Positions 1-64,000 of a stretch of DNA of 64,000 nucleotides are shown here, piece by piece; the stretch's first letter is position 1, and every line of letters starts with the position of its first letter. A program made the position numbers and the translations under genes. The stretch is taken from the NCBI GenBank assembly GCA_903826205.1, contig CAIKDP010000385.1, forward strand, positions 1-64,000. Reading direction: 5' to 3'. The notes under the pieces were generated by a model. The model did not search any database. It was given only the letters and a program-made list of their open reading frames with translations, and was not told the origin of the DNA. Source of the DNA: Akkermansiaceae bacterium. Lineage in GTDB: Bacteria > Verrucomicrobiota > Verrucomicrobiia > Verrucomicrobiales > Akkermansiaceae.

Positions 1-35
1 GCGCGTCCCGCGCCGGACTTCGATGGAGCCACACT

Positions 36-150
36 TAAGGAGCGACGACATTCTTGTCGTCGTGTGGAAGGACAGCCTATGAGCAGAGCCTTCGGCGCGC
101 ACTCATGGACCACGCTTCCGCAACCACCACAGGAATGTGGTGGCTCCTTA
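36..150. repeat. REP/BIME-like element, copy A: two GGAGC-headed hairpins in inverted orientation
   Basis: GGAGC-GACGACA-TTCT-TGTCGTC (39-61) and, on the other strand, GGAGC-CACCACA-TTCC-TGTGGTG (125-147), bounded by TAAGGAG...CTCCTTA. A second copy lies inverted at 27428-27485. Confidence 0.8.
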
Positions 151-210
151 TAGCTTTCACGTCACTCTGTGTTCCACAGCCGCTCACGCGTTCGGGCCCT
201 GGAGCATGCC

Positions 211-597
211 TTATCGCGGCGAACACGACCGTTCCAGCCACACGGCGTAGCCAGCGGCATCCAACTCTGCCGCCGCCAAAGCCAGCGTTTGAAGCACGGC
301 CTCTTCTTCAGGGGCTTCCAGCCGAAACCCGTTGATCCCGAGAAATGTGTAGGCCGCCATGAATCCGGCACGTTTGTTGCCGTCAACAAAAGGGTGGTTT
401 TTCACGATGCCGTGAGCATAGCTGGCAGCCAGATTGAAGAGGTTCGGGCTGCCGTAGTGGAATAGCTGAAGGGGGCGGTTGAGCGCTGATTCTAACAAAC
501 CATCATCGCGCAACCCGCTCAGCCCTCCGAAACGGGCCAACAGTGCGCCTTGGATCGCAAGCACGATTTCCCGGCTGAGCCAAAAGGGTTCGTTCAT
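211..597 (-). CDS. doc: Death-on-curing (Doc/Fic) family toxin
   Basis: Fic motif HPFVDGNKRAG; ATGA overlap with the upstream antitoxin ORF. Confidence 0.9.
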   Translation of the reverse strand: MNEPFWLSREIVLAIQGALLARFGGLSGLRDDGLLESALNRPLQLFHYGSPNLFNLAASYAHGIVKNHPFVDGNKRAGFMAAYTFLGINGFRLEAPEEEAVLQTLALAAAELDAAGYAVWLERSCSPR

Positions 598-824
598 TTG
601 GCCAGTTCCCTGAGTGCGTTGCGATATTGGCTCATGCCCTCCTCAGCCACCTTCATGACGTCCTCAAACCCGGGCCGCTCCGGCGTGATCCGCAGCGAGC
701 CTTCCGGTGCTTCGGTCAGATAGAGCACGTCGCCTTCGCTGACTTTGAGCGTTTGCAGGGCCTCCTTGGGCAGAACGATGCCGAGGGAGTTGCCTATTTT
801 GCGGACTTTGGTTTGGATGGGCAT
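594..824 (-). CDS. AbrB/MazE/SpoVT-type antitoxin
   Basis: N-terminus IQTKVRKIGNSLGIVLPKEAL is typical of the swapped-hairpin AbrB fold; overlaps the Doc start. Confidence 0.88.
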   Translation of the reverse strand: MPIQTKVRKIGNSLGIVLPKEALQTLKVSEGDVLYLTEAPEGSLRITPERPGFEDVMKVAEEGMSQYRNALRELAK

Positions 825-1012
825 GGAATAACCCTCGTTGCCACGGTGGCCATGTCAAGCAGCGAGGCCGGGGATTGTGAAATTTCCCCATCCGGTGCCT
901 TGACATCGGCGGCTTGGCTGCTAGCCTCCGGCCCCCGCCGGTTCGGGTGGAGAGCGATTTTTCCACTCTTCGGCACCCTAGCATTTACTCACAACCTGAT
1001 CCTAACACCACG

Positions 1013-3841
<2,829 letters not shown>

Positions 3842-3853
3842 GTCTCAAAACCT

Positions 3854-3884
3854 AACCAACCCTGGGCTGTGCCCGGGGTTGGTT
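3854..3884 (+). terminator. Strong 14-bp hairpin downstream of ppdK
   Basis: AACCAACCCTGGGC-TGT-GCCCGGGGTTGGTT. Confidence 0.55.
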
Positions 3885-3895
3885 GCATTCAGCAG

Positions 3896-3927
3896 GCCGC
3901 TCCGGATTCTTCCGGGGCGGCTTTTTT
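3896..3927 (+). terminator. Rho-independent terminator for ppdK
   Basis: GCCGCTCCGG-ATTCTT-CCGGGGCGGC followed by TTTTTT. Confidence 0.85.
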
Positions 3928-4801
3928 ACTCCACATTCTGCACCTGCTCGCGGATTTTTTCGAGTTCGGTTTTCGCTTCGACGATGGTCTGGGCGATGGC
4001 GGCGTCGTTGGCCTTGGAGCCGATGGTGTTGAATTCGCGGAAGATCTCCTGGCAAAGGAAATCCAAGGCGCGGCCGGGTGGGTCGGTGGCGACCATGTAT
4101 TCACGGAATTTGGCGAGGTGGGAATCCAGCCGGGTGAGTTCCTCGGAAATGTCACAGCGGTCCGCAAACAGCGCCAACTCCTTGACCACCCGTTCATCCG
4201 ACGGATCCAGCCCAAGACCCGCATCGCGCAGGCGTTTCAGCAACAACTCGCGCTGACGCACCGGGCGTTCCGCGGCGCCGCTGGCAAGCCGCTGCGTAAG
4301 TGCGTCGAGCGTGCCCAATCTAACTGAAAAATCGGCGGCCAGATCCGCGCCCTCGCGGGCCCGCATGGTGGTCAGCTGCGTGAGTGCCTCATCGAGTGCC
4401 GGCGCGATGGCCGCCCACGCGGTTGCCGCCTCCATTTCCCGTGTGCCAATCGCCAGAACTCCGGGTTGGCGCAGGTAATCCGCGGCACTTGGCTGGATCT
4501 TGCGTCCGATCAAGTCGCCGAGTTGATTGAATGCCGCCTCGAAGGCGCGGGCGAGTGGGGCGTCCACCCGTACGGCGGCGTCGCCGCCCTCGGCCGGTTC
4601 CAGGTTGATGGTGACTTGCACGCGGCCTCTGGCCACCACCGATTGCACGTGTTTGCGGATGCGGCTTTCGATTTCGGCCAGTTCCCGTGGCATTTGCACG
4701 ACCACTTCCGCTTGTTTGCGGTTGACGGTGCTCAGTTCCACGTTAGCCAGCCACGTGCCGGTCACGGCCGTGCCGCGCCCAAATCCTGTCATGGATCTCA
4801 T
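3926..4801 (-). CDS. yicC: YicC family endoribonuclease
   Basis: MRSMTGFGRG N-terminus and a C-terminal region of the YicC/DUF1732 type (GRALDFLCQEIFREFNTIGSKAND); start set at internal Met. Confidence 0.92.
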   Translation of the reverse strand: MRSMTGFGRGTAVTGTWLANVELSTVNRKQAEVVVQMPRELAEIESRIRKHVQSVVARGRVQVTINLEPAEGGDAAVRVDAPLARAFEAAFNQLGDLIGRKIQPSAADYLRQPGVLAIGTREMEAATAWAAIAPALDEALTQLTTMRAREGADLAADFSVRLGTLDALTQRLASGAAERPVRQRELLLKRLRDAGLGLDPSDERVVKELALFADRCDISEELTRLDSHLAKFREYMVATDPPGRALDFLCQEIFREFNTIGSKANDAAIAQTIVEAKTELEKIREQVQNVE

Positions 4802-5111
4802 CCGCCCAACATGCCCGGATTCCACCCGCCCGCCAAGACAAACCTGTCGCCGTCGTGCGGGCCTCGCGTTTCAAGGAGCGGCCATTTGCGCATCGCCGAT
4901 GCCCATGTCGAGCCAATGGGAGGTGGTGATCCGCTTTGTATTGGCCCCTCATGGCCGAGGGCGATTCGGAACCGGAGCAAAGCGGAGATGGCCGTAGGCT
5001 AATCGCCCCGCCTTGAATTTTGCCCGGCGCCCGCCAAACCTGCGCCACCGCTCCGGGAATTTTCCCTATCTGGATTTTTATGCTTGTGGTGGTAAGTAGG
5101 GATCTGGTTGG

Positions 5112-6227
5112 GTGCGTGGCATGAGCGACCAGTGGCATCTATTACAGGACGGACGGCAGTATGGCCCCTACGGCTGGGACCAGTTGGTGCAATTTGTCAA
5201 GGAAGGACGCATCGTCCGCGATACGATGCTGTGGACGGATGGAATGGAAAACTGGGTCCTGGCACCGACACTGCAAGGGTTGTTTCCTGCTGAGCCCGCG
5301 CCGGCCCCCACACCCGCTTCCGCGGCGGCGCCCGTAGCGGCGCCCGCACCTCGCGGCGGCGCTCCCAAGCCCGTGGCAGCGGCTGGCGCCATGGCCAAAA
5401 GACCCGGCCAAGGCACATCCTCCCAAGGCAGACCGGCAGGGCAAAGTACGCAAATGGCCCCAAGGTCCCAGGCCAGCCAGCAGGCGGAGCGTGGCCGGCA
5501 AGCGGACCGTGGCCAGGAGCGTGGCCAGGAGCGTGGCCGGGGCCGCGATCAGGACCGGGGCAGGGGTCGCGACCAGGACCGTGGCTGGGATCGCGATCAG
5601 GACCGGGGCTGGGATCGCGACCAAGACCGCGGTCGCCCCAGCGGCCCCTATCCGCACCAGCGGGTTGCCCAGCCGAATTACGAGTTGTTGATGGCCTTGC
5701 TGTGCAGCGGGTTGATTTTGGTGGGGATTGGGTTTTGGGCCAAGTGGCAAATCCACTTGGACGCGGTGAGGAATGTCGGGAGCACGGACGAGCTTGTGGT
5801 GAATCGCAATCAGGAGTTGTTGATCCAAATCATGTGGATCACCGGTCCCTTGTGTCTGATTGCGGGGACTATTCTCAATTTTGTCTACCTGTCGCGCCTA
5901 TGGCAATGTTTGCAGAATGGCAAGCCGCGCACCACGCCGGGATTGGCGGTGGGTCTGCTGCTGGTGCCGCTCTTCAACCTGTACTGGATTTTTGTGGCCT
6001 ACTACGGACTGGCCTGCGATTACAACCGGATCATTCGCCGCTACCCGGACTTGCGGCGCGCACCGCGCATGAGTGAGGGCTTGTTCCTTGCCTATTGCAT
6101 CTGCTCGATCGTCGCCGCCCCGGTCGCGCTCGTCATGTGGTTCCCCGTGATGCTCCAAGTCTGTAAGGCGATCCAATTCATGGCCATGCCGCCGGCCCAC
6201 CGGATGAAAATGCCCGTGCCCAGATAA
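5112..6227 (+). CDS. GYF_2-domain membrane protein with RDQDRG-rich linker
   Basis: N-terminal WHLLQDGRQYGPYGWDQLVQFVKEGRI...DTMLWTDGMENWVLA, a low-complexity RDQDRG linker, then several predicted TM helices; start could be 5121. Confidence 0.75.
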   Translation: MRGMSDQWHLLQDGRQYGPYGWDQLVQFVKEGRIVRDTMLWTDGMENWVLAPTLQGLFPAEPAPAPTPASAAAPVAAPAPRGGAPKPVAAAGAMAKRPGQGTSSQGRPAGQSTQMAPRSQASQQAERGRQADRGQERGQERGRGRDQDRGRGRDQDRGWDRDQDRGWDRDQDRGRPSGPYPHQRVAQPNYELLMALLCSGLILVGIGFWAKWQIHLDAVRNVGSTDELVVNRNQELLIQIMWITGPLCLIAGTILNFVYLSRLWQCLQNGKPRTTPGLAVGLLLVPLFNLYWIFVAYYGLACDYNRIIRRYPDLRRAPRMSEGLFLAYCICSIVAAPVALVMWFPVMLQVCKAIQFMAMPPAHRMKMPVPR

Positions 6228-6266
6228 GATCCGGGATGCGGGGCGCGGACCGGTTTTTTTCACGCG

Positions 6267-7451
6267 ATGACGAATTTGGATTGCGGGATTGGCTGGGGTT
6301 GTTACTCCGTGCGCATCCAGCAGCCACTTTTCATCACCGGTCTCGGCGCCCTTTCCGCGCTGGGTGAGAATGTCCCGGCACACCATCAGGCGGTGTGTGC
6401 AAGGCATGTGCCATTCCAAGCCCTCGGCAAGTTGCTCGGGCCGGACAGCCCGCACGCGAACCGGCCCGCGGCTTGGATTGAATCGCGGGCCTCGCTTACC
6501 CACCGCAAATGGAGCCCGGTGACGATGGCGGCCTTGCATGTGGCCAGACAGGCCATCACGGATGCCGGATGGGGATCTGGTGAGTTGTTGGATGCGGCAT
6601 TGGTGGTGGGGACCAGCCGGGGCAACGCCGCCGCTTGGTTAGGCCCGTGGCCGGGACGCCGGCCATTCCGCCTGATGGCCGCGAGCAATACCATCCACAG
6701 TGAGCCGGCGGCCGCTATCAGCATCGAGTTTGGTATCACGGGCCCTAATCAGGTGCTCGCCAGCGGTTGCTCGGCAGGCTTGGACGCGGTGGGGGTTGCC
6801 ATGATGATGGTCAGGGCTGGCATCGCGCCCCGGGCATTGGTCGTGGCCGTGGATTTGCCCTTGGTCCCACTATTGCTAGATAATTACGCCATGTCCGGTT
6901 TGCTGGCACATAGCTTCCACACCGATCCCTATCACCCCAAGACGGCTGGTTTTGTACCCGCCGAAGGTGCGGCCGCGATGGCGATAGATTCCTCGGCGGG
7001 GAGTTATCCGCAGTTGCTCCATTACGGGTGCAACGCGGATGCGTGTGATCCGGTGGGCATTCCCGCCAATGGCGGGCGCACTCCAGCCCTGCTGCAACAG
7101 GCGATGCAGCAAGGCTATCCTCCGGGCGCGCTGTGCCCCCATGCCACAGGCACGGCGGTGCAGGCAATGGCGGACCCTGCCGCGTTTGACAGGGCGTTCG
7201 CCGCCGTCCGGCCCACCTTGCACCTGCTCAAACCGTTCACCGGACACACGATCGGTGCGAGCGGTTTGTTAGAGAGCGTGATATTGACGCGGTTTCTGCG
7301 GGATGGCAAGTTGCCGCCTAACTTGCCAGGTTTGCATGCGCCCGCCGGGTTTGTGTTGCCTGCACTGGTGTTGGATAGTCCGGGCGGGGTGTTTAAACTT
7401 TCGCACGGCATGGGCGGCCACAACGCACTCATTGTCATTAACCCGCCATGA
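6267..7451 (+). CDS. Beta-ketoacyl synthase (KAS-like)
   Basis: Active-site-like ASGCSAGLDAVG, HATGT and KPFTGHTIGASG; a GTG start at 6309 (VRIQQPLFITGLGALSALG) is plausible. Confidence 0.82.
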   Translation: MTNLDCGIGWGCYSVRIQQPLFITGLGALSALGENVPAHHQAVCARHVPFQALGKLLGPDSPHANRPAAWIESRASLTHRKWSPVTMAALHVARQAITDAGWGSGELLDAALVVGTSRGNAAAWLGPWPGRRPFRLMAASNTIHSEPAAAISIEFGITGPNQVLASGCSAGLDAVGVAMMMVRAGIAPRALVVAVDLPLVPLLLDNYAMSGLLAHSFHTDPYHPKTAGFVPAEGAAAMAIDSSAGSYPQLLHYGCNADACDPVGIPANGGRTPALLQQAMQQGYPPGALCPHATGTAVQAMADPAAFDRAFAAVRPTLHLLKPFTGHTIGASGLLESVILTRFLRDGKLPPNLPGLHAPAGFVLPALVLDSPGGVFKLSHGMGGHNALIVINPP

Positions 7452-7927
7452 AGCAAGGAAACAGGCTCGAGGTATCAATCGGCGACCAGCGCTTGGATTT
7501 ATTCAACGGGGGGCGATGGCTGGCGGGTTATCCGGTGTCGACTGCGGCCAATGGGGTTGGGTTTGTGGAAGGGAGTTATTGCACGCCGGTGGGTCGTTTC
7601 CGCGTCATTGAGAAAATCGGTGAAGGCGAACCCGGCGGCACGGTGTTCCGCGCGCGGGTGCCTGATGGAATCTGGCAACCGGGCGACGCGACGGAGGAGG
7701 ACCTGGTGCTCACGCGCATCCTCAGATTGGATGGCTTGGATCCCGCCAACGCCAACACCCTTCAGCGCTGCATCTATATCCACGGCACCAATCGTGAGGA
7801 GTTGATCGGCTCGCCGGCAAGCCATGGCTGCATCCGCTTGCGCAATGCCGATATGCTCGAGTTGTTCGCTCAAGTTCCCCAGGATGCGGAGGTGTTGATT
7901 CATCCGCCGCACGGTGTAACTCAATGA
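7448..7927 (+). CDS. L,D-transpeptidase (YkuD domain)
   Basis: IHGTNREELIGSPASHGCIRLRNADM catalytic motif; ATGA overlap with the KAS gene. Confidence 0.9.
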   Translation: MKQGNRLEVSIGDQRLDLFNGGRWLAGYPVSTAANGVGFVEGSYCTPVGRFRVIEKIGEGEPGGTVFRARVPDGIWQPGDATEEDLVLTRILRLDGLDPANANTLQRCIYIHGTNREELIGSPASHGCIRLRNADMLELFAQVPQDAEVLIHPPHGVTQ

Positions 7928-8079
7928 TTTTCCTTGGCACGGCGGTGCGGATGTCTAGGGTCGCGGCGAGTGGTTTCACCTCATGAATTTCCCTCCAACC
8001 ACGCCCAACGCACCATTCTTCGAGCCCTCTCACTGGCATTCCAGGGCGCTCCCACTCCACCACCCAATCCCTAACAACA

Positions 8080-9330
8080 ATGGCAATTCTCAAAACTTTC
8101 AAGGGCTTGCGCCCGCCCGTCGAAATCGTGAAACAATTGGCCTCACGGCCTTATGATGTGTTGAATTCGGAAGAAGCGCGTCTCGAGGCGGAAGGCAACC
8201 CCTATTCGTTGCTCAGGGTCACCAAAGCCGAAATTGACTTGCCCGAGGGTGTGGATGTCCACGGCCAACAAGTCTACGACAAGGTGGTTGAGAACTTCAC
8301 CACATTCATCAATAACAAATGGCTGGTCCAGGATGACGCGGAAAGATTGTACATCTATGCCCAGACCATGCTCGGCCGCACCCAATACGGTATTGTCGCC
8401 TGCACCAGTATTGAGGACTATTTCAACAACAGGATCAAGAAACATGAATTGACCCGCAAGGACAAGGAGGAGGACCGGATGATTCATGTCCGCATCACCA
8501 ACGCCAATGTGGAGCCGGTCTTTTTTTCATATCCCGCTCACAAGGAAATTGACGCGATCGTCACAGGCATCGTGTCACGTGATCAGCCCGTTTATGATTT
8601 CGTGACCGACGAGGGCTTCGGCCATCAGTTCTGGATCATCGAGGACAGGGCGACCATTGACAGGGTTATTGAGATATTTGATAAGGAGATTCCAAGCCTC
8701 TATGTGGCCGACGGCCATCACCGTACTGCTGCGGCCGCATTGGTCGGCAGGGAAAAACGCCTGCATAACCCTAACCACGATGGCAGCGAGGAATACAATT
8801 TCTTCATGGCGGTGATTTTCCCCGACAATCAGCTCAGGATCATGGATTATAACCGCCTGGTGACGGATTTGAATGGTCTCAGCAGCCAGGAATTCTTACA
8901 CCAACTCAGTGCGGTCTTTCATGTCGAAAACAAGGGCTCCGAGGTTTGCTCTCCCGCAGGCTTGCACAATTTTTCCATGTATCTTGATGGTGACTGGTAC
9001 TCATTAACCGCCAATGCGGGCACTTATGACGATCAGGACCCCATCGGGGTGCTTGATGTCACCATCCTCTCGTCGCTCGTGCTGGATCAGATCCTGGATA
9101 TCAAGGACCTGCGCACTTCCACCCGCGTGGATTTTGTCGGCGGTCTCCGCGGCCTGGGTGAGCTTAAACGACGGGTCGATGGCGGCGAGATGGTTGCCGC
9201 ATTCGCATTGTTTCCCGTCTCCATGAAACAACTGATAGATATAGCCGATACCGGCAACATCATGCCGCCCAAGACCACGTGGTTCGAACCTAAACTCAGA
9301 AGTGGTCTGGTCGTGCATCTTCTCGACTAA
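8080..9330 (+). CDS. DUF1015 family protein
   Basis: Typical N-terminus (FKGLRPPVEIVKQLASRPYDVL) and YVADGHHRTAAAA motif. Confidence 0.88.
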   Translation: MAILKTFKGLRPPVEIVKQLASRPYDVLNSEEARLEAEGNPYSLLRVTKAEIDLPEGVDVHGQQVYDKVVENFTTFINNKWLVQDDAERLYIYAQTMLGRTQYGIVACTSIEDYFNNRIKKHELTRKDKEEDRMIHVRITNANVEPVFFSYPAHKEIDAIVTGIVSRDQPVYDFVTDEGFGHQFWIIEDRATIDRVIEIFDKEIPSLYVADGHHRTAAAALVGREKRLHNPNHDGSEEYNFFMAVIFPDNQLRIMDYNRLVTDLNGLSSQEFLHQLSAVFHVENKGSEVCSPAGLHNFSMYLDGDWYSLTANAGTYDDQDPIGVLDVTILSSLVLDQILDIKDLRTSTRVDFVGGLRGLGELKRRVDGGEMVAAFALFPVSMKQLIDIADTGNIMPPKTTWFEPKLRSGLVVHLLD

Positions 9331-9430
9331 GACTTGTAATCCGACCGATGATGAATGACCAACATCCCTGTTGGGAAAAGTGAAACTTTCGTCTTGTGTT
9401 GTGTCATAACCTTGTTATGGTCCGCCTGAC

Positions 9431-10153
9431 ATGAGTGCAAATTCCAAGAAAAAAACAAGCAAGGGCAAGCGTTATACAGACGCGGAAAAACAAGAAGTTG
9501 TCTCCTTCGTAGGGAAAGTGAACGCCGAGAAAGGTCGTGGCGGACAAGCGGCCGCCGCCAAAAAATATAACATTTCGGTGCTCACTGTGTCCACATGGCT
9601 TAAGTCCGGTGGTGCGGCAGCACCCGTCAAGGTTGCCAAGGTCGCCAAGGTCGCCAAGGTCGCCAAGGTCGCCAAGGTCGCCAAGGTCGCCAAGGTCGTC
9701 AAGGTCGTCAAGGTTGCCAAGGTTGCCAAGGTTGCCAAGGTCGCCGAGGTCGCCGAGGTCGCCAAGGTCGCCAAGGTCGCCAAGGTCGCCAAGGTCGCCA
9801 AGAAGGGCGGAAAAGCTGCCGCCCAAGGCAAGCGATATACGGACGTGCAGAAACAGGAAGTCCTTGATTTTTTGGTCGCCGTCAACACTCGCAAGGGACG
9901 CGGTGGCTTGAGTGCCGCCACCAAGAAGTTTCGTATTTCACCTCTGACCATTAGCAGTTGGATCAGAAAGGCCGGCTTGAAGATGGTTAAGCCGGTCTTG
10001 GCCGTGAAGCCGGCCAAGGTGGCGAAAGCTGTCAAGGCTCAGCCCGCCAAGAGCGGTTTGAGCGCGGGCGCAATCGTGGCCCTTGGGAGTCAGATTGCCA
10101 AGGCGGAGGTCGAGCTTGCCAAGTTGAAGGTTATGCTGCGGACGCTCAAGTAG
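9431..10153 (+). CDS. Putative DNA-binding protein: duplicated HTH-like domain joined by (VAK)n linker
   Basis: [47 protein letters not shown] is repeated as [47 protein letters not shown] around a 19-unit VAK/VVK/VAE linker. Confidence 0.75.
9632..9802 (+). repeat. 9-bp minisatellite GTYGYCRAG x19, coding (VAK/VVK/VAE)19
   Basis: Read directly: 7 VAK, 2 VVK, 3 VAK, 2 VAE, 5 VAK. Confidence 0.95.
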
Positions 10154-10178
10154 AGGTGCCTTCAGTGGATTTAACCAA

Positions 10179-10208
10179 GCCGTCCCCTCGTGCGGGGGCG
10201 GCTTTTTT
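10179..10208 (+). terminator. Rho-independent terminator
   Basis: GCCGTCCCC-TCGTGC-GGGGGCGGC followed by TTTTTT. Confidence 0.88.
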
Positions 10209-10209
10209 G

Positions 10210-10377
10210 TTATTTGCCATGATCGGCATGGCGGTCATCCTTGCCTGCGGGTAGTGTGTCGTGTGCTCCATGCGACTCTTGGAGTTGCTTGGTGCCATCC
10301 TTGCCCTCGAATTCGTGGCGTTCGCAGGAAATTGAGCATGCGCAGGCACTTGCCAGCGTCAGCAGAAGAAATTTCAT
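10210..10377 (-). CDS. Small putative lipoprotein with His/Asp-rich C-terminus
   Basis: MKFLLLTLASACACSISCERHEF... signal with possible lipobox, ending GKDDRHADHGK; 55 aa. Confidence 0.45.
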   Translation of the reverse strand: MKFLLLTLASACACSISCERHEFEGKDGTKQLQESHGAHDTLPAGKDDRHADHGK

Positions 10378-10434
10378 CAGGCGCTTCCTGTAACTGATTC
10401 GGCGCAAAATGCAATCTCCCAAACAAAAAACCTT

Positions 10435-11568
10435 TCAGGTGTGGGGCAGCCAAGCGGCCACGGCTTGCGCCGCGCGTGCATGCGCGCCAGTGCCGCCGAG
10501 CTTGGCGGCGGTCTGCGCCAAGCGGGCTTGCAGCTTGGCTCGCAGTTCGGGATTTTGCAAAAACTGCTGCAACGCCACACTGATTTGTGCCGCATCCGCA
10601 TCGGCTTGGATAAATTCTTCCACCACTTCCTCGCCTGCTAGAATATTGACCAGGCCGAGGTGCTTCAGCCTCACCAGCAGGCGGCCCGCTAGATACGTGG
10701 GCCATGCCACCTTATAGGTTAGGCAATACGGCAGGCCCAAATATGCGGCTTCCAGCGTCGCTGTGCCGCTGGCGATCACCCCGCAACACGCGCGCTGCAT
10801 CAAGGCGTGGCTGCCGCCCGTGACAATCTCCACATGCGCGCCAGCCTTGGCCTCCGCGACCATGTGGCGCATCCGCAGGCCAAGTTTGGGCGATGCGGCG
10901 GGTGCTTTAAATCGCAGGTCCCCGCGCCATGTGAGCAAGCGTTTGGCCGTTTCAAGCATCACCGGAAACAATCGCGCCACCTCCCGTTCGCGGCTCCCCG
11001 GGAACAACCCGACCAGGGTGTCGTCGCGTGTCACCTCCTTGAGTCGCCGCTCTTCGAGTTCATCCACCAAGGGGTGGCCCACAAATTTTGTCAATAATCC
11101 TGCGGCTTCAAATATCGGTTGCTCAAACGGGAATAGACACAACATCTCATCTAGCAGGCCTGCCATTTTAGGGACCCGTCGCCGGTTCCACGCCCACACC
11201 TGCGGGCTGATGTAATAGACTTGCCGGGTGTCCGGGCAGGCCCGCCGCACCGCTTCGGCAAACCGCAGGTTGAATCCCGGATAATCTATCAGAACGAGCA
11301 CGTCCGGGCGAAACGCCAGCACCTCCTCCAGCATGGCATGAAAGCGTTCTTTAAACCATGAGTAATGCTTCAGCACTTCCCATAGCCCGACCACCGCCGC
11401 ATCTTCCACCCAGTCGTTCAGGCCCGTGCCGGCCACCGCCGCCATTTCCGGACCGCCCGCCCCGGCTATCTTCAGGCCGGGCGCTAACTTGATGAGTGCC
11501 CGCAACAACCCGGCTCCGTGCGCATCACCGCTCAGTTCGCCTGCTACCACGTAGATCCGTCCCGACAC
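10435..11568 (-). CDS. lpxB: Lipid-A-disaccharide synthase
   Basis: YVVAGELSGDAHGAGLLRAL, YYISPQVWAWNRRR, FVGHPLVDE. Confidence 0.95.
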   Translation of the reverse strand: MSGRIYVVAGELSGDAHGAGLLRALIKLAPGLKIAGAGGPEMAAVAGTGLNDWVEDAAVVGLWEVLKHYSWFKERFHAMLEEVLAFRPDVLVLIDYPGFNLRFAEAVRRACPDTRQVYYISPQVWAWNRRRVPKMAGLLDEMLCLFPFEQPIFEAAGLLTKFVGHPLVDELEERRLKEVTRDDTLVGLFPGSREREVARLFPVMLETAKRLLTWRGDLRFKAPAASPKLGLRMRHMVAEAKAGAHVEIVTGGSHALMQRACCGVIASGTATLEAAYLGLPYCLTYKVAWPTYLAGRLLVRLKHLGLVNILAGEEVVEEFIQADADAAQISVALQQFLQNPELRAKLQARLAQTAAKLGGTGAHARAAQAVAAWLPHT

Positions 11569-11738
11569 GCACGGACTAATAAGCCGGCGCCCGTCAATCT
11601 GACCATGAAAATCCGGCGCAGACCGGAAATTTCAAGGGGAATTCCCGAAAAATGGGCAAGTTCAAGACTTCCGCATTGATTTCACAGGGGGTTTCGCGTT
11701 GTCTTCTCCCGCAGCGCATTAACGCACGCCAAATTCTC

Positions 11739-12701
11739 ATGTCCCCAGACAGCCCAGACAGCCCAGACAGCCCTGATATCCCACGCCCGATCGGTGAAAT
11801 CGCCCAAGGACCGAGTGCCTTCGAGCAATTCTTGGATCGCAATCAGCGAAACCTCGTCATTTTGACCATCCTCATCGCGCTGGCCGCGGCCGCTTGGGTC
11901 GTCTACCATGGCATTGTCCGGAGCAGGGAGCACTCCGCCGGGGCCGAGCTGAGCAAAGCCGAGGATATGGCGGCCCTGCAAAGCGTGGTTAAAGACCACG
12001 CCGGGACCGCCGCGGCCGACAGCGCACAAGTCCTGTTAGCCGCGCGCCAGTGGCAGGAAGGGCAGCAGGATGCCGCCATCACCACCCTGAAATCCTTCAT
12101 CGCCGCCAACCCCAAGCACCCGGCTCGCCCCACCGCCCAGGCCAGCCTCGGCTCCAAGCTCCAGATCCAAGGCAAGCTGGCTGATGCCAAAAAGGTGTTT
12201 CAGGAAATCGACGAGGATCCCGCTGCACGCTATCTGGCGCCTTACGCCCTGCTTTCCCTCGGTGACATGGCGAGAGCCGCTGGCGAGACCGCGCAAGCCA
12301 CGAAGTTCTATCAGAAAGCCAAGACCGATTACCCTGACAGCAGCTTCTCTAACGCCATTGCCCAACGCATCTCGATGTTGCAGGCGCAAATGCCGGTTGA
12401 AATCGAACCGCCGCCAGCGTCAGCCGCGCCTTCTTCCACGGCTGTTCCCCAGACGCCGGGGGCTGCGCCTGCGGTTTCCGCCGCCCCGGAGCCAGCGGCC
12501 CCGGATGCGGATGTGCCGCCGGTCAACAACCCTTACCTCAACGAACCGGGCGCAAAACCCGGTGACAAGGCCGAAGTTCCCGCCACCCCGCCGGGGGCGC
12601 CCGCGCCGGTGCAAGGAAAGCCAGAAGCTCCCCGTAGTGATGCTGCCACCCCGCCAGCCGCGCCGGCTGCGGGTTCTCCAACCACCCCTTCCAAGCCGTA
12701 A
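11739..12701 (+). CDS. Tetratricopeptide (YfgM-like) membrane protein with N-terminal SPD repeats
   Basis: MSPDSPDSPDSPDIPRP, one TM helix (LVILTILIALAAAAWVVYHG), TPR-like helices, Pro/Ala-rich tail; start set at internal ATG. Confidence 0.75.
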   Translation: MSPDSPDSPDSPDIPRPIGEIAQGPSAFEQFLDRNQRNLVILTILIALAAAAWVVYHGIVRSREHSAGAELSKAEDMAALQSVVKDHAGTAAADSAQVLLAARQWQEGQQDAAITTLKSFIAANPKHPARPTAQASLGSKLQIQGKLADAKKVFQEIDEDPAARYLAPYALLSLGDMARAAGETAQATKFYQKAKTDYPDSSFSNAIAQRISMLQAQMPVEIEPPPASAAPSSTAVPQTPGAAPAVSAAPEPAAPDADVPPVNNPYLNEPGAKPGDKAEVPATPPGAPAPVQGKPEAPRSDAATPPAAPAAGSPTTPSKP

Positions 12702-12750
12702 TTCCACGTCTGTTTGACTCGATCCATTAACCTCCATCCATCTAACCACC

Positions 12751-13371
12751 GTGTTCAAGAAAGTCATTGGCCAAGACCTCGGCGAATCCAATCGCCCTTC
12801 ACCCGCTGCTCCAACAGGCTACCGTCAGCCGGAACCCTTGGCGCCGCCCGCCGGTCATCCCCCCGCAGCTCCCGGCTCCGCTCAAGCCTCCATTTCCCGT
12901 CCGCCCGCAGGCGCTTCCCGCAACATCCTCTCGTCGGATGTTGAAATCAAAGGCTCCGTCAAGTTCACGAACGACCTCATTGTGGACGGGAAAATCGAGG
13001 GTGAAATTTCATCCGACGGGAGCCTTACCGTAGGAGAGAACGCCCGGCTCAAGGCGGAAATCAAAACCGCCACGGTCGTGGTTTATGGCAAGGTGCACGG
13101 CAACATCACTGCCTTGGATCGCATCGAACTCAAATCCACGGCAGAGGTCATCGGCGATATCAAAACCAAGACGCTCTCTATCGAAGCGGGGGCCATCTTT
13201 GTCGGTAAATCCACGGTCGGCACCCCCGCCCAGGCACCCGCCCCAACACCGGCTCCAGCCCCGGCTTCCGCACCTCCCCAAGCCGCTCCCCCCGCGGCAG
13301 TTCAAGGACCGCAAGCCGCCAAGCCCGCTGTGGTGGCACCGAAACAAGGGACCCTGCCTGGTGCCATCTGA
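12751..13371 (+). CDS. Bactofilin (polymer-forming cytoskeletal protein)
   Basis: VEIKGSVKFTNDLIVDGKIEGEISSDGSLTVGENARLKAEIKTATVVVYGKVHGNI; listed ORF start is GTG. Confidence 0.92.
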   Translation: MFKKVIGQDLGESNRPSPAAPTGYRQPEPLAPPAGHPPAAPGSAQASISRPPAGASRNILSSDVEIKGSVKFTNDLIVDGKIEGEISSDGSLTVGENARLKAEIKTATVVVYGKVHGNITALDRIELKSTAEVIGDIKTKTLSIEAGAIFVGKSTVGTPAQAPAPTPAPAPASAPPQAAPPAAVQGPQAAKPAVVAPKQGTLPGAI

Positions 13372-13411
13372 TCCGATCCCTGTTGTTTTGCAGGATATCT
13401 GAGGTTTTATT

Positions 13412-14263
13412 ATGGCCGGTGAGTCCCCATCTCCTCGCCAACGCATCGAATTGACGTGCCCCGAGTGCGGGCACATTCAAGTCGAACCGGCGATGGTGGT
13501 GTCCACCCAGTGCCATGGCTGTCGCGCGCATTTTCAGGTGTGCGACGGCAAGGCGGTTGTTAGACCGCGGTCCGCCGCGCGCCTCGCCCAGCCCAAGCGA
13601 GATCCAGAGCCACTCCCCGAACCGCCACCACCGAAACCCGCTCCACTGACTCTCGGCAGTGCGCGCTCCGGCCCGGCGCCGCGTCACCCGCTGTGGCGGT
13701 TTTTGTTTCCACCCAAACCGCCCCGTGAGATTTTCTGCTTTGATTGTGGCTATCATTATACGGCTGCCGCCGAGGCGCAGTCCAGTCAGTGTCCGCGGTG
13801 TAGTTGTTACGTGAGCCTGTTGGATTACGCTATCGACGGGCCATGGAACCGCCGCATTCAGACACGTGGCAACGTTACGATTCGCAAGGCGGGCTCGGTT
13901 TCCGGGGAGAACATCCAGTGCCACAATCTCACCGTCCGCGGTGAGATTGCCAGCGCCGTGGATTGTTCCGGTGATATTGTCATCCATGGCCATGGCAAAG
14001 TCATGGGCAAGGTCAATTGCCGGCACCTGCGCATCGAACGCGGGGCTCATGTCGAATTCTTTCATCCTGTGACTTGCGTCACTGCCCATGTCAACGGCCA
14101 GACCCGCGGGCAGATCTTCTGCACCGGCATCGTCACCCTCGGCAAACGCGCCAACCTTCATGGTCTCGTGCGGGCCTCTGCCATTGTCGTCAAGCCCGGG
14201 GCCAAACATGCCGGCACCCTTGAAATTCTTCAGGCAGACACAAGTTGCAAGATCGATGAGTAA
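13412..14263 (+). CDS. Bactofilin-like protein with two N-terminal zinc ribbons
   Basis: CPECGHIQ...CHGCRAHF and CFDCGYHY...CPRCSCYV, then beta-helical repeats (GNVTIRKAGSVSGENIQCHNLTVRGEI...). Confidence 0.85.
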   Translation: MAGESPSPRQRIELTCPECGHIQVEPAMVVSTQCHGCRAHFQVCDGKAVVRPRSAARLAQPKRDPEPLPEPPPPKPAPLTLGSARSGPAPRHPLWRFLFPPKPPREIFCFDCGYHYTAAAEAQSSQCPRCSCYVSLLDYAIDGPWNRRIQTRGNVTIRKAGSVSGENIQCHNLTVRGEIASAVDCSGDIVIHGHGKVMGKVNCRHLRIERGAHVEFFHPVTCVTAHVNGQTRGQIFCTGIVTLGKRANLHGLVRASAIVVKPGAKHAGTLEILQADTSCKIDE

Positions 14264-14335
14264 AGTCACGAGTCATGAGTTGTCGCGCCCATGCTCTGCT
14301 GATAGGGTGCCACAGCGCGCAACGCCTTTTCCCAC

Positions 14336-15259
14336 ATGGACCTGAAACAAGAAATCCTCGCCCTCAAGCAAGCGCGCAACGCGGTGATTCTCGCCCACAA
14401 CTATCAAACGGGCGACATTCAGGATGTGGCGGATTATGTGGGTGACTCATTGGGACTTGCCTATCACGCCAAGGCCACGCCTGCCGATGTCATCGTCTTC
14501 TGTGGTGTTCACTTCATGGCGGAGACGGCCAAAATCGTCAACCCAGGCAAAATCGTCTTGCTGCCTGATGCCGACGCCGGTTGCTCGCTCGAACAATCCT
14601 GCCCGGCAGCGGATCTGGAGGCGTATCTCAAGTCAAACGCCCACAAGAACTACTACGTCATTGCCTACATCAATTGTTCCGGCGCGGTCAAAGCGCTTTG
14701 TGATGTCATCTGCACCTCAGGCAATGCGGTGAAAATCGTCAATCAGGCGCCGGCTGACCGGCCAATCCTGTTTGTGCCGGATGCCAACCTTGGCGCATGG
14801 GTGATGGAACAAACCGGCCGCAAGATGGACCTTTGGCAAGGGTCATGCTATGTCCATGTCGAGTTCACACGCGACTCCATCCGGCGCATCAAGTCCGAAT
14901 ACCCGGATGCCCTTGTCGTCGCACATCCGGAATGCACCCACGCCGTCAGGCTCCTTGCCGATGAAGTATGCTCCACCGAAAAAATGATCGGCTACTGCAA
15001 AAATGCGCCTGTTAGAAACATCATTGTTGTCACCGAGAGCGGCATGCTCCACCGCTTGCGCAAGGAATGCCCGGACAAGAACCTCATCGCCGGACCCACC
15101 GATCTGTGTGCTTGCGCGGATTGTCGCTATATGAAACTCAACACCCTGCAGAAGCTGCGCGATTGTCTGGCCAACCTCCAGCCGCGCGTTGAGATGGAGG
15201 AATCCCTGCGGGCGCGTGCCGAGGCGCCGCTGCTCCGCATGCTCGAGCAATCCCGCTGA
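14336..15259 (+). CDS. nadA: Quinolinate synthase
   Basis: AHNYQTGDIQDVADYVGDSLGLA; VFCGVHFMAETAKI; AHPECTHAVRLLAD; CACADCRYMKLNTL. Confidence 0.96.
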   Translation: MDLKQEILALKQARNAVILAHNYQTGDIQDVADYVGDSLGLAYHAKATPADVIVFCGVHFMAETAKIVNPGKIVLLPDADAGCSLEQSCPAADLEAYLKSNAHKNYYVIAYINCSGAVKALCDVICTSGNAVKIVNQAPADRPILFVPDANLGAWVMEQTGRKMDLWQGSCYVHVEFTRDSIRRIKSEYPDALVVAHPECTHAVRLLADEVCSTEKMIGYCKNAPVRNIIVVTESGMLHRLRKECPDKNLIAGPTDLCACADCRYMKLNTLQKLRDCLANLQPRVEMEESLRARAEAPLLRMLEQSR

Positions 15260-15270
15260 TCACCGGGATT
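15249..15270. terminator. Compact bidirectional hairpin at the nadA / oxidoreductase convergence
   Basis: AATCCCGC-TGATCA-CCGGGATT, near-perfect palindrome centred on the two adjacent stop codons. Confidence 0.6.
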
Positions 15271-16519
15271 TTATGCAGGACTCGGCGGCCAGCCAGCCGG
15301 TGGAAAACGCAATCTGCAGGTTGTAGCCTCCCGTGTCCGCGTCAAGATCGAGCAGTTCGCCCGCAAAATAGAGGTTTCTAACCAATTTGGATTCCATGGT
15401 GTTGGCATCAATCTCTGGCGTGACAACCCCGCCGGCCGTGATGATGGCTTCCTTGAAGGGGCGGCAACCGGTGATCGTAAACCGCAGATCCTTCATCAAC
15501 AGCAGGATTTTGCGCCTTTCCCCGGCGGCCAACTGATGCCCCGCTTTGCCGCCTCCGATGCCGGTCTGTTCCAGAAATACAGGGATCATGGCGGCCGGCA
15601 GCCACTTGCGGCAGAGGCTGCTCATGCGTTCGTTCCCATACTCCTTGAGGTCGCGGACCAACCGGTTGTCCAACTTGGTTTCATCGAGGGCGGGTTTCAG
15701 GTCAACTGCCAGCTCAACCTGGCTCTGGATCCGCAACTCATCCACGATGAAGCGACTCAAGGTGAGCACGATGGGCCCGGACACCCCGAACTCGGTGAAG
15801 AGCATTTCACCGAATTCCTCCCTAACCATTTTGCCATTGACCCAAACCCGCGCTCTGACATTTTTCAGGCTCAATCCCTGCATGCGCTGGGCCATGTTGC
15901 CCGCGGTCTCCAGCGGAACCAGCGCCGGTCGGGGCGTTTCAATGGTATGTCCGCAGGATACGGCAAACCGGTAGCCATCACCATCCGACCCGGTGGCCGG
16001 ATAGGACTTGCCGCCGGTGCATAGGATGAGGCTCTTGGCATGGAGTACATGGTTTCCGGCGGGGGAGTGCACCCTCAGTCCAACGACCTCACCCTTCTCG
16101 ATAAGCAGGGCCCCGACCTTGTGCCGATACCTGATTTCCACCTTGTGGTGGGACACCCATCGCATCAGGGCATTGACCACGTCGGCCGCCTTGTTGGAAA
16201 CAGGAAAGACCCGGGCTCCGCGCTCAACCACCGTCGCGCACCCGTTGGCATTCAACAACCCGATGATGTCGTTGGAAAAAAACCGTGCAAAGGCATGCCG
16301 GAGGAACCGGCTGTTAGGGTGGATGTGTTTGAGGAACTCGCTTGGTGGCGCGTCGTTGGTGATGTTGCACCTGCCCTTGCCGGTGATCAGCAGCTTGCGT
16401 CCGGCGCGCTCCATTTTTTCCAGCAGCAGGACCTTGCCGCCCAGCTCCGCCGCCCGGCCCGCGGCAATCAACCCGGCCGCGCCGGCACCCACGACGATGA
16501 CATCATACGTGTTGTCCAT
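15260..16519 (-). CDS. NAD(P)/FAD-dependent oxidoreductase (HI0933/YhiN/BaiN-like)
   Basis: DVIVVGAGAAGLIAAGRAAELGGKVLLLEKMERAGRKLLITGKGRCNITN; C-terminal DADTGGYNLQIAFSTGWLA. Confidence 0.93.
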   Translation of the reverse strand: MDNTYDVIVVGAGAAGLIAAGRAAELGGKVLLLEKMERAGRKLLITGKGRCNITNDAPPSEFLKHIHPNSRFLRHAFARFFSNDIIGLLNANGCATVVERGARVFPVSNKAADVVNALMRWVSHHKVEIRYRHKVGALLIEKGEVVGLRVHSPAGNHVLHAKSLILCTGGKSYPATGSDGDGYRFAVSCGHTIETPRPALVPLETAGNMAQRMQGLSLKNVRARVWVNGKMVREEFGEMLFTEFGVSGPIVLTLSRFIVDELRIQSQVELAVDLKPALDETKLDNRLVRDLKEYGNERMSSLCRKWLPAAMIPVFLEQTGIGGGKAGHQLAAGERRKILLLMKDLRFTITGCRPFKEAIITAGGVVTPEIDANTMESKLVRNLYFAGELLDLDADTGGYNLQIAFSTGWLAAESCIKSR

Positions 16520-16521
16520 CC

Positions 16522-17925
16522 TTATTGCGGTTTCCCGATACGGTAGAGATGGGTGCGCGACCGCAGGATCAGCGAGTTGTTGTAAACCGCGGGCGACGCC
16601 ATGAAACCATCACCGAGCTTGTTGTTAGCCAGTGGCTGGTATTCATCCGCAGCCGCAATCACCGGCACATCGCCCTCCTCGCCAAAGAAGTAGATGCGGC
16701 CTTCGGCAAACAACGGCGAGGCGGAAAAGGGGCCTCCCAATCGTTTCTGCCACACGCTCTGGCCCGTCTTGGCATTGACGCATGAAATCACGCCCGCATC
16801 GCTGATCATGAACAGGCGCTCGCCTAACAAAATTTGCGAGGATCGCGTCGGTGCGTTCTTGGAAAACTTCCATGCCACGTGGGTGTCGGTCACATCGCCA
16901 CGCCCGTCGGGACGCACCGCAAAAAGTTGATAGCCACCGGCCGCGCTAGTGGCATAGACCAGACCGTTGCCGAACAACGGCAGTGCCGCCGCGTTCATGC
17001 CGCCGCTGCGCACCCGCCAGATTTCCTCGCCCGTTTTCGGCACATAGGCCATCGTGGCGCCCGCGCCGGGGCTCACCAATTGCGCTTGGCCCTGCACCGT
17101 GATGACTGCCGGCGTCGAGTAAGCTTTATGATAATCGGTGTCGGGAGTGTCAAAGTCGATGTTGCGGTCGCGCTTCCACACGGACTTGCCGGTGGTCTTG
17201 TCCAGCGCCACCAAGTATTGCACATCGACGCCGTCGAGGGTGAGGACCAGCAAGTTGTCCACCACGATGGGTGACGACGCCGGGCCGCGGAAGTGGTTGC
17301 AGGGGAAATCCTGGCGCGTCCACAGCGTCTTGGCGGTGGCAGTGTCAAGGCAGGCGGTGCCATAGGTGCCGAAATGGACGTAGACCCGCCCCTTTTCGAT
17401 CACCGGGGTGGGCGTGCCATAGCTGTTCATCGGATGGCAGAACTCCGGCTTCTCAATCTTGAACACCACCACGTCATGCACGATCTTGCCCGACTCCGCA
17501 TCAACACAAACGGCACCTAACTCCTTGCCATCCTTGGTGGCGGTCGTCATCCAGATCTGTTGGTCCCATACCACTGGTGACGACCACGCCTTGCCATGCA
17601 CCGGAGTTTTCCAGCGCACGTTCTCCGCCTCGCCGAAGGTGACCGGCAAGTCCTTGGCTAACGTTTGGCCGTTGGCCTGCGGACCGCGAAACTGCGGCCA
17701 GTTCTCGCCGGCCCGCAGCGCCATGCCACTCCATAAAACCAGAACTAACAAAAAAATCGCGCCATGCCTGGCGGCTTTGCTGATAGACCTCAGGAAATCA
17801 CCTGTGGCAAATTGCCGGGAACCTGCGGTCGCGGGCACAGCCCCTGGCAACCCAATTGAGGAGAATTGGAGTTCCGATACGGAGGAACCTGCCTGTACTT
17901 GAAACGAGCTTGAAACCAGATGCAT
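16522..17925 (-). CDS. PQQ-like beta-propeller (BamB-like) exported protein
   Basis: ENWPQFRGPQANG and WKTPVHGKAWSSPVVWDQQIWM repeats; signal peptide FLLVLVLWSGMALRAG; start uncertain (ORF opens at 18066). Confidence 0.85.
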   Translation of the reverse strand: MHLVSSSFQVQAGSSVSELQFSSIGLPGAVPATAGSRQFATGDFLRSISKAARHGAIFLLVLVLWSGMALRAGENWPQFRGPQANGQTLAKDLPVTFGEAENVRWKTPVHGKAWSSPVVWDQQIWMTTATKDGKELGAVCVDAESGKIVHDVVVFKIEKPEFCHPMNSYGTPTPVIEKGRVYVHFGTYGTACLDTATAKTLWTRQDFPCNHFRGPASSPIVVDNLLVLTLDGVDVQYLVALDKTTGKSVWKRDRNIDFDTPDTDYHKAYSTPAVITVQGQAQLVSPGAGATMAYVPKTGEEIWRVRSGGMNAAALPLFGNGLVYATSAAGGYQLFAVRPDGRGDVTDTHVAWKFSKNAPTRSSQILLGERLFMISDAGVISCVNAKTGQSVWQKRLGGPFSASPLFAEGRIYFFGEEGDVPVIAAADEYQPLANNKLGDGFMASPAVYNNSLILRSRTHLYRIGKPQ

Positions 17926-18036
17926 GGGGACATTCACTTGCCGTTGACAATACCCATCCCCGCTGGAGTGCCAAGCGATTATCTGGACATTCTTCGTCAG
18001 TTGACTGCCGCGCTGGCATCCAGACTTCACGTCCCC

Positions 18037-18078
18037 CGCGACAATCGGATGGTCCGATCGGACCATCCGATTGTCGCG
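18037..18078. repeat. 42-bp perfect palindrome, no spacer
   Basis: CGCGACAATCGGATGGTCCGA|TCGGACCATCCGATTGTCGCG. Confidence 0.95.
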
Positions 18079-18412
18079 TAGGCTATAGAGAAGGTGTGGC
18101 GGCGAGGGACGAGGATATTCTTGTGACGGGTGGCCAAGGTGTGGGAGTGCGGTGGGAGGCCCGCGAAGCGGGAGTCACACCGCTTTGGCTAAATCCCGGC
18201 GCACACTCAGGCTGAATCATGGTCCAGTCCGTCACCAAGCTGCGGTGTTCCCGTTTTGAGATGCGCCTGCCCGCGAGACGGCTTGTGGTATCTGAGAACC
18301 CCGCCGCTTTCCCGGTTGAGCCAAAGCGGCGTCGCCGTTCGTGCCTCACTCTGCCGCCGCACTCCATGCCTTCGTGCCGGTCATGCTCGGTCCTTGGTTG
18401 CTCTGTTGCAGC

Positions 18413-19726
18413 TCATTCTTTGGCACTGGCTGCTTTGGTCTCGTGAATGAAGACGAAGATGCCTTTCTTATTGCCGACGAGCACGTCCGGCAGCTTGTCG
18501 CCATTCAAGTCCGCGGCGGTCACTTGGGTGCCCACGCCGGAATCGTTGTCGATCAGATAGGGAATGAAGTCCACGGTCTTATCGGGATGGCGCACGGTTT
18601 TGAACCAATAGAGCACGGCGGGCGCGTTCGGTTCCACATCGCCCGTCGGGCCATGCGACCAGAACCGCTTGCCCGTCACAAAATCCATGATGCCGTCGCC
18701 ATCCATATCCACCAACTCGAAGGCATGGGGCTGTGAGAACTTGACGCCGTATGTGTTATCCTCGGGGGATTTGCCGACAATGGTGTGAGGTTTGAACGAG
18801 ATGGTGCCGTTGTCCCTGACCTGTTCGTACCAGACGATGCCGTAGCCATGCGGATTGAGGGTGGTAAGCACGTCATTGAGACCATCGCCATTGAAATCAT
18901 AGACGAACATTTGCGCGCCCCCCGCGGTGCCGGTGCCAGCGGCAAATGGAAACGGATGGGATGTCCACACGGAATCGCCACTGAGCGATGCGGGTTGCTC
19001 CCACCAGCCGTTTTGTTCGATGAAGTCGGCGCGACCGTCACCATTGATATCGCCTAGGCCGACCCCATGAGTGTATTTGTGCCACGGGCCTTTGGGCGAA
19101 ATCGAATGCCAGGTCCACGGTTGCGTCGGTTGGCTCCAGTCGGCGGTGGCGTAGCCCAGGAACCCCTTGGAGTTGCATACCGCATCGGGCTTGCCGTCGC
19201 CATCGATGTCACCGAAGCGTGGCGATTCATTCTCCAACGTGCTAACAGCCTTGTGACTTGTCCAATGTCCCGAACCGTCGGCGTTTTTCCGCCCCTGTGG
19301 ATTTTCATGCCAATAGGCATCGGTGCCGGGGTGACCATACACGATGATGTCGGTCCAGCCATCGCCGTTGAAGTCATAGGCATATGTTAGAAAGTTGTCG
19401 GAATAATCATTGATGGTGCCCTTGGCACCGCTGTAGCCGGGAAACGTGGATTCCTTGCCGTCGGCGCCCTTGACGGTCGTGGTCTTGGTCGCGGGACGGA
19501 ATTCATGGCGGATTTTAAAATCCGGACCTTCCCACCAATAGGGTCCGCCGCAAATGTCCTGCTTGCCGTCATGATTGAAATCACCGAAATAGGCGCCTTC
19601 GCACCAGAACTCATCGGTCACCTGGATTTTTTTGAAGGTGCGCAGGGTAAGTGCCGGAGGTTCCGCGGCGATAGCTCCCAGCATGCCAGCCAACCCGGTC
19701 ACCAGTATCATGGAACACTTTGTCAT
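18413..19726 (-). CDS. FG-GAP/VCBS repeat exported protein
   Basis: Repeated DFNHDGKQD, DFNGDGWTD, DIDGDGKPD, DINGDGRAD, DMDGDGIMD, DLNGDKLPD motifs; signal peptide. Confidence 0.9.
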   Translation of the reverse strand: MTKCSMILVTGLAGMLGAIAAEPPALTLRTFKKIQVTDEFWCEGAYFGDFNHDGKQDICGGPYWWEGPDFKIRHEFRPATKTTTVKGADGKESTFPGYSGAKGTINDYSDNFLTYAYDFNGDGWTDIIVYGHPGTDAYWHENPQGRKNADGSGHWTSHKAVSTLENESPRFGDIDGDGKPDAVCNSKGFLGYATADWSQPTQPWTWHSISPKGPWHKYTHGVGLGDINGDGRADFIEQNGWWEQPASLSGDSVWTSHPFPFAAGTGTAGGAQMFVYDFNGDGLNDVLTTLNPHGYGIVWYEQVRDNGTISFKPHTIVGKSPEDNTYGVKFSQPHAFELVDMDGDGIMDFVTGKRFWSHGPTGDVEPNAPAVLYWFKTVRHPDKTVDFIPYLIDNDSGVGTQVTAADLNGDKLPDVLVGNKKGIFVFIHETKAASAKE

Positions 19727-19781
19727 GGCCAAGCAGTCGCAGGTATTGGCGCGGTGGTCAAGCCAGGGAACGGAATAGGTC

Positions 19782-20915
19782 TTAGGCTAGACCCAATTCG
19801 TGTGCGTTCACGATGCTGGGGGCGGCTTGTGGCGGGGCACCGGAGAGGAATGGATGCACTTCGCCGGTGGTGGCGACGGGATGGCCCTGGAGGATGGCCG
19901 CCACGTTGCAGGCGGCCAGGCTGGCCATGCCTTCGCGCGTCCACTTGGTGGCCGAGGCGATGTGCGGGACCATCACCACGTTATCCAGCCCGGCCAAACC
20001 GGGAGCCATGGCCGGTTCATTCTCGAAGACATCCAGGCCGGCCCGGAAATCCGGATGGCTGCGGCAATGCGCGACCAGGGCCGCTTCGTCCACGACCGGT
20101 CCGCGGCTGGTGTTGACGAGGATGGCATCCGGTTTCATCAAGGTGAGGCGCTGCGCATTGATGAGGTGGCGCGAGCCCGCATCAAGCAAGGTGTGCAAAC
20201 TCACCACGTCGGCCAAGCCTAACAAATCATCGACCGAAGCCGCGCGCCGGCAGGTCACCGCAGGTTCGCCGCGTGTGGTTAGAAACGCAGCGTACGCCTT
20301 GACGAACTCCTCCAATCCGGGGTTTGGACGCGGGTCAAAGTAAACGAGGTTCATCTTGTGGCCCTCGACCATCATGCGGGCATAGGCTTCGCCAATGCGA
20401 CCGGCACCTATAATCCCGACCGTTTTGCCGTGGAAGAGGTTGCCGAGGAACAGGCTGGGCAACCAGCCCTTGAACTGGCCGCCGCGCATGAAGCGGTCGG
20501 CCTCGACGATGCGGCGCGACGCCGAAAATGTCAGGGCTACCGCGATTTCGGCGGTGGTTTCCGTGAGCACGCCCGGCGTGTTGCCAACAGGGATGCCGCA
20601 TGCCGTGGCGGTCGTCACATCAACATTGTTATAGCCGACCGCATAGTTGCTGTAGACGCGGCCACCGGCCTGTTTCAGCGCGGCAAAGAGCGCCGCGTTC
20701 CAGGATTCGGTCAACTGGCCGATGGCGGCATGGCAATGCTCTCCGATGAGGGCGCGAATCTCCTCGCCGGTGAGGAGGTCGTCGCCGGTGGCGATCTCGA
20801 TGCGGCATCCGGCTGCGATCAACACTTCTAGCCAATGGGTTCCGGGCAGTGGCTTGGTCACGACCACGCGCAGATGGCCGGAGGGGTTCACGATCTGGAG
20901 CGGTGCTGCGTTCAT
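19782..20915 (-). CDS. D-isomer-specific 2-hydroxyacid dehydrogenase, plant HPR1-like hydroxypyruvate reductase
   Basis: NYAVGYNNVDV, VGIIGAGRIGEAYARM, ILVNTSRGPVVDEAALV, HIASATKWTREGMA, tail PSIVNAHELGLA. Confidence 0.92.
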   Translation of the reverse strand: MNAAPLQIVNPSGHLRVVVTKPLPGTHWLEVLIAAGCRIEIATGDDLLTGEEIRALIGEHCHAAIGQLTESWNAALFAALKQAGGRVYSNYAVGYNNVDVTTATACGIPVGNTPGVLTETTAEIAVALTFSASRRIVEADRFMRGGQFKGWLPSLFLGNLFHGKTVGIIGAGRIGEAYARMMVEGHKMNLVYFDPRPNPGLEEFVKAYAAFLTTRGEPAVTCRRAASVDDLLGLADVVSLHTLLDAGSRHLINAQRLTLMKPDAILVNTSRGPVVDEAALVAHCRSHPDFRAGLDVFENEPAMAPGLAGLDNVVMVPHIASATKWTREGMASLAACNVAAILQGHPVATTGEVHPFLSGAPPQAAPSIVNAHELGLA

Positions 20916-21120
20916 GGATAAGGTGCAGAAGCAATCAGCGGCGGGAGGCTGCGAGCCACCCACCCGGCCTGGGTACCGGGTTGCGCCATACCCGGACGGG
21001 GACGCGTCGTCAACTTGGTGACCGCCGCTTCCTGTGTCAAGTGCTTGGAAAAGGAAACTGCTGCGCGCCGCAGGCGATGTGTGGAGCGGCCCGACTGCTC
21101 GAAAATGCAACTTTCACCGA

Positions 21121-21158
21121 TTACAATATATTTGGACGATCGTCCAAATATATTGTAA
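21121..21158. repeat. 38-bp perfect palindrome, no spacer
   Basis: TTACAATATATTTGGACGA|TCGTCCAAATATATTGTAA, 24 bp before the glycerate kinase ATG. Confidence 0.95.
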
Positions 21159-21182
21159 GGATGCCTCGGTGGTCTAACTTGC

Positions 21183-22289
21183 ATGAACGAGATTCGCAAA
21201 ATCCTGGTGGCCTGTGACAAGTTCAAGGGTTCGCTCTCCGCAGCCGAGGCCTGCGCCGCTATTGCCCGCGGTTTGGCCCGGCGTTGGCCGGAGGCGGTGA
21301 TCGAAGAATGCCCGATTGCGGACGGAGGCGAAGGGTTCGCCGCTGCATTAGCGGGACCGCTGGGTGGGCGTTGGGTCGAAGCTCCTTGCCATGATGCTCT
21401 CGGCCGGTTGATCCGGGCACGCTATCTTGTGGCTGAAAGCCCGGAGGGCGTGTTGGCCGTCATGGAAATGGCGGCCGCATCGGGCCTGTGGAGGATTGCG
21501 GACAACGAACGCGATATCCTGCGGGCTAACACCTTTGGCACCGGTGAATTGATGCGCCATGCGGTCGAGCAGTCACGCGCCAAGCGTCTTATCCTCGGCA
21601 TCGGCGGCAGCGCCACTAACGATGGCGGCGCCGGCATGGCCGCCGCTCTTGGCGTGCGCTTCCTTGATTCTGCGAGCCAGCCGCTCGCCCCATCGCCCGG
21701 CAGTTGGGCCGGCCGACTCGCGCGGATTGATGTTTCCATGCGCATTTCCCTACCTCCGGTGACGGTGGCATGCGTTGTGATCAGTCCCTTGTTAGGATCG
21801 TCCGGAACCACGCGGGTCTTCGGGCCACAGAAAGGGGCCGACCAGTCCAGCATCCTGGTATTGGAGGCGGCATTGGAGGCTCTGGTGAACGCCGCGGGCG
21901 GCGAAGCGGCGGCCGCACTTCCGGGGTCAGGCGCGGCCGGAGGCTTGGGTTTCGGCTTGCTGCAATTCGCCGGTGCCACTTTGGTGCCGGGTTTCGACCT
22001 GCTGGCCGGTCTAACCGGTTTGGCGGAACGGATTGCGGCGGCCGATTTGGTGGTGACCGGAGAGGGCAGCCTTGACGAGCAAACACTGGCGGGCAAAGGC
22101 CCTGCCGGAGTTGCCCGCCTCGCACGATCACACGGCAAGCCGGTCTGGGCGTTCTGCGGCCAGGCCGATCCAGCCGTGCGTGACTCCATGCCCTTCGATC
22201 GGGTGGTCGATCTCGCCGCCACTGGGCTGCCGTTAGGAACTCTGTTGGCAGACGCGGTTATACTGTTAGAGAATGCCGCTGCGGGCTAA
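21183..22289 (+). CDS. Glycerate kinase (GarK/GlxK type)
   Basis: KILVACDKFKGSLSAAEACAAIARGL; IGGSATNDGGAGMAAALG; VTGEGSLDEQTLAGKGP. Confidence 0.95.
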   Translation: MNEIRKILVACDKFKGSLSAAEACAAIARGLARRWPEAVIEECPIADGGEGFAAALAGPLGGRWVEAPCHDALGRLIRARYLVAESPEGVLAVMEMAAASGLWRIADNERDILRANTFGTGELMRHAVEQSRAKRLILGIGGSATNDGGAGMAAALGVRFLDSASQPLAPSPGSWAGRLARIDVSMRISLPPVTVACVVISPLLGSSGTTRVFGPQKGADQSSILVLEAALEALVNAAGGEAAAALPGSGAAGGLGFGLLQFAGATLVPGFDLLAGLTGLAERIAAADLVVTGEGSLDEQTLAGKGPAGVARLARSHGKPVWAFCGQADPAVRDSMPFDRVVDLAATGLPLGTLLADAVILLENAAAG

Positions 22290-22393
22290 AGTGTGATGCG
22301 CGACGGGTGCAGGTTTGTAGATATACTAACAAACTTTCTGGATGTCCGTCCTTTGGCGAAGTACGCCTCATAGTGAGCCTCTGCCATATAACC

Positions 22394-22420
22394 TCCCCGC
22401 GTTGTCACCAACGCGCCTAC
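22394..22420 (-). repeat. REP-like hairpin with GTAG head (family 2)
   Basis: Minus strand GTAGG-CGCGTTG-GTGA-CAACGCG-GGGAGG; same hairpin at 34725-34747. Confidence 0.75.
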
Positions 22421-22435
22421 CAAGAGCGTCGTCGC

Positions 22436-24427
22436 CTATTCGGTGAGGCCGAGCTTGGCGCGGAGGGTTTCGATATCGGCGGAGAGTTCGCCCCAGCGGG
22501 AGTAGTTGGTTTCGAGGGCTTGGGTGACTTTCTCCACGGCGTTGGAGGTTTCGCGCAGGAGGTCGGGATCGGCGACGCAGGCGTCGCTCGACAGATGTTG
22601 GGTGAGGGTGAGCTGGGCGGCTTCGAGTTCGGCAATCTTGGTTTCGAGCGCGGCCAGTTCGGTCTCGCGGGGCCTGAGGGTTTTCGAGCGCAATTCGCGG
22701 GCCTCGGCCTCGACGCGGCGCTGGTCCTTGCGGGAGAGGTTGTTAGATGAATTGGATCCGCTGCTGGTGCCGGTGGTGGCGCGGGCGGGCGCGTTGCGGG
22801 CGGCGGCGAGGGCTTGGTCGGCGGCGGATTTCTCGATATAGTAGGAGATATTGCCGTGATAGAGCAGCGGTTGGCGGCCGGCGCGGAACTCGAGGGTTTT
22901 GGTGACGAGCGGGTCGAGGAACGAGCGGTTGTGGGAGACGATGAGCACGCTGCCGGGGTAATCGATGAGCGCGCGCTGCAACACATCCTGTGATTGCATG
23001 TCGAGGTGATTGGTCGGTTCGTCGAGAATGAGGAAATTGGCGGGGGTGAGCAACATGCACACCAGCGCGACCCGTGAGCGTTCGCCGCCGGAAAGCACTC
23101 CGACCCGCTTGAACACGTCATCGCCGCGGAACAGGAAGCAGCCTAACAGACTGCGGGCGTGCGGCAGGCTCTCGCGCGACGCGGACCGCTCGACGGTTTC
23201 CAGAACTGTAAGATCGGGATCCAGTTCATCAGAATGGTTTTGTGAGAAAAACGCAGGGGCTACCTTGTGGCCGAAGCTGTGGGTGCCGGCATCGGGTGCC
23301 TCGCGGGCGGTGATGATGCGGCAAAACGTCGACTTGCCGGCACCATTGGGACCCACAATGGCGATTTTTTCACCCTTGTTGATCTCGAAATCGAAGCCGC
23401 TGAAGACCGTGAGCGGGCCATAGCTTTTGGCGACGCCTTCGAGCTTGGCCACGGTGTGGCCTGAGGCAGGCGGCGGCGGGAACTTGAATTTGACCACCGC
23501 GTCATCCATTTCGGGCGCGGGGATGCGTTCGATCTTGGCCAGCAACTTGATGCGGGACTGGACCAGCGTGGCCTTGTTGGCCGAGGCGCGGAAGCGGTCG
23601 ATGAAGCGCTGGGATTCGGCGATCTCGCGCTGCTGGGATGTGTATTGTTTGAAGAGGATTTCCCGGCGCAGCACCGACTCGCGCTCGTAGTAGGAAAAAT
23701 TTCCGGCATATTCCTCGGCACGGCCGTGGTGGAAGGCGATGGTGCGGGTGCACAGCGTGTCTAACAACCCTCGGTCATGCGAAATGAGCAGGATGGCACC
23801 GGGGTAGTTGATGAGGTATTGCTCGACCCACAACTGGGTGTCGATATCGAGATGGTTGGTGGGCTCATCTAACAAAATAACCTCCGGTTCCTGCAAAAAC
23901 AACTTGGCCATGGCGATGCGCATCTGCCAGCCGCCGGAGAACTCGGCGCAATCCCGGGTGAAATCGCTTTTCTGAAAGCCGAGGCCCTGGAGGACCGACT
24001 CGATGCGCGGCTTCATCCGTTCTGGGTTGGTGGCGTCGAGTTGGAGTTCCAAGCCGCCGATTTCTTCCAACATCTCGGCGTAGGGCGAGGAGCGGGGGTC
24101 GAGCTTGGAGAGATCGCGCGAGAGGTGGTCGATTTTCGAGCGCAAGGCGACGGCCTCGCCGAAGGCGGATTCGGTTTCCACCCACAACGTGCGGCCGCGG
24201 ACATGGATTCCTTCCTGCGGCAGATAGCCGATGCGGGTGCCTTTGGGTGCGTGAATGGCACCGGCGCTGGGCGGTTGGATGCCGGCGATGCATTTCATGA
24301 GCGTGGATTTGCCCGCGCCGTTGTGGCCGGCGAAGGCAATGCGTTCCCGTGGCTGCACGGAAAAGGCCAGATCATTGAAAAGCACGCGGGCACCAAACTC
24401 GACGCGCAGGGACTGAACGGAAATCAT
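22436..24427 (-). CDS. ABC-F family ATP-binding cassette protein
   Basis: Two ABC domains (GHNGAGKST, FSGGWQMR; GPNGAGKST, LSGGERSRV), LDEPTNHLD twice, no TM helices. Confidence 0.93.
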   Translation of the reverse strand: MISVQSLRVEFGARVLFNDLAFSVQPRERIAFAGHNGAGKSTLMKCIAGIQPPSAGAIHAPKGTRIGYLPQEGIHVRGRTLWVETESAFGEAVALRSKIDHLSRDLSKLDPRSSPYAEMLEEIGGLELQLDATNPERMKPRIESVLQGLGFQKSDFTRDCAEFSGGWQMRIAMAKLFLQEPEVILLDEPTNHLDIDTQLWVEQYLINYPGAILLISHDRGLLDTLCTRTIAFHHGRAEEYAGNFSYYERESVLRREILFKQYTSQQREIAESQRFIDRFRASANKATLVQSRIKLLAKIERIPAPEMDDAVVKFKFPPPPASGHTVAKLEGVAKSYGPLTVFSGFDFEINKGEKIAIVGPNGAGKSTFCRIITAREAPDAGTHSFGHKVAPAFFSQNHSDELDPDLTVLETVERSASRESLPHARSLLGCFLFRGDDVFKRVGVLSGGERSRVALVCMLLTPANFLILDEPTNHLDMQSQDVLQRALIDYPGSVLIVSHNRSFLDPLVTKTLEFRAGRQPLLYHGNISYYIEKSAADQALAAARNAPARATTGTSSGSNSSNNLSRKDQRRVEAEARELRSKTLRPRETELAALETKIAELEAAQLTLTQHLSSDACVADPDLLRETSNAVEKVTQALETNYSRWGELSADIETLRAKLGLTE

Positions 24428-24516
24428 CGGGGGCGCAGGGTGCACACTCCAGCGCCGAGGTCAATCCCGGATATAAGGCGGCCGGGGACCGGTTGCGGCC
24501 CCCAAATCGGCGATGA

Positions 24517-24735
24517 TCAGGATTTTGGCATGCCCGGCTGGGACTGGATCATTCCGGTCATCCGTTGGAGCAGCGCGCGCACAACAATCCGCTGGCGCGG
24601 GCGCAGGGGGCTGATGTCGAGGCCGAGGTTGAACACCGCATGGGATTGACCGTAGGCGGAGTTGGCACGGCCGCCACTTTTCATGCTGCTTGAGACATGG
24701 ATTTCGTCTGCACTGTGGTAGGATGTCGCATTCAT
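24517..24735 (-). CDS. Hypothetical small protein
   Basis: 72-aa ORF in an otherwise unannotated interval; coding potential not certain. Confidence 0.3.
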   Translation of the reverse strand: MNATSYHSADEIHVSSSMKSGGRANSAYGQSHAVFNLGLDISPLRPRQRIVVRALLQRMTGMIQSQPGMPKS

Positions 24736-25016
24736 CGGCGGCAGACTAGCAAGCGGCCAGACAGACGCGATAGACATACTTTGGTATAATCGTATGGTTC
24801 TAACTTATGAGCGTTGCCCCGCGCGCGATCGCTGAAGCAGCGCGGCCATATCCGTTAGACGGTTTCCACCGTGGAGACGGACGGGTACATGCAGGGTGCT
24901 GGAAATTGGCGGCGGGACGTGGGTATTTTGAGGGATTTTCCAAGGCCGCGGCATTTTGGGATGTCGGCTTGCCCGGAAGCAAGGCATACAGTGGTGCAGC
25001 AACACCCCATACCCGC

Positions 25017-26246
25017 ATGGTCGCCCGCTTTTCACTTTATGGATTCCTCAAGAACCTCCGGTTTTTCGAGGCGTTCCTTATTTTGGCGCTGCGCGAGCGC
25101 GGTCTCGACTTTCTCGGCATCGGGGCCCTCATTGCGGTGCGGGAAATCGCCGGCAATCTCACCCAAATCCCGTCCGGAGCGCTGGCCGACGCGCTCGGCC
25201 GGCGTCGCTGCATGGTCGTGAGCATGGCGGGTTACGTGGTTTCCTATCTGGTGCTTGGCATGAGTACTAACAATATTCTGCTGATTGTCGGGATGATGCT
25301 TTTTGGTACGGCGGATGCGTTTCGGGATGGCACCCACAAGGCGCTCATATACGCCTGGCTGCGCCAGCAGGGCAGGGAGGGGGAGCGGACCAGGATTTAT
25401 GGCTATACCCGCTCGTGGTCGAAGATCGGCTCGGCGTTGTCCTCGCTGATCGCGGCGACGCTGGTGATATTTACCGGCAGTTTTTCGAGTGTCTTTCTTC
25501 TCAGTGCGATACCCGCCGCGCTCAACCTCATCAACCTCGCCACCTATCCTGCTGCGCTTGATGCCGGCATCCCGGGCAACGGTGGTATCCGCGAGACCTG
25601 GAGGAATGTGTTAGACAGCCTCCGGGAAGTGATCGGCAAGGCATCGATCCGCCGCCTGGTCGCCGACAGTGTGGCGGTCGAAGGCAGCTACACGGTGGTC
25701 AAGGATTACCTGCAAGTGGTGGTGCAGGCGTTAGCCGTGGCTTTGCCGGTGCGTCTCGCAATGACCGGAGATCAACGCACAGCGGTGCTCGGTGGGTTGG
25801 CATACGCGGTCTTGCACGTGCTCTCCAGTGTGGCATCCCGCAGGGCTCATCTGTTTGAGATCCGTTGCGGCGGCACGGAAGCCGCGGTGCTCCGGATCTA
25901 TCAACTATCGGCCGGTGCGATGGTGGTGCTGGCGGTTTGCCTGGTCTGCGGACTGGGCGGGTTGGCGGTGGTGGTGTTCATTATGCTAGGCCTGCTGCAA
26001 AACCTGTGGCGGCCCATCCACGTCGGCCGTTTCGACCGTGATGGCGACGAACGGCGTGCGGCCACCCTGTTGAGTATCGAATCGCAGGCATCGTCGATTG
26101 CGGCGGCACTGTGGGCGCCCTTGATCGGCTGGCTGATCGACAATCTCACATCCGGTGAGCGGGTGGCTGCGCTCAGCGCCCTGTGGCCGGTATGTCTGGC
26201 CGGCCTGCCGATGCTGGTGGTGTGGCGGCGGGTCAGAACCGCCTGA
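25017..26246 (+). CDS. MFS transporter
   Basis: Multiple TM segments; SGALADALGRRRCMVVSMAGYVVSYLVLG; start set at MVARFSLYGFLKNLRFFEAFLI. Confidence 0.85.
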   Translation: MVARFSLYGFLKNLRFFEAFLILALRERGLDFLGIGALIAVREIAGNLTQIPSGALADALGRRRCMVVSMAGYVVSYLVLGMSTNNILLIVGMMLFGTADAFRDGTHKALIYAWLRQQGREGERTRIYGYTRSWSKIGSALSSLIAATLVIFTGSFSSVFLLSAIPAALNLINLATYPAALDAGIPGNGGIRETWRNVLDSLREVIGKASIRRLVADSVAVEGSYTVVKDYLQVVVQALAVALPVRLAMTGDQRTAVLGGLAYAVLHVLSSVASRRAHLFEIRCGGTEAAVLRIYQLSAGAMVVLAVCLVCGLGGLAVVVFIMLGLLQNLWRPIHVGRFDRDGDERRAATLLSIESQASSIAAALWAPLIGWLIDNLTSGERVAALSALWPVCLAGLPMLVVWRRVRTA

Positions 26247-26362
26247 GATGGTCCACGCAAAGATACTATCTAGTTGGATTATCAAAATCCGTCAGGCAGA
26301 CGCGTATTGTTGTTGGATAATCAGACCACCGTCTGGTAGCCTTGTGGCGCAGGAGTCAACCT

Positions 26363-27310
26363 ATGAACCAACACGCATTTTCATTCATTCTTGGCGTGGT
26401 CATCACGCCCGTTTTGTTAGCCTCAGATGCGGCAGTGCCGGCATCAGCCGCCGGGGTGGCGGCCGTACCCGCGGCCATCACCGGCAGGTTGGAGGGCAAG
26501 TTGTTGGCAGCTGGCGACAACCGGATTGTGCTGCTGAATACCGACGGAACCATCGCATGGGAACACCGGACCAGCCTGACTCACGATGTGTGGATGTTGA
26601 CCAATGGCAACCTTCTTTATGCCGATGGGACTGCGGTGACCGAAATCACGCCGGGGCACAAGGTGGTGTTCCAATACAAGGCGGCTGATGCACGGGGTGG
26701 CGGCACCTATGCCTGCCAGCGCCTTGATAACGGCAACACCGTCGTCGGCGAGAATTCGAGTGGCAAGGTGCTTGAGGTCGATCCCCAGGGCAAGGTCGTG
26801 TTCGAACTCCAAGCCAAGGATTTCAAGCCAGGCGAGCACCAGAACCAACGCATGGCACGCAAGCTGGACAATGGCAATTACCTGGTCTGCCACTCCGGCA
26901 AGCACGTTGTTAGGGAATACCAGCCGGATGGCAGCGTGGTTTGGGAACAAGCGACGCCGAATCTTGCCTTTGCGGCGATTCGCAAGGCCGATGGCAACAC
27001 CCTGGTGTCCACGCTTGGCTCGATCATCGAGTACAAACCGGATGGAGGTATAGCCTGGGAGTTCAAAAACTCCGACATTCCCGGGCTGACGATTACCAAC
27101 ATGACGGGCATGCAACTGCTCCCCAGCGGCAATCTCGTCATCGGATGTTACTCAGCCTATCAGGGTGGCAAGGGTTGTGGCCTGTTGGAGATTACGCCGG
27201 ACAAGAAGGTGGTTTGGAGTTTTGCTTCGCCGCCGACTGCCGGCACCATGATGGCGGTGCAGAAGCTCACTGCGGATGGCAAACCGCTGCCGGGCAAACT
27301 CCTGCGCTAA
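26363..27310 (+). CDS. PQQ-like/beta-propeller exported protein
   Basis: Signal peptide; repeats DNRIVLLNTDGTIAWEH, LEVDPQGKVVFEL, VREYQPDGSVVWEQ, IEYKPDGGIAWEF, LEITPDKKVVWSF. Confidence 0.83.
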   Translation: MNQHAFSFILGVVITPVLLASDAAVPASAAGVAAVPAAITGRLEGKLLAAGDNRIVLLNTDGTIAWEHRTSLTHDVWMLTNGNLLYADGTAVTEITPGHKVVFQYKAADARGGGTYACQRLDNGNTVVGENSSGKVLEVDPQGKVVFELQAKDFKPGEHQNQRMARKLDNGNYLVCHSGKHVVREYQPDGSVVWEQATPNLAFAAIRKADGNTLVSTLGSIIEYKPDGGIAWEFKNSDIPGLTITNMTGMQLLPSGNLVIGCYSAYQGGKGCGLLEITPDKKVVWSFASPPTAGTMMAVQKLTADGKPLPGKLLR

Positions 27311-27427
27311 GGGATATGGCAATCACCAATATACCGTTTTGCCTAAAAATTGGGTTTTCTTGATTCTTTAAAACTCTAGCACCGGAACGCGCGGGCGGTT
27401 GTGGATCGCAAAATAACGTGGAAGCGA

Positions 27428-27485
27428 TAAGGAGCCACCACATTCCTGTGGTGGTGGTCGACGACAAGAATGTCGTCGCTCCTTA
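27428..27485. repeat. REP/BIME-like element, copy B, inverted relative to copy A
   Basis: TAAGGAGC-CACCACA-TTCC-TGTGGTG...GACGACA-AGAA-TGTCGTC-GCTCCTTA; flanks (GATGGMGCCACACTTAAGG and a TTCCACA-containing side) are also shared with copy A. Confidence 0.8.
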
Positions 27486-27664
27486 AGTGTGGCGCCATCA
27501 GAGCCAAGTTAGTGGGGAGGATTAACCTGGAATCCGAAGTTTATTTCAAAATATCCGCCTTTCTACTATTTGTCAGTGGCCCGATCTAACGGTCTAGCCA
27601 TAGCCGAAGCCGTGTGGCGGGCTCCGCCCTTGCCACCGCACTCCATGCTTCGACTTGCCCGCGC

Positions 27665-28378
27665 CTAATCGTTTTCAAAGGCCTTGGTGGCCGGGGGCGC
27701 ATTGGTATCGCCGGCGGAAGGCGCCGAGGCGGAGTCGCCCGCGGGTTCCGAGGTGAGGACGCCGCCGACTTGCAGCGGCGGGGGCAGCAGTTGTGGCAGG
27801 ACTTCCTCCCACCATGCCTGGCGATCCATTTCTGCTTGCATGAGAGTTTGTCGCTGGTCGTCGTTGAGAGCGGCAGTCACATCGGCGGCTGTTGCCGCGG
27901 TTGTTGGGTTGCCGCTGCGGGGATTGCCGGTTTGCATGCCCGGCAACCACGAACCCGACTGTTGTGCCAAGGTCGAGAACACCTTGGACTGTTGGTAGGA
28001 ATCCAGATCCAGCAATCCCGCCAAGCGCTTGAGTTCGTGATTGGCTTCCATTTCCACCTGTGCGGCATGGGCCCGCCATTGGGCTTCTGATAGCACGCGG
28101 TTGCCGTCGGTGGCAGGTGATCCTGTTACTTTCCAACTCGGAATGGGAGCGGTGGCCGGTTTGTTGGTAGCAAGGGCCTGTTCCGCGCTGCGGGAGGCGT
28201 AACCTTTGCGTTGCCCTGCGGAGTCACGCATGGCACCCGAGTGGCTTCGCTCGTTAGCCAGAGCGGCCGTCCTTGCCGCACATTCATCCGGTGTCGCCGC
28301 GGGATGGCGTGAGATCAAAACCCCGGATGCCAGCGCGCTGCCAACGAAAGCGAGGGCGAGCCAGCGGTAAGGTTTCAT
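27665..28378 (-). CDS. Exported/membrane-anchored protein of ECF operon
   Basis: MKPYRWLALAFVGSALASGVL signal-anchor; helical ALNDDQRQTLMQAEMDRQAWWEEVLPQL. Confidence 0.7.
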   Translation of the reverse strand: MKPYRWLALAFVGSALASGVLISRHPAATPDECAARTAALANERSHSGAMRDSAGQRKGYASRSAEQALATNKPATAPIPSWKVTGSPATDGNRVLSEAQWRAHAAQVEMEANHELKRLAGLLDLDSYQQSKVFSTLAQQSGSWLPGMQTGNPRSGNPTTAATAADVTAALNDDQRQTLMQAEMDRQAWWEEVLPQLLPPPLQVGGVLTSEPAGDSASAPSAGDTNAPPATKAFEND

Positions 28379-28390
28379 TGCGGGCAGGGA

Positions 28391-28849
28391 TTAGTTGGGT
28401 TGTTCGCCAATCACCAATGATGGGTTGGTGCGGACGCTACGGGGGAATTTGCGGATGATCAAGTCTTTTAATTTGGCGCGGCTGGCGGCCAAGCGTCCGA
28501 GTTGCCGCTCGTCCAACGACCCTTGCTTGGCCAGCGAGTCGTGAAACTCCAGAAGGCGCAAATGCATCTGGAACAAGGCCCGTTCCTGGTCGGCGTAAAT
28601 GGCCACCGCCACCGGTTCGAGTTGCTGCCGCACCTTGAGTTCTTGGGAGATGTCGAGGCGCAAGTCCTGGACCAGACCGCGGCTGGCGGCCGCCACCCAC
28701 GCCTCCGGGTTGGCCGAGGTCTCCACTGCGGCAGGCTGCGCAACTGGGTGCGGCCGGGGTGAAGCATGGCGGCCGATACCCACGCCGGAGGCGAAGAGCG
28801 CGAACAGGCTCAAGCCGAGGATCCCGTAACGTTGGATGAAGCGTTTCAC
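28391..28849 (-). CDS. Membrane-anchored periplasmic helical (CnrX/Spy-like) protein, GTG start
   Basis: VKRFIQRYGILGLSLFALFASGVGIG anchor then helical DLRLDISQELKVRQQLEPVAVAIYADQERALFQMHLRLLEFHDSL; GTGA overlap with upstream gene. Confidence 0.7.
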   Translation of the reverse strand: MKRFIQRYGILGLSLFALFASGVGIGRHASPRPHPVAQPAAVETSANPEAWVAAASRGLVQDLRLDISQELKVRQQLEPVAVAIYADQERALFQMHLRLLEFHDSLAKQGSLDERQLGRLAASRAKLKDLIIRKFPRSVRTNPSLVIGEQPN

Positions 28850-29139
28850 TGGTTTGTTAGGGGAGGGGCGAGAAATGCCGCCGAGGGCGGTTGGATCAGC
28901 AGTGGCGGTTCGCCGTTGCGCGAGACGAAAACCGCCACCAGACCGCACAGCGCAGCGGACCCCAGAGCCGCCCGCAGCGACCACCGACTCCAGCGCCGCA
29001 GTTTTTCCTCACGCTGCAGTGCCCGCCAAGTGGTCACCACGCGCGTGGCGAAGCCGAAGGGCGCGCCGTTGCCTGCCGGGCCGGTTTCGCAGGTGATTCT
29101 GGCGGCGATTGCTTCCCAGGGTGGTGGTGGGTGGGTCAT
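28846..29139 (-). CDS. Small single-TM protein, putative anti-sigma
   Basis: 97 aa, one TM helix (AALGSAALCGLVAVFV), ATGA overlap with sigma gene. Confidence 0.68.
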   Translation of the reverse strand: MTHPPPPWEAIAARITCETGPAGNGAPFGFATRVVTTWRALQREEKLRRWSRWSLRAALGSAALCGLVAVFVSRNGEPPLLIQPPSAAFLAPPLTNQ

Positions 29140-29738
29140 CGTTTGGCTTTGGCTTCGAGTTGGATAAGGTTGCGGTTGAGTTTATTACGGGCGCGCATGG
29201 CGGTCACCTTGATTTTACTTTCGCCCCAGCCGGTGAGGTCACTGACTTCGCGCACGGATTTTTTTTCCAGATCCATGAGTTGCAGGACCATGCGTTCGCG
29301 CGGGTTGAGGGTGGTCAGGAGTTGATCCACGAGTTCCTTGCCGTCGCCGGTTGGCCCTGCTGGTGCGTCGTGCGGGGTCTGCGCCATGATCGACTCGACA
29401 AACTCGACATCCTCGTCGCTCAGATCGGCGAAGCGCACTTCGGCGCGGACTTTTTGTTTGCGTAGTTGGTCATAGCAGGTGTTGAGCGCGATGCGTGCCA
29501 CCCAGTTAGGGAACGGTTGCAAGCCACGAAAGCCGTCGATGTGGGCGAATACCTTCATAAACACCTCCTGGACAAGATCTTGTTCGTCAGCGCAGCGTGG
29601 CAGGTGGTTGCGCACAATGCGCAGCACCTGGCCGTGCAAAGTCTCGACCAGCTGGCAGGCCGCCGCATCGTCGCCATTTTTTGTTCGTTCGATGACCGCA
29701 TTCCAATCGGGGACATGTTGTGGAGATTCGGGTGTCAC
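29136..29738 (-). CDS. ECF RNA polymerase sigma factor
   Basis: Region 2 ADEQDLVQEVFMKVFAHIDGFRG...FPNWVARIALNTCYDQLRK; region 4 LNPRERMVLQLMDLEKKSVREVSDLTGWGESKIKV. Confidence 0.93.
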   Translation of the reverse strand: MTPESPQHVPDWNAVIERTKNGDDAAACQLVETLHGQVLRIVRNHLPRCADEQDLVQEVFMKVFAHIDGFRGLQPFPNWVARIALNTCYDQLRKQKVRAEVRFADLSDEDVEFVESIMAQTPHDAPAGPTGDGKELVDQLLTTLNPRERMVLQLMDLEKKSVREVSDLTGWGESKIKVTAMRARNKLNRNLIQLEAKAKR

Positions 29739-29802
29739 CCTTGTTGGAGGTTAAGACGTGCCGGAGGTCGTGTCGGTTACAAGTTTTCCTTGCCGGTGGG
29801 GG

Positions 29803-30849
29803 TCACGGGTAGGAGCGCTTCACCCGGTAGAAGCGGGTGGTAGGAATTGTCAGGGTCGGGTCGGTGAAGCTGTGGCTTTGGGTGAGGGTGGCGGTGTGGC
29901 TGGAGCCGGCCAGGTCGGTCTTCCAGGTGCTGCAATCACTGGAGTATTGCACCTGATAGGTATAGCCGGCTTCCTCGTTCCAGCTCAGCTGGGCCGCGCC
30001 GGTGCCGGTCTTGCTCGCCACCAGGGTGGTGGTCGGGGCGTCGGTGCGCACGCTGTAATTGTCAAACAGCATGTAATTGTCGCCGGGCTGGATATAACCG
30101 GTAACGGGCTGGGTGTTGACCACTCCCATCATCACCCGCACCCAGCCTAAATTTTTGGTTTCTGTGCCCGAATAGAACGTCAGGTCTTGGAAAATCGGCA
30201 CATCCGACAAGGTGGCGGTCCAGCGGTTGGTGCGGTAGTTGATGCGGATTTGCAGGGTCTCGAGCGTTTCCGCCAGAAAGGTGAAGTCGGTCAGGACATA
30301 CTGATAGGTGCCGAGGCTGGCATTCCAAGACAGCCGGTAGATGAGTCGGCGGGGGACGTTGGGCGTGACGCTGGTGTCCAGCGTCGAGTTGTCGAATTGG
30401 ATGCCGCCGAGCAAGCCGCCACTTTGGTTGTAGATGCGGAATTCGAAGTTGTCGCGTTTGGAGACCGTCGAGTCCTTGATGCCAAAGACCACGCTGAAGG
30501 TGGCGACCTCCTGGCCCAAGGCGAGCGGGTCGAGGGTGACCGGACGATGGACGTACACGGACTTGCTGGTGCCACCGGTGACGGTGGTGGCGAAGCCGCC
30601 GATGAACGCGGCGTTGCCGATACCCACCACCTTGTGCTCGCTCTCGCTCATGACGCCGTGGAGCTTCCAGCCGGGGTAGACTCCGGTCCATGAGTCGGTG
30701 CCGATGATCGTGTCGTTGCCTGCCGTGAAGTTCTCAAAGCCGGTGAAATAGGCCTCACCCGTGGCGGCGGCCATCGCGCCGGTCGGCCGGAGGACGAGCA
30801 TGGCCAGCAGGGCGAGCAGGCGGCCCACGGTGAAGAAGTGTCTCGGCAT
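29803..30849 (-). CDS. Exported protein, LamG-like/anchor type
   Basis: Signal peptide MPRHFFTVGRLLALLAMLVLRPTGAMAA; beta-rich; C-terminus TRFYRVKRSYP. Confidence 0.65.
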   Translation of the reverse strand: MPRHFFTVGRLLALLAMLVLRPTGAMAAATGEAYFTGFENFTAGNDTIIGTDSWTGVYPGWKLHGVMSESEHKVVGIGNAAFIGGFATTVTGGTSKSVYVHRPVTLDPLALGQEVATFSVVFGIKDSTVSKRDNFEFRIYNQSGGLLGGIQFDNSTLDTSVTPNVPRRLIYRLSWNASLGTYQYVLTDFTFLAETLETLQIRINYRTNRWTATLSDVPIFQDLTFYSGTETKNLGWVRVMMGVVNTQPVTGYIQPGDNYMLFDNYSVRTDAPTTTLVASKTGTGAAQLSWNEEAGYTYQVQYSSDCSTWKTDLAGSSHTATLTQSHSFTDPTLTIPTTRFYRVKRSYP

Positions 30850-30979
30850 GGCGGGGGTATGTATCGCGTGGTGCCGTGGAATTTGCAAGGGCCTGAATTG
30901 GCAAACGCAAAGGTGGCCCGCAACGTGCGGGCCACCTGAATAAGCGTCGGGTCGATGTGTGGAATGTGGAGCCATGAAC

Positions 30980-31972
30980 TCACATGCCACCTTGACCCCC
31001 GGGGCCTGAACCGCCGCCACAGAAAGGTGGCACCAACTCGGGGTGGGCCAGCAGGTAGGCCGCCCACTCTTCCAGACTCAGCCTGCCGTCTTTGTTGGCA
31101 TCAGTCGCGGCGAGGATTTCAGCGAGCGAGAGAATGCCATTGTTATTCGCATCCAATGGCTTGAGCCAAGCCGGCACCGGGCGGTCTGGGTCCGGCAAGG
31201 GCTGCACTTGCGGTGGTGGGTCTTGCTTGGTGCCATCGGTTGGGCAAGTGGGGCGCACCAACTCGGGATGGGCCGTCAGGTAGGCCGCCCACTCGTCGAG
31301 GGTCACCTTGCCATCCGTATTGGCGTCGGCGGCGGCGAGAATTTCGGTGAGTTGGAGAATGCCGTCGCTATTTGTGTCCAAGGGTTTGAGCCAAGCTGGC
31401 ACCGGGGCCCCTGGTAGAGGCAGTCGCGGCACTTGCGTGCGCACCGGCGGTTCCACCGGGGTCATCGCGACAAGGAACTCAGCCAAGCTGATCTTGCCAT
31501 CCAAATTCGTGTCCAGATGGGTGATCATCTCCGCGGCGTGACCGCCGATGTTCGGGATAGCTGCCACTTCGGTGGCGTCCAGGAAGCCGTCGGCGTTGGT
31601 GTCGAGTTCGTTGAAGCGCTTGGTCCGTTCCGCCAGGATGTCTGCGGCGATGGCATCGCGGGCGGCTTGTCTTTCCTCGTCCGAAACGACGCCATCTTTA
31701 TTGGTGTCCAATGGGTCGGTCATGCCGGGGCGGGGCTGCCGGGCCCCCCTGCGCGTCGCCCGTTCATAGGCCTGATGTTCCTCGGTGGAGAGTTGACCGT
31801 CGGGGACTCCATCCTTGCCGGTGACATCAAATTCTTTGGCGAGGCCGTTGAGTTCACCGGTGCCGAAGGCTTGGCGGTTGGGGCCGGTTGGGGTTTGGGC
31901 GTCGACTCTCGCGACGGCGGCGGCGCCGCACATCAGGGCTGCGGTGAGCAAAGTGGAGGTGGTTCTTTTCAT
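30980..31972 (-). CDS. Exported multi-EF-hand protein
   Basis: DTNKDGVVSDEE, DTNADGFLDATE, DTNLDGKISLAE, DTNSDGILQLTE, DANTDGKVTLDE, DANNNGILSLAE, DANKDGRLSLEE; signal peptide. Confidence 0.9.
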   Translation of the reverse strand: MKRTTSTLLTAALMCGAAAVARVDAQTPTGPNRQAFGTGELNGLAKEFDVTGKDGVPDGQLSTEEHQAYERATRRGARQPRPGMTDPLDTNKDGVVSDEERQAARDAIAADILAERTKRFNELDTNADGFLDATEVAAIPNIGGHAAEMITHLDTNLDGKISLAEFLVAMTPVEPPVRTQVPRLPLPGAPVPAWLKPLDTNSDGILQLTEILAAADANTDGKVTLDEWAAYLTAHPELVRPTCPTDGTKQDPPPQVQPLPDPDRPVPAWLKPLDANNNGILSLAEILAATDANKDGRLSLEEWAAYLLAHPELVPPFCGGGSGPGGQGGM

Positions 31973-32114
31973 GACGGTTTGGATGGGGGTTCTTGCGGGT
32001 GTGGCGAGTCGCCGGGAATCGACAACTCACAGTCACTGGGGTCTTAGACGCGGGTGACAGCCTTCCAGTTACATTTTTCTGCGCCCATTACAAAGGCCAG
32101 CGGTTGAGGCTGTC

Positions 32115-33221
32115 TCACGGTCTGACGACGGATCCTGTCATGGGTACGGGGATGCGCCTGGGGCCGAAAGGCGTGGCGAAGGCGCCGAAACGTCCGGCGA
32201 TCGGCGCGCCACAGCGGGGGCAGTTGCCCTGGGGAGTTAGATCGTAGTGGCTGATATCATACCAATTGCGCACGATGACGGGATGTCGGCAGCCGGGGCA
32301 ATGGGTGGTGCCGCCATCGGTGTCATGTACGTTGCCGGTGTAGACGTAGAACAGGCCGGCATCCAGAGCGAGGCGCCGCGCCTTTGTCAGGGTGGCTGGC
32401 GGGGTGGGTGGTACTCCCGCCATTTTCCACTCCGGGTGAAAGGCGGTGAAGTGCACGGGCACAGCGGGTCCCAGCTCGTGGGCGACCCAGGCGCTGAGGG
32501 CCTTGATTTCGGCATCCGAGTCGTTTTGACCGGGGATGAGGAGGTTGGTGATTTCCAGCCAACACCGGGTGTGGTGATGGACATAGACCAAGGTATCGAG
32601 CACTGGTTGCAGGTGGCCGCCGGTGAGTTTGAAATAGAAGTCTTCGCGGAAGCCCTTGAGGTCGATGTTGGCGGCGTCCATCTTGGCAAAGAATTCGTGA
32701 CACGGCGCGGGGTGGATGTAGCCGGCGGTGACGGCAACGGTTTGGATGCCCCGCGCGTGGCAGGCCGCGGCCGTGTCCAAGGCATATTCAAAAAACACGA
32801 CCGGGTCGTTGTAGGTGAACGCCACGCTCTGGCTGCCGTGGTTCAAGGCGGCTTGGGCAATGTCTTCTGGCGACGCTTCAGCCATGAGCCGGTGCAGGTC
32901 GCGCGATTTGGAAATATCCCAGTTCTGACAAAACTTGCAGGCCAGATTGCAACCGACAGTACCAAAGGACAACACGCTGGACCCCGGGTAATAATGGTTC
33001 AACGGCTTTTTCTCGATCGGGTCGATGCAGAAACCCGAGGAGAGGCCATAGGTGGTGAGCACCATTTGCCCGTCCGCCATCCCTCGCACGAAGCAGGCGC
33101 CGCGCTGGCCATCGTGCAATTTGCAGTTGCGCGGGCACAGGTCGCATTGCAGGCGCTCGTCGTCGAGGCGGTGCCAGTATGTGGCCGGGTGGCGTTCCCG
33201 TATGAGGATGGGTTCATTCAT
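32115..33221 (-). CDS. amrS: AmmeMemoRadiSam system radical SAM enzyme
   Basis: CDLCPRNCKLHDGQRGACFVRG; GCNLACKFCQNWDIS; NPVVFFEY-like region. Confidence 0.94.
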   Translation of the reverse strand: MNEPILIRERHPATYWHRLDDERLQCDLCPRNCKLHDGQRGACFVRGMADGQMVLTTYGLSSGFCIDPIEKKPLNHYYPGSSVLSFGTVGCNLACKFCQNWDISKSRDLHRLMAEASPEDIAQAALNHGSQSVAFTYNDPVVFFEYALDTAAACHARGIQTVAVTAGYIHPAPCHEFFAKMDAANIDLKGFREDFYFKLTGGHLQPVLDTLVYVHHHTRCWLEITNLLIPGQNDSDAEIKALSAWVAHELGPAVPVHFTAFHPEWKMAGVPPTPPATLTKARRLALDAGLFYVYTGNVHDTDGGTTHCPGCRHPVIVRNWYDISHYDLTPQGNCPRCGAPIAGRFGAFATPFGPRRIPVPMTGSVVRP

Positions 33222-33224
33222 GGC

Positions 33225-33770
33225 TCATTCCTTCCATTTTTCAACCGTATAGCGGTGCAGCCTGACCTCCGGTGACCAGAACGACTGCGGCAAACCGGCC
33301 TTGAGTTTGAGCTGTCCCAAAAACCGCTTAGGTTGCGGCAGTTGCTCCCACACCTGTGGCAGGAAGGTGCTGCGGTGATCGCCACACTCCAACACCACAC
33401 CATCAACTCCTGGATGCAACTGGACCAGCGCGTCGGCCTCGTCTCGGAATTGCATGACTTGCTGCGGAGATAGCAGTGATACCTCCACGCGCGTCGTGGC
33501 CAATTCCGTTAGAAGAAGCGGCGGAAAGCGCGGATCGCGGAAGGCCGCGGCCAGCGCGTTGTCGACCACATCCCGGACCAGCGGTCGATACGCCGTCAAC
33601 GAACCGATGCAGCCGCGCAGTTGGCCATGTTGGGTCAGCGTGACAAAGCTGGCCCCGGGCTTGCGCAGCCAATCCGGCTCGTCGAGCGCTCGGGTGGGTG
33701 CGCCCAAGTGCTGTGCGATGGCGTTGCGCGCAAGGGTGACCAGAACAGGGCCTTTTTCGACATCAGACAT
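33225..33770 (-). CDS. amrA: AmmeMemoRadiSam system protein A (AMMECR1)
   Basis: FVTLTQHGQLRGCIGSLTAYRPLVRDVVDNALAAAFRDPRF; FLPQVWEQLPQPKRFLGQLKLKAG. Confidence 0.94.
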   Translation of the reverse strand: MSDVEKGPVLVTLARNAIAQHLGAPTRALDEPDWLRKPGASFVTLTQHGQLRGCIGSLTAYRPLVRDVVDNALAAAFRDPRFPPLLLTELATTRVEVSLLSPQQVMQFRDEADALVQLHPGVDGVVLECGDHRSTFLPQVWEQLPQPKRFLGQLKLKAGLPQSFWSPEVRLHRYTVEKWKE

Positions 33771-34557
33771 GGGAGGGTTCGGTGAAGGCAAAGGCCCCAT
33801 AGCCCACCACTTGATCACGCGGTCCGGCGGTGTCACCGGAGTTGCGCAGGTCGAGCAGGTGTGCGGCGAGGCCGTGACGTTGGGCGGCGAGCATCAGGCC
33901 ATTGACGGCGGTGCCGCCGCAGGCCTGTTCATGGGACACCGGCGTTTGCAGATGCAGGATGGCGTCGGCGGTCAGGCGGTCCGCCTGCTTGGCACCGGGG
34001 TAGGGCAGGTAGTGCGACAAGTCGGAGCTGATGAGGAGCAACGTTTCCGCGCCGTCCCACAGGGTGTCGAGCACTTCCGCCACGGCCTCGGCGGACGCCT
34101 CGCCAACCACCAGTGGCAGGATTTTGAATTCAGTCAGCATGGTTTGCAGGAAGGGCAGTTGTACTTCCAGCGAGTGTTCCAAGGCGTGCGCCCGTTCGCT
34201 GATCGTTACTTGTGGCAGGTGGACGATTTGCCGGGTGGCGGCCAAGTCGATGGCCACCCGCCCCAGTGGGGTGTCAAACGCATCGGCATCCGGCAGTGCC
34301 AACCCGCGGAAGGCGACCCGATGGGCCGGACCTAACAAAATGACGCGGTGGATTTGCCGGGCCAACGGGGCGAGCAGTGCATAGGCACTGGCGGCCACGG
34401 GGCCCGAGTAGACGTAGCCGGCGTGCGGCGCGATCAGTGCTTTGGGGTGCAGTGCGCCGGGACTGGCCGCGGCCAGCAGGGCACGCACCTCATGCGCGAG
34501 TTGTTCACGATCGGCCGGGTAGAACATCCCGGCAACTGCGGCTGGGCGGGTTTTCAT
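33763..34557 (-). CDS. amrB: AmmeMemoRadiSam system protein B (Memo)
   Basis: RPAAVAGMFYPADREQL; LIAPHAGYVYSGPVAASAY; ISSDLSHYLPY. Confidence 0.94.
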   Translation of the reverse strand: MKTRPAAVAGMFYPADREQLAHEVRALLAAASPGALHPKALIAPHAGYVYSGPVAASAYALLAPLARQIHRVILLGPAHRVAFRGLALPDADAFDTPLGRVAIDLAATRQIVHLPQVTISERAHALEHSLEVQLPFLQTMLTEFKILPLVVGEASAEAVAEVLDTLWDGAETLLLISSDLSHYLPYPGAKQADRLTADAILHLQTPVSHEQACGGTAVNGLMLAAQRHGLAAHLLDLRNSGDTAGPRDQVVGYGAFAFTEPSHV

Positions 34558-34724
34558 GGGCCATCTCCCAGTGAGTAGGGTAGTGCCGATGCGGCGCGGG
34601 TCAAGGGGGAGTTGTGCGCGGCGGTGGGGGAGTACGGTAGAGGCGGCCTGTGACGGCCGAAAAGCCCATGTCGCGTCTCAGCCAGTGACGGGTGCGTTGA
34701 CGGGGGGGCTCACTCTTGCTCTTT

Positions 34725-34816
34725 GTAGGCGCGTTGGTGACAACGCGGCGGGGATAAGGGTACAGCTCGCCGGGCAAATCAGCCTTGATCCCCCGCATTC
34801 TAACGAATGCGCCTAC
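34725..34816. repeat. BIME-like pair of GTAG-headed hairpins (family 2)
   Basis: + GTAGG-CGCGTTG-GTGA-CAACGCG (34725-34747) and - GTAGG-CGCATTC-GTTA-GAATGCG (34794-34816). Confidence 0.8.
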
Positions 34817-37800
34817 GGGGGTGGCGAGCTGGTCACTTTGAGCCGCAGGAACGCCTGCGGGCCTGTACCCGCCGGCAGGTTGAAGACATGCTCGCCACCC
34901 GTGCCGGTGTCCGGTGCTTCGAGCCAACTTCCCGGCAACAAGGTCGTGCTCCACTCCGCGCCATAGGTGATGCCGGTGACGCCGGCAGGCTGGTTGAAGC
35001 GCACCACAAACCGTCCGCCGAGCCATTGCCCCTGAGGCAAGCGACCGTTCATTGTGGCATCCAGCCCGAACGCGTAAACGATAAGGTCGGAGTCGCCACT
35101 TTGATCCGAACCCAAGACCGCCATGCCTTGCAAGCCGCTTGCGTGCGGCGTGAAACTCACCGACGGCAAGCCGACCACCGCGAGATTATGCTGCGCCGCC
35201 GAGCCGCTGGCCAGTGCCATCCACCGCGCGCCGGTCGTAAGTCCGCTCATGTCCACCCTGACCGGCACCGTGCTCGGCGTCGTGCTGTTGTTGCCCAACT
35301 GGCCGCTGGCATTGTCGCCCCAGGCGGCCAGCGTGTCATTCGCGCAGAGCGCGAAACTGTGGCTGCCGCCAATGCCGATTTGTGTTAGGGTAGTGCCGGC
35401 GGTGATTGCCGCCATGTCGATGGCCAGCGGGACATTGCTTTGGGTGATGCCGGTCACGCCTAACTGGCCGGTCTTGTTCCACCCCCAGGCCGTCAGCGTG
35501 CCATCGGCGCACAAGGCCAGGCTGTGCGCACCGCTGGCACGGACGGTTGTCACCTGTCTGCCCGCCAATGCACCGAATGCCCCGATCCCCACCGGCACCT
35601 TGCTGGAGGTCGTGCTGTTGTTGCCGAGTTGGCCGCGGTTGTTGTAGCCCCATGCTAACAAGGTGCCGTCGGTGCAGAGCGCCAGCGTGTGGTATTGGCC
35701 GGCAGATAGAGCAGCGATTTGTTTGCCGGCGAGCGCGCCGGACATATTCACTGCCACCGGCACCAGGCGGCCCGTGCTTGTCCCGTCGCCCAGCTCACCG
35801 TCATCATTGAAGCCCCAGCCAACCAGCGTGCCATCCGCACACAATGCGAAACTGTGATAGGCCCCGGCCGCCACCGTCACCACTTGCTTGCCGGCCAGCG
35901 CCCCGGTCGGTGCCACCAACACCGGCACCCGTCGCGTCGCCGTGTCGCCGGTGCCCAACTGGCCGTAGTTGTTATAGCCCCAGGCCACCACGCTGCCATC
36001 CGCGCACAGCGCCAGGTTGTGGAACGGACCGGCGGCAATGGCGATCACTGTCTTGCCTGCCAGCGCGCCGCTGCGATCCACCGCCACCGGCACGTTGCTG
36101 GGCGCGGAACCATTGTTGCCTAACTGCCCATACACATTGTAGCCCCAGGCCGCCAGCGTCCCGTCCGAGCACAGGGCCAGGCTGTGGAGATACCCCTCGG
36201 CCACGGCGGTGAACGTCCTGCCTGCCAGCACGCCCGTGGCATCGGCCGGAGTCGGTAGCAGGCGGCGGGTGGTGGAATTGTCTCCTAACTGACCGTAACT
36301 GTTGGACCCCCAGCCCACCACCTGGGTGGCCGCCCATTGCAGCACCAAATCATTGCCACTACCGCCATAGTAGTTGACCACAAAGTCATAAGTGGCACCA
36401 TTGAATGTCAGCCCGATCCGCTGGCCCTGCGCCAGGTTGGAAAACGCGCCGTGAATGAACCCGAGTCCCGTGTTGTTGACCATGGTTAGAATCGTGCCGG
36501 GGGTCGGCGCATAGTTAAGCCTCACATTCACCGGATAGCCGCCCGCGTCGAAGCCATTGGCCGTTACCGGCACATCACTGGCGGAGTTGAACACAAAGCT
36601 CTCCGGAAGCCGCGTCACCGTGATGACATAACTCATGGTGTCGATGCCGTCTTCCGCCGTGACCAAGACGGTGATGGTGTTATTGCCCACTGCCAGGGGA
36701 ATCGTCCCGCTGGCCGCGCCGCTGGTGACCGCTACGCCGTTGACTTGCACCGCCGCCGCCCGATGCTCGGTGGTGGGCGTTACCGTCAAGCTGTTAGTGG
36801 AGTACGGGACGGTGGCGATATAACTTGTAACGGAGGTCTTAAACCCCGGCAACATTGTCCCGGCGCTCAGGCCAAGGCCTGCCAGTCTCGGGTTATTGCT
36901 GAGGGCGATGAATGCGCGCAGGACCCCATCGGTGCCGGCGGCCAGCAGGTAGCTGTTGGAATAACTCAGCGGGCCGCCGGCGTTGAGCGTTTGCAGCAGG
37001 TGTCCGTCCGCCAGATCAAAGATCCAGGTGGTCAGCGTGTTGGAGATGGCCAGCCGGTCATTGAAGACGATCGGCTGGCTTAGCAAGGTGCCCGTCGCAT
37101 CTGTCTGATAGACCAGGCCCGGTGCGCCGTCCCGCAACGAGAAGCTGTGCACGGCGTTGCCTTGAATGGCAAAGGCCATTCCATAGCCGATGGCGAAGCT
37201 GCCGCTGAAGGCCCCGGGCTTCTGCCAGCGGATCAAACGCGACGGCAGATCGATGCAGATTGCCGCGGCGTTGTTGAAGACCATGGCGCTGTCGCCCGTC
37301 ACGGCAACAACGGTGTTGGCACTCCAGCCATTCCAATCCCAAGTGGTGGCCACCGACCACAGCGTGGCACCTGTCAGCGGACTGTGCTCTTTGAAAGACT
37401 CACCGACGCAGGTGTACAGGTGACCATTCGCAAGCGTCGGGCACCAGCCATCGTATTGCTCCAGGCGCTGGTTAAAGCGCCTGCTGCCATCGAAGTTGAA
37501 GCCATACATGCCGCCATAAGTCCCACCCTCGACAAATATCCCCTGCGCGGTGACAGCCGGGGCTTGATATTCTTCCCATTGGGCGGCAACCGGAGACTTC
37601 CAAAGCTGCTCCCCGGTGTCGCCGTTGAGGCAGAACAGGAATGAATCGTTTTCATTGTTCACCCGTTGGAAGTAAATCCGCCCGTCGTACACCGAGGGCG
37701 GATTGCTCGAGTAACTCGACGGGAACGGAAACGACCACACCGGAGTGCCTGTCGTGAGGTCTAACGCCGTCACTTCATTGCCTGCATCCCAACTTGCGCC

Positions 37801-40800
37801 CGGCACTATGAAGGCCCGCCCATTGGCAATGGCCGCACGATTCAGCGAACGTCCGCTCTTGACCGTCTGCGTCCATGCCGGAACCAATGAATAGCCATCC
37901 AGCGCGGCAGGGTGGCGCCCGTTGTGGGCTGGCGAACCGCCGAACGTTGGCCAATCCCCGGCGTAACGGCTGGCGGCAGCCACCGTGACGATGGCGTCCG
38001 CGGAGACCACCTCACCGACCACGTTGGTGACGCGGGCCTGATAGTGCCCGGCGTCGCTTAGGGCGATGTCATCAAACGCCAGTGATGAGCGGGTGGCGCC
38101 GCTGATGGGTTGGTCGTCATGAAACCATTGCCACCGGAACGGGCCGATGCCTTCCACCGCCGCCTGCAGGATCAATTCCCGGCCTTCGGAGGTGTCCCCA
38201 CCGAGCGGTTGCAATGTTAGAGAGGGCAGATCGGTGGCGGCCAGCACGGTGAGGCGGCAGGCATGATAGGACTGGGCACCGGCGCTGTCGCGGACCCGCA
38301 GTTGCACATCGCAGGCATCGCCGGGATTTCCCGCCGGCGTGCCTGATAGAACGGCATTGCCGTCGCCGCCATCGGCCAATTTGAGCCAGGCCGGGCCTTG
38401 CAGCAATTCCATCACCAGACCGGTGTTGCCGTCACCATCCTCGGCGTGGATGGCGGTGGCGAAGGCCCGGCCTGAAACGACCTGCGAGGGAATGTTCGCG
38501 AGGAAGCGCGGCGTCTGGTTGGCGGCGGGCTCCACCCGGAACAACCACGCCGGTTGCGCGCTGCCGCCGGCGGCCAGCAGCCAACCGTCACGCACGGCCA
38601 GCGCGCAGCCAAACGAACCGAAGCCTGAACTAACAAGACTGACCGCGGGAGTGAGCGCAGGACCCGCGACCCAGGCGGTGCCGGAGCGGCGGAAACTGAA
38701 CACCGCGCCACTGCTGCCGAGCGTGCAGGTGGCGGCGGAATCCCCGATAAACAACTGGTCACCTAACAACGCAAGCGCGCAGCCGAAGGAGGTTGAACTG
38801 CCGGCAACGGCGCTGCGGTTGATTGATGCGGACTGGGCCCACTGGCCGGCAGCATTTTTCGTATAGATTTCCACCGCGCCTGAATCGCTGATGGTGGCCA
38901 GGGTGTTGCCCGCCAGCGCCAGCGCCTTGCCCGAGACGCCGGCGGAGGTGGCCCCGGCAATCGGGATCTTCTGCGTTTGCGTCCACAGGCCGGTGGTGGT
39001 GGAGCGGCTGAAGGCATAGATGCATCCCACCCGGATGAGGGACGGACCCCGACCCGGCGCGGCGATGACCGCTTGATTGCCCTCCATGGCAATCGCGTAG
39101 CCGAACCCGTCGCCAATTGATCCGTCGGCCGCGCTGAACGTCTGTGTCAGCACCGAGGCTGGTTCGGTGATGTATGCCCCCACTCTGCCAATCTTGCTGG
39201 AAGCATAGCCGGTTCCAGCGAGCATCAGATTGCCTGACGCGCTTAGACCGGTGCCATACGCCTCGCCGGCCACCGGTGTCGCGAGGGTGAGCGGCCCGCC
39301 GCTTTCCCAATAGCCGGCCTCCAGCGGCCGGTAAACATGGACGGCGCCGCCATCCGTGACCGGAGTGTCATAACCAAAGGCCCCGACGGCGGATTTGCCG
39401 GTGTCCAGCGCCACGGCGGTGGCGGAATTGGGCAGTTCGGTTAGCGTGCGTGACAACTTGACATCGCTGGTGGTGGGATTGAAATCGTAGAGCAGCGCTG
39501 AATAGCTGCTGCCAACTAACAGATTACGGTCGGAAATGGCGACGCCCTGCCCTGCGCTCCCGGTGCCGACCATGGGCAATGCCGGACCCGTCAAGAATTG
39601 GATCCCGAACGATTGCACGTTGCCCTTGGTGGTGCCGCCGCCACCAGTCACCGCATCGACCCGCCAAGTGTACAATTTCCCGGCCGCCAGCGGCGCGGGC
39701 AGATCATAGTAAGTGTTGGAAACCGTCGCCACAGGCGTCGTCATGGCCAGCAAGGCCGCCGCATCCGCCGCAATGAATACCCGATAGGCGGTGGCCCCCG
39801 CCACCGGCGACCAGGTGAGGCGGGGCGGGCTGTCCGCCAGCGTCTGGCCGGGACGCGGCCACGGGCCGGGTAAATCCGTTAGACCGGCTAGCGGGGTGGA
39901 GACCAGCGTCTTGGTGGTGGCATTGAAACGCACCAGATAGGCGTCGTTGGCCGAGACCGCGGCAATGGAACTGGAAAACGGCAGGGTGGCGGCCTGGCTG
40001 CCGCTGTCGCTCCACCACATCTGGTCCGCTCCGATCGCCAGATCCCCGCTGCGGTTGGTGGCATGGATTTCGGCCGGCATCCGGGCGAGCGCGTGCAAAT
40101 CGTCGGCAGCGAAGGAATATCCCTGCCAGAACAAGCGCGTGCCGTCGCCACTGAGCAAGAGGCTGTAGCTGCCATAGGCGAGTATGGGGCCGGCGGCCAC
40201 CGATTCGAAGGTGTCGCCGGAAATATCGCATTTGAGAATCCTGGCGCCGGAGCTGTTAGCGTCACAGTGATAGTAATACTTGCCGGAGGGGTCGATTTCG
40301 CAGTCACCTGCGCGGACTGAGCCAAGGGTCGCGAGCTTGACCCCGGTGGCGGCATCGTAGAGGTCGGCGGTGACCCATTGGTTCCATCCTTCGGATAGGA
40401 TCCGGCCGGTGGACGTGGCTTCCAGCCTGTTGGCGTCCGCTACCAGCATCAGCGGCGGCAGTTCGGTCCACTTGGCCAGATCAATCACGCAGGTGCCGGT
40501 GTGCTGCCAGTTTGTCATGTTAGGGACATAGAGGCGTTCGTGGACCGGATCGAGATCCGCGTCCGTGGGGCCGGTGCCGACGGGCAGGGAGCGCAGCATG
40601 GTGCCGGTGGCGGCGTCGATTTCCACCACCCGCGCGAAGGCTTCGCCGCTGGCGGCGCGGTTGATGCCGTAAACAACCGGGCGGGTGGGATGGGCCACAA
40701 GCTGGGTGATGTCGATGTCCACGATGCGGAACGTCACCGGCAGGTCGAACGCCGCGGCGCCGGACACCACGCGCAGCACTGTCTGATAGGGACCGGTCGC

Positions 40801-43800
40801 CAGCGATCCCGGATCGAAGCGCAGCCGCAACGGCTGCGGGGTGGTGCCGGAGGCGGCCACCGGCGTGAGCCATGAGGGCAGCGAAGCGGCCGAGACCGAC
40901 CACGGTTGGGATGTTGTCAGGGTTGTGGTGATGGGAAAATCCAGCGTGGCCACCGCCATGCCCTTGATGATGACATGGTTGATAGAGGGGGCCATTTCGA
41001 TCGGTGCGATGCGGAACGACCACACTTTGCCCGGCCGCATGCCCATGGCGTAAACGGTGTCAACCCGCCAGTAATACACCGTGTCTAACATAAGATTCGG
41101 CTGTGTGCCGGTCCACGCCGGGGTCGGGCTGCTGCCCAGATATTCGGGACTGGTTTCGGTGGCACTAGAGACCGCATCGCGGTTGCTGCCAAAGAACACG
41201 CGGAAAGTGCTGGCCAGCGGTTCATGGCTCCAGGCGAGCGGTTGATGGGTGCCCACCACCGAGCTGCCATCGGCGATCGACGGCGTGAGATCCTGCGGCG
41301 GTGAAGCGACCAGTGCCAGCGAGCCGCCGCACAATTTCACGAACCGTTCCTTGGCTGTTAGATTGGTTGTATTCACCAGCACCGGCAGATTGCTTTGGAT
41401 GGTGCTGTTGTTGCCGAGTTGGCCGCTGTTGTTAGTCCCCCAGGCGGCCAGCGTGCCATCGGAGCAGAGCGCGTAACTGTTGGTGGCGGTCGCGGCGAGG
41501 GCGGTCACCGTTTTGTTGGCAAGGACGCCGCTGCGGATGACCGCAACCGGCACGTTGCTGTCGGTCGTGGAATTGTTGCCGAGTTGGCCGTAAGAGTTGA
41601 AACCCCAAGCGGCCAGGGTGCCATCGGAGCAGAGCGCCAGGCTGTGGCCGCCGGTGGCGATTGCGACGATGGTCTTGCCTGCCAGAACGCCACTTTGATC
41701 CACCGCCACCGGCAGCGACGAATGGGTGGTGCTGCCGTTGCCCAACTGGCCGTTGCCATTTAGTCCCCAGGCGGCCAGTGTGCCGTCCTCGCAAAGGGCC
41801 AGGCAACTGCCGCTGCCGGCGGCGATCGCGGTTACGCGTTTGCCATTGAGCACACCACTTGTATTCAGCGCGACCGGCACTGTGGAGGATGTGTTGGTGC
41901 CATTGCCGTGCTGGCCGTATTCATTCAACCCCCATGCAACCAGCAAGCCATCCGCGCAAAGAGCCAGATTGTTGCCATTTCCGGCGGCCACCGCAACGAC
42001 CTGCCGGTCTTTCAAAATCCCCGTGCGATCCACGGCGACCGGAGCATAGGTGTTGTAGCCGCTCCATTGACCGTAGCCCCACGTGGCCAGGGTGCCGTCG
42101 GCGCAAAGCGCAAGCGAATGGTGAGTGCCCGCGGCGATCCCGGTGACCGATTTGCCGGCCAGGACTCCGCTCTGGTCGACCGTGAGCGGCACCACGCTGT
42201 ATGAGGACATTTGGGTGTCGCCCAATTGACCGTAGCCGTTGTTGCCCCATGCTGCCAGCGTGCCGTCCTGGCACCGGGCAAGGGCATGGCTCAACCCGCT
42301 GGTGGCGCTAACAATCATCTTGTTGGCAAGGGCCCCGCTCACGTCAACCGGTACCGGCACCAAGGCACCGCTGGTGGTGCCATTGCCCAGTTGTCCGGAT
42401 GAATTGTCACCCCACGCCAACAGTCGCGTGTTTGCCCAGTGCAATACCAGATCGTTGCCAGTGCCGCCAAAGTAGTCGGCCACGAAAACATAGGTGGTGC
42501 CGGCGTAAGGGATCCCTACCGCCTGGCCCTGGGTCAGGTTGGTGAACCGGCCTTGGATCGCATTTGTCCCGGTGTTGTTGATTGCGGTGAAATCGGCCCC
42601 CGGCGCCGGAGCGAAGGTCAACGCGAACTCGGCCGCAACGCCCGTGGCCAGAAAAGCGTCCGCCGTCACCGGCACCGTGGTGGTGGAACTGAACGTGAAG
42701 GTTTGCGGCAGGCGGGTGACCATCATTGTGTAGGTCATCGTGTTGATGCCATCGGCGGCGGCGGTCACGACGCTGACCGGGTTGTTGCCCACCGCGAGCG
42801 GGAGCGGGGCGCTGGCGGACCCGGACGCGACGCTGTTGCCGTTGACCTTGATCATGGTGGTGGCGATTTCGGCCTGCGGGGTTACTGTTAGACTGGTGCT
42901 GGCAAAGGGCACCGTGGCGATGTAGGCGACGGTGCTCGGGTTGAACACCGGTGCCAGCGTGCCGGCGCCGGGAGTCAGCGCCGCGAGTCTGGACAGACTG
43001 GTGGTGGTGAAGGTCATGTCCGGTCCCCGCGAGTCCCCGCCGGCATTGGTCGCCACCACCCGGAAATGATAGGTGGCACCGGCGGTTAGATTGGTGGGAT
43101 TGAGGGCCACCGTGGTGGTGGTCGTGTCGCTGAGAGAAGCGGGTGTGGCGGCAACTGTTAGGCCGTAGGCCTCGGTTGGCCCATATTCAAAGGTCACGGC
43201 AGTGATGGAGCCTTTGGCATTCACCTGGCCATTGAAGATGGCCCCGGTGTCGGTGATGGCGGTGGCCGCCAGGGTGGTGGCCACCGGCGGGGGCGGCCTG
43301 GCTGACAGGGCGAGGTTGTGGCTGCTGCCACAGGACACGGTGGCAAGCCGTTCCCCACCGGCGAGCATGGGGCTGCTCACCAAGGTCGGAAGGGTGGAGT
43401 TGGCGCTGCTGCCATTGCCCAACTGGCCGCTCGTGTTGTAGCCCCAGTCTGCGGTCGTACCAGTCGCGCAGTGTGCGGCACTGTGGTACTGGCCCCCGCC
43501 AATCGCCGTGATCGTCTGGCCGGTCAGTACTCCGGACTTGTTCACCAGCACCGGCACCTTGGCAGTGGTGGTGACGCCGTTGCCCAACTGGCCGTAGGTG
43601 TTGAATCCCCAGGTGGCCAGGGTGCCATCCGCGCACAGCGCGATGCTGTGGTAGTATCCGGTGGCGATAGCCGTGACGGACTTGCCGGCAAGCACGCCGC
43701 TCAGGTCCACCGACACGGGCGCACTGGCGCTGGTCGTCGTGTTGTTGCCTAACTGGCCGTTGGAATTATAACCCCAGCCCGCCAGCGTGCCGTCGGCGCA

Positions 43801-46800
43801 AAGCACCAGGCTGTGCGTGCTGCCGGCCGCCACTGCGGTGATCGTCTTGCCGGCGAGCACGCCGCTCCGGTTCACCAGCGACGGTCGGTAGTTGTTGTTG
43901 GTGGTGCCATCACCCAACTGGCCGTTGCCGTTGCCGCCCCATACCGCGAGGCTGCCATCGGCGCACAGGGCCAGGTTGTGATAGGCGCCGGCGGCGATGG
44001 CGATGACCGTCTTGCCGGCGAGCACGCCGGATTGGTCCACCAACACCGGCTTGGTTTCGCCGTTGTAGGCGGCCGTGGCATTGCCGAGTTGCCGGCTTTG
44101 GTTGCTGCCCCACGCGGCCAGCGTGCCGTCCGCACACAAAACCAAACAGTGGTCGTCGCCGACGGCGATGGCGCTCACCTGCTTGCCGGCGAGCACTCCG
44201 CTTTGGTCCACCGGCAGGGCCACCGTGCTCATCGCTCCGTTGAAGCTGCTCATCTGGCCGGCGGTGTTCTTGCCCCACTGGAACAACGTGCCATCCGCGC
44301 ACCATACCAGATTGCGGGAGCCGCCCGCGACCGCGGCAAGGATCGTCTTGCCCGCGAGTGCGCCGCTCATGTCCACCAGGACCGGCACATTGCCCGCCAC
44401 CGTGCTGTTGTTACCGAGTTGGCCGCTGGCGTTGTCGCCCCAGGCGAAGAGCCGGTTGTTCGCCCATTGCAAAACCAGGTCGTTGCCACTACCGCCATAG
44501 TAGTTGACCACAAAGGGGTAGGTCACCCCGTTATAGGCTAGATCCACCAACTGCCCCTGCGCCAGGTTGTCAAAGGCCCCCTGAATGAATCCCGTGCCGG
44601 TGTTGTTGATCACGGTGAGGCTGGATCCCGCCACTGGCACATGATTCAAGACCAAGGCAGCCGTGCAACCGGCGACGGCTACCGTCCCGGCCGTCACGGG
44701 CACATCGGTGGCGGAGTTGAACACGTAAGCCTCGGGCAAACGTGTCACCGCCAAGGTATAGGTCTGGGTGTTGATAACATCCACGCCGGTAACCGTGACA
44801 CCAATGGTATTGATGCCAAAGGCCAGGTCGATCACACCGGTGGCCGTGCCGATGGATGCGGCACCCCCATTGACCTTGACCGAGGATGACGCGTTGGCGG
44901 CAGCCGCAGTCACCGTGAGACGGTTCGTCGTCTGGGACACCATCATCTGGTAGCTCAATGTGGCAGCCGCAAACGCGGGCGCCAGTGTGCCGCTGCTCAC
45001 CGACAAACCGTCAAGGGCGGCAAAATAGGTGGTCGTGAAGGTCATGTCCTCGCCGACGCTCGTGCCGTACGGATTTGTCGCGATGATCCGATAGTGATAG
45101 AGGGTCGCGGGTGACAACCCGTTGACGGCGGCACTTGTGGCGGTGGCGACGGTGCCGGTCACCGCCGCGGGAGTGGCCGTGAGCGTGGCCCCGTAGGAAG
45201 TCGTTAGACCATATTCGAAGGACACCGAGGTGCTGTTGCTGTTGGCGTTGACGCTGCCGTTGAGCGTGGCGCTGGTGTCCATAAGGCCGGTGGCCGCCAG
45301 CGTCGTTGCCTCGGCGTGCGGTGGCATGGCCACCACCGCCAGGTTGTGCGACGCCAAGGGACCGGTGACTGCGGCGGTGAAGGACTCGCCGGTTCTGAGC
45401 AGGGTGGTGTTGACCGGCACTGCGGTGGGAGTGTAGCCGCTCACCCCCCCGTTGCCCAAGCGCCCGCTGTAACCATTACCCCAAGTGGCCAGCGTGCCAT
45501 CGCTGCAACGGACCAAATTGTGCTCTGCCGCCGCAAACGCGCTGCTGACGGTCTTGTCAGCAAGCGCCCCGGTGGCGGTGAGCACCGGCACCGGCAGTGG
45601 GCTCAAAGACATGGAGCCGTTGAATGGCACGGTACTGTTGCCTAATTGATAGGTCGCGTTCTGACCCCATGCGGCCAGCATGCCATCCGTGCAAAGCGCC
45701 AGAGAGTGCGCGCTCCCGGCCGCAATGCCAGCGACCGCCTTGCCCGCCAGCGTGCCGCCGCGATCCACCAGGACCGGCACGGTGCTGTCGGCATAGGCTC
45801 CCGTGCCCAACTGGCCGGACAGTCCAGAGCCCCACGCCGCGATTGACCCGTCCGAGCAGAGCGCCAACGCGTGGGCGGAGCCGGCCGCGATGGCGAGGAT
45901 TTGTTTTCCTAACAGCACGCCGGAACGATCCACCAGTATGGGCACCGTGCTTGCTACAGTGGTGCCGATGCCCAGCTGACCGTTGGCGTTGTCACCCCAG
46001 GAGGCGAGCGTGCCATCGGTGCATAGTGCCATGCTGAAATCGCCGCCGGCGGCAATCGCGGCGATCCGCTTGCCGGCCAGCGCGCCCGTGACCTTCACCC
46101 CCACCGGCACACTGCGGTTGCTGGTGCCACCCTCACCCAACTGGCCGGAACTGTTGCGGCCCCACGACACCAGCGTGCCGTCGGCGCAGAGCACGAGGTG
46201 GTGGGTCCTGCCGCTGGCTGCGGCCACCGCAAACTTGCCGGCCAGCACCCCGCTGCGGTCCACGGCCACCGGCACCTTGCTGCCGGTCGTGGAGATGTTG
46301 CCGAGCTGGCCGTAGCCATTGGAACCCCAGGCGGCCAAAGTGCCGTCAGCGCAAAGAACCAGGCTCTGGCCGATGCTGTATGCTGCATCACCACCCGTGG
46401 ACATGGCAATGACCGATTTGCCGGCGAGCACGCCGGAGGCGTCCACTGCCACCGGCACGTTGCTATCGGTGGTGGTGTTGATGCCGAGTTGCCCGGAGTA
46501 GTTGAACCCCCAGGAGGCCAAACGAGTGTTCGCCCATTGTAGCACCAGATCGTTGCCATTTCCCCCGCAGTAGTTGGCGAAGAATGCGTATACCCCGCCG
46601 TTGTAGGCCAGCTTGACCACCTGCCCCTGCGCCAGATTGGAAAACGCGCCCTGTATCGGCTCCCTGCCGGTGTTGTCCACCACGGTGAGATCGACACCCG
46701 CCAGCGGCGCGAAATTCAGCGCGAACGATGCCGTATTGCCCGTGGCCACAAACCCGCTCGTCGTCACCGGCACTTCGCTGGCGGCATTGAACGTAAACAC

Positions 46801-49800
46801 CTGTGGCAGCCGCGTCACCGTCACTGTGTATGTCTGCACGTTGATGCCGTCCACGGCGGTGACTCCAAGAATGACCGGGTTGTTGCCAACCGTTAGACCG
46901 AGCGCGGCGCTGGCGGTCCCGGAGGCCACCGGCACCCCGTTCACCCTGACGATCGCTCCCATGCTTGTCACGACCGGAGTGAAGGTGAGGGTCGCGGTGG
47001 CGAAGGGCACCGCAAGCGCGTACTTGGTGATGTTAGGGGAAAACGCCGGCAGCAAGGTCCCGTTGCCCGCGGTCAGTCCCGCGAGCGTGGCGAAGCTGCT
47101 CGTGGTGAACGTCATGTCCGCACCCTTCACCGTGCCGCCCGCGCTGGTGGCTACGATCCGATAGTGATAGGTTGCGCCCGACAACAAGCCGCTGAGGACC
47201 GCGGTGGATGCCGTGAGGGTGGTGCCCGTTGCGCTCGCAGGGACGGCCGCCACGGTGGTGCCGTAACCGGTCGTCAGGCCGTATTCAAACGACACGGCGG
47301 TGCTGCTGCCGCAGGCATTCACGCTGCCGTTGAGGGTGACGCCGGTGTCGGCAAGCGCGCTGGCTGCCAGCGTGGTGGCCGCGGGCAATGTTGGCGAGGC
47401 CACCAGCGCCAGCTTGTAGCTGGCCCCACACACCCCGGAGACGGATCGCTCGCCGGCACGCAGTGAGGTCGTGTTGGTCAATTCCGGCACCGAGCCGTAC
47501 GTCCAACTGCCTGTGCCATTCCAGCCCCATTCGGCCAATGTGGCATCCTCGCAGCGCACGATATTCTGATAGTTGGCGGCGGAGATGGCGGTGACGGTCT
47601 TGCCGGTCAGCACGCCAGTCCGATCCACCAGCACCGGCCGGGTTTGGTCGGAATAGGGCGGCCCCGCGTTGCCTAACTGGCCATTGTCATTGTTGCCCCA
47701 TGCGGCCAGTGTGCCATCCGCGCACAACGCCAGGCTGTGAATCCGCCCGGCGGCGATGGCGGTGACCGTCTTGCCGGCCAGCACGCCGCTGCGGTCCACC
47801 AACACCGGCAGCGGGCTGCTATAGGCACTGCCCTCGCCCAACTGACCGTCTTCATTCATCCCCCATGCGGCCAGCGTGCCATCCGCACACAGCGCCAGCG
47901 AATGATTGCTCCCGGTCGCAATGGCAATCACCGTCTTGCCGGCCAGTACGCCGCTGCGATCCACCAATACCGGCACGTTGCCTGGCGTCGTGCTGTTATT
48001 GCCTAACTGACCATATGTGTTAACTCCCCAGGCGGCCAAGGTTCCATCCGCGCAAAGCACGAGATTGTGTGCCCCTCCGGCGGCGATGGCGGTGACCGTC
48101 TTGCCGGCCAGCACGCCCGTCCGGTCCACCAATACCGGCAGGTTGCTATATGGCCGGTTACTGGAGCCGCCGCTGCCAAGCACGCCGGAATCAGTCCCCC
48201 AGGCAGCCAGCGTGCCATCGTTGCACAACACCAGCGAGTGAGCCTCGCCGGTGGCTATGGCGACCACCATTTTGCCGGCCAGCACACCGGTCCGGTTGAC
48301 CGCCACCGGTGAGGCGCTTGCCCCCTGGGTGTTGTTACCTAACTGGCCGGAATTATTGTATCCCCAAGCGGCCAGCGTGCCGTCCGCGCACAGCGCGAGG
48401 GTATGACTGTTTTGCGAAGCGATCGCGGTGATCGACTTGCCGGCAAGCACCCCGGCGGTGTCCACCGCCACAGGCACCGCGCTGGCAACCGTGGTGCCGT
48501 TGCCCAGCTGGCCATAGTTGTTAGATCCCCATGCCAGCACCCGCGTGTTGGCCCATTGCAGAACCAAATCATTGCCACTGCCTCCGTAGTAGTTGGCCAC
48601 GAAGGAGTAGGGGATTCCGCCAAAGGTCAGCTCCACCACCTGGCCCTGAGTCAGGTTGTCAAAGGTCCCCTGAATCAAGTTCGAGCCGGTGTTCCGCACC
48701 ACCGTTAGATTGGTGCCCGGTAGCGGCGCGAAGTTCAGCGCCAAGGCGGCCGTGTTGCCCGTCGCCACAAAATCCCTAACCGTCATCTGCACATCCGTGG
48801 CCGAGTTGAACGCAAACACCGCGGGAGGTCGCACCACCGTCACGCTGTAGGTTTGGGTGTTGCCGTCGCCGGCGGCAACCTCAATGGTGATGGGCGTGTG
48901 GCCGACGCCAAGCGTGATGGGGCCGCTGGTCGTGCCGGAGGTCACCGCCACGCCATTGACCTTCACGGTGGCGGTGCCGGATTGGGTCACCGGCGTGAAC
49001 AGGATGCTGGCGGTGGCGGATGGCACGATGACCTCGTAGCTGGTGTTGATGCCGGAGAAGGCCGGATTGAGCGAAGCGCTGCTTACCCCCAGGCTGGCCA
49101 GGCGAGCCAAGGTGCTCGTGGTGAACGTCATGTCGGCTCCCCGCACCGTGCCCCCGGCGCTTGCCGCCACCACCCGGTAGTGATAAGTGGTGCCTGAAAG
49201 CAGGCCGCTGAGCGTCGCCGAGGTCGCCGTGGCGGTGGTGCCGGTCACGGTCGCCGGGGTGGTCGCCACGGTGGTGCCATAAGTGCTGGTCAGGCCATAT
49301 TCAAAGGTGACGGCGGTGCTGCTGCCATTGGCGGTTACGGTCCCCATCAGGGTGGCGCCCGTGTCGATCACCGCGGTTGCCGCCACCGTGGCCGCAGTCG
49401 GCAGCGGCGGCGAAGCCACCAGTACCAAGGCGGATGAAAACCCATTGCCGGTGCTTTCCGGAATAAAGCGCTCGCCAGTCCGCAGCGCGGTCGTATCGAC
49501 GAGCACCGGAATGCTGGTGTCCCAAGTGCTGTTGTTGCCCAATTGACCAGAGTAATTTTCGCCCCACGCGACCAGCGTGCCATCTGAGCACATCGCCTGA
49601 TTGCCGCCGCCGGCAATCGCCGTCACCGTCTTGCCGGTCAGCACACCCGTCCGATCCACCGCCACCGGAATTTTGGAATCATACTGCCGGTTGTTGTTAC
49701 CTAACTGGCCATAGTTGTTGTCGCCCCATGCGGCGAGGGTGCCGTCCGAGCATAGCGCGAGGCTGTGGCGCCATCTGGAGGAAATGGCGGCCAGGGTCTT

Positions 49801-50919
49801 CCCGGTGAGCGCGCCGGTCTTGTTCACCAGCACCGGAATCTGGCTCCGATCATAAATCGGATTGCCCAACTGACTGTCAAAATTGGTCCCCCACGACGCC
49901 AGCGTGCCATCCGCGCATCTGGCCAGACTGAAATTCGTCGCGGCCGCGACAGCAACGATCTTCTTGCCGGCAAGCACGCCGGACTGATTCACCAAGACCG
50001 GCACCGGGCTGCTGGTGGTGCTGTTGTTGCCCAATTGCCCATAGTTATTGTTACCCCAGGCCGCGGCGGTTCCATCCGCGCAGGCCACCACGACGTGGTC
50101 CAGGCCGGCGGAAATGGCGGTGACGGTCTTGCCAGCGAGTGCTCCCGTTTGATCGACCTTGGCCGGCAATCCGGTGGTGGTCGCCCCGCTGCGGCCCAGA
50201 CAATAGCCGCCCCAAGCCGCCAGGGTTCCGTCCGCACACAACACCAGGCTGTAGCCGTCGCCGGCACCCACCGCAATAATCGACTTGCCAGCGAGGACCC
50301 CGCTTGTATCGACCGCCACCGCCACACTGCTGTTGGTCGTGGTGTTGTTGCCCAGTTGGCCGTTGGCATTGTTGCCCCAGGCAGCCAAGCTGCCGTCCGC
50401 ACAAAGTGCCAGACAGTGGGATGCGCCGCGGGCTGTGGCAATCACCGTCTTGCCCGCCAGCACCCCGGTCATGTCGACCGCCACCGGAATGAGTGCCTGC
50501 CGGCTGTTGCCATTGCCCAACTGGCCTGAATTGTTAGTGCCCCATGCCAGCAAGCGGGTGTTGCCCCAGTGCAACACCAGATCGTTGCCCGTGCCGCCGA
50601 AATAATTCGCCACATACGGATAGAAAATGCCGTTGAATATCAGATTCACCTTCTGCCCCTGGGCCAGGTTGTCGAAGGTGCCTTGAATGCTGGCGAGTCC
50701 GGTGTTATTCACCACCGTCAGGTTGGTCCCAACCGGCGGCGCGAAGCTCAGGGTGAACTTCACCGAGTTGCCCGTCGCCGTATAGGTGGCGTTCGTTACG
50801 GGAACGTCCGCAGCGTTGCTGAAACTGGCCGGGACGGTCACTGCGGATGCCGCCATTGCCGATAAGATCAACAGCAGGAGGCCGATGAATATGCGCGGGA
50901 TGGGATGGGGGGGTCTCAT
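34813..50919 (-). CDS. Giant exported RCC1-repeat multi-propeller protein (~5,370 aa)
   Basis: Signal peptide; six super-modules each starting FNSATDVPVT...GxGNDLVLQWANTR followed by RCC1 repeats (WGxNxxGQLGNxxT..P..VD.SGVLAGKTV.AIAAG..HSLALCADGTLAA), cadherin-like/FN3-like linkers, and a central insert with YVTN-like, FG-GAP-like, Ig-like and PQQ-like segments. Confidence 0.92.
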   Translation of the reverse strand: MRPPHPIPRIFIGLLLLILSAMAASAVTVPASFSNAADVPVTNATYTATGNSVKFTLSFAPPVGTNLTVVNNTGLASIQGTFDNLAQGQKVNLIFNGIFYPYVANYFGGTGNDLVLHWGNTRLLAWGTNNSGQLGNGNSRQALIPVAVDMTGVLAGKTVIATARGASHCLALCADGSLAAWGNNANGQLGNNTTTNSSVAVAVDTSGVLAGKSIIAVGAGDGYSLVLCADGTLAAWGGYCLGRSGATTTGLPAKVDQTGALAGKTVTAISAGLDHVVVACADGTAAAWGNNNYGQLGNNSTTSSPVPVLVNQSGVLAGKKIVAVAAATNFSLARCADGTLASWGTNFDSQLGNPIYDRSQIPVLVNKTGALTGKTLAAISSRWRHSLALCSDGTLAAWGDNNYGQLGNNNRQYDSKIPVAVDRTGVLTGKTVTAIAGGGNQAMCSDGTLVAWGENYSGQLGNNSTWDTSIPVLVDTTALRTGERFIPESTGNGFSSALVLVASPPLPTAATVAATAVIDTGATLMGTVTANGSSTAVTFEYGLTSTYGTTVATTPATVTGTTATATSATLSGLLSGTTYHYRVVAASAGGTVRGADMTFTTSTLARLASLGVSSASLNPAFSGINTSYEVIVPSATASILFTPVTQSGTATVKVNGVAVTSGTTSGPITLGVGHTPITIEVAAGDGNTQTYSVTVVRPPAVFAFNSATDVQMTVRDFVATGNTAALALNFAPLPGTNLTVVRNTGSNLIQGTFDNLTQGQVVELTFGGIPYSFVANYYGGSGNDLVLQWANTRVLAWGSNNYGQLGNGTTVASAVPVAVDTAGVLAGKSITAIASQNSHTLALCADGTLAAWGYNNSGQLGNNTQGASASPVAVNRTGVLAGKMVVAIATGEAHSLVLCNDGTLAAWGTDSGVLGSGGSSNRPYSNLPVLVDRTGVLAGKTVTAIAAGGAHNLVLCADGTLAAWGVNTYGQLGNNSTTPGNVPVLVDRSGVLAGKTVIAIATGSNHSLALCADGTLAAWGMNEDGQLGEGSAYSSPLPVLVDRSGVLAGKTVTAIAAGRIHSLALCADGTLAAWGNNDNGQLGNAGPPYSDQTRPVLVDRTGVLTGKTVTAISAANYQNIVRCEDATLAEWGWNGTGSWTYGSVPELTNTTSLRAGERSVSGVCGASYKLALVASPTLPAATTLAASALADTGVTLNGSVNACGSSTAVSFEYGLTTGYGTTVAAVPASATGTTLTASTAVLSGLLSGATYHYRIVATSAGGTVKGADMTFTTSSFATLAGLTAGNGTLLPAFSPNITKYALAVPFATATLTFTPVVTSMGAIVRVNGVPVASGTASAALGLTVGNNPVILGVTAVDGINVQTYTVTVTRLPQVFTFNAASEVPVTTSGFVATGNTASFALNFAPLAGVDLTVVDNTGREPIQGAFSNLAQGQVVKLAYNGGVYAFFANYCGGNGNDLVLQWANTRLASWGFNYSGQLGINTTTDSNVPVAVDASGVLAGKSVIAMSTGGDAAYSIGQSLVLCADGTLAAWGSNGYGQLGNISTTGSKVPVAVDRSGVLAGKFAVAAASGRTHHLVLCADGTLVSWGRNSSGQLGEGGTSNRSVPVGVKVTGALAGKRIAAIAAGGDFSMALCTDGTLASWGDNANGQLGIGTTVASTVPILVDRSGVLLGKQILAIAAGSAHALALCSDGSIAAWGSGLSGQLGTGAYADSTVPVLVDRGGTLAGKAVAGIAAGSAHSLALCTDGMLAAWGQNATYQLGNSTVPFNGSMSLSPLPVPVLTATGALADKTVSSAFAAAEHNLVRCSDGTLATWGNGYSGRLGNGGVSGYTPTAVPVNTTLLRTGESFTAAVTGPLASHNLAVVAMPPHAEATTLAATGLMDTSATLNGSVNANSNSTSVSFEYGLTTSYGATLTATPAAVTGTVATATSAAVNGLSPATLYHYRIIATNPYGTSVGEDMTFTTTYFAALDGLSVSSGTLAPAFAAATLSYQMMVSQTTNRLTVTAAAANASSSVKVNGGAASIGTATGVIDLAFGINTIGVTVTGVDVINTQTYTLAVTRLPEAYVFNSATDVPVTAGTVAVAGCTAALVLNHVPVAGSSLTVINNTGTGFIQGAFDNLAQGQLVDLAYNGVTYPFVVNYYGGSGNDLVLQWANNRLFAWGDNASGQLGNNSTVAGNVPVLVDMSGALAGKTILAAVAGGSRNLVWCADGTLFQWGKNTAGQMSSFNGAMSTVALPVDQSGVLAGKQVSAIAVGDDHCLVLCADGTLAAWGSNQSRQLGNATAAYNGETKPVLVDQSGVLAGKTVIAIAAGAYHNLALCADGSLAVWGGNGNGQLGDGTTNNNYRPSLVNRSGVLAGKTITAVAAGSTHSLVLCADGTLAGWGYNSNGQLGNNTTTSASAPVSVDLSGVLAGKSVTAIATGYYHSIALCADGTLATWGFNTYGQLGNGVTTTAKVPVLVNKSGVLTGQTITAIGGGQYHSAAHCATGTTADWGYNTSGQLGNGSSANSTLPTLVSSPMLAGGERLATVSCGSSHNLALSARPPPPVATTLAATAITDTGAIFNGQVNAKGSITAVTFEYGPTEAYGLTVAATPASLSDTTTTTVALNPTNLTAGATYHFRVVATNAGGDSRGPDMTFTTTSLSRLAALTPGAGTLAPVFNPSTVAYIATVPFASTSLTVTPQAEIATTMIKVNGNSVASGSASAPLPLAVGNNPVSVVTAAADGINTMTYTMMVTRLPQTFTFSSTTTVPVTADAFLATGVAAEFALTFAPAPGADFTAINNTGTNAIQGRFTNLTQGQAVGIPYAGTTYVFVADYFGGTGNDLVLHWANTRLLAWGDNSSGQLGNGTTSGALVPVPVDVSGALANKMIVSATSGLSHALARCQDGTLAAWGNNGYGQLGDTQMSSYSVVPLTVDQSGVLAGKSVTGIAAGTHHSLALCADGTLATWGYGQWSGYNTYAPVAVDRTGILKDRQVVAVAAGNGNNLALCADGLLVAWGLNEYGQHGNGTNTSSTVPVALNTSGVLNGKRVTAIAAGSGSCLALCEDGTLAAWGLNGNGQLGNGSTTHSSLPVAVDQSGVLAGKTIVAIATGGHSLALCSDGTLAAWGFNSYGQLGNNSTTDSNVPVAVIRSGVLANKTVTALAATATNSYALCSDGTLAAWGTNNSGQLGNNSTIQSNLPVLVNTTNLTAKERFVKLCGGSLALVASPPQDLTPSIADGSSVVGTHQPLAWSHEPLASTFRVFFGSNRDAVSSATETSPEYLGSSPTPAWTGTQPNLMLDTVYYWRVDTVYAMGMRPGKVWSFRIAPIEMAPSINHVIIKGMAVATLDFPITTTLTTSQPWSVSAASLPSWLTPVAASGTTPQPLRLRFDPGSLATGPYQTVLRVVSGAAAFDLPVTFRIVDIDITQLVAHPTRPVVYGINRAASGEAFARVVEIDAATGTMLRSLPVGTGPTDADLDPVHERLYVPNMTNWQHTGTCVIDLAKWTELPPLMLVADANRLEATSTGRILSEGWNQWVTADLYDAATGVKLATLGSVRAGDCEIDPSGKYYYHCDANSSGARILKCDISGDTFESVAAGPILAYGSYSLLLSGDGTRLFWQGYSFAADDLHALARMPAEIHATNRSGDLAIGADQMWWSDSGSQAATLPFSSSIAAVSANDAYLVRFNATTKTLVSTPLAGLTDLPGPWPRPGQTLADSPPRLTWSPVAGATAYRVFIAADAAALLAMTTPVATVSNTYYDLPAPLAAGKLYTWRVDAVTGGGGTTKGNVQSFGIQFLTGPALPMVGTGSAGQGVAISDRNLLVGSSYSALLYDFNPTTSDVKLSRTLTELPNSATAVALDTGKSAVGAFGYDTPVTDGGAVHVYRPLEAGYWESGGPLTLATPVAGEAYGTGLSASGNLMLAGTGYASSKIGRVGAYITEPASVLTQTFSAADGSIGDGFGYAIAMEGNQAVIAAPGRGPSLIRVGCIYAFSRSTTTGLWTQTQKIPIAGATSAGVSGKALALAGNTLATISDSGAVEIYTKNAAGQWAQSASINRSAVAGSSTSFGCALALLGDQLFIGDSAATCTLGSSGAVFSFRRSGTAWVAGPALTPAVSLVSSGFGSFGCALAVRDGWLLAAGGSAQPAWLFRVEPAANQTPRFLANIPSQVVSGRAFATAIHAEDGDGNTGLVMELLQGPAWLKLADGGDGNAVLSGTPAGNPGDACDVQLRVRDSAGAQSYHACRLTVLAATDLPSLTLQPLGGDTSEGRELILQAAVEGIGPFRWQWFHDDQPISGATRSSLAFDDIALSDAGHYQARVTNVVGEVVSADAIVTVAAASRYAGDWPTFGGSPAHNGRHPAALDGYSLVPAWTQTVKSGRSLNRAAIANGRAFIVPGASWDAGNEVTALDLTTGTPVWSFPFPSSYSSNPPSVYDGRIYFQRVNNENDSFLFCLNGDTGEQLWKSPVAAQWEEYQAPAVTAQGIFVEGGTYGGMYGFNFDGSRRFNQRLEQYDGWCPTLANGHLYTCVGESFKEHSPLTGATLWSVATTWDWNGWSANTVVAVTGDSAMVFNNAAAICIDLPSRLIRWQKPGAFSGSFAIGYGMAFAIQGNAVHSFSLRDGAPGLVYQTDATGTLLSQPIVFNDRLAISNTLTTWIFDLADGHLLQTLNAGGPLSYSNSYLLAAGTDGVLRAFIALSNNPRLAGLGLSAGTMLPGFKTSVTSYIATVPYSTNSLTVTPTTEHRAAAVQVNGVAVTSGAASGTIPLAVGNNTITVLVTAEDGIDTMSYVITVTRLPESFVFNSASDVPVTANGFDAGGYPVNVRLNYAPTPGTILTMVNNTGLGFIHGAFSNLAQGQRIGLTFNGATYDFVVNYYGGSGNDLVLQWAATQVVGWGSNSYGQLGDNSTTRRLLPTPADATGVLAGRTFTAVAEGYLHSLALCSDGTLAAWGYNVYGQLGNNGSAPSNVPVAVDRSGALAGKTVIAIAAGPFHNLALCADGSVVAWGYNNYGQLGTGDTATRRVPVLVAPTGALAGKQVVTVAAGAYHSFALCADGTLVGWGFNDDGELGDGTSTGRLVPVAVNMSGALAGKQIAALSAGQYHTLALCTDGTLLAWGYNNRGQLGNNSTTSSKVPVGIGAFGALAGRQVTTVRASGAHSLALCADGTLTAWGWNKTGQLGVTGITQSNVPLAIDMAAITAGTTLTQIGIGGSHSFALCANDTLAAWGDNASGQLGNNSTTPSTVPVRVDMSGLTTGARWMALASGSAAQHNLAVVGLPSVSFTPHASGLQGMAVLGSDQSGDSDLIVYAFGLDATMNGRLPQGQWLGGRFVVRFNQPAGVTGITYGAEWSTTLLPGSWLEAPDTGTGGEHVFNLPAGTGPQAFLRLKVTSSPPP

Positions 50920-51150
50920 ATATAGCCTGCGTGATTGTTCGTTTTGATCTTCAATCGGGTGCGGTACGCTATTGCTGTGGGTTGTAGGCAGGTGCATGCG
51001 TCATCCGCCACACGTGGAATCTTGCCGGATCAATTGAGCCACCTGCCACACTTGGAAGGTGGTGGTTTCCATCCTTGCCATCAACCGAAAAACCCTCCGG
51101 CTAGCAAAATATCAGCCGCCTGGCGGAATGCGCTCAATTTATGGCAGGAT

Positions 51151-51223
51151 ATGCGGGGGATGACCGGTGGCAGCTCACCGGGCCGCGGACTTGTCCCCCC
51201 GCATTCTCACAAATTCGTCCGTC
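51151..51223. repeat. Decayed relative of the 34.7-kb BIME element
   Basis: GCGGGGGATGACCGGTGGCAGCTCACCGGG...CCCCCCGCATTCTCACAAATTCGTCCGTC aligns with GCGGCGGGGATAAGGGTACAGCTCGCCGGG...CCCCCGCATTCTAACGAATGCGCCTAC. Confidence 0.6.
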
Positions 51224-51318
51224 GTGTGCGATTGGCATTGACCTTGGTAGGTGGTGGCGGCTATGCATGGCGCAACTGGTATCTAACTGGTAGAGTCAGG
51301 CCTCACACCAATGTCATC

Positions 51319-53484
51319 ATGAAAGCCCGGTTTAATCATCATCTGTTGCCGCTGTGGGTTATCACTGTGAGTGTCGCAGTCGTCACCGTATCCGGTCACG
51401 CCATGGCCGCGAGCCCCCAATATTGGAACCCGGTCGGCGGCGGGGGCGACGGCCCCTGGGGCACCGGTCCGGGTGACAAGAATTGGAACACGACTCCCGG
51501 CGCCGCGACCGGCAACACCGTTTGGCCGGACACCGGCAACGAGGTGGCGGTGTTTCAAAATGCCCTTGGCGGCACGGCCACGGTGTTCACCCCGGTGCAA
51601 ACCGCCGGCATCCGCCAACAAGCGGGCAACTACACGATCGACGCGGAAACCGTCACACTGGTGCAAGACAACGCCGCGGCCAAGCCCTTCATCCACGTGC
51701 AATCCGGCACCCTCACCATCGCATCCACCCTTGATGGCAGCCACGGCCTGCTCAAGACCGGCAGCGGCAACCTCGTGCTGAGCGTCGCCAATAGTTATGC
51801 CGGAACCACCGCGGTCACGGCCGGTACCCTCACCCTGACCGGCAGCCTCGCCAGCGCCGTGGTGGACATCGCCGCGGGCGCCACTCTAACAGATTCCAAC
51901 GGCGGTCTCGCCGCCGGCGCCGTTCTAACCAATGCGGGCGCCCTGGCGCTCACGGCAGCCGACACGGTTGGCAGCTTCTCCCAATCCGCCACCGGCACCC
52001 TGATAAGCAGCGCGACTCTAACTGTCAGCGGCCTGGCGACCTTCGGCGGCACCCTGCAACTCAACGAATTCGGTCCGCCAACGATTCCCGTTTTCATGCC
52101 GATCCATGTGGTGGCCGCCGGCGGTTATGCCGGCAATTTTGCCACGCTGGTTGAAAACCTTGAGGGTGCGGTGTGGTTCAATCCGCGCAATGGCGACGCC
52201 ATGCGCCTTGTCAGTCCGACAACCTCTGGCCACACGTTGTATGGAGCCACGGCCAACCAAACTTCCGCCTGGGTGGCGCTATATGACGATGGGATTGATC
52301 CGGGCGTCACCAACATCACCCATGTGCCCGGCGGCAATCCGGAATATTCGATCAGCAGCGGCCTCGGGGATGCCGACCACCCGGACTTGTTGTGGGCGCT
52401 GACCGCCAGCTTCACCCCCGCCGGCCTCAACCCGAGCCTTCTCAACCACCTCTCGCCGGAAGTCTATGTCGGACTCTCCGACTACGCGATCCAAGCCACC
52501 CGCGTCCACCAGCGCAGCGCTTTCTCCGCACCGGCACTGCCAGCCGTCCGCCCATCTGAGAGCAAGGCCGGCAGCAAGGGCGGTTGCAAGGGCGGTTGCA
52601 AGGGCGCACTACCTAACAAATCCGCAGCGCCATGGGAGTTTTTCGCCGCCACCGACTATTGGCATGTGCAATCCAGCCGCTCCCACAATCAGGCAGACTA
52701 TGAACTGAGCGGCTTCGGCGTCCTCGGTGGCGCACGCACCCACGTGACGGAGCGCATCCGCCTGGCGGCCTATCTCGCCGCGGATGCCGGCGACATCAGC
52801 GGCCACATGATTGATGCCGACAGCGCCGGTTGGTCGCTCGGCCTGCTCGGCGAGGCCCTGCTCGACGAGCCAACCCGCACCTGCCTCAGCGCCGGCATTT
52901 CCTATGGCCGGTACTTGTTTGATGGCACCCGCAGCAGTGTGGCCGCCGATAGTGGCGGTTGGTCTGCCGCCCCAACCGGCTTCTCGGATGTCGCCTCCGA
53001 TGCGTTGGAAATGTTTGTCGGGGTGGACAGTTTGGTCTATCACAATGACCACTTCCGCCTGATTCCGGCTTTCAGCCTGCACGCCGCCAGCGGGACGATG
53101 GATGGGTTCACAGAGAGCACCGGTTCCGCGCCAGGATCACCGCTCGCCCTTGTGGTGAACCGTAACCACTACGCGTCCGTACTCGCCGACCTCAGCCTGC
53201 GCGCCGAGGTGGACGTTACTCACCAACTGATGGTGTGGGCCCTGTTCGGGGTGAGCGGCGGAATCAATGACGCCCCGCAGATTCTCACCGCCCGCCTTGC
53301 CCAGGGTCGCCGTCCGTTCCAAGTCGAGGCCGAGGGACTAGCCAATGACTCATGGTTTTTCGGGCTGGGTGCCACCTACAAGATCAGCGGCTCAGTCAGC
53401 CTTGCGCTCGGCTATCGCGCCGAGTTCCGTGCCGATGCCGACCCCCAGAGCAGCCTCGGTCTGGCGTCCTCATTCAGGTTCTAG
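51319..53484 (+). CDS. Autotransporter (beta-strand-repeat passenger + C-terminal beta-barrel)
   Basis: Signal peptide; GLLKTGSGNLVLSVANSYAGTTAVTAGTLTLTGSLA; barrel-like C-terminus ending SSFRF. Confidence 0.87.
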   Translation: MKARFNHHLLPLWVITVSVAVVTVSGHAMAASPQYWNPVGGGGDGPWGTGPGDKNWNTTPGAATGNTVWPDTGNEVAVFQNALGGTATVFTPVQTAGIRQQAGNYTIDAETVTLVQDNAAAKPFIHVQSGTLTIASTLDGSHGLLKTGSGNLVLSVANSYAGTTAVTAGTLTLTGSLASAVVDIAAGATLTDSNGGLAAGAVLTNAGALALTAADTVGSFSQSATGTLISSATLTVSGLATFGGTLQLNEFGPPTIPVFMPIHVVAAGGYAGNFATLVENLEGAVWFNPRNGDAMRLVSPTTSGHTLYGATANQTSAWVALYDDGIDPGVTNITHVPGGNPEYSISSGLGDADHPDLLWALTASFTPAGLNPSLLNHLSPEVYVGLSDYAIQATRVHQRSAFSAPALPAVRPSESKAGSKGGCKGGCKGALPNKSAAPWEFFAATDYWHVQSSRSHNQADYELSGFGVLGGARTHVTERIRLAAYLAADAGDISGHMIDADSAGWSLGLLGEALLDEPTRTCLSAGISYGRYLFDGTRSSVAADSGGWSAAPTGFSDVASDALEMFVGVDSLVYHNDHFRLIPAFSLHAASGTMDGFTESTGSAPGSPLALVVNRNHYASVLADLSLRAEVDVTHQLMVWALFGVSGGINDAPQILTARLAQGRRPFQVEAEGLANDSWFFGLGATYKISGSVSLALGYRAEFRADADPQSSLGLASSFRF

Positions 53485-53573
53485 GCAGTGCTTCGTTGCA
53501 CTCCGGGTGCCGGCTGTGGTGCAGGGTTCCGGTTCACACAATGGAGCCGGCCCGTTCGCGTCTCGACGAGGTG

Positions 53574-53900
53574 CTAGAGCGCGGATTCGCCCCGGTCGCC
53601 GTTGCGGAGCCGGATCACATCCGCAACCTCACGGACGAAGATCTTGCCGTCGCCGCTGCGGCCGGTGCGGACCGTCTGGACAATGGTTGCAATGACGGTC
53701 TCGGCGAGCGCGTCCGGCACGACGATCTCGATTTGGGTCATCGGCTCATCCTCGACCTGCGCGGAGCGCGCGTCACCGGGGGCCCCGCCGAAGGCGTTCA
53801 CCGCGGACACGATGAGTCCCGGCAACTCCTTGATTTCCCGCAGGCCGTCAATGACCTTGTCCGCCATGTGGGGCTGTATGATCGCCTTGATTTCCTTCAT
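53574..53900 (-). CDS. PII-family protein associated with metal efflux operon
   Basis: MKEIKAIIQPHMADKVIDGLREI...GLIVSAVNAFGG...MTQIEIVVPDALAETVIATIVQTVRTGRSGDGKIFVREVADVIRLRNGDRGESAL. Confidence 0.9.
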   Translation of the reverse strand: MKEIKAIIQPHMADKVIDGLREIKELPGLIVSAVNAFGGAPGDARSAQVEDEPMTQIEIVVPDALAETVIATIVQTVRTGRSGDGKIFVREVADVIRLRNGDRGESAL

Positions 53901-53926
53901 TGTGGTGTCCTCCTGGTTTGTTAGTG

Positions 53927-56900
53927 TTAGATCTCGACATGTTTCGCAACCGGGTCGAGCCGGTTCGCCAACAGGGCGTAGAGCGTTGGCAGCACGATCA
54001 GCGTGAGCAGGGTAGAGGTGATGAGCCCGCCCATCACGACCACCGCCAGCGGCTTCTGGATATCCGCGCCGGAGCCGGTGGCGTAGAGCATCGGCAGGTG
54101 GCCGATGAAACTCGTGAGGGCCGTCATGAACAAGGGCCGGAAGCGCAGGTTACAGCCCTTGGTCACGGTGTCCATCACGGATTCGCCCGCCTCGCGGAGT
54201 TGGCGGAAAAACGCGATCAGCACGACACCGTTCTGAACGGCGATGCCCAGCAGGACGATGAAGGCAACCGCCGCTGACACCGACAAGGGCATCTTGAAAG
54301 CGACCACCGCGATCACGCCGCCGATGAGTGCAAACGGCAGGTTGAGCAGGACGAGCAGGGCACTCCACACCGAGCCGAGCGCCATATACAGGAGCACCAC
54401 GATGAGCAGCAGCGCCATCGGCACCACGATGGCAAGCTGGCGCATCGCCCGCTGCTGGTTCTCGAACTGGCCACCGTATTCGACGTAGTAACCCGATGGG
54501 AGCCCCTTGACCAAGGGTGCGAGCTTCCCTTGGACCTCGCTCACGAAGCCACCCAGGTCGCGGCCGCGGATGTTGACCTCGGCGACCACCCGGCGCATGC
54601 CGTTTTCACGGCTGATTTGGGCGGGCGCCTCGAGGGTGGTGAATTTCGCGACCTGCGCGAGTTGCACCCGGCCACCTGTCGGGGTTGCGATGAGCAGGCG
54701 CTCGAGGTCGGGGATGTCGCGGCGGGCCGCCTCGGGGAAGCGGACGACCACGGCGAAGCGCCGTTGTTCCTCGATCAAGGTGGTGGCGGTTTTGCCGGCG
54801 ATGGCCGCCTCGATGACCGCGTTGACATCCGCGATCTTGATACCATAGCGGGCCAGGATCTCGCGATCGATGACCGCATCGATTTGCGCCATGCCGGAGA
54901 CCATCTCCACCTTGACATCGCGCGATCCGTCCACCCCCTGCAGGATGGCGGCGGCTCGGTCGCTGAAGGTCTTGAGAATCTCCAGGTCGGGGCCGAACAC
55001 CTTGATGGCCAGATCGCTCTTGACCCCGGAAATCAGTTCGTTGACCCGCAGGGCGATCGGTTGTGAGAAGGAATAGCGCAGGCCGGGCAGCTGGCCGAGG
55101 TCCTGTTGGATGACCTCGACCAATTCCGCCTTGTTGCGGCCGGTTCCCCATTGATGGCGCGGTTTGAGCATGATGAAGACGTCCGTCTGTTCGGGGCCCA
55201 TCGGGTCCTCCGAGATTTCCGCGCGTCCGGTCTTGCTGATCACGGTTTCGATTTCCGGAAACTTGTGCAGGCGTTTCTCAATGAACCCCGCCACCTCCAC
55301 GGACCCGTCGAGCGAGGCGTTCGGCAGGCGCACCACGTTGATGGCGATGGACCCCTCGTCCAGCGGCGGCATGAACTCCGTGCCGACAAAGGGAATGAAC
55401 GCGCACGAGGCAACCAGCACGCCGCCGGAGATGCCCAGCGTCCAGGCCGGGTGCCGCACCGCTTTGCCTAACAAACACATGTAGCCCAGGTGAAAGCGGC
55501 GGATGAAGCCGAACTCCCGCTCGGGCTTCTGCAACAGGAACTTGTCCGCCAATACCGGCACCACGGTCAATGCCACCACCAGCGAAACCAGCAGTGCGAT
55601 CAGCATGGTGGCCGCCAGTGGCGCGAACATCTTGCCTTCGATTCCCTGCAGCGTGAACAGCGGCAACAGGATGATGACTACGATCAGCACCGAGAAACTC
55701 ACCGGCTTGGCCACCTCGACCAGCGCTTCCATCACGATCCGACGCTTGTGCTCCAGATCCGTGCGGTGCGCGAGGTGGCGCCTGACGTTCTCCACCACCA
55801 CGATGGAGGCGTCGACGACCATGCCCACCGAGAACGCGAGTCCGCCAAGACTCATAAGGTTGGAGGTGAGGCCGACGGAGCCCATGACGATGAAACTGAC
55901 CAGGAACGTGAGCGGCAGCGAAAAGACCACGATCAACGCGGTGCGGAACTCCGCCACAAACAGGAACAGCACGATGATCACAAAGATCCCGCCGGCCAGC
56001 AGCGCGTCCACCACCGTCTTGATGCAGGCTTCTATCAAAGAGGTCCGGTCATAGAAGACATTGAGCCGGACGCCCGCGGGAAGCGTGTCCTTCAGCTTTT
56101 CGATCTGCGCCTTGACCCGGCTAACCACATCCTTGGAATTCGCCCCTTTGAGCATGATGATCATGCCCGCCACGGCCTCGCCCTTGCCGTCGCGCGAGAC
56201 CGCACCCTGTCGCGGCTCGGTGCCGATGGCGACCTCCGCGACATCGCGGATATAGACCGGAGATCCATCCTTGGATTTGAGCACGATGCGCTCGATGTCG
56301 GGGATGTCCTTGAGTAATCCCACGCCGCGCATGTAGAGTTGCTCCCAGTCGCGCACCACCACGCCGCCCGCGGCGTTGGCATTGCCTTGCTCAACGGCGG
56401 CCACGACATCGCCCACCGTCAAGCCGTATTTGAGCAGTTTCTCGGGTGCCACGAGCACTTGGTATTGTTTGACCTTGCCACCGAAACTGTTCACCTCGTT
56501 GACGCCGGGCAGCGGTTTGAGGAGCGGTGCGATGATCCAGTCCTGGACCGTGCGGAGTTCCATCGCGCTCTTGCCCTCGCCCTCTACGGTGTATTGCAGG
56601 ACTTCACCCAGGCCGGTTGAAATCGGCCCCAATTCCGGCGCCACGCCCGCAGGCAGTTGGTCACGTGCCATGCTCAAGCGCTCGAACACCACCTGGCGCG
56701 TCCAATACGTGTCCACCCCGTCCTCGAACACGATCACCACCTGCGACAGGCCCGCCTTCGACAGCGACCTCACCTGCTTCACCCGCGGCAAACCGCGCAT
56801 CACCAACTCGATCGGATAACTGACGCGCTGCTCGACATCCACCGCGGCGAGACCCGGCGACTTGGCGAGGATCATCACCTGCACGTTGGTGACGTCCGGA

Positions 56901-57013
56901 AAGGCGTCGATCGGCAAGGCCCGCCATGCCATCAGGCCGGCCACCATCAGGCCGGCCACGCCCATGATCACCAGAAACCGCTGCTTGAGAATGAATTTGA
57001 TAAACTTGTTCAT
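53927..57013 (-). CDS. CusA/CzcA family heavy-metal efflux RND transporter
   Basis: MNKFIKFILKQRFLVIMGVAGLMVAGLMAWRALPIDAFPDVTNVQVMILAKSPG; typical HME-RND length and motifs. Confidence 0.96.
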   Translation of the reverse strand: MNKFIKFILKQRFLVIMGVAGLMVAGLMAWRALPIDAFPDVTNVQVMILAKSPGLAAVDVEQRVSYPIELVMRGLPRVKQVRSLSKAGLSQVVIVFEDGVDTYWTRQVVFERLSMARDQLPAGVAPELGPISTGLGEVLQYTVEGEGKSAMELRTVQDWIIAPLLKPLPGVNEVNSFGGKVKQYQVLVAPEKLLKYGLTVGDVVAAVEQGNANAAGGVVVRDWEQLYMRGVGLLKDIPDIERIVLKSKDGSPVYIRDVAEVAIGTEPRQGAVSRDGKGEAVAGMIIMLKGANSKDVVSRVKAQIEKLKDTLPAGVRLNVFYDRTSLIEACIKTVVDALLAGGIFVIIVLFLFVAEFRTALIVVFSLPLTFLVSFIVMGSVGLTSNLMSLGGLAFSVGMVVDASIVVVENVRRHLAHRTDLEHKRRIVMEALVEVAKPVSFSVLIVVIILLPLFTLQGIEGKMFAPLAATMLIALLVSLVVALTVVPVLADKFLLQKPEREFGFIRRFHLGYMCLLGKAVRHPAWTLGISGGVLVASCAFIPFVGTEFMPPLDEGSIAINVVRLPNASLDGSVEVAGFIEKRLHKFPEIETVISKTGRAEISEDPMGPEQTDVFIMLKPRHQWGTGRNKAELVEVIQQDLGQLPGLRYSFSQPIALRVNELISGVKSDLAIKVFGPDLEILKTFSDRAAAILQGVDGSRDVKVEMVSGMAQIDAVIDREILARYGIKIADVNAVIEAAIAGKTATTLIEEQRRFAVVVRFPEAARRDIPDLERLLIATPTGGRVQLAQVAKFTTLEAPAQISRENGMRRVVAEVNIRGRDLGGFVSEVQGKLAPLVKGLPSGYYVEYGGQFENQQRAMRQLAIVVPMALLLIVVLLYMALGSVWSALLVLLNLPFALIGGVIAVVAFKMPLSVSAAVAFIVLLGIAVQNGVVLIAFFRQLREAGESVMDTVTKGCNLRFRPLFMTALTSFIGHLPMLYATGSGADIQKPLAVVVMGGLITSTLLTLIVLPTLYALLANRLDPVAKHVEI

Positions 57014-57044
57014 AAGAAGGATCCTCCGTGGGTCTGGGACATCG

Positions 57045-58379
57045 TCAGTCGGCGCAACCCGCGCCCATTTTCGCCTTGAGCACGTCGGATTTGAGGATGA
57101 ACGCGCCATCGGTCACGATCATCTGGCCCGGCGCGAGGCCTTTGAGGATTTCGACGCCTTCCGCGAAGTCGCGGCCCTTTTGCACGTTGGTCCTGAGGTA
57201 GTAGTCGTCCTGCATGTGGGTGAACACGAAGTCCACCCCCTCATCGGTTAGAAGGGCCACTTTGGGAATGGCCAGCACCTCTTCATCGGTGGTGATGAGG
57301 ATGCGGCCCTGGCAGAACATGCCCGGTCGCAAGCGCCGGTCCTTGTTGTCAATGACCGTGCGCACTTTGATCGTGCGCGTGGCTTCATCCATGGTCGCGC
57401 CGATGTAATTCATCTGGCCGCGGAACAAGGCATCCGGGAAGGCGGGGACGGAGAGTTCGACCGGAATCCCGTCGGCAAGCTTGCGTTTCAGCACCAAGCC
57501 CAGATCCCGTTCATACACACCGCCCCACGCCCACACGCTGTCGAGGTCGGCCAGCACCATCGTATCCTTGCCCGGTTCGACGAGTTCCCCTACCACCGCG
57601 TGTTTCTCGATGATCGTGCCGTTGCTCGGAGCGCGCACGGCAAGCGCACCGCTCAGGCTGTCATGGCTGTCATGGTTGTTAGGGTTGATCTTGGCGACAT
57701 CCTCCTCGGTCAGGCCGAGGACGTGGAGTTTCTGTTCCGATGCTTTCAGGGCGATCTGATATTCCTCGTGTTTCATTTGCGCCTCGATCATGTCGCTTTC
57801 GGGCCCAACCTTCTTTTCATACAAACTTTTTTCGCGTTGGAAGTTTTTGCCGGATAGTTCGGCCATGGCCAGGTTTTTTTCCCAGTCGCTGAGCGCCTGG
57901 CCGAGTTCCACACTGTCCAGCGTGAAGAGGACATCGCCCTTGGTGACTTCGGCGCCAATGTCCACGTAGACCGCGCGCACGACACCCGAAATGCGCGGGG
58001 TCACATGCACGGCGGAGTTTTCGTTCATGCGGACTTCACCGGTGATGTTCACGGCCGTGGTCATCTGGCTTTTCGCCACCTGCAGGGTCTTGACCAAGCT
58101 GGTGGTCGCGCCCTTGGCCGGTTGGATGAGCGAGGGGTCCACCTTGACAACCCCGACCTCATAGCGGCACTCGTTGCACTCGATGGTAAGCCCGTGCGGG
58201 CACTTGGCCCGCAGCACTTGTTCGACCGTTAGGTCCCCCACCTTGCCTTCCTGTTCCTCTTCAGCTTCCGCGTTGCCTTCGCACTTGTGCGCCGGGTTCT
58301 TGCCGCAACCGGCCAGCACCAACGTGCTCCCGGCAATTGCCGCCAACAGCCAATTCTTTGATATTGCACTCATGTTCAT
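57045..58379 (-). CDS. Efflux RND periplasmic adaptor (CusB/CzcB)
   Basis: Lipoprotein-like LVLAGCGK; ECNECRYEVGVV motif; MFP region VTPRISGVVRAVYVDIGAEVTKGDVLFTLDSVELGQA. Confidence 0.93.
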   Translation of the reverse strand: MNMSAISKNWLLAAIAGSTLVLAGCGKNPAHKCEGNAEAEEEQEGKVGDLTVEQVLRAKCPHGLTIECNECRYEVGVVKVDPSLIQPAKGATTSLVKTLQVAKSQMTTAVNITGEVRMNENSAVHVTPRISGVVRAVYVDIGAEVTKGDVLFTLDSVELGQALSDWEKNLAMAELSGKNFQREKSLYEKKVGPESDMIEAQMKHEEYQIALKASEQKLHVLGLTEEDVAKINPNNHDSHDSLSGALAVRAPSNGTIIEKHAVVGELVEPGKDTMVLADLDSVWAWGGVYERDLGLVLKRKLADGIPVELSVPAFPDALFRGQMNYIGATMDEATRTIKVRTVIDNKDRRLRPGMFCQGRILITTDEEVLAIPKVALLTDEGVDFVFTHMQDDYYLRTNVQKGRDFAEGVEILKGLAPGQMIVTDGAFILKSDVLKAKMGAGCAD

Positions 58380-58421
58380 GTTTTTGTTAGTAAGTTTTTC
58401 GCCAGACGATCCGGCTGATCT

Positions 58422-59726
58422 TCAATTTGCGGGCACCGGTTGCGCCATGGCCTCGAGTTCGGCGCGCGCCGAGTTGAGCTCGAACAACTTTTTCTGATAG
58501 GCGAGGCGCGCCTCGGCGGTGGTGCGCTGGATGTCCAGGTAGTCGATAAAGTTGAATTTGCCTTCTTCAAAGCCGGTTTGCACGAGGCGCAAGGCCTGCT
58601 CGCTTTTGGGCAGGGTGCGCTCGCGGTGGGCGGCGGCCTGCTCGGCGGCGGCTTTGTAGCGGGCGACCGCGATGCGCCACGAGGCTAACAATTCCTGCTG
58701 GGTGGCAAGGATTCCGGCGTCCGCCTCGCGCACGGCGGCCTGCGCTTCGAGTTGCTTGCCCTTGTTACGATCGAAGAGCGGCAAGGGAATGCTGAGGCGC
58801 AACGCCATCAGGTTTTCATTGGCCGCTTCGTCGCGCCCCGCCGCCACCCCCACCGTCACATCGGGCCGCGGTTCCAGACCGGCGCGCCGCAGCGCGGCCA
58901 CCGCCTGGTCACGCCGCGCGCGGGCGGCCACCATCGCCGGGTGTCCGGCCAGAATGGAGGATGGCGCCACATTCAGCAGCGCGAGCTTGCCGGATTCGTC
59001 GGGCGCGCCGGTGAGTTGCGCCCCGCCGAGGTCCGGTCGGCCTAACAATCTAACCAACTCCTGGCGGGCGCTGGCGGCCTCGCGGGTGGCGTCAACTTTA
59101 TCGGCCTTGGTTTGTTCGAGTTGGATTTCGGCGCGGAGTTGTTCTTGGAGGGCGATTTCGCCGGCGACATTGCGTTTGGTTGCTGCAGCGGCCGCCGCAT
59201 CCGCGACCCTGACCAAGTCGGCGGCCACGGCGGCGGAGCGTTCCGCGGTCTGCACCTGACAATAGGCGATTTTGACCTCGCGCACGAGATCCGCGCGGTT
59301 CAGGTGCCAGGCTGCCGTACCCTCCGCGGCATCGGCTGCGCCGATGGCGCCGTCGGCCTTTTTCTTGCCGGGGTAGGGCACGACCTGATTGATGCCGGCC
59401 ATGTTTTTTGCCTTTGAAAGTCCGCCGTGATGTATTGGCATGTCATCCGAGGAAACTTCCAGTTGCGGGTTGGGCCAGGCACGGGATTGAAGGGCCCGTC
59501 CTGCGGCCGCGTCCTTGCGTGCGGCGCTCGCCTGCAGTTGCGGGTTGTGAGCCAGGGCCAGGCGGATGGCGCGGTCCAGGGAAAGCGTGCCGCCTGCAGC
59601 GGCTTCGCTCGTGTTAGATCGGGGCGATTTCGCCGCAGGTGGCGGTGCGGCAGGGGAGTCAGGCAACGATATTGCCGCCGCCACACCAAGCCAGCAAAGG
59701 GTGATGGGAAAATGTTTCTGTTTCAT
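58422..59726 (-). CDS. TolC family outer-membrane efflux protein (CzcC-like)
   Basis: LSLDRAIRLALAHNPQLQASAARKDAAAGRALQSRAWPNPQLEVSSD; ends with TolC-like helical hairpin. Confidence 0.92.
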   Translation of the reverse strand: MKQKHFPITLCWLGVAAAISLPDSPAAPPPAAKSPRSNTSEAAAGGTLSLDRAIRLALAHNPQLQASAARKDAAAGRALQSRAWPNPQLEVSSDDMPIHHGGLSKAKNMAGINQVVPYPGKKKADGAIGAADAAEGTAAWHLNRADLVREVKIAYCQVQTAERSAAVAADLVRVADAAAAAATKRNVAGEIALQEQLRAEIQLEQTKADKVDATREAASARQELVRLLGRPDLGGAQLTGAPDESGKLALLNVAPSSILAGHPAMVAARARRDQAVAALRRAGLEPRPDVTVGVAAGRDEAANENLMALRLSIPLPLFDRNKGKQLEAQAAVREADAGILATQQELLASWRIAVARYKAAAEQAAAHRERTLPKSEQALRLVQTGFEEGKFNFIDYLDIQRTTAEARLAYQKKLFELNSARAELEAMAQPVPAN

Positions 59727-59857
59727 GGGGAGAGTTCCTGTTTGAGGAGAATACGGGTTCGCTGATGGAGGTGAGCCCTGTGCGTGAAGGCTAACGAATC
59801 GGGGAGCCAATGGGGCATCCCGCCTTGGTCAGGCGTCAACTGCCGGACCGTCCGGAT

Positions 59858-60388
59858 CTAGCAAAATGCCGCCGGTGCGCGCGGCGCCGCGGCCGCGCGG
59901 TGAACAAACTGCCAAACCCGGTGCCAACCCGGCGGGGCGCCGGTAGACGGGGTGAGGGTGGCCAGAGTTGGCAACAAATGTCGCCAGGTATTGGGTTCAA
60001 GCGCGGCGCACCAAGCCGATGACGCCACAGGCACCATCGGGGTGGTTTTCTTCAATAAATAGTTCCTGTGATCGATGTTTTTGCAGACGCCGGAATGGCA
60101 GTCGGAGCTTTCGCCACAGCAGGAATGGCCGTTGCCGCAGGCCTGGCCCTCACAGCAGGCCTGATCCCCGCAACAAGCCATCAAACCCGCCACTTGGCAA
60201 TGCATTGACATTGGCAGCCACAAGGCCGCCAACCATAACGCCAGCAATTGCACGGAACGGGTCACCGCGCGCAAGCTAGGGCGAATCCGTGGCGTGGCAA
60301 GCGAAAACTGCAACGCTGGGAAGCGGCTCTGCCGAATAATGGATGTGCTCAGGGAAACTGAATGAACGCGGTTGGATTCGGGCAGCAT
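59858..60388 (-). CDS. Cys-rich small protein upstream of efflux operon
   Basis: MHCQVAGLMACCGDQACCEGQACGNGHSCCGESSDCHSGVCKN; C-terminus WQFVHRAAAAPRAPAAFC; start uncertain. Confidence 0.65.
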   Translation of the reverse strand: MLPESNRVHSVSLSTSIIRQSRFPALQFSLATPRIRPSLRAVTRSVQLLALWLAALWLPMSMHCQVAGLMACCGDQACCEGQACGNGHSCCGESSDCHSGVCKNIDHRNYLLKKTTPMVPVASSAWCAALEPNTWRHLLPTLATLTPSTGAPPGWHRVWQFVHRAAAAPRAPAAFC

Positions 60389-60399
60389 GTTCAGACCAC

Positions 60400-61212
60400 T
60401 CAGCCGTATTGTTTGGCGAGCAGGGCGGCCACGGCGGGATCGAGTTGTTCGCGGCGGCGGACTTGATCGAACGCGGCTAACAGATCAGGGGCGCGCACGC
60501 GGTCTTTTTCCTGGCCCTCGTATTGGCGCACCACCCGGCCCTTGTGCATCATGATGATGCGCTCGGGCAGTTGCACGGCCTGTTGCATCGAGTGGGTTAC
60601 CATCAGGGCGGTGAGTTTTTCCTGGCGGATGAGGGTGAGGGTGAGTTCGGCCACCTGCGCGGCGCTTTTGGGGTCGAGGGCGGCCGTGTGTTCGTCTAGC
60701 AGCAGCAGGCGGGGGCGCCGCCACGTGGCCATGAGCAGGGTGAGGGCCTGGCGCTGGCCACCGGAGAGCGTGCCGATCGGGTTGTCGAGGCGGTTTTCCA
60801 AGCCCAGATTCAAGGTGCGGACGCGCTCGGCGATTTCGGCCCGGGCCGTGCGGTGCAATGCCAAACCGAATCCGCGCCGGCAGCCACGGCGCATCGCCAG
60901 CGCGATGTTTTCAGCAATGGTCATATCGGCGGCGGTGCCCGCGAAGGGGTTTTGGAACACCCGGCCGATCAGTCCGGCGCGCCGGTATTCCGGCCAGGTG
61001 GTGATTTCCCTCCCATCAATGTGGATGCCACCCTGGTCGAGTTCAAAGGCTCCGGCCACCGCATTGAGGAGGGTGCTCTTGCCCGAACCATTGGTGCCTA
61101 TAATGGCGGCGAAGGTCCCCTCTGGAATGAGCAAGTCGATCCCGCACAACGCCTGGACCTCGTTGGGGGTGTCGGGGAAAAACGTTTTGCGGATTTGGCG
61201 GAGGTCAAGCAT
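60400..61212 (-). CDS. ABC transporter ATP-binding protein (TrpXYZ/PF04392-associated type)
   Basis: Walker A GTNGSGKSTLLNAVAG; LSGGQRQALTLLMA; LLLLDEHTAALDP. Confidence 0.92.
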   Translation of the reverse strand: MLDLRQIRKTFFPDTPNEVQALCGIDLLIPEGTFAAIIGTNGSGKSTLLNAVAGAFELDQGGIHIDGREITTWPEYRRAGLIGRVFQNPFAGTAADMTIAENIALAMRRGCRRGFGLALHRTARAEIAERVRTLNLGLENRLDNPIGTLSGGQRQALTLLMATWRRPRLLLLDEHTAALDPKSAAQVAELTLTLIRQEKLTALMVTHSMQQAVQLPERIIMMHKGRVVRQYEGQEKDRVRAPDLLAAFDQVRRREQLDPAVAALLAKQYG

Positions 61213-62146
61213 GGTGCTGCCGTTTGAAGAATCGATGCATGGCGGATTTCACGCTGTCTGGAAGCACCAGCGCCGCAAACACGAAGAGGGCGGTGACCAT
61301 TTTCAGGTCGTTGGGGTTGAGGCCCCAGCGTAACGCAATGGCCACTAACAGGCGAAACAGGATCGTGCCCATGATGGCCCCGCACAACGCCAGCCCGGGC
61401 GTGGTCCGCCCGGCCAGCGCCTCGCCGATGATGATGCTTGCCAAGCCCCAGACCATCATGCCGATGCCCATCTGCACATCGGCAAACCCTTGGTATTGCG
61501 CCAGCAAGGCCCCGGACATGCCCACCAGGCCATTGGCGCTCGCCAGGCCAAAGACCACCATGGTGCGGTGATTGACGCCTTGGGCACGCACCATCTGCGG
61601 GTTGTCACCGGTCGCCCGCAGGGCCGTGCCGATATGTGTTAGGAGAAACCAGCGGATCACCAGGGCGACGGCCACCGTGACTAACAAAACCGTGACCAGC
61701 ATCGCCGCGTCCTGGACGGGCACCTGCCAGCCGCATACCCCCAGGGTATCGCTGTTAGATGAACAACGGGTGATGAGCCGGGCCATCGGCGAGGCCAGGG
61801 TTTCAACGTCGAGCAAGGGCACGTTGCTGCGCCCCATGACCCTCAGGTTGACCGAGTAGAGTGCGGTCATCACGAGGATGCCGGCCAGCAGTTCCTGGAT
61901 CTTGAAGCGGGTGTGGAGGATGCCGGTCACCAATCCGGCGGCGGCCCCGGCGAGGGTGGCGACAAGGGTGGCCGTCCACGGTGACCAGCCCTTGACCAGC
62001 AGGATGGCCACCACCGATGCACCCAGGGTGATGGATCCGTCCACGGTGATGTCGCAATAACGCAGGACCCGGAAACTGATCCAGACGCCCATCGAAAGGA
62101 GGGAGAGAATCAGCCCGATGGTAAGTGCTCCAATAACGAGGGTCAT
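61205..62146 (-). CDS. ABC transporter permease
   Basis: Hydrophobic, VLRYCDITVDGSITLGASVVAILLVKG; start set at MTLVIGAL with ATGA overlap to STAS gene. Confidence 0.9.
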   Translation of the reverse strand: MTLVIGALTIGLILSLLSMGVWISFRVLRYCDITVDGSITLGASVVAILLVKGWSPWTATLVATLAGAAAGLVTGILHTRFKIQELLAGILVMTALYSVNLRVMGRSNVPLLDVETLASPMARLITRCSSNSDTLGVCGWQVPVQDAAMLVTVLLVTVAVALVIRWFLLTHIGTALRATGDNPQMVRAQGVNHRTMVVFGLASANGLVGMSGALLAQYQGFADVQMGIGMMVWGLASIIIGEALAGRTTPGLALCGAIMGTILFRLLVAIALRWGLNPNDLKMVTALFVFAALVLPDSVKSAMHRFFKRQHHA

Positions 62147-63402
62147 GTGATGATTTCCAGTGCAGGGTGGACCGGGGCGCACCAACAGGCACCCCGGATG
62201 AAAGAACTCTCACCCAGACCGACGAGGGGCCGGTCGTCTTCAATGAGATGCAGCAACCCGAGCGGCGTGTTGTCCTCAAACACCGCCGCCACCGACGTCT
62301 CCAAATCCACGACGCCCTGCGGCAAGGGCCGGAATGGAAACACCACCGCATGGGCGTGGGCCAGCAGCCCGGGCCGCGCCGGTACCGGCGTCAGATGCGC
62401 GGCTAACGGATGGGCGGAGTCGCGGCAGAGAAACGCCACTAACAGCGCTTGCGACTGCGGGTGGACCCGCTCGCCGCAAAATGACAACCACTCGCGCAAC
62501 TCTGGAAATTGTCCCGGCTGGTCGGATTCCTTGATCCATCCGGGCGAGCGGGCCAGGGCGGCGCCGACAAGTCCCTCCACCTCCACCAGGCAGACCATGG
62601 CGGCCGCATCGGCCCGGGTCGTCTGCAGCACCTGCTCATACAAATCGGATAGATTGACGCAATCCCCCTTGGCCGCAGGGCTGAAACGCAACAGGTGTGA
62701 AAAGTCCCCCTCGCCAACCAGCGCCTGAATGACATGGAGGCGCGGCAGGAAGCGCTCGTTCTGCTCGAGATAATCGGGCCGGTCCGCGCCATCACTTGGC
62801 AGCCAGGCCACGGACCCGGCGGCCGCCACAAAGTCGCCCAAGCGGCCGCGGATATCTGAGTCATCCCGCCCGGCGGCACCGATACCGAGGCCGAAGCGCG
62901 GACGGGGCAGGGGGATTTCAATGCAGTGGTTATCTAACAACGGCTGCCATGGCCGCCAACCGGCATGGGCGGTGACGGTGATTTTTGCCGAAGCCGCCAG
63001 GACGTGCGGCTCGAAGCGCGTGCCTGCGGCGGCAGCGACTGCTGCCTCGTTGGCCACGGGCGTGCCACCGGCAGCGGGCTGCGCCTCGACGGCAGGAGGG
63101 ATCTCATCTAACAGCAAAACCTCCAGGCCGGACATCCGCAGGGTTTCCTGCACGAACGGGGCCGCCGGGCCAATGCCGAAGGTCCCGCTGACGGCCTCCA
63201 GCTCGCGGCGGATTTTGAGCAAGGTGCGGATCCCTGCCGAACTGAGATACTCGAGACATGATGCATCCAGGCGCACTTGGTCGTGGCCTTCCCGCACGAG
63301 GTCCCGGACCGTGCCTAACAGGAGATCGGCCCACGCGGCATCCAGGCGGCCGTTCACCTCGACGACCATGACGGCACCTTGGCTGCGCGATTCGATTTTC
63401 AT
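62143..63402 (-). CDS. STAS-domain protein with large uncharacterised C-terminal region
   Basis: MKIESRSQGAVMVVEVNGRLDAAWADLL...VRLDASCLEYLSSAGIRTLLKIRRELEA. Confidence 0.85.
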   Translation of the reverse strand: MKIESRSQGAVMVVEVNGRLDAAWADLLLGTVRDLVREGHDQVRLDASCLEYLSSAGIRTLLKIRRELEAVSGTFGIGPAAPFVQETLRMSGLEVLLLDEIPPAVEAQPAAGGTPVANEAAVAAAAGTRFEPHVLAASAKITVTAHAGWRPWQPLLDNHCIEIPLPRPRFGLGIGAAGRDDSDIRGRLGDFVAAAGSVAWLPSDGADRPDYLEQNERFLPRLHVIQALVGEGDFSHLLRFSPAAKGDCVNLSDLYEQVLQTTRADAAAMVCLVEVEGLVGAALARSPGWIKESDQPGQFPELREWLSFCGERVHPQSQALLVAFLCRDSAHPLAAHLTPVPARPGLLAHAHAVVFPFRPLPQGVVDLETSVAAVFEDNTPLGLLHLIEDDRPLVGLGESSFIRGACWCAPVHPALEIIT

Positions 63403-64000
63403 GGTTTGGAAGCGGTCATGACCTTGGCTTTGGCGGCATTTTCCGGTGCCAGAACGATGCCGTATTGGCGCAGCAAGTCCGGGTTGATGGCGAGCGTCTC
63501 GCTGCGCGTGTTAGAGAATGGAATGTCTTTGGGCGGGGCGCCGCGCAGCACGCGCAGTGCCACGCTTGCCGCCTCGACGCCGGATTCATAATAGTCGCGC
63601 GCCAGTGCCAGCGTCGCGCCGTCCGCCATTTCAGCGGTATCAAAACAAAACACCGGCAGTTTCACATCCCGTGCGCGCCGGGCAATTTGCGAAAACCCCG
63701 GGCGCGTGGCGTTGTCGGCGATCTGGCCCACCACCTGGATCGGTGAGCGCAGCAAGGCGATCATGCCCTCGGACGTCTCTGCGCTGGAATTGACGGGCAC
63801 GGCAATGAGTCCGAGACCTTCCTTGTTGAGGGCCTCGGCGAACCATTCCCGATAGAGTTCGCTGTTGATTTCAGACGGGGTGAACAAGGTGCCGACGGCT
63901 TGCACCCCGGGAACGGATTGTTTGATCAGGCGGGCCATGGCCTCAAACGGCGAACGCGTCGTGATGCCCGTCACATTCGGCAAGTGCTCGGTTTCCGTGG
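63399..64000 (-). CDS. ABC transporter substrate-binding protein (PF04392-like), N-terminus beyond window
   Basis: NVTGITTRSPFEAMARLIKQSVPGVQAVGTLFTPSEINSELYREWF; ATGA overlap with STAS gene. Confidence 0.85.
   Translation of the reverse strand, partial: TETEHLPNVTGITTRSPFEAMARLIKQSVPGVQAVGTLFTPSEINSELYREWFAEALNKEGLGLIAVPVNSSAETSEGMIALLRSPIQVVGQIADNATRPGFSQIARRARDVKLPVFCFDTAEMADGATLALARDYYESGVEAASVALRVLRGAPPKDIPFSNTRSETLAINPDLLRQYGIVLAPENAAKAKVMTASKP

Follow-up and report, generated by a model that had tools for sequence, protein, structure and literature searches.

Seven-bladed beta-propellers of the RCC1/RLD type are known from UVR8, the RLD of HERC2, RCC1 itself and the bacterial protein BLIP-II, and one survey of highly repetitive propellers ranked RCC1/BLIP-II as their third most populated group (PMC9218822). 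A bacterial RCC1-repeat protein predicted to be extracellular, MXAN_0889, was reported from outer-membrane vesicles of Myxococcus (excerpt of PMC4158809), a YVTN propeller is found in a Methanosarcina S-layer protein (1l0q), and very long bacterial ORFs with few annotated domains have been proposed to act as extracellular adhesins in Omnitrophota and Chlorobium (PMC10066038). In this work we analysed a stretch of 64,000 nucleotides (the window) from a freshwater lake bacterium of the Akkermansiaceae type, which encodes a giant secreted protein of 5,394 residues. This protein shares the blade motif, the number of seven blades and the fold of the RCC1/RLD proteins, but differs from them in that it carries six propellers in a single secreted chain, with a beta domain ahead of each. 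It resembles MXAN_0889 in its predicted location, whereas no array of super-modules (beta domain, propeller and linker), no insert of other domains and no C-terminal tail domain such as the one described below (Z) is mentioned for MXAN_0889 in the cited excerpt (PMC4158809). The Methanosarcina protein corresponds to only one of the classes present in the giant, that of its YVTN segment, and, in contrast with the Omnitrophota and Chlorobium giants (PMC10066038), nearly all segments of the window protein could be assigned. Judging from its sequence, the giant is probably a secreted, modular binding scaffold that is likely to be held at the cell surface, a reading that we favour with some reserve.

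The giant ORF occupies positions 34813–50997 of the minus strand (5,394 codons, no internal stop). Its likely start is Met27 at position 50919, which is where the original prediction had placed the end of the gene, and this residue opens a good predicted Sec signal peptide, MRPPHPIPRIFIGLLLLILSAMAASA (amino acids 27–52, 50842–50919, minus strand, with cleavage after AASA in the translation). The six units of the protein are 48–60% identical to each other in the propeller and 51–66% in the beta domain, no exact repeat in the gene is longer than 41 bp, and third-position GC (0.77–0.80) is even across the array and the insert, which argues against an assembly collapse. Because the frame is also unbroken, we consider that the gene is real and carries no obvious assembly artefact. 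Elsewhere in the window, an ordinary RND efflux set (AcrB-type pump, HlyD-type adaptor and TolC-type outer-membrane protein) lies at 53927–59810 and a 330-aa protein with several EF-hand motifs at 30980–31972, both on the minus strand.

The domain order of the protein can be written (B R7 f c)4 B R7 [insert] c B R7 Z, where B is the beta domain, R7 the RCC1 propeller, f a fibronectin type III (fn3) domain and c a cadherin-like domain. A pattern search of the frame finds GGxGNDLVLxW six times, with last codons starting at 50566, 48553, 46534, 44464, 42436 and 36334, and with a spacing of 2.01–2.07 kb for the first five; the positions and the spacing of about 2.0 kb originally reported for this signature were thus correct within one base. 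Exactly seven WG blades, about 55 amino acids apart, follow each match (42 blades in all, by regular pattern search). Each of the six units opens with a 90-aa beta domain, followed by its seven blades; on the minus strand, the beta domains B1 to B6 lie at 50563–50832, 48550–48819, 46531–46800, 44461–44730, 42433–42702 and 36331–36600. In each of the six units, RCC1, RCC1_2 and the RCC1-like domain score far above the Pfam cut-off; the repeats also exceed the curated cut-off of the RCC1 repeat family (PF00415/PF13540). Propellers 1 to 5, placed by Pfam and the blade search, lie at 49414–50556, 47377–48543, 45331–46524, 43294–44454 and 41290–42426, and propeller 6, the conserved terminal one, placed by the blade search and the unit tree, at 35170–36324 (minus strand). 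Linkers 1 to 4 (48817–49404, 46798–47388, 44728–45336 and 42700–43296, minus strand) were delimited by Pfam, which finds the Cadherin-like domain PF12733 in the linkers; linker 1 comprises an fn3-like and a Cadherin-like domain, and a further Cadherin-like domain found by Pfam opens the C-terminal unit (36598–36903, minus strand). The proposed order of a beta domain, an RCC1 propeller and an fn3-like plus cadherin-like linker is supported.

The structure of unit 2 (beta domain, propeller, fn3 and cadherin-like domains), predicted from an alignment of 60 units, agrees with this arrangement: the model is confident (mean pLDDT 93, pTM 0.82), it supports the limits of propeller 2 and linker 2, and it shows a separate seven-bladed RCC1 propeller followed by linkers, as the original prediction had expected of a super-module. 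In Foldseek the propeller of unit 2 matches UVR8, the HERC2 RLD and RCC1 with E values between about 1e-32 and 1e-27 and a target TM that reaches 0.90. The closing of seven blades into one propeller is thus seen in the model for unit 2; the other units have the same number of blades. Two features distinguish these propellers from those of the RCC1/RLD proteins. First, 36 of the 42 blades of the giant (34816–50997, minus strand) have a Cys eight residues before the W, directly ahead of the DG turn, the other six being the first blades; family-wide, this Cys is present in 1,471 of 1,656 blades (89%). Second, the beta domain ends in a strand, GNDLVLQW, that continues into the first blade and, in the alignment, replaces the LALCADG strand ahead of the WG; on this sequence criterion, closure of the propeller seems to be provided by the beta domain. 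Compared with solved structures, the beta domain gave only weak matches to actinohivin (E 0.36), which were set aside. A protein of another locus (L109:2–15406) has 14 blades per beta domain, (B R14)4 B R7, a layout that suggests paired propellers for each beta domain.

Ahead of unit six, an insert of 1,460 amino acids (36901–41286, minus strand) replaces the fn3 domain of linker 5; relatives that span it in full are encoded twice in G025 and also in G027. Its parts, all on the minus strand, are a YVTN-like segment (39913–40722), which has no Pfam match above cut-off and was assigned by a profile match to the Methanosarcina propeller 1l0q (E 1.4e-9), an FG-GAP_2 segment (38578–39642; Pfam 39.1 bits for a cut-off of 23), an I-set Ig domain above the Pfam cut-off (38023–38277) and a PQQ_2 (BamB-type) segment (36904–38022; 50.8 bits for a cut-off of 27.6). 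The insert that had been proposed at about 36.8–41.3 kb is thereby confirmed in position and composition. A model of it, built from three sequences, is poor (pLDDT 54, below 50 across most of the YVTN segment and moderate to low in the FG-GAP segment), so that the propellers of the insert are predicted from sequence profiles; the Foldseek matches of this model were discarded. Accordingly, the claim that the protein combines four kinds of beta-propeller holds for sequence classes, while the predicted fold confirms separate propellers for the RCC1 unit only. Elsewhere, G025 is the only genome with the full insert, which it carries in a tandem pair of genes (3,466 and 2,438 aa); these have no array but retain c B R7 Z. 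G027 carries a diverged form without RCC1 units, and parts of the insert, among them the YVTN and PQQ segments, are also seen in other families of the order. The presence of the same insert without the array in another species indicates that the window protein is a mosaic. Simple inheritance of the insert and the terminal unit together from an ancestor common with G025 is not supported, since the last unit of the window protein groups with units of G028, G018 and L063 and not with the G025 C96 pair.

On the opposite strand, with a start codon 399 bp from the giant gene, lies an autotransporter gene (51319–53484, plus strand) whose product has a signal peptide, a PATR repeat and an AT beta-barrel (PF03797, 63.7 bits for a cut-off of 26); the giant itself has no PF03797 barrel in Pfam. 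An autotransporter gene of this kind is head-to-head with a super-module gene in seven related genomes (G000, G002, G017, G025, G028, G035 and G073), with start codons 155 to 337 bp apart in the G002, G017, G025, G028, G035 and G073 pairs, an arrangement suggestive of a modular system for binding at the surface. In addition, the autotransporter is divergent from the adjoining FGE-sulfatase/Z gene in G087 and in tandem order in G085, while for G018 and G074 the pairing runs into contig ends. The N-terminus of the autotransporter is found in nine genomes, all of them among the 22 of 74 that have beta domains, a co-occurrence with a chance of about 5e-6 by our own arithmetic, which ignores kinship and genome size. 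The divergent intergenic region contains an 11-mer, CAGGATATGCG (51145–51155, plus strand), in the same place and orientation in the window, G028 and G035; in the 1.9 Mb compared it occurs only there, about one chance match being expected. A promoter-like pair, TTGACC-N17-TATGCA, lies closer to the autotransporter start than this 11-mer. Alternatively, the autotransporter might serve the giant in the outer membrane, as its receptor, docking site or translocator; such a two-partner system would agree with the head-to-head order in seven genomes, with the shared 11-mer and with flanks that differ where compared (those of G035, G017, G073 and G087 have no homologue in common with the flanks in the window at 1e-10). 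Nevertheless, an AT-type barrel with its own passenger is not known to act as a translocator in trans, one autotransporter copy (G017:C34) is unpaired, and many proteins ending in Z belong to genomes without the autotransporter, so that we consider this explanation unlikely. In the surface-held binding scaffold that we favour, the autotransporter would probably be co-expressed with the giant and serve the same surface function.

The last 97 or so residues of the giant form a portable, unnamed domain, Z (34816–35112, minus strand; also at loci L164–L193), defined by alignment. Within the order, 48 of 59 genomes encode Z, with up to 25 copies each, and the domain ends 0–6 residues from the stop codon in 30 of the 30 loci examined; in the genome from which the window comes it also terminates a GDSL lipase and an S8 protease with a P-domain. 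A signal peptide is plausible, by a crude rule, in 6 of the 9 Z proteins with a readable N-terminus; a further positive was judged false, as its Met lies inside an RCC1 blade. Together, the signal peptide of the giant and a tail common to a lipase and a protease support the secretion first proposed for this protein. Z resembles the type IX C-terminal domains (Por_Secre_tail), which are also short, portable, located at the extreme C-terminus and shared by varied secreted proteins, but 18 members of Z gave no Pfam or NCBIfam match even at an E value of 0.1. At the C-terminus of the giant, no type IX CTD model matches in Pfam or NCBIfam, and we found no anchor motif and no obvious transmembrane helix; a search of the genome for the SprA translocon gave no match and was uninformative, because the control was equally silent. 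From its position and distribution in sequences, we infer that Z is a candidate sorting or anchoring domain. More broadly, Z might be the tail by which an as yet undescribed pathway of export or anchoring, widespread in Verrucomicrobiota, recognises its proteins, the giant and the head-to-head autotransporter forming a dedicated surface system that uses Z with exchangeable propeller payloads; this extension is speculative, and we give it rather little weight.

The company of Z also bears on whether the giant would scaffold hydrolysis rather than adhesion, its propellers and insert orienting polysaccharide or peptide substrates in a secreted degradative or catalytic complex. The lipase and the subtilisin-type protease that share its tail, the resemblance of the PQQ-type segment to enzyme folds at the profile level and the FGE-sulfatase payload in G087 all agree with such a role. 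However, the window protein has no Pfam enzyme domain above cut-off, and its PQQ_2 match belongs to the BamB-type binding class, with no dehydrogenase model at cut-off, which makes a degradative complex improbable. The role of adhesin or binding scaffold is itself inferred, and no known catalytic or ligand motif from which a partner could be named is conserved in the propellers.

The original prediction implied that the architecture was unique, which it is not: the super-module family, (B R7 f c)n Z with n from 1 to at least 13, occurs commonly among related genomes, larger members exist (8,362 aa with 13 units in G028, from a cut ORF; 7,355 aa in G017 and 7,231 aa in G035, with 11 units each), and the insert joined to the final unit is encoded by genes of its own in G025. 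The beta domain was identified in 31 of 59 relatives; within the genus, 22 of 74 genomes carry it (E 1e-20). In the GTDB collection, all 65 named loci are Verrucomicrobiota MAGs, many of them from lakes and many labelled Akkermansiaceae. We found no description of the super-module family in the literature searched; this apparently undescribed protein family is highly variable. A differently built giant, with a 9,820-aa frame, long RCC1 blade runs (R23) and irregular blade counts, is present in G017 (C12:200000–239999; L051, L052). In a tree of 226 units, 17 of which directly precede Z, 13 of these 17 fall in one 14-tip clade (support 1.0) regardless of what lies upstream. The fourteenth tip is the last unit of a contig-cut G028 protein, and the clade contains no known internal unit; the Z-preceding units of L058, L075, L085 and L088 lie outside it. 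The label 'terminal' changes 6 times on the tree, compared with at least 14 times in 500 shuffles. These observations indicate that the C-terminal unit is the conserved part of the protein and the remainder a variable payload, which in G087 is an FGE-sulfatase-type domain. Only 39 of 207 units of multi-unit proteins have their nearest relative within their own protein, which indicates that units have been exchanged between proteins rather than freshly duplicated; recent tandem duplication within the window gene is rejected, as this holds for none of its six units. A near-neutral expansion, in which repeat proteins grow and recombine while selection hardly acts on how many units they have or which ones, would account for this shuffling and for a copy number that varies widely across species, but it is very unlikely given that seven blades are held in nearly all units, that the frame is intact across 16 kb, and that the 11-unit proteins of G035 and G017 retain orthologous units in register at several positions.

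In the binding scaffold that we favour, the giant would be exported by its predicted Sec signal peptide, and rigid Ig- and cadherin-like linkers, to judge from the predicted structure of one unit, would space the seven-bladed propellers like beads on a string, each propeller possibly offering a separate binding face. The C-terminal unit (cadherin-like domain, beta domain, propeller and Z) may hold the protein at the surface or direct it there, while the N-terminal part, as the comparison between genomes shows, is an exchangeable payload of further RCC1 units, of the YVTN/FG-GAP/Ig/PQQ block or of an FGE-sulfatase-type domain. Giant bacterial genes usually have few recognisable domains; for one class of them, this work gives a concrete anatomy, a fixed C-terminal unit with an exchangeable propeller payload, and it names a candidate C-terminal sorting domain of Verrucomicrobiota, Z, together with a candidate partner gene, in lake bacteria.
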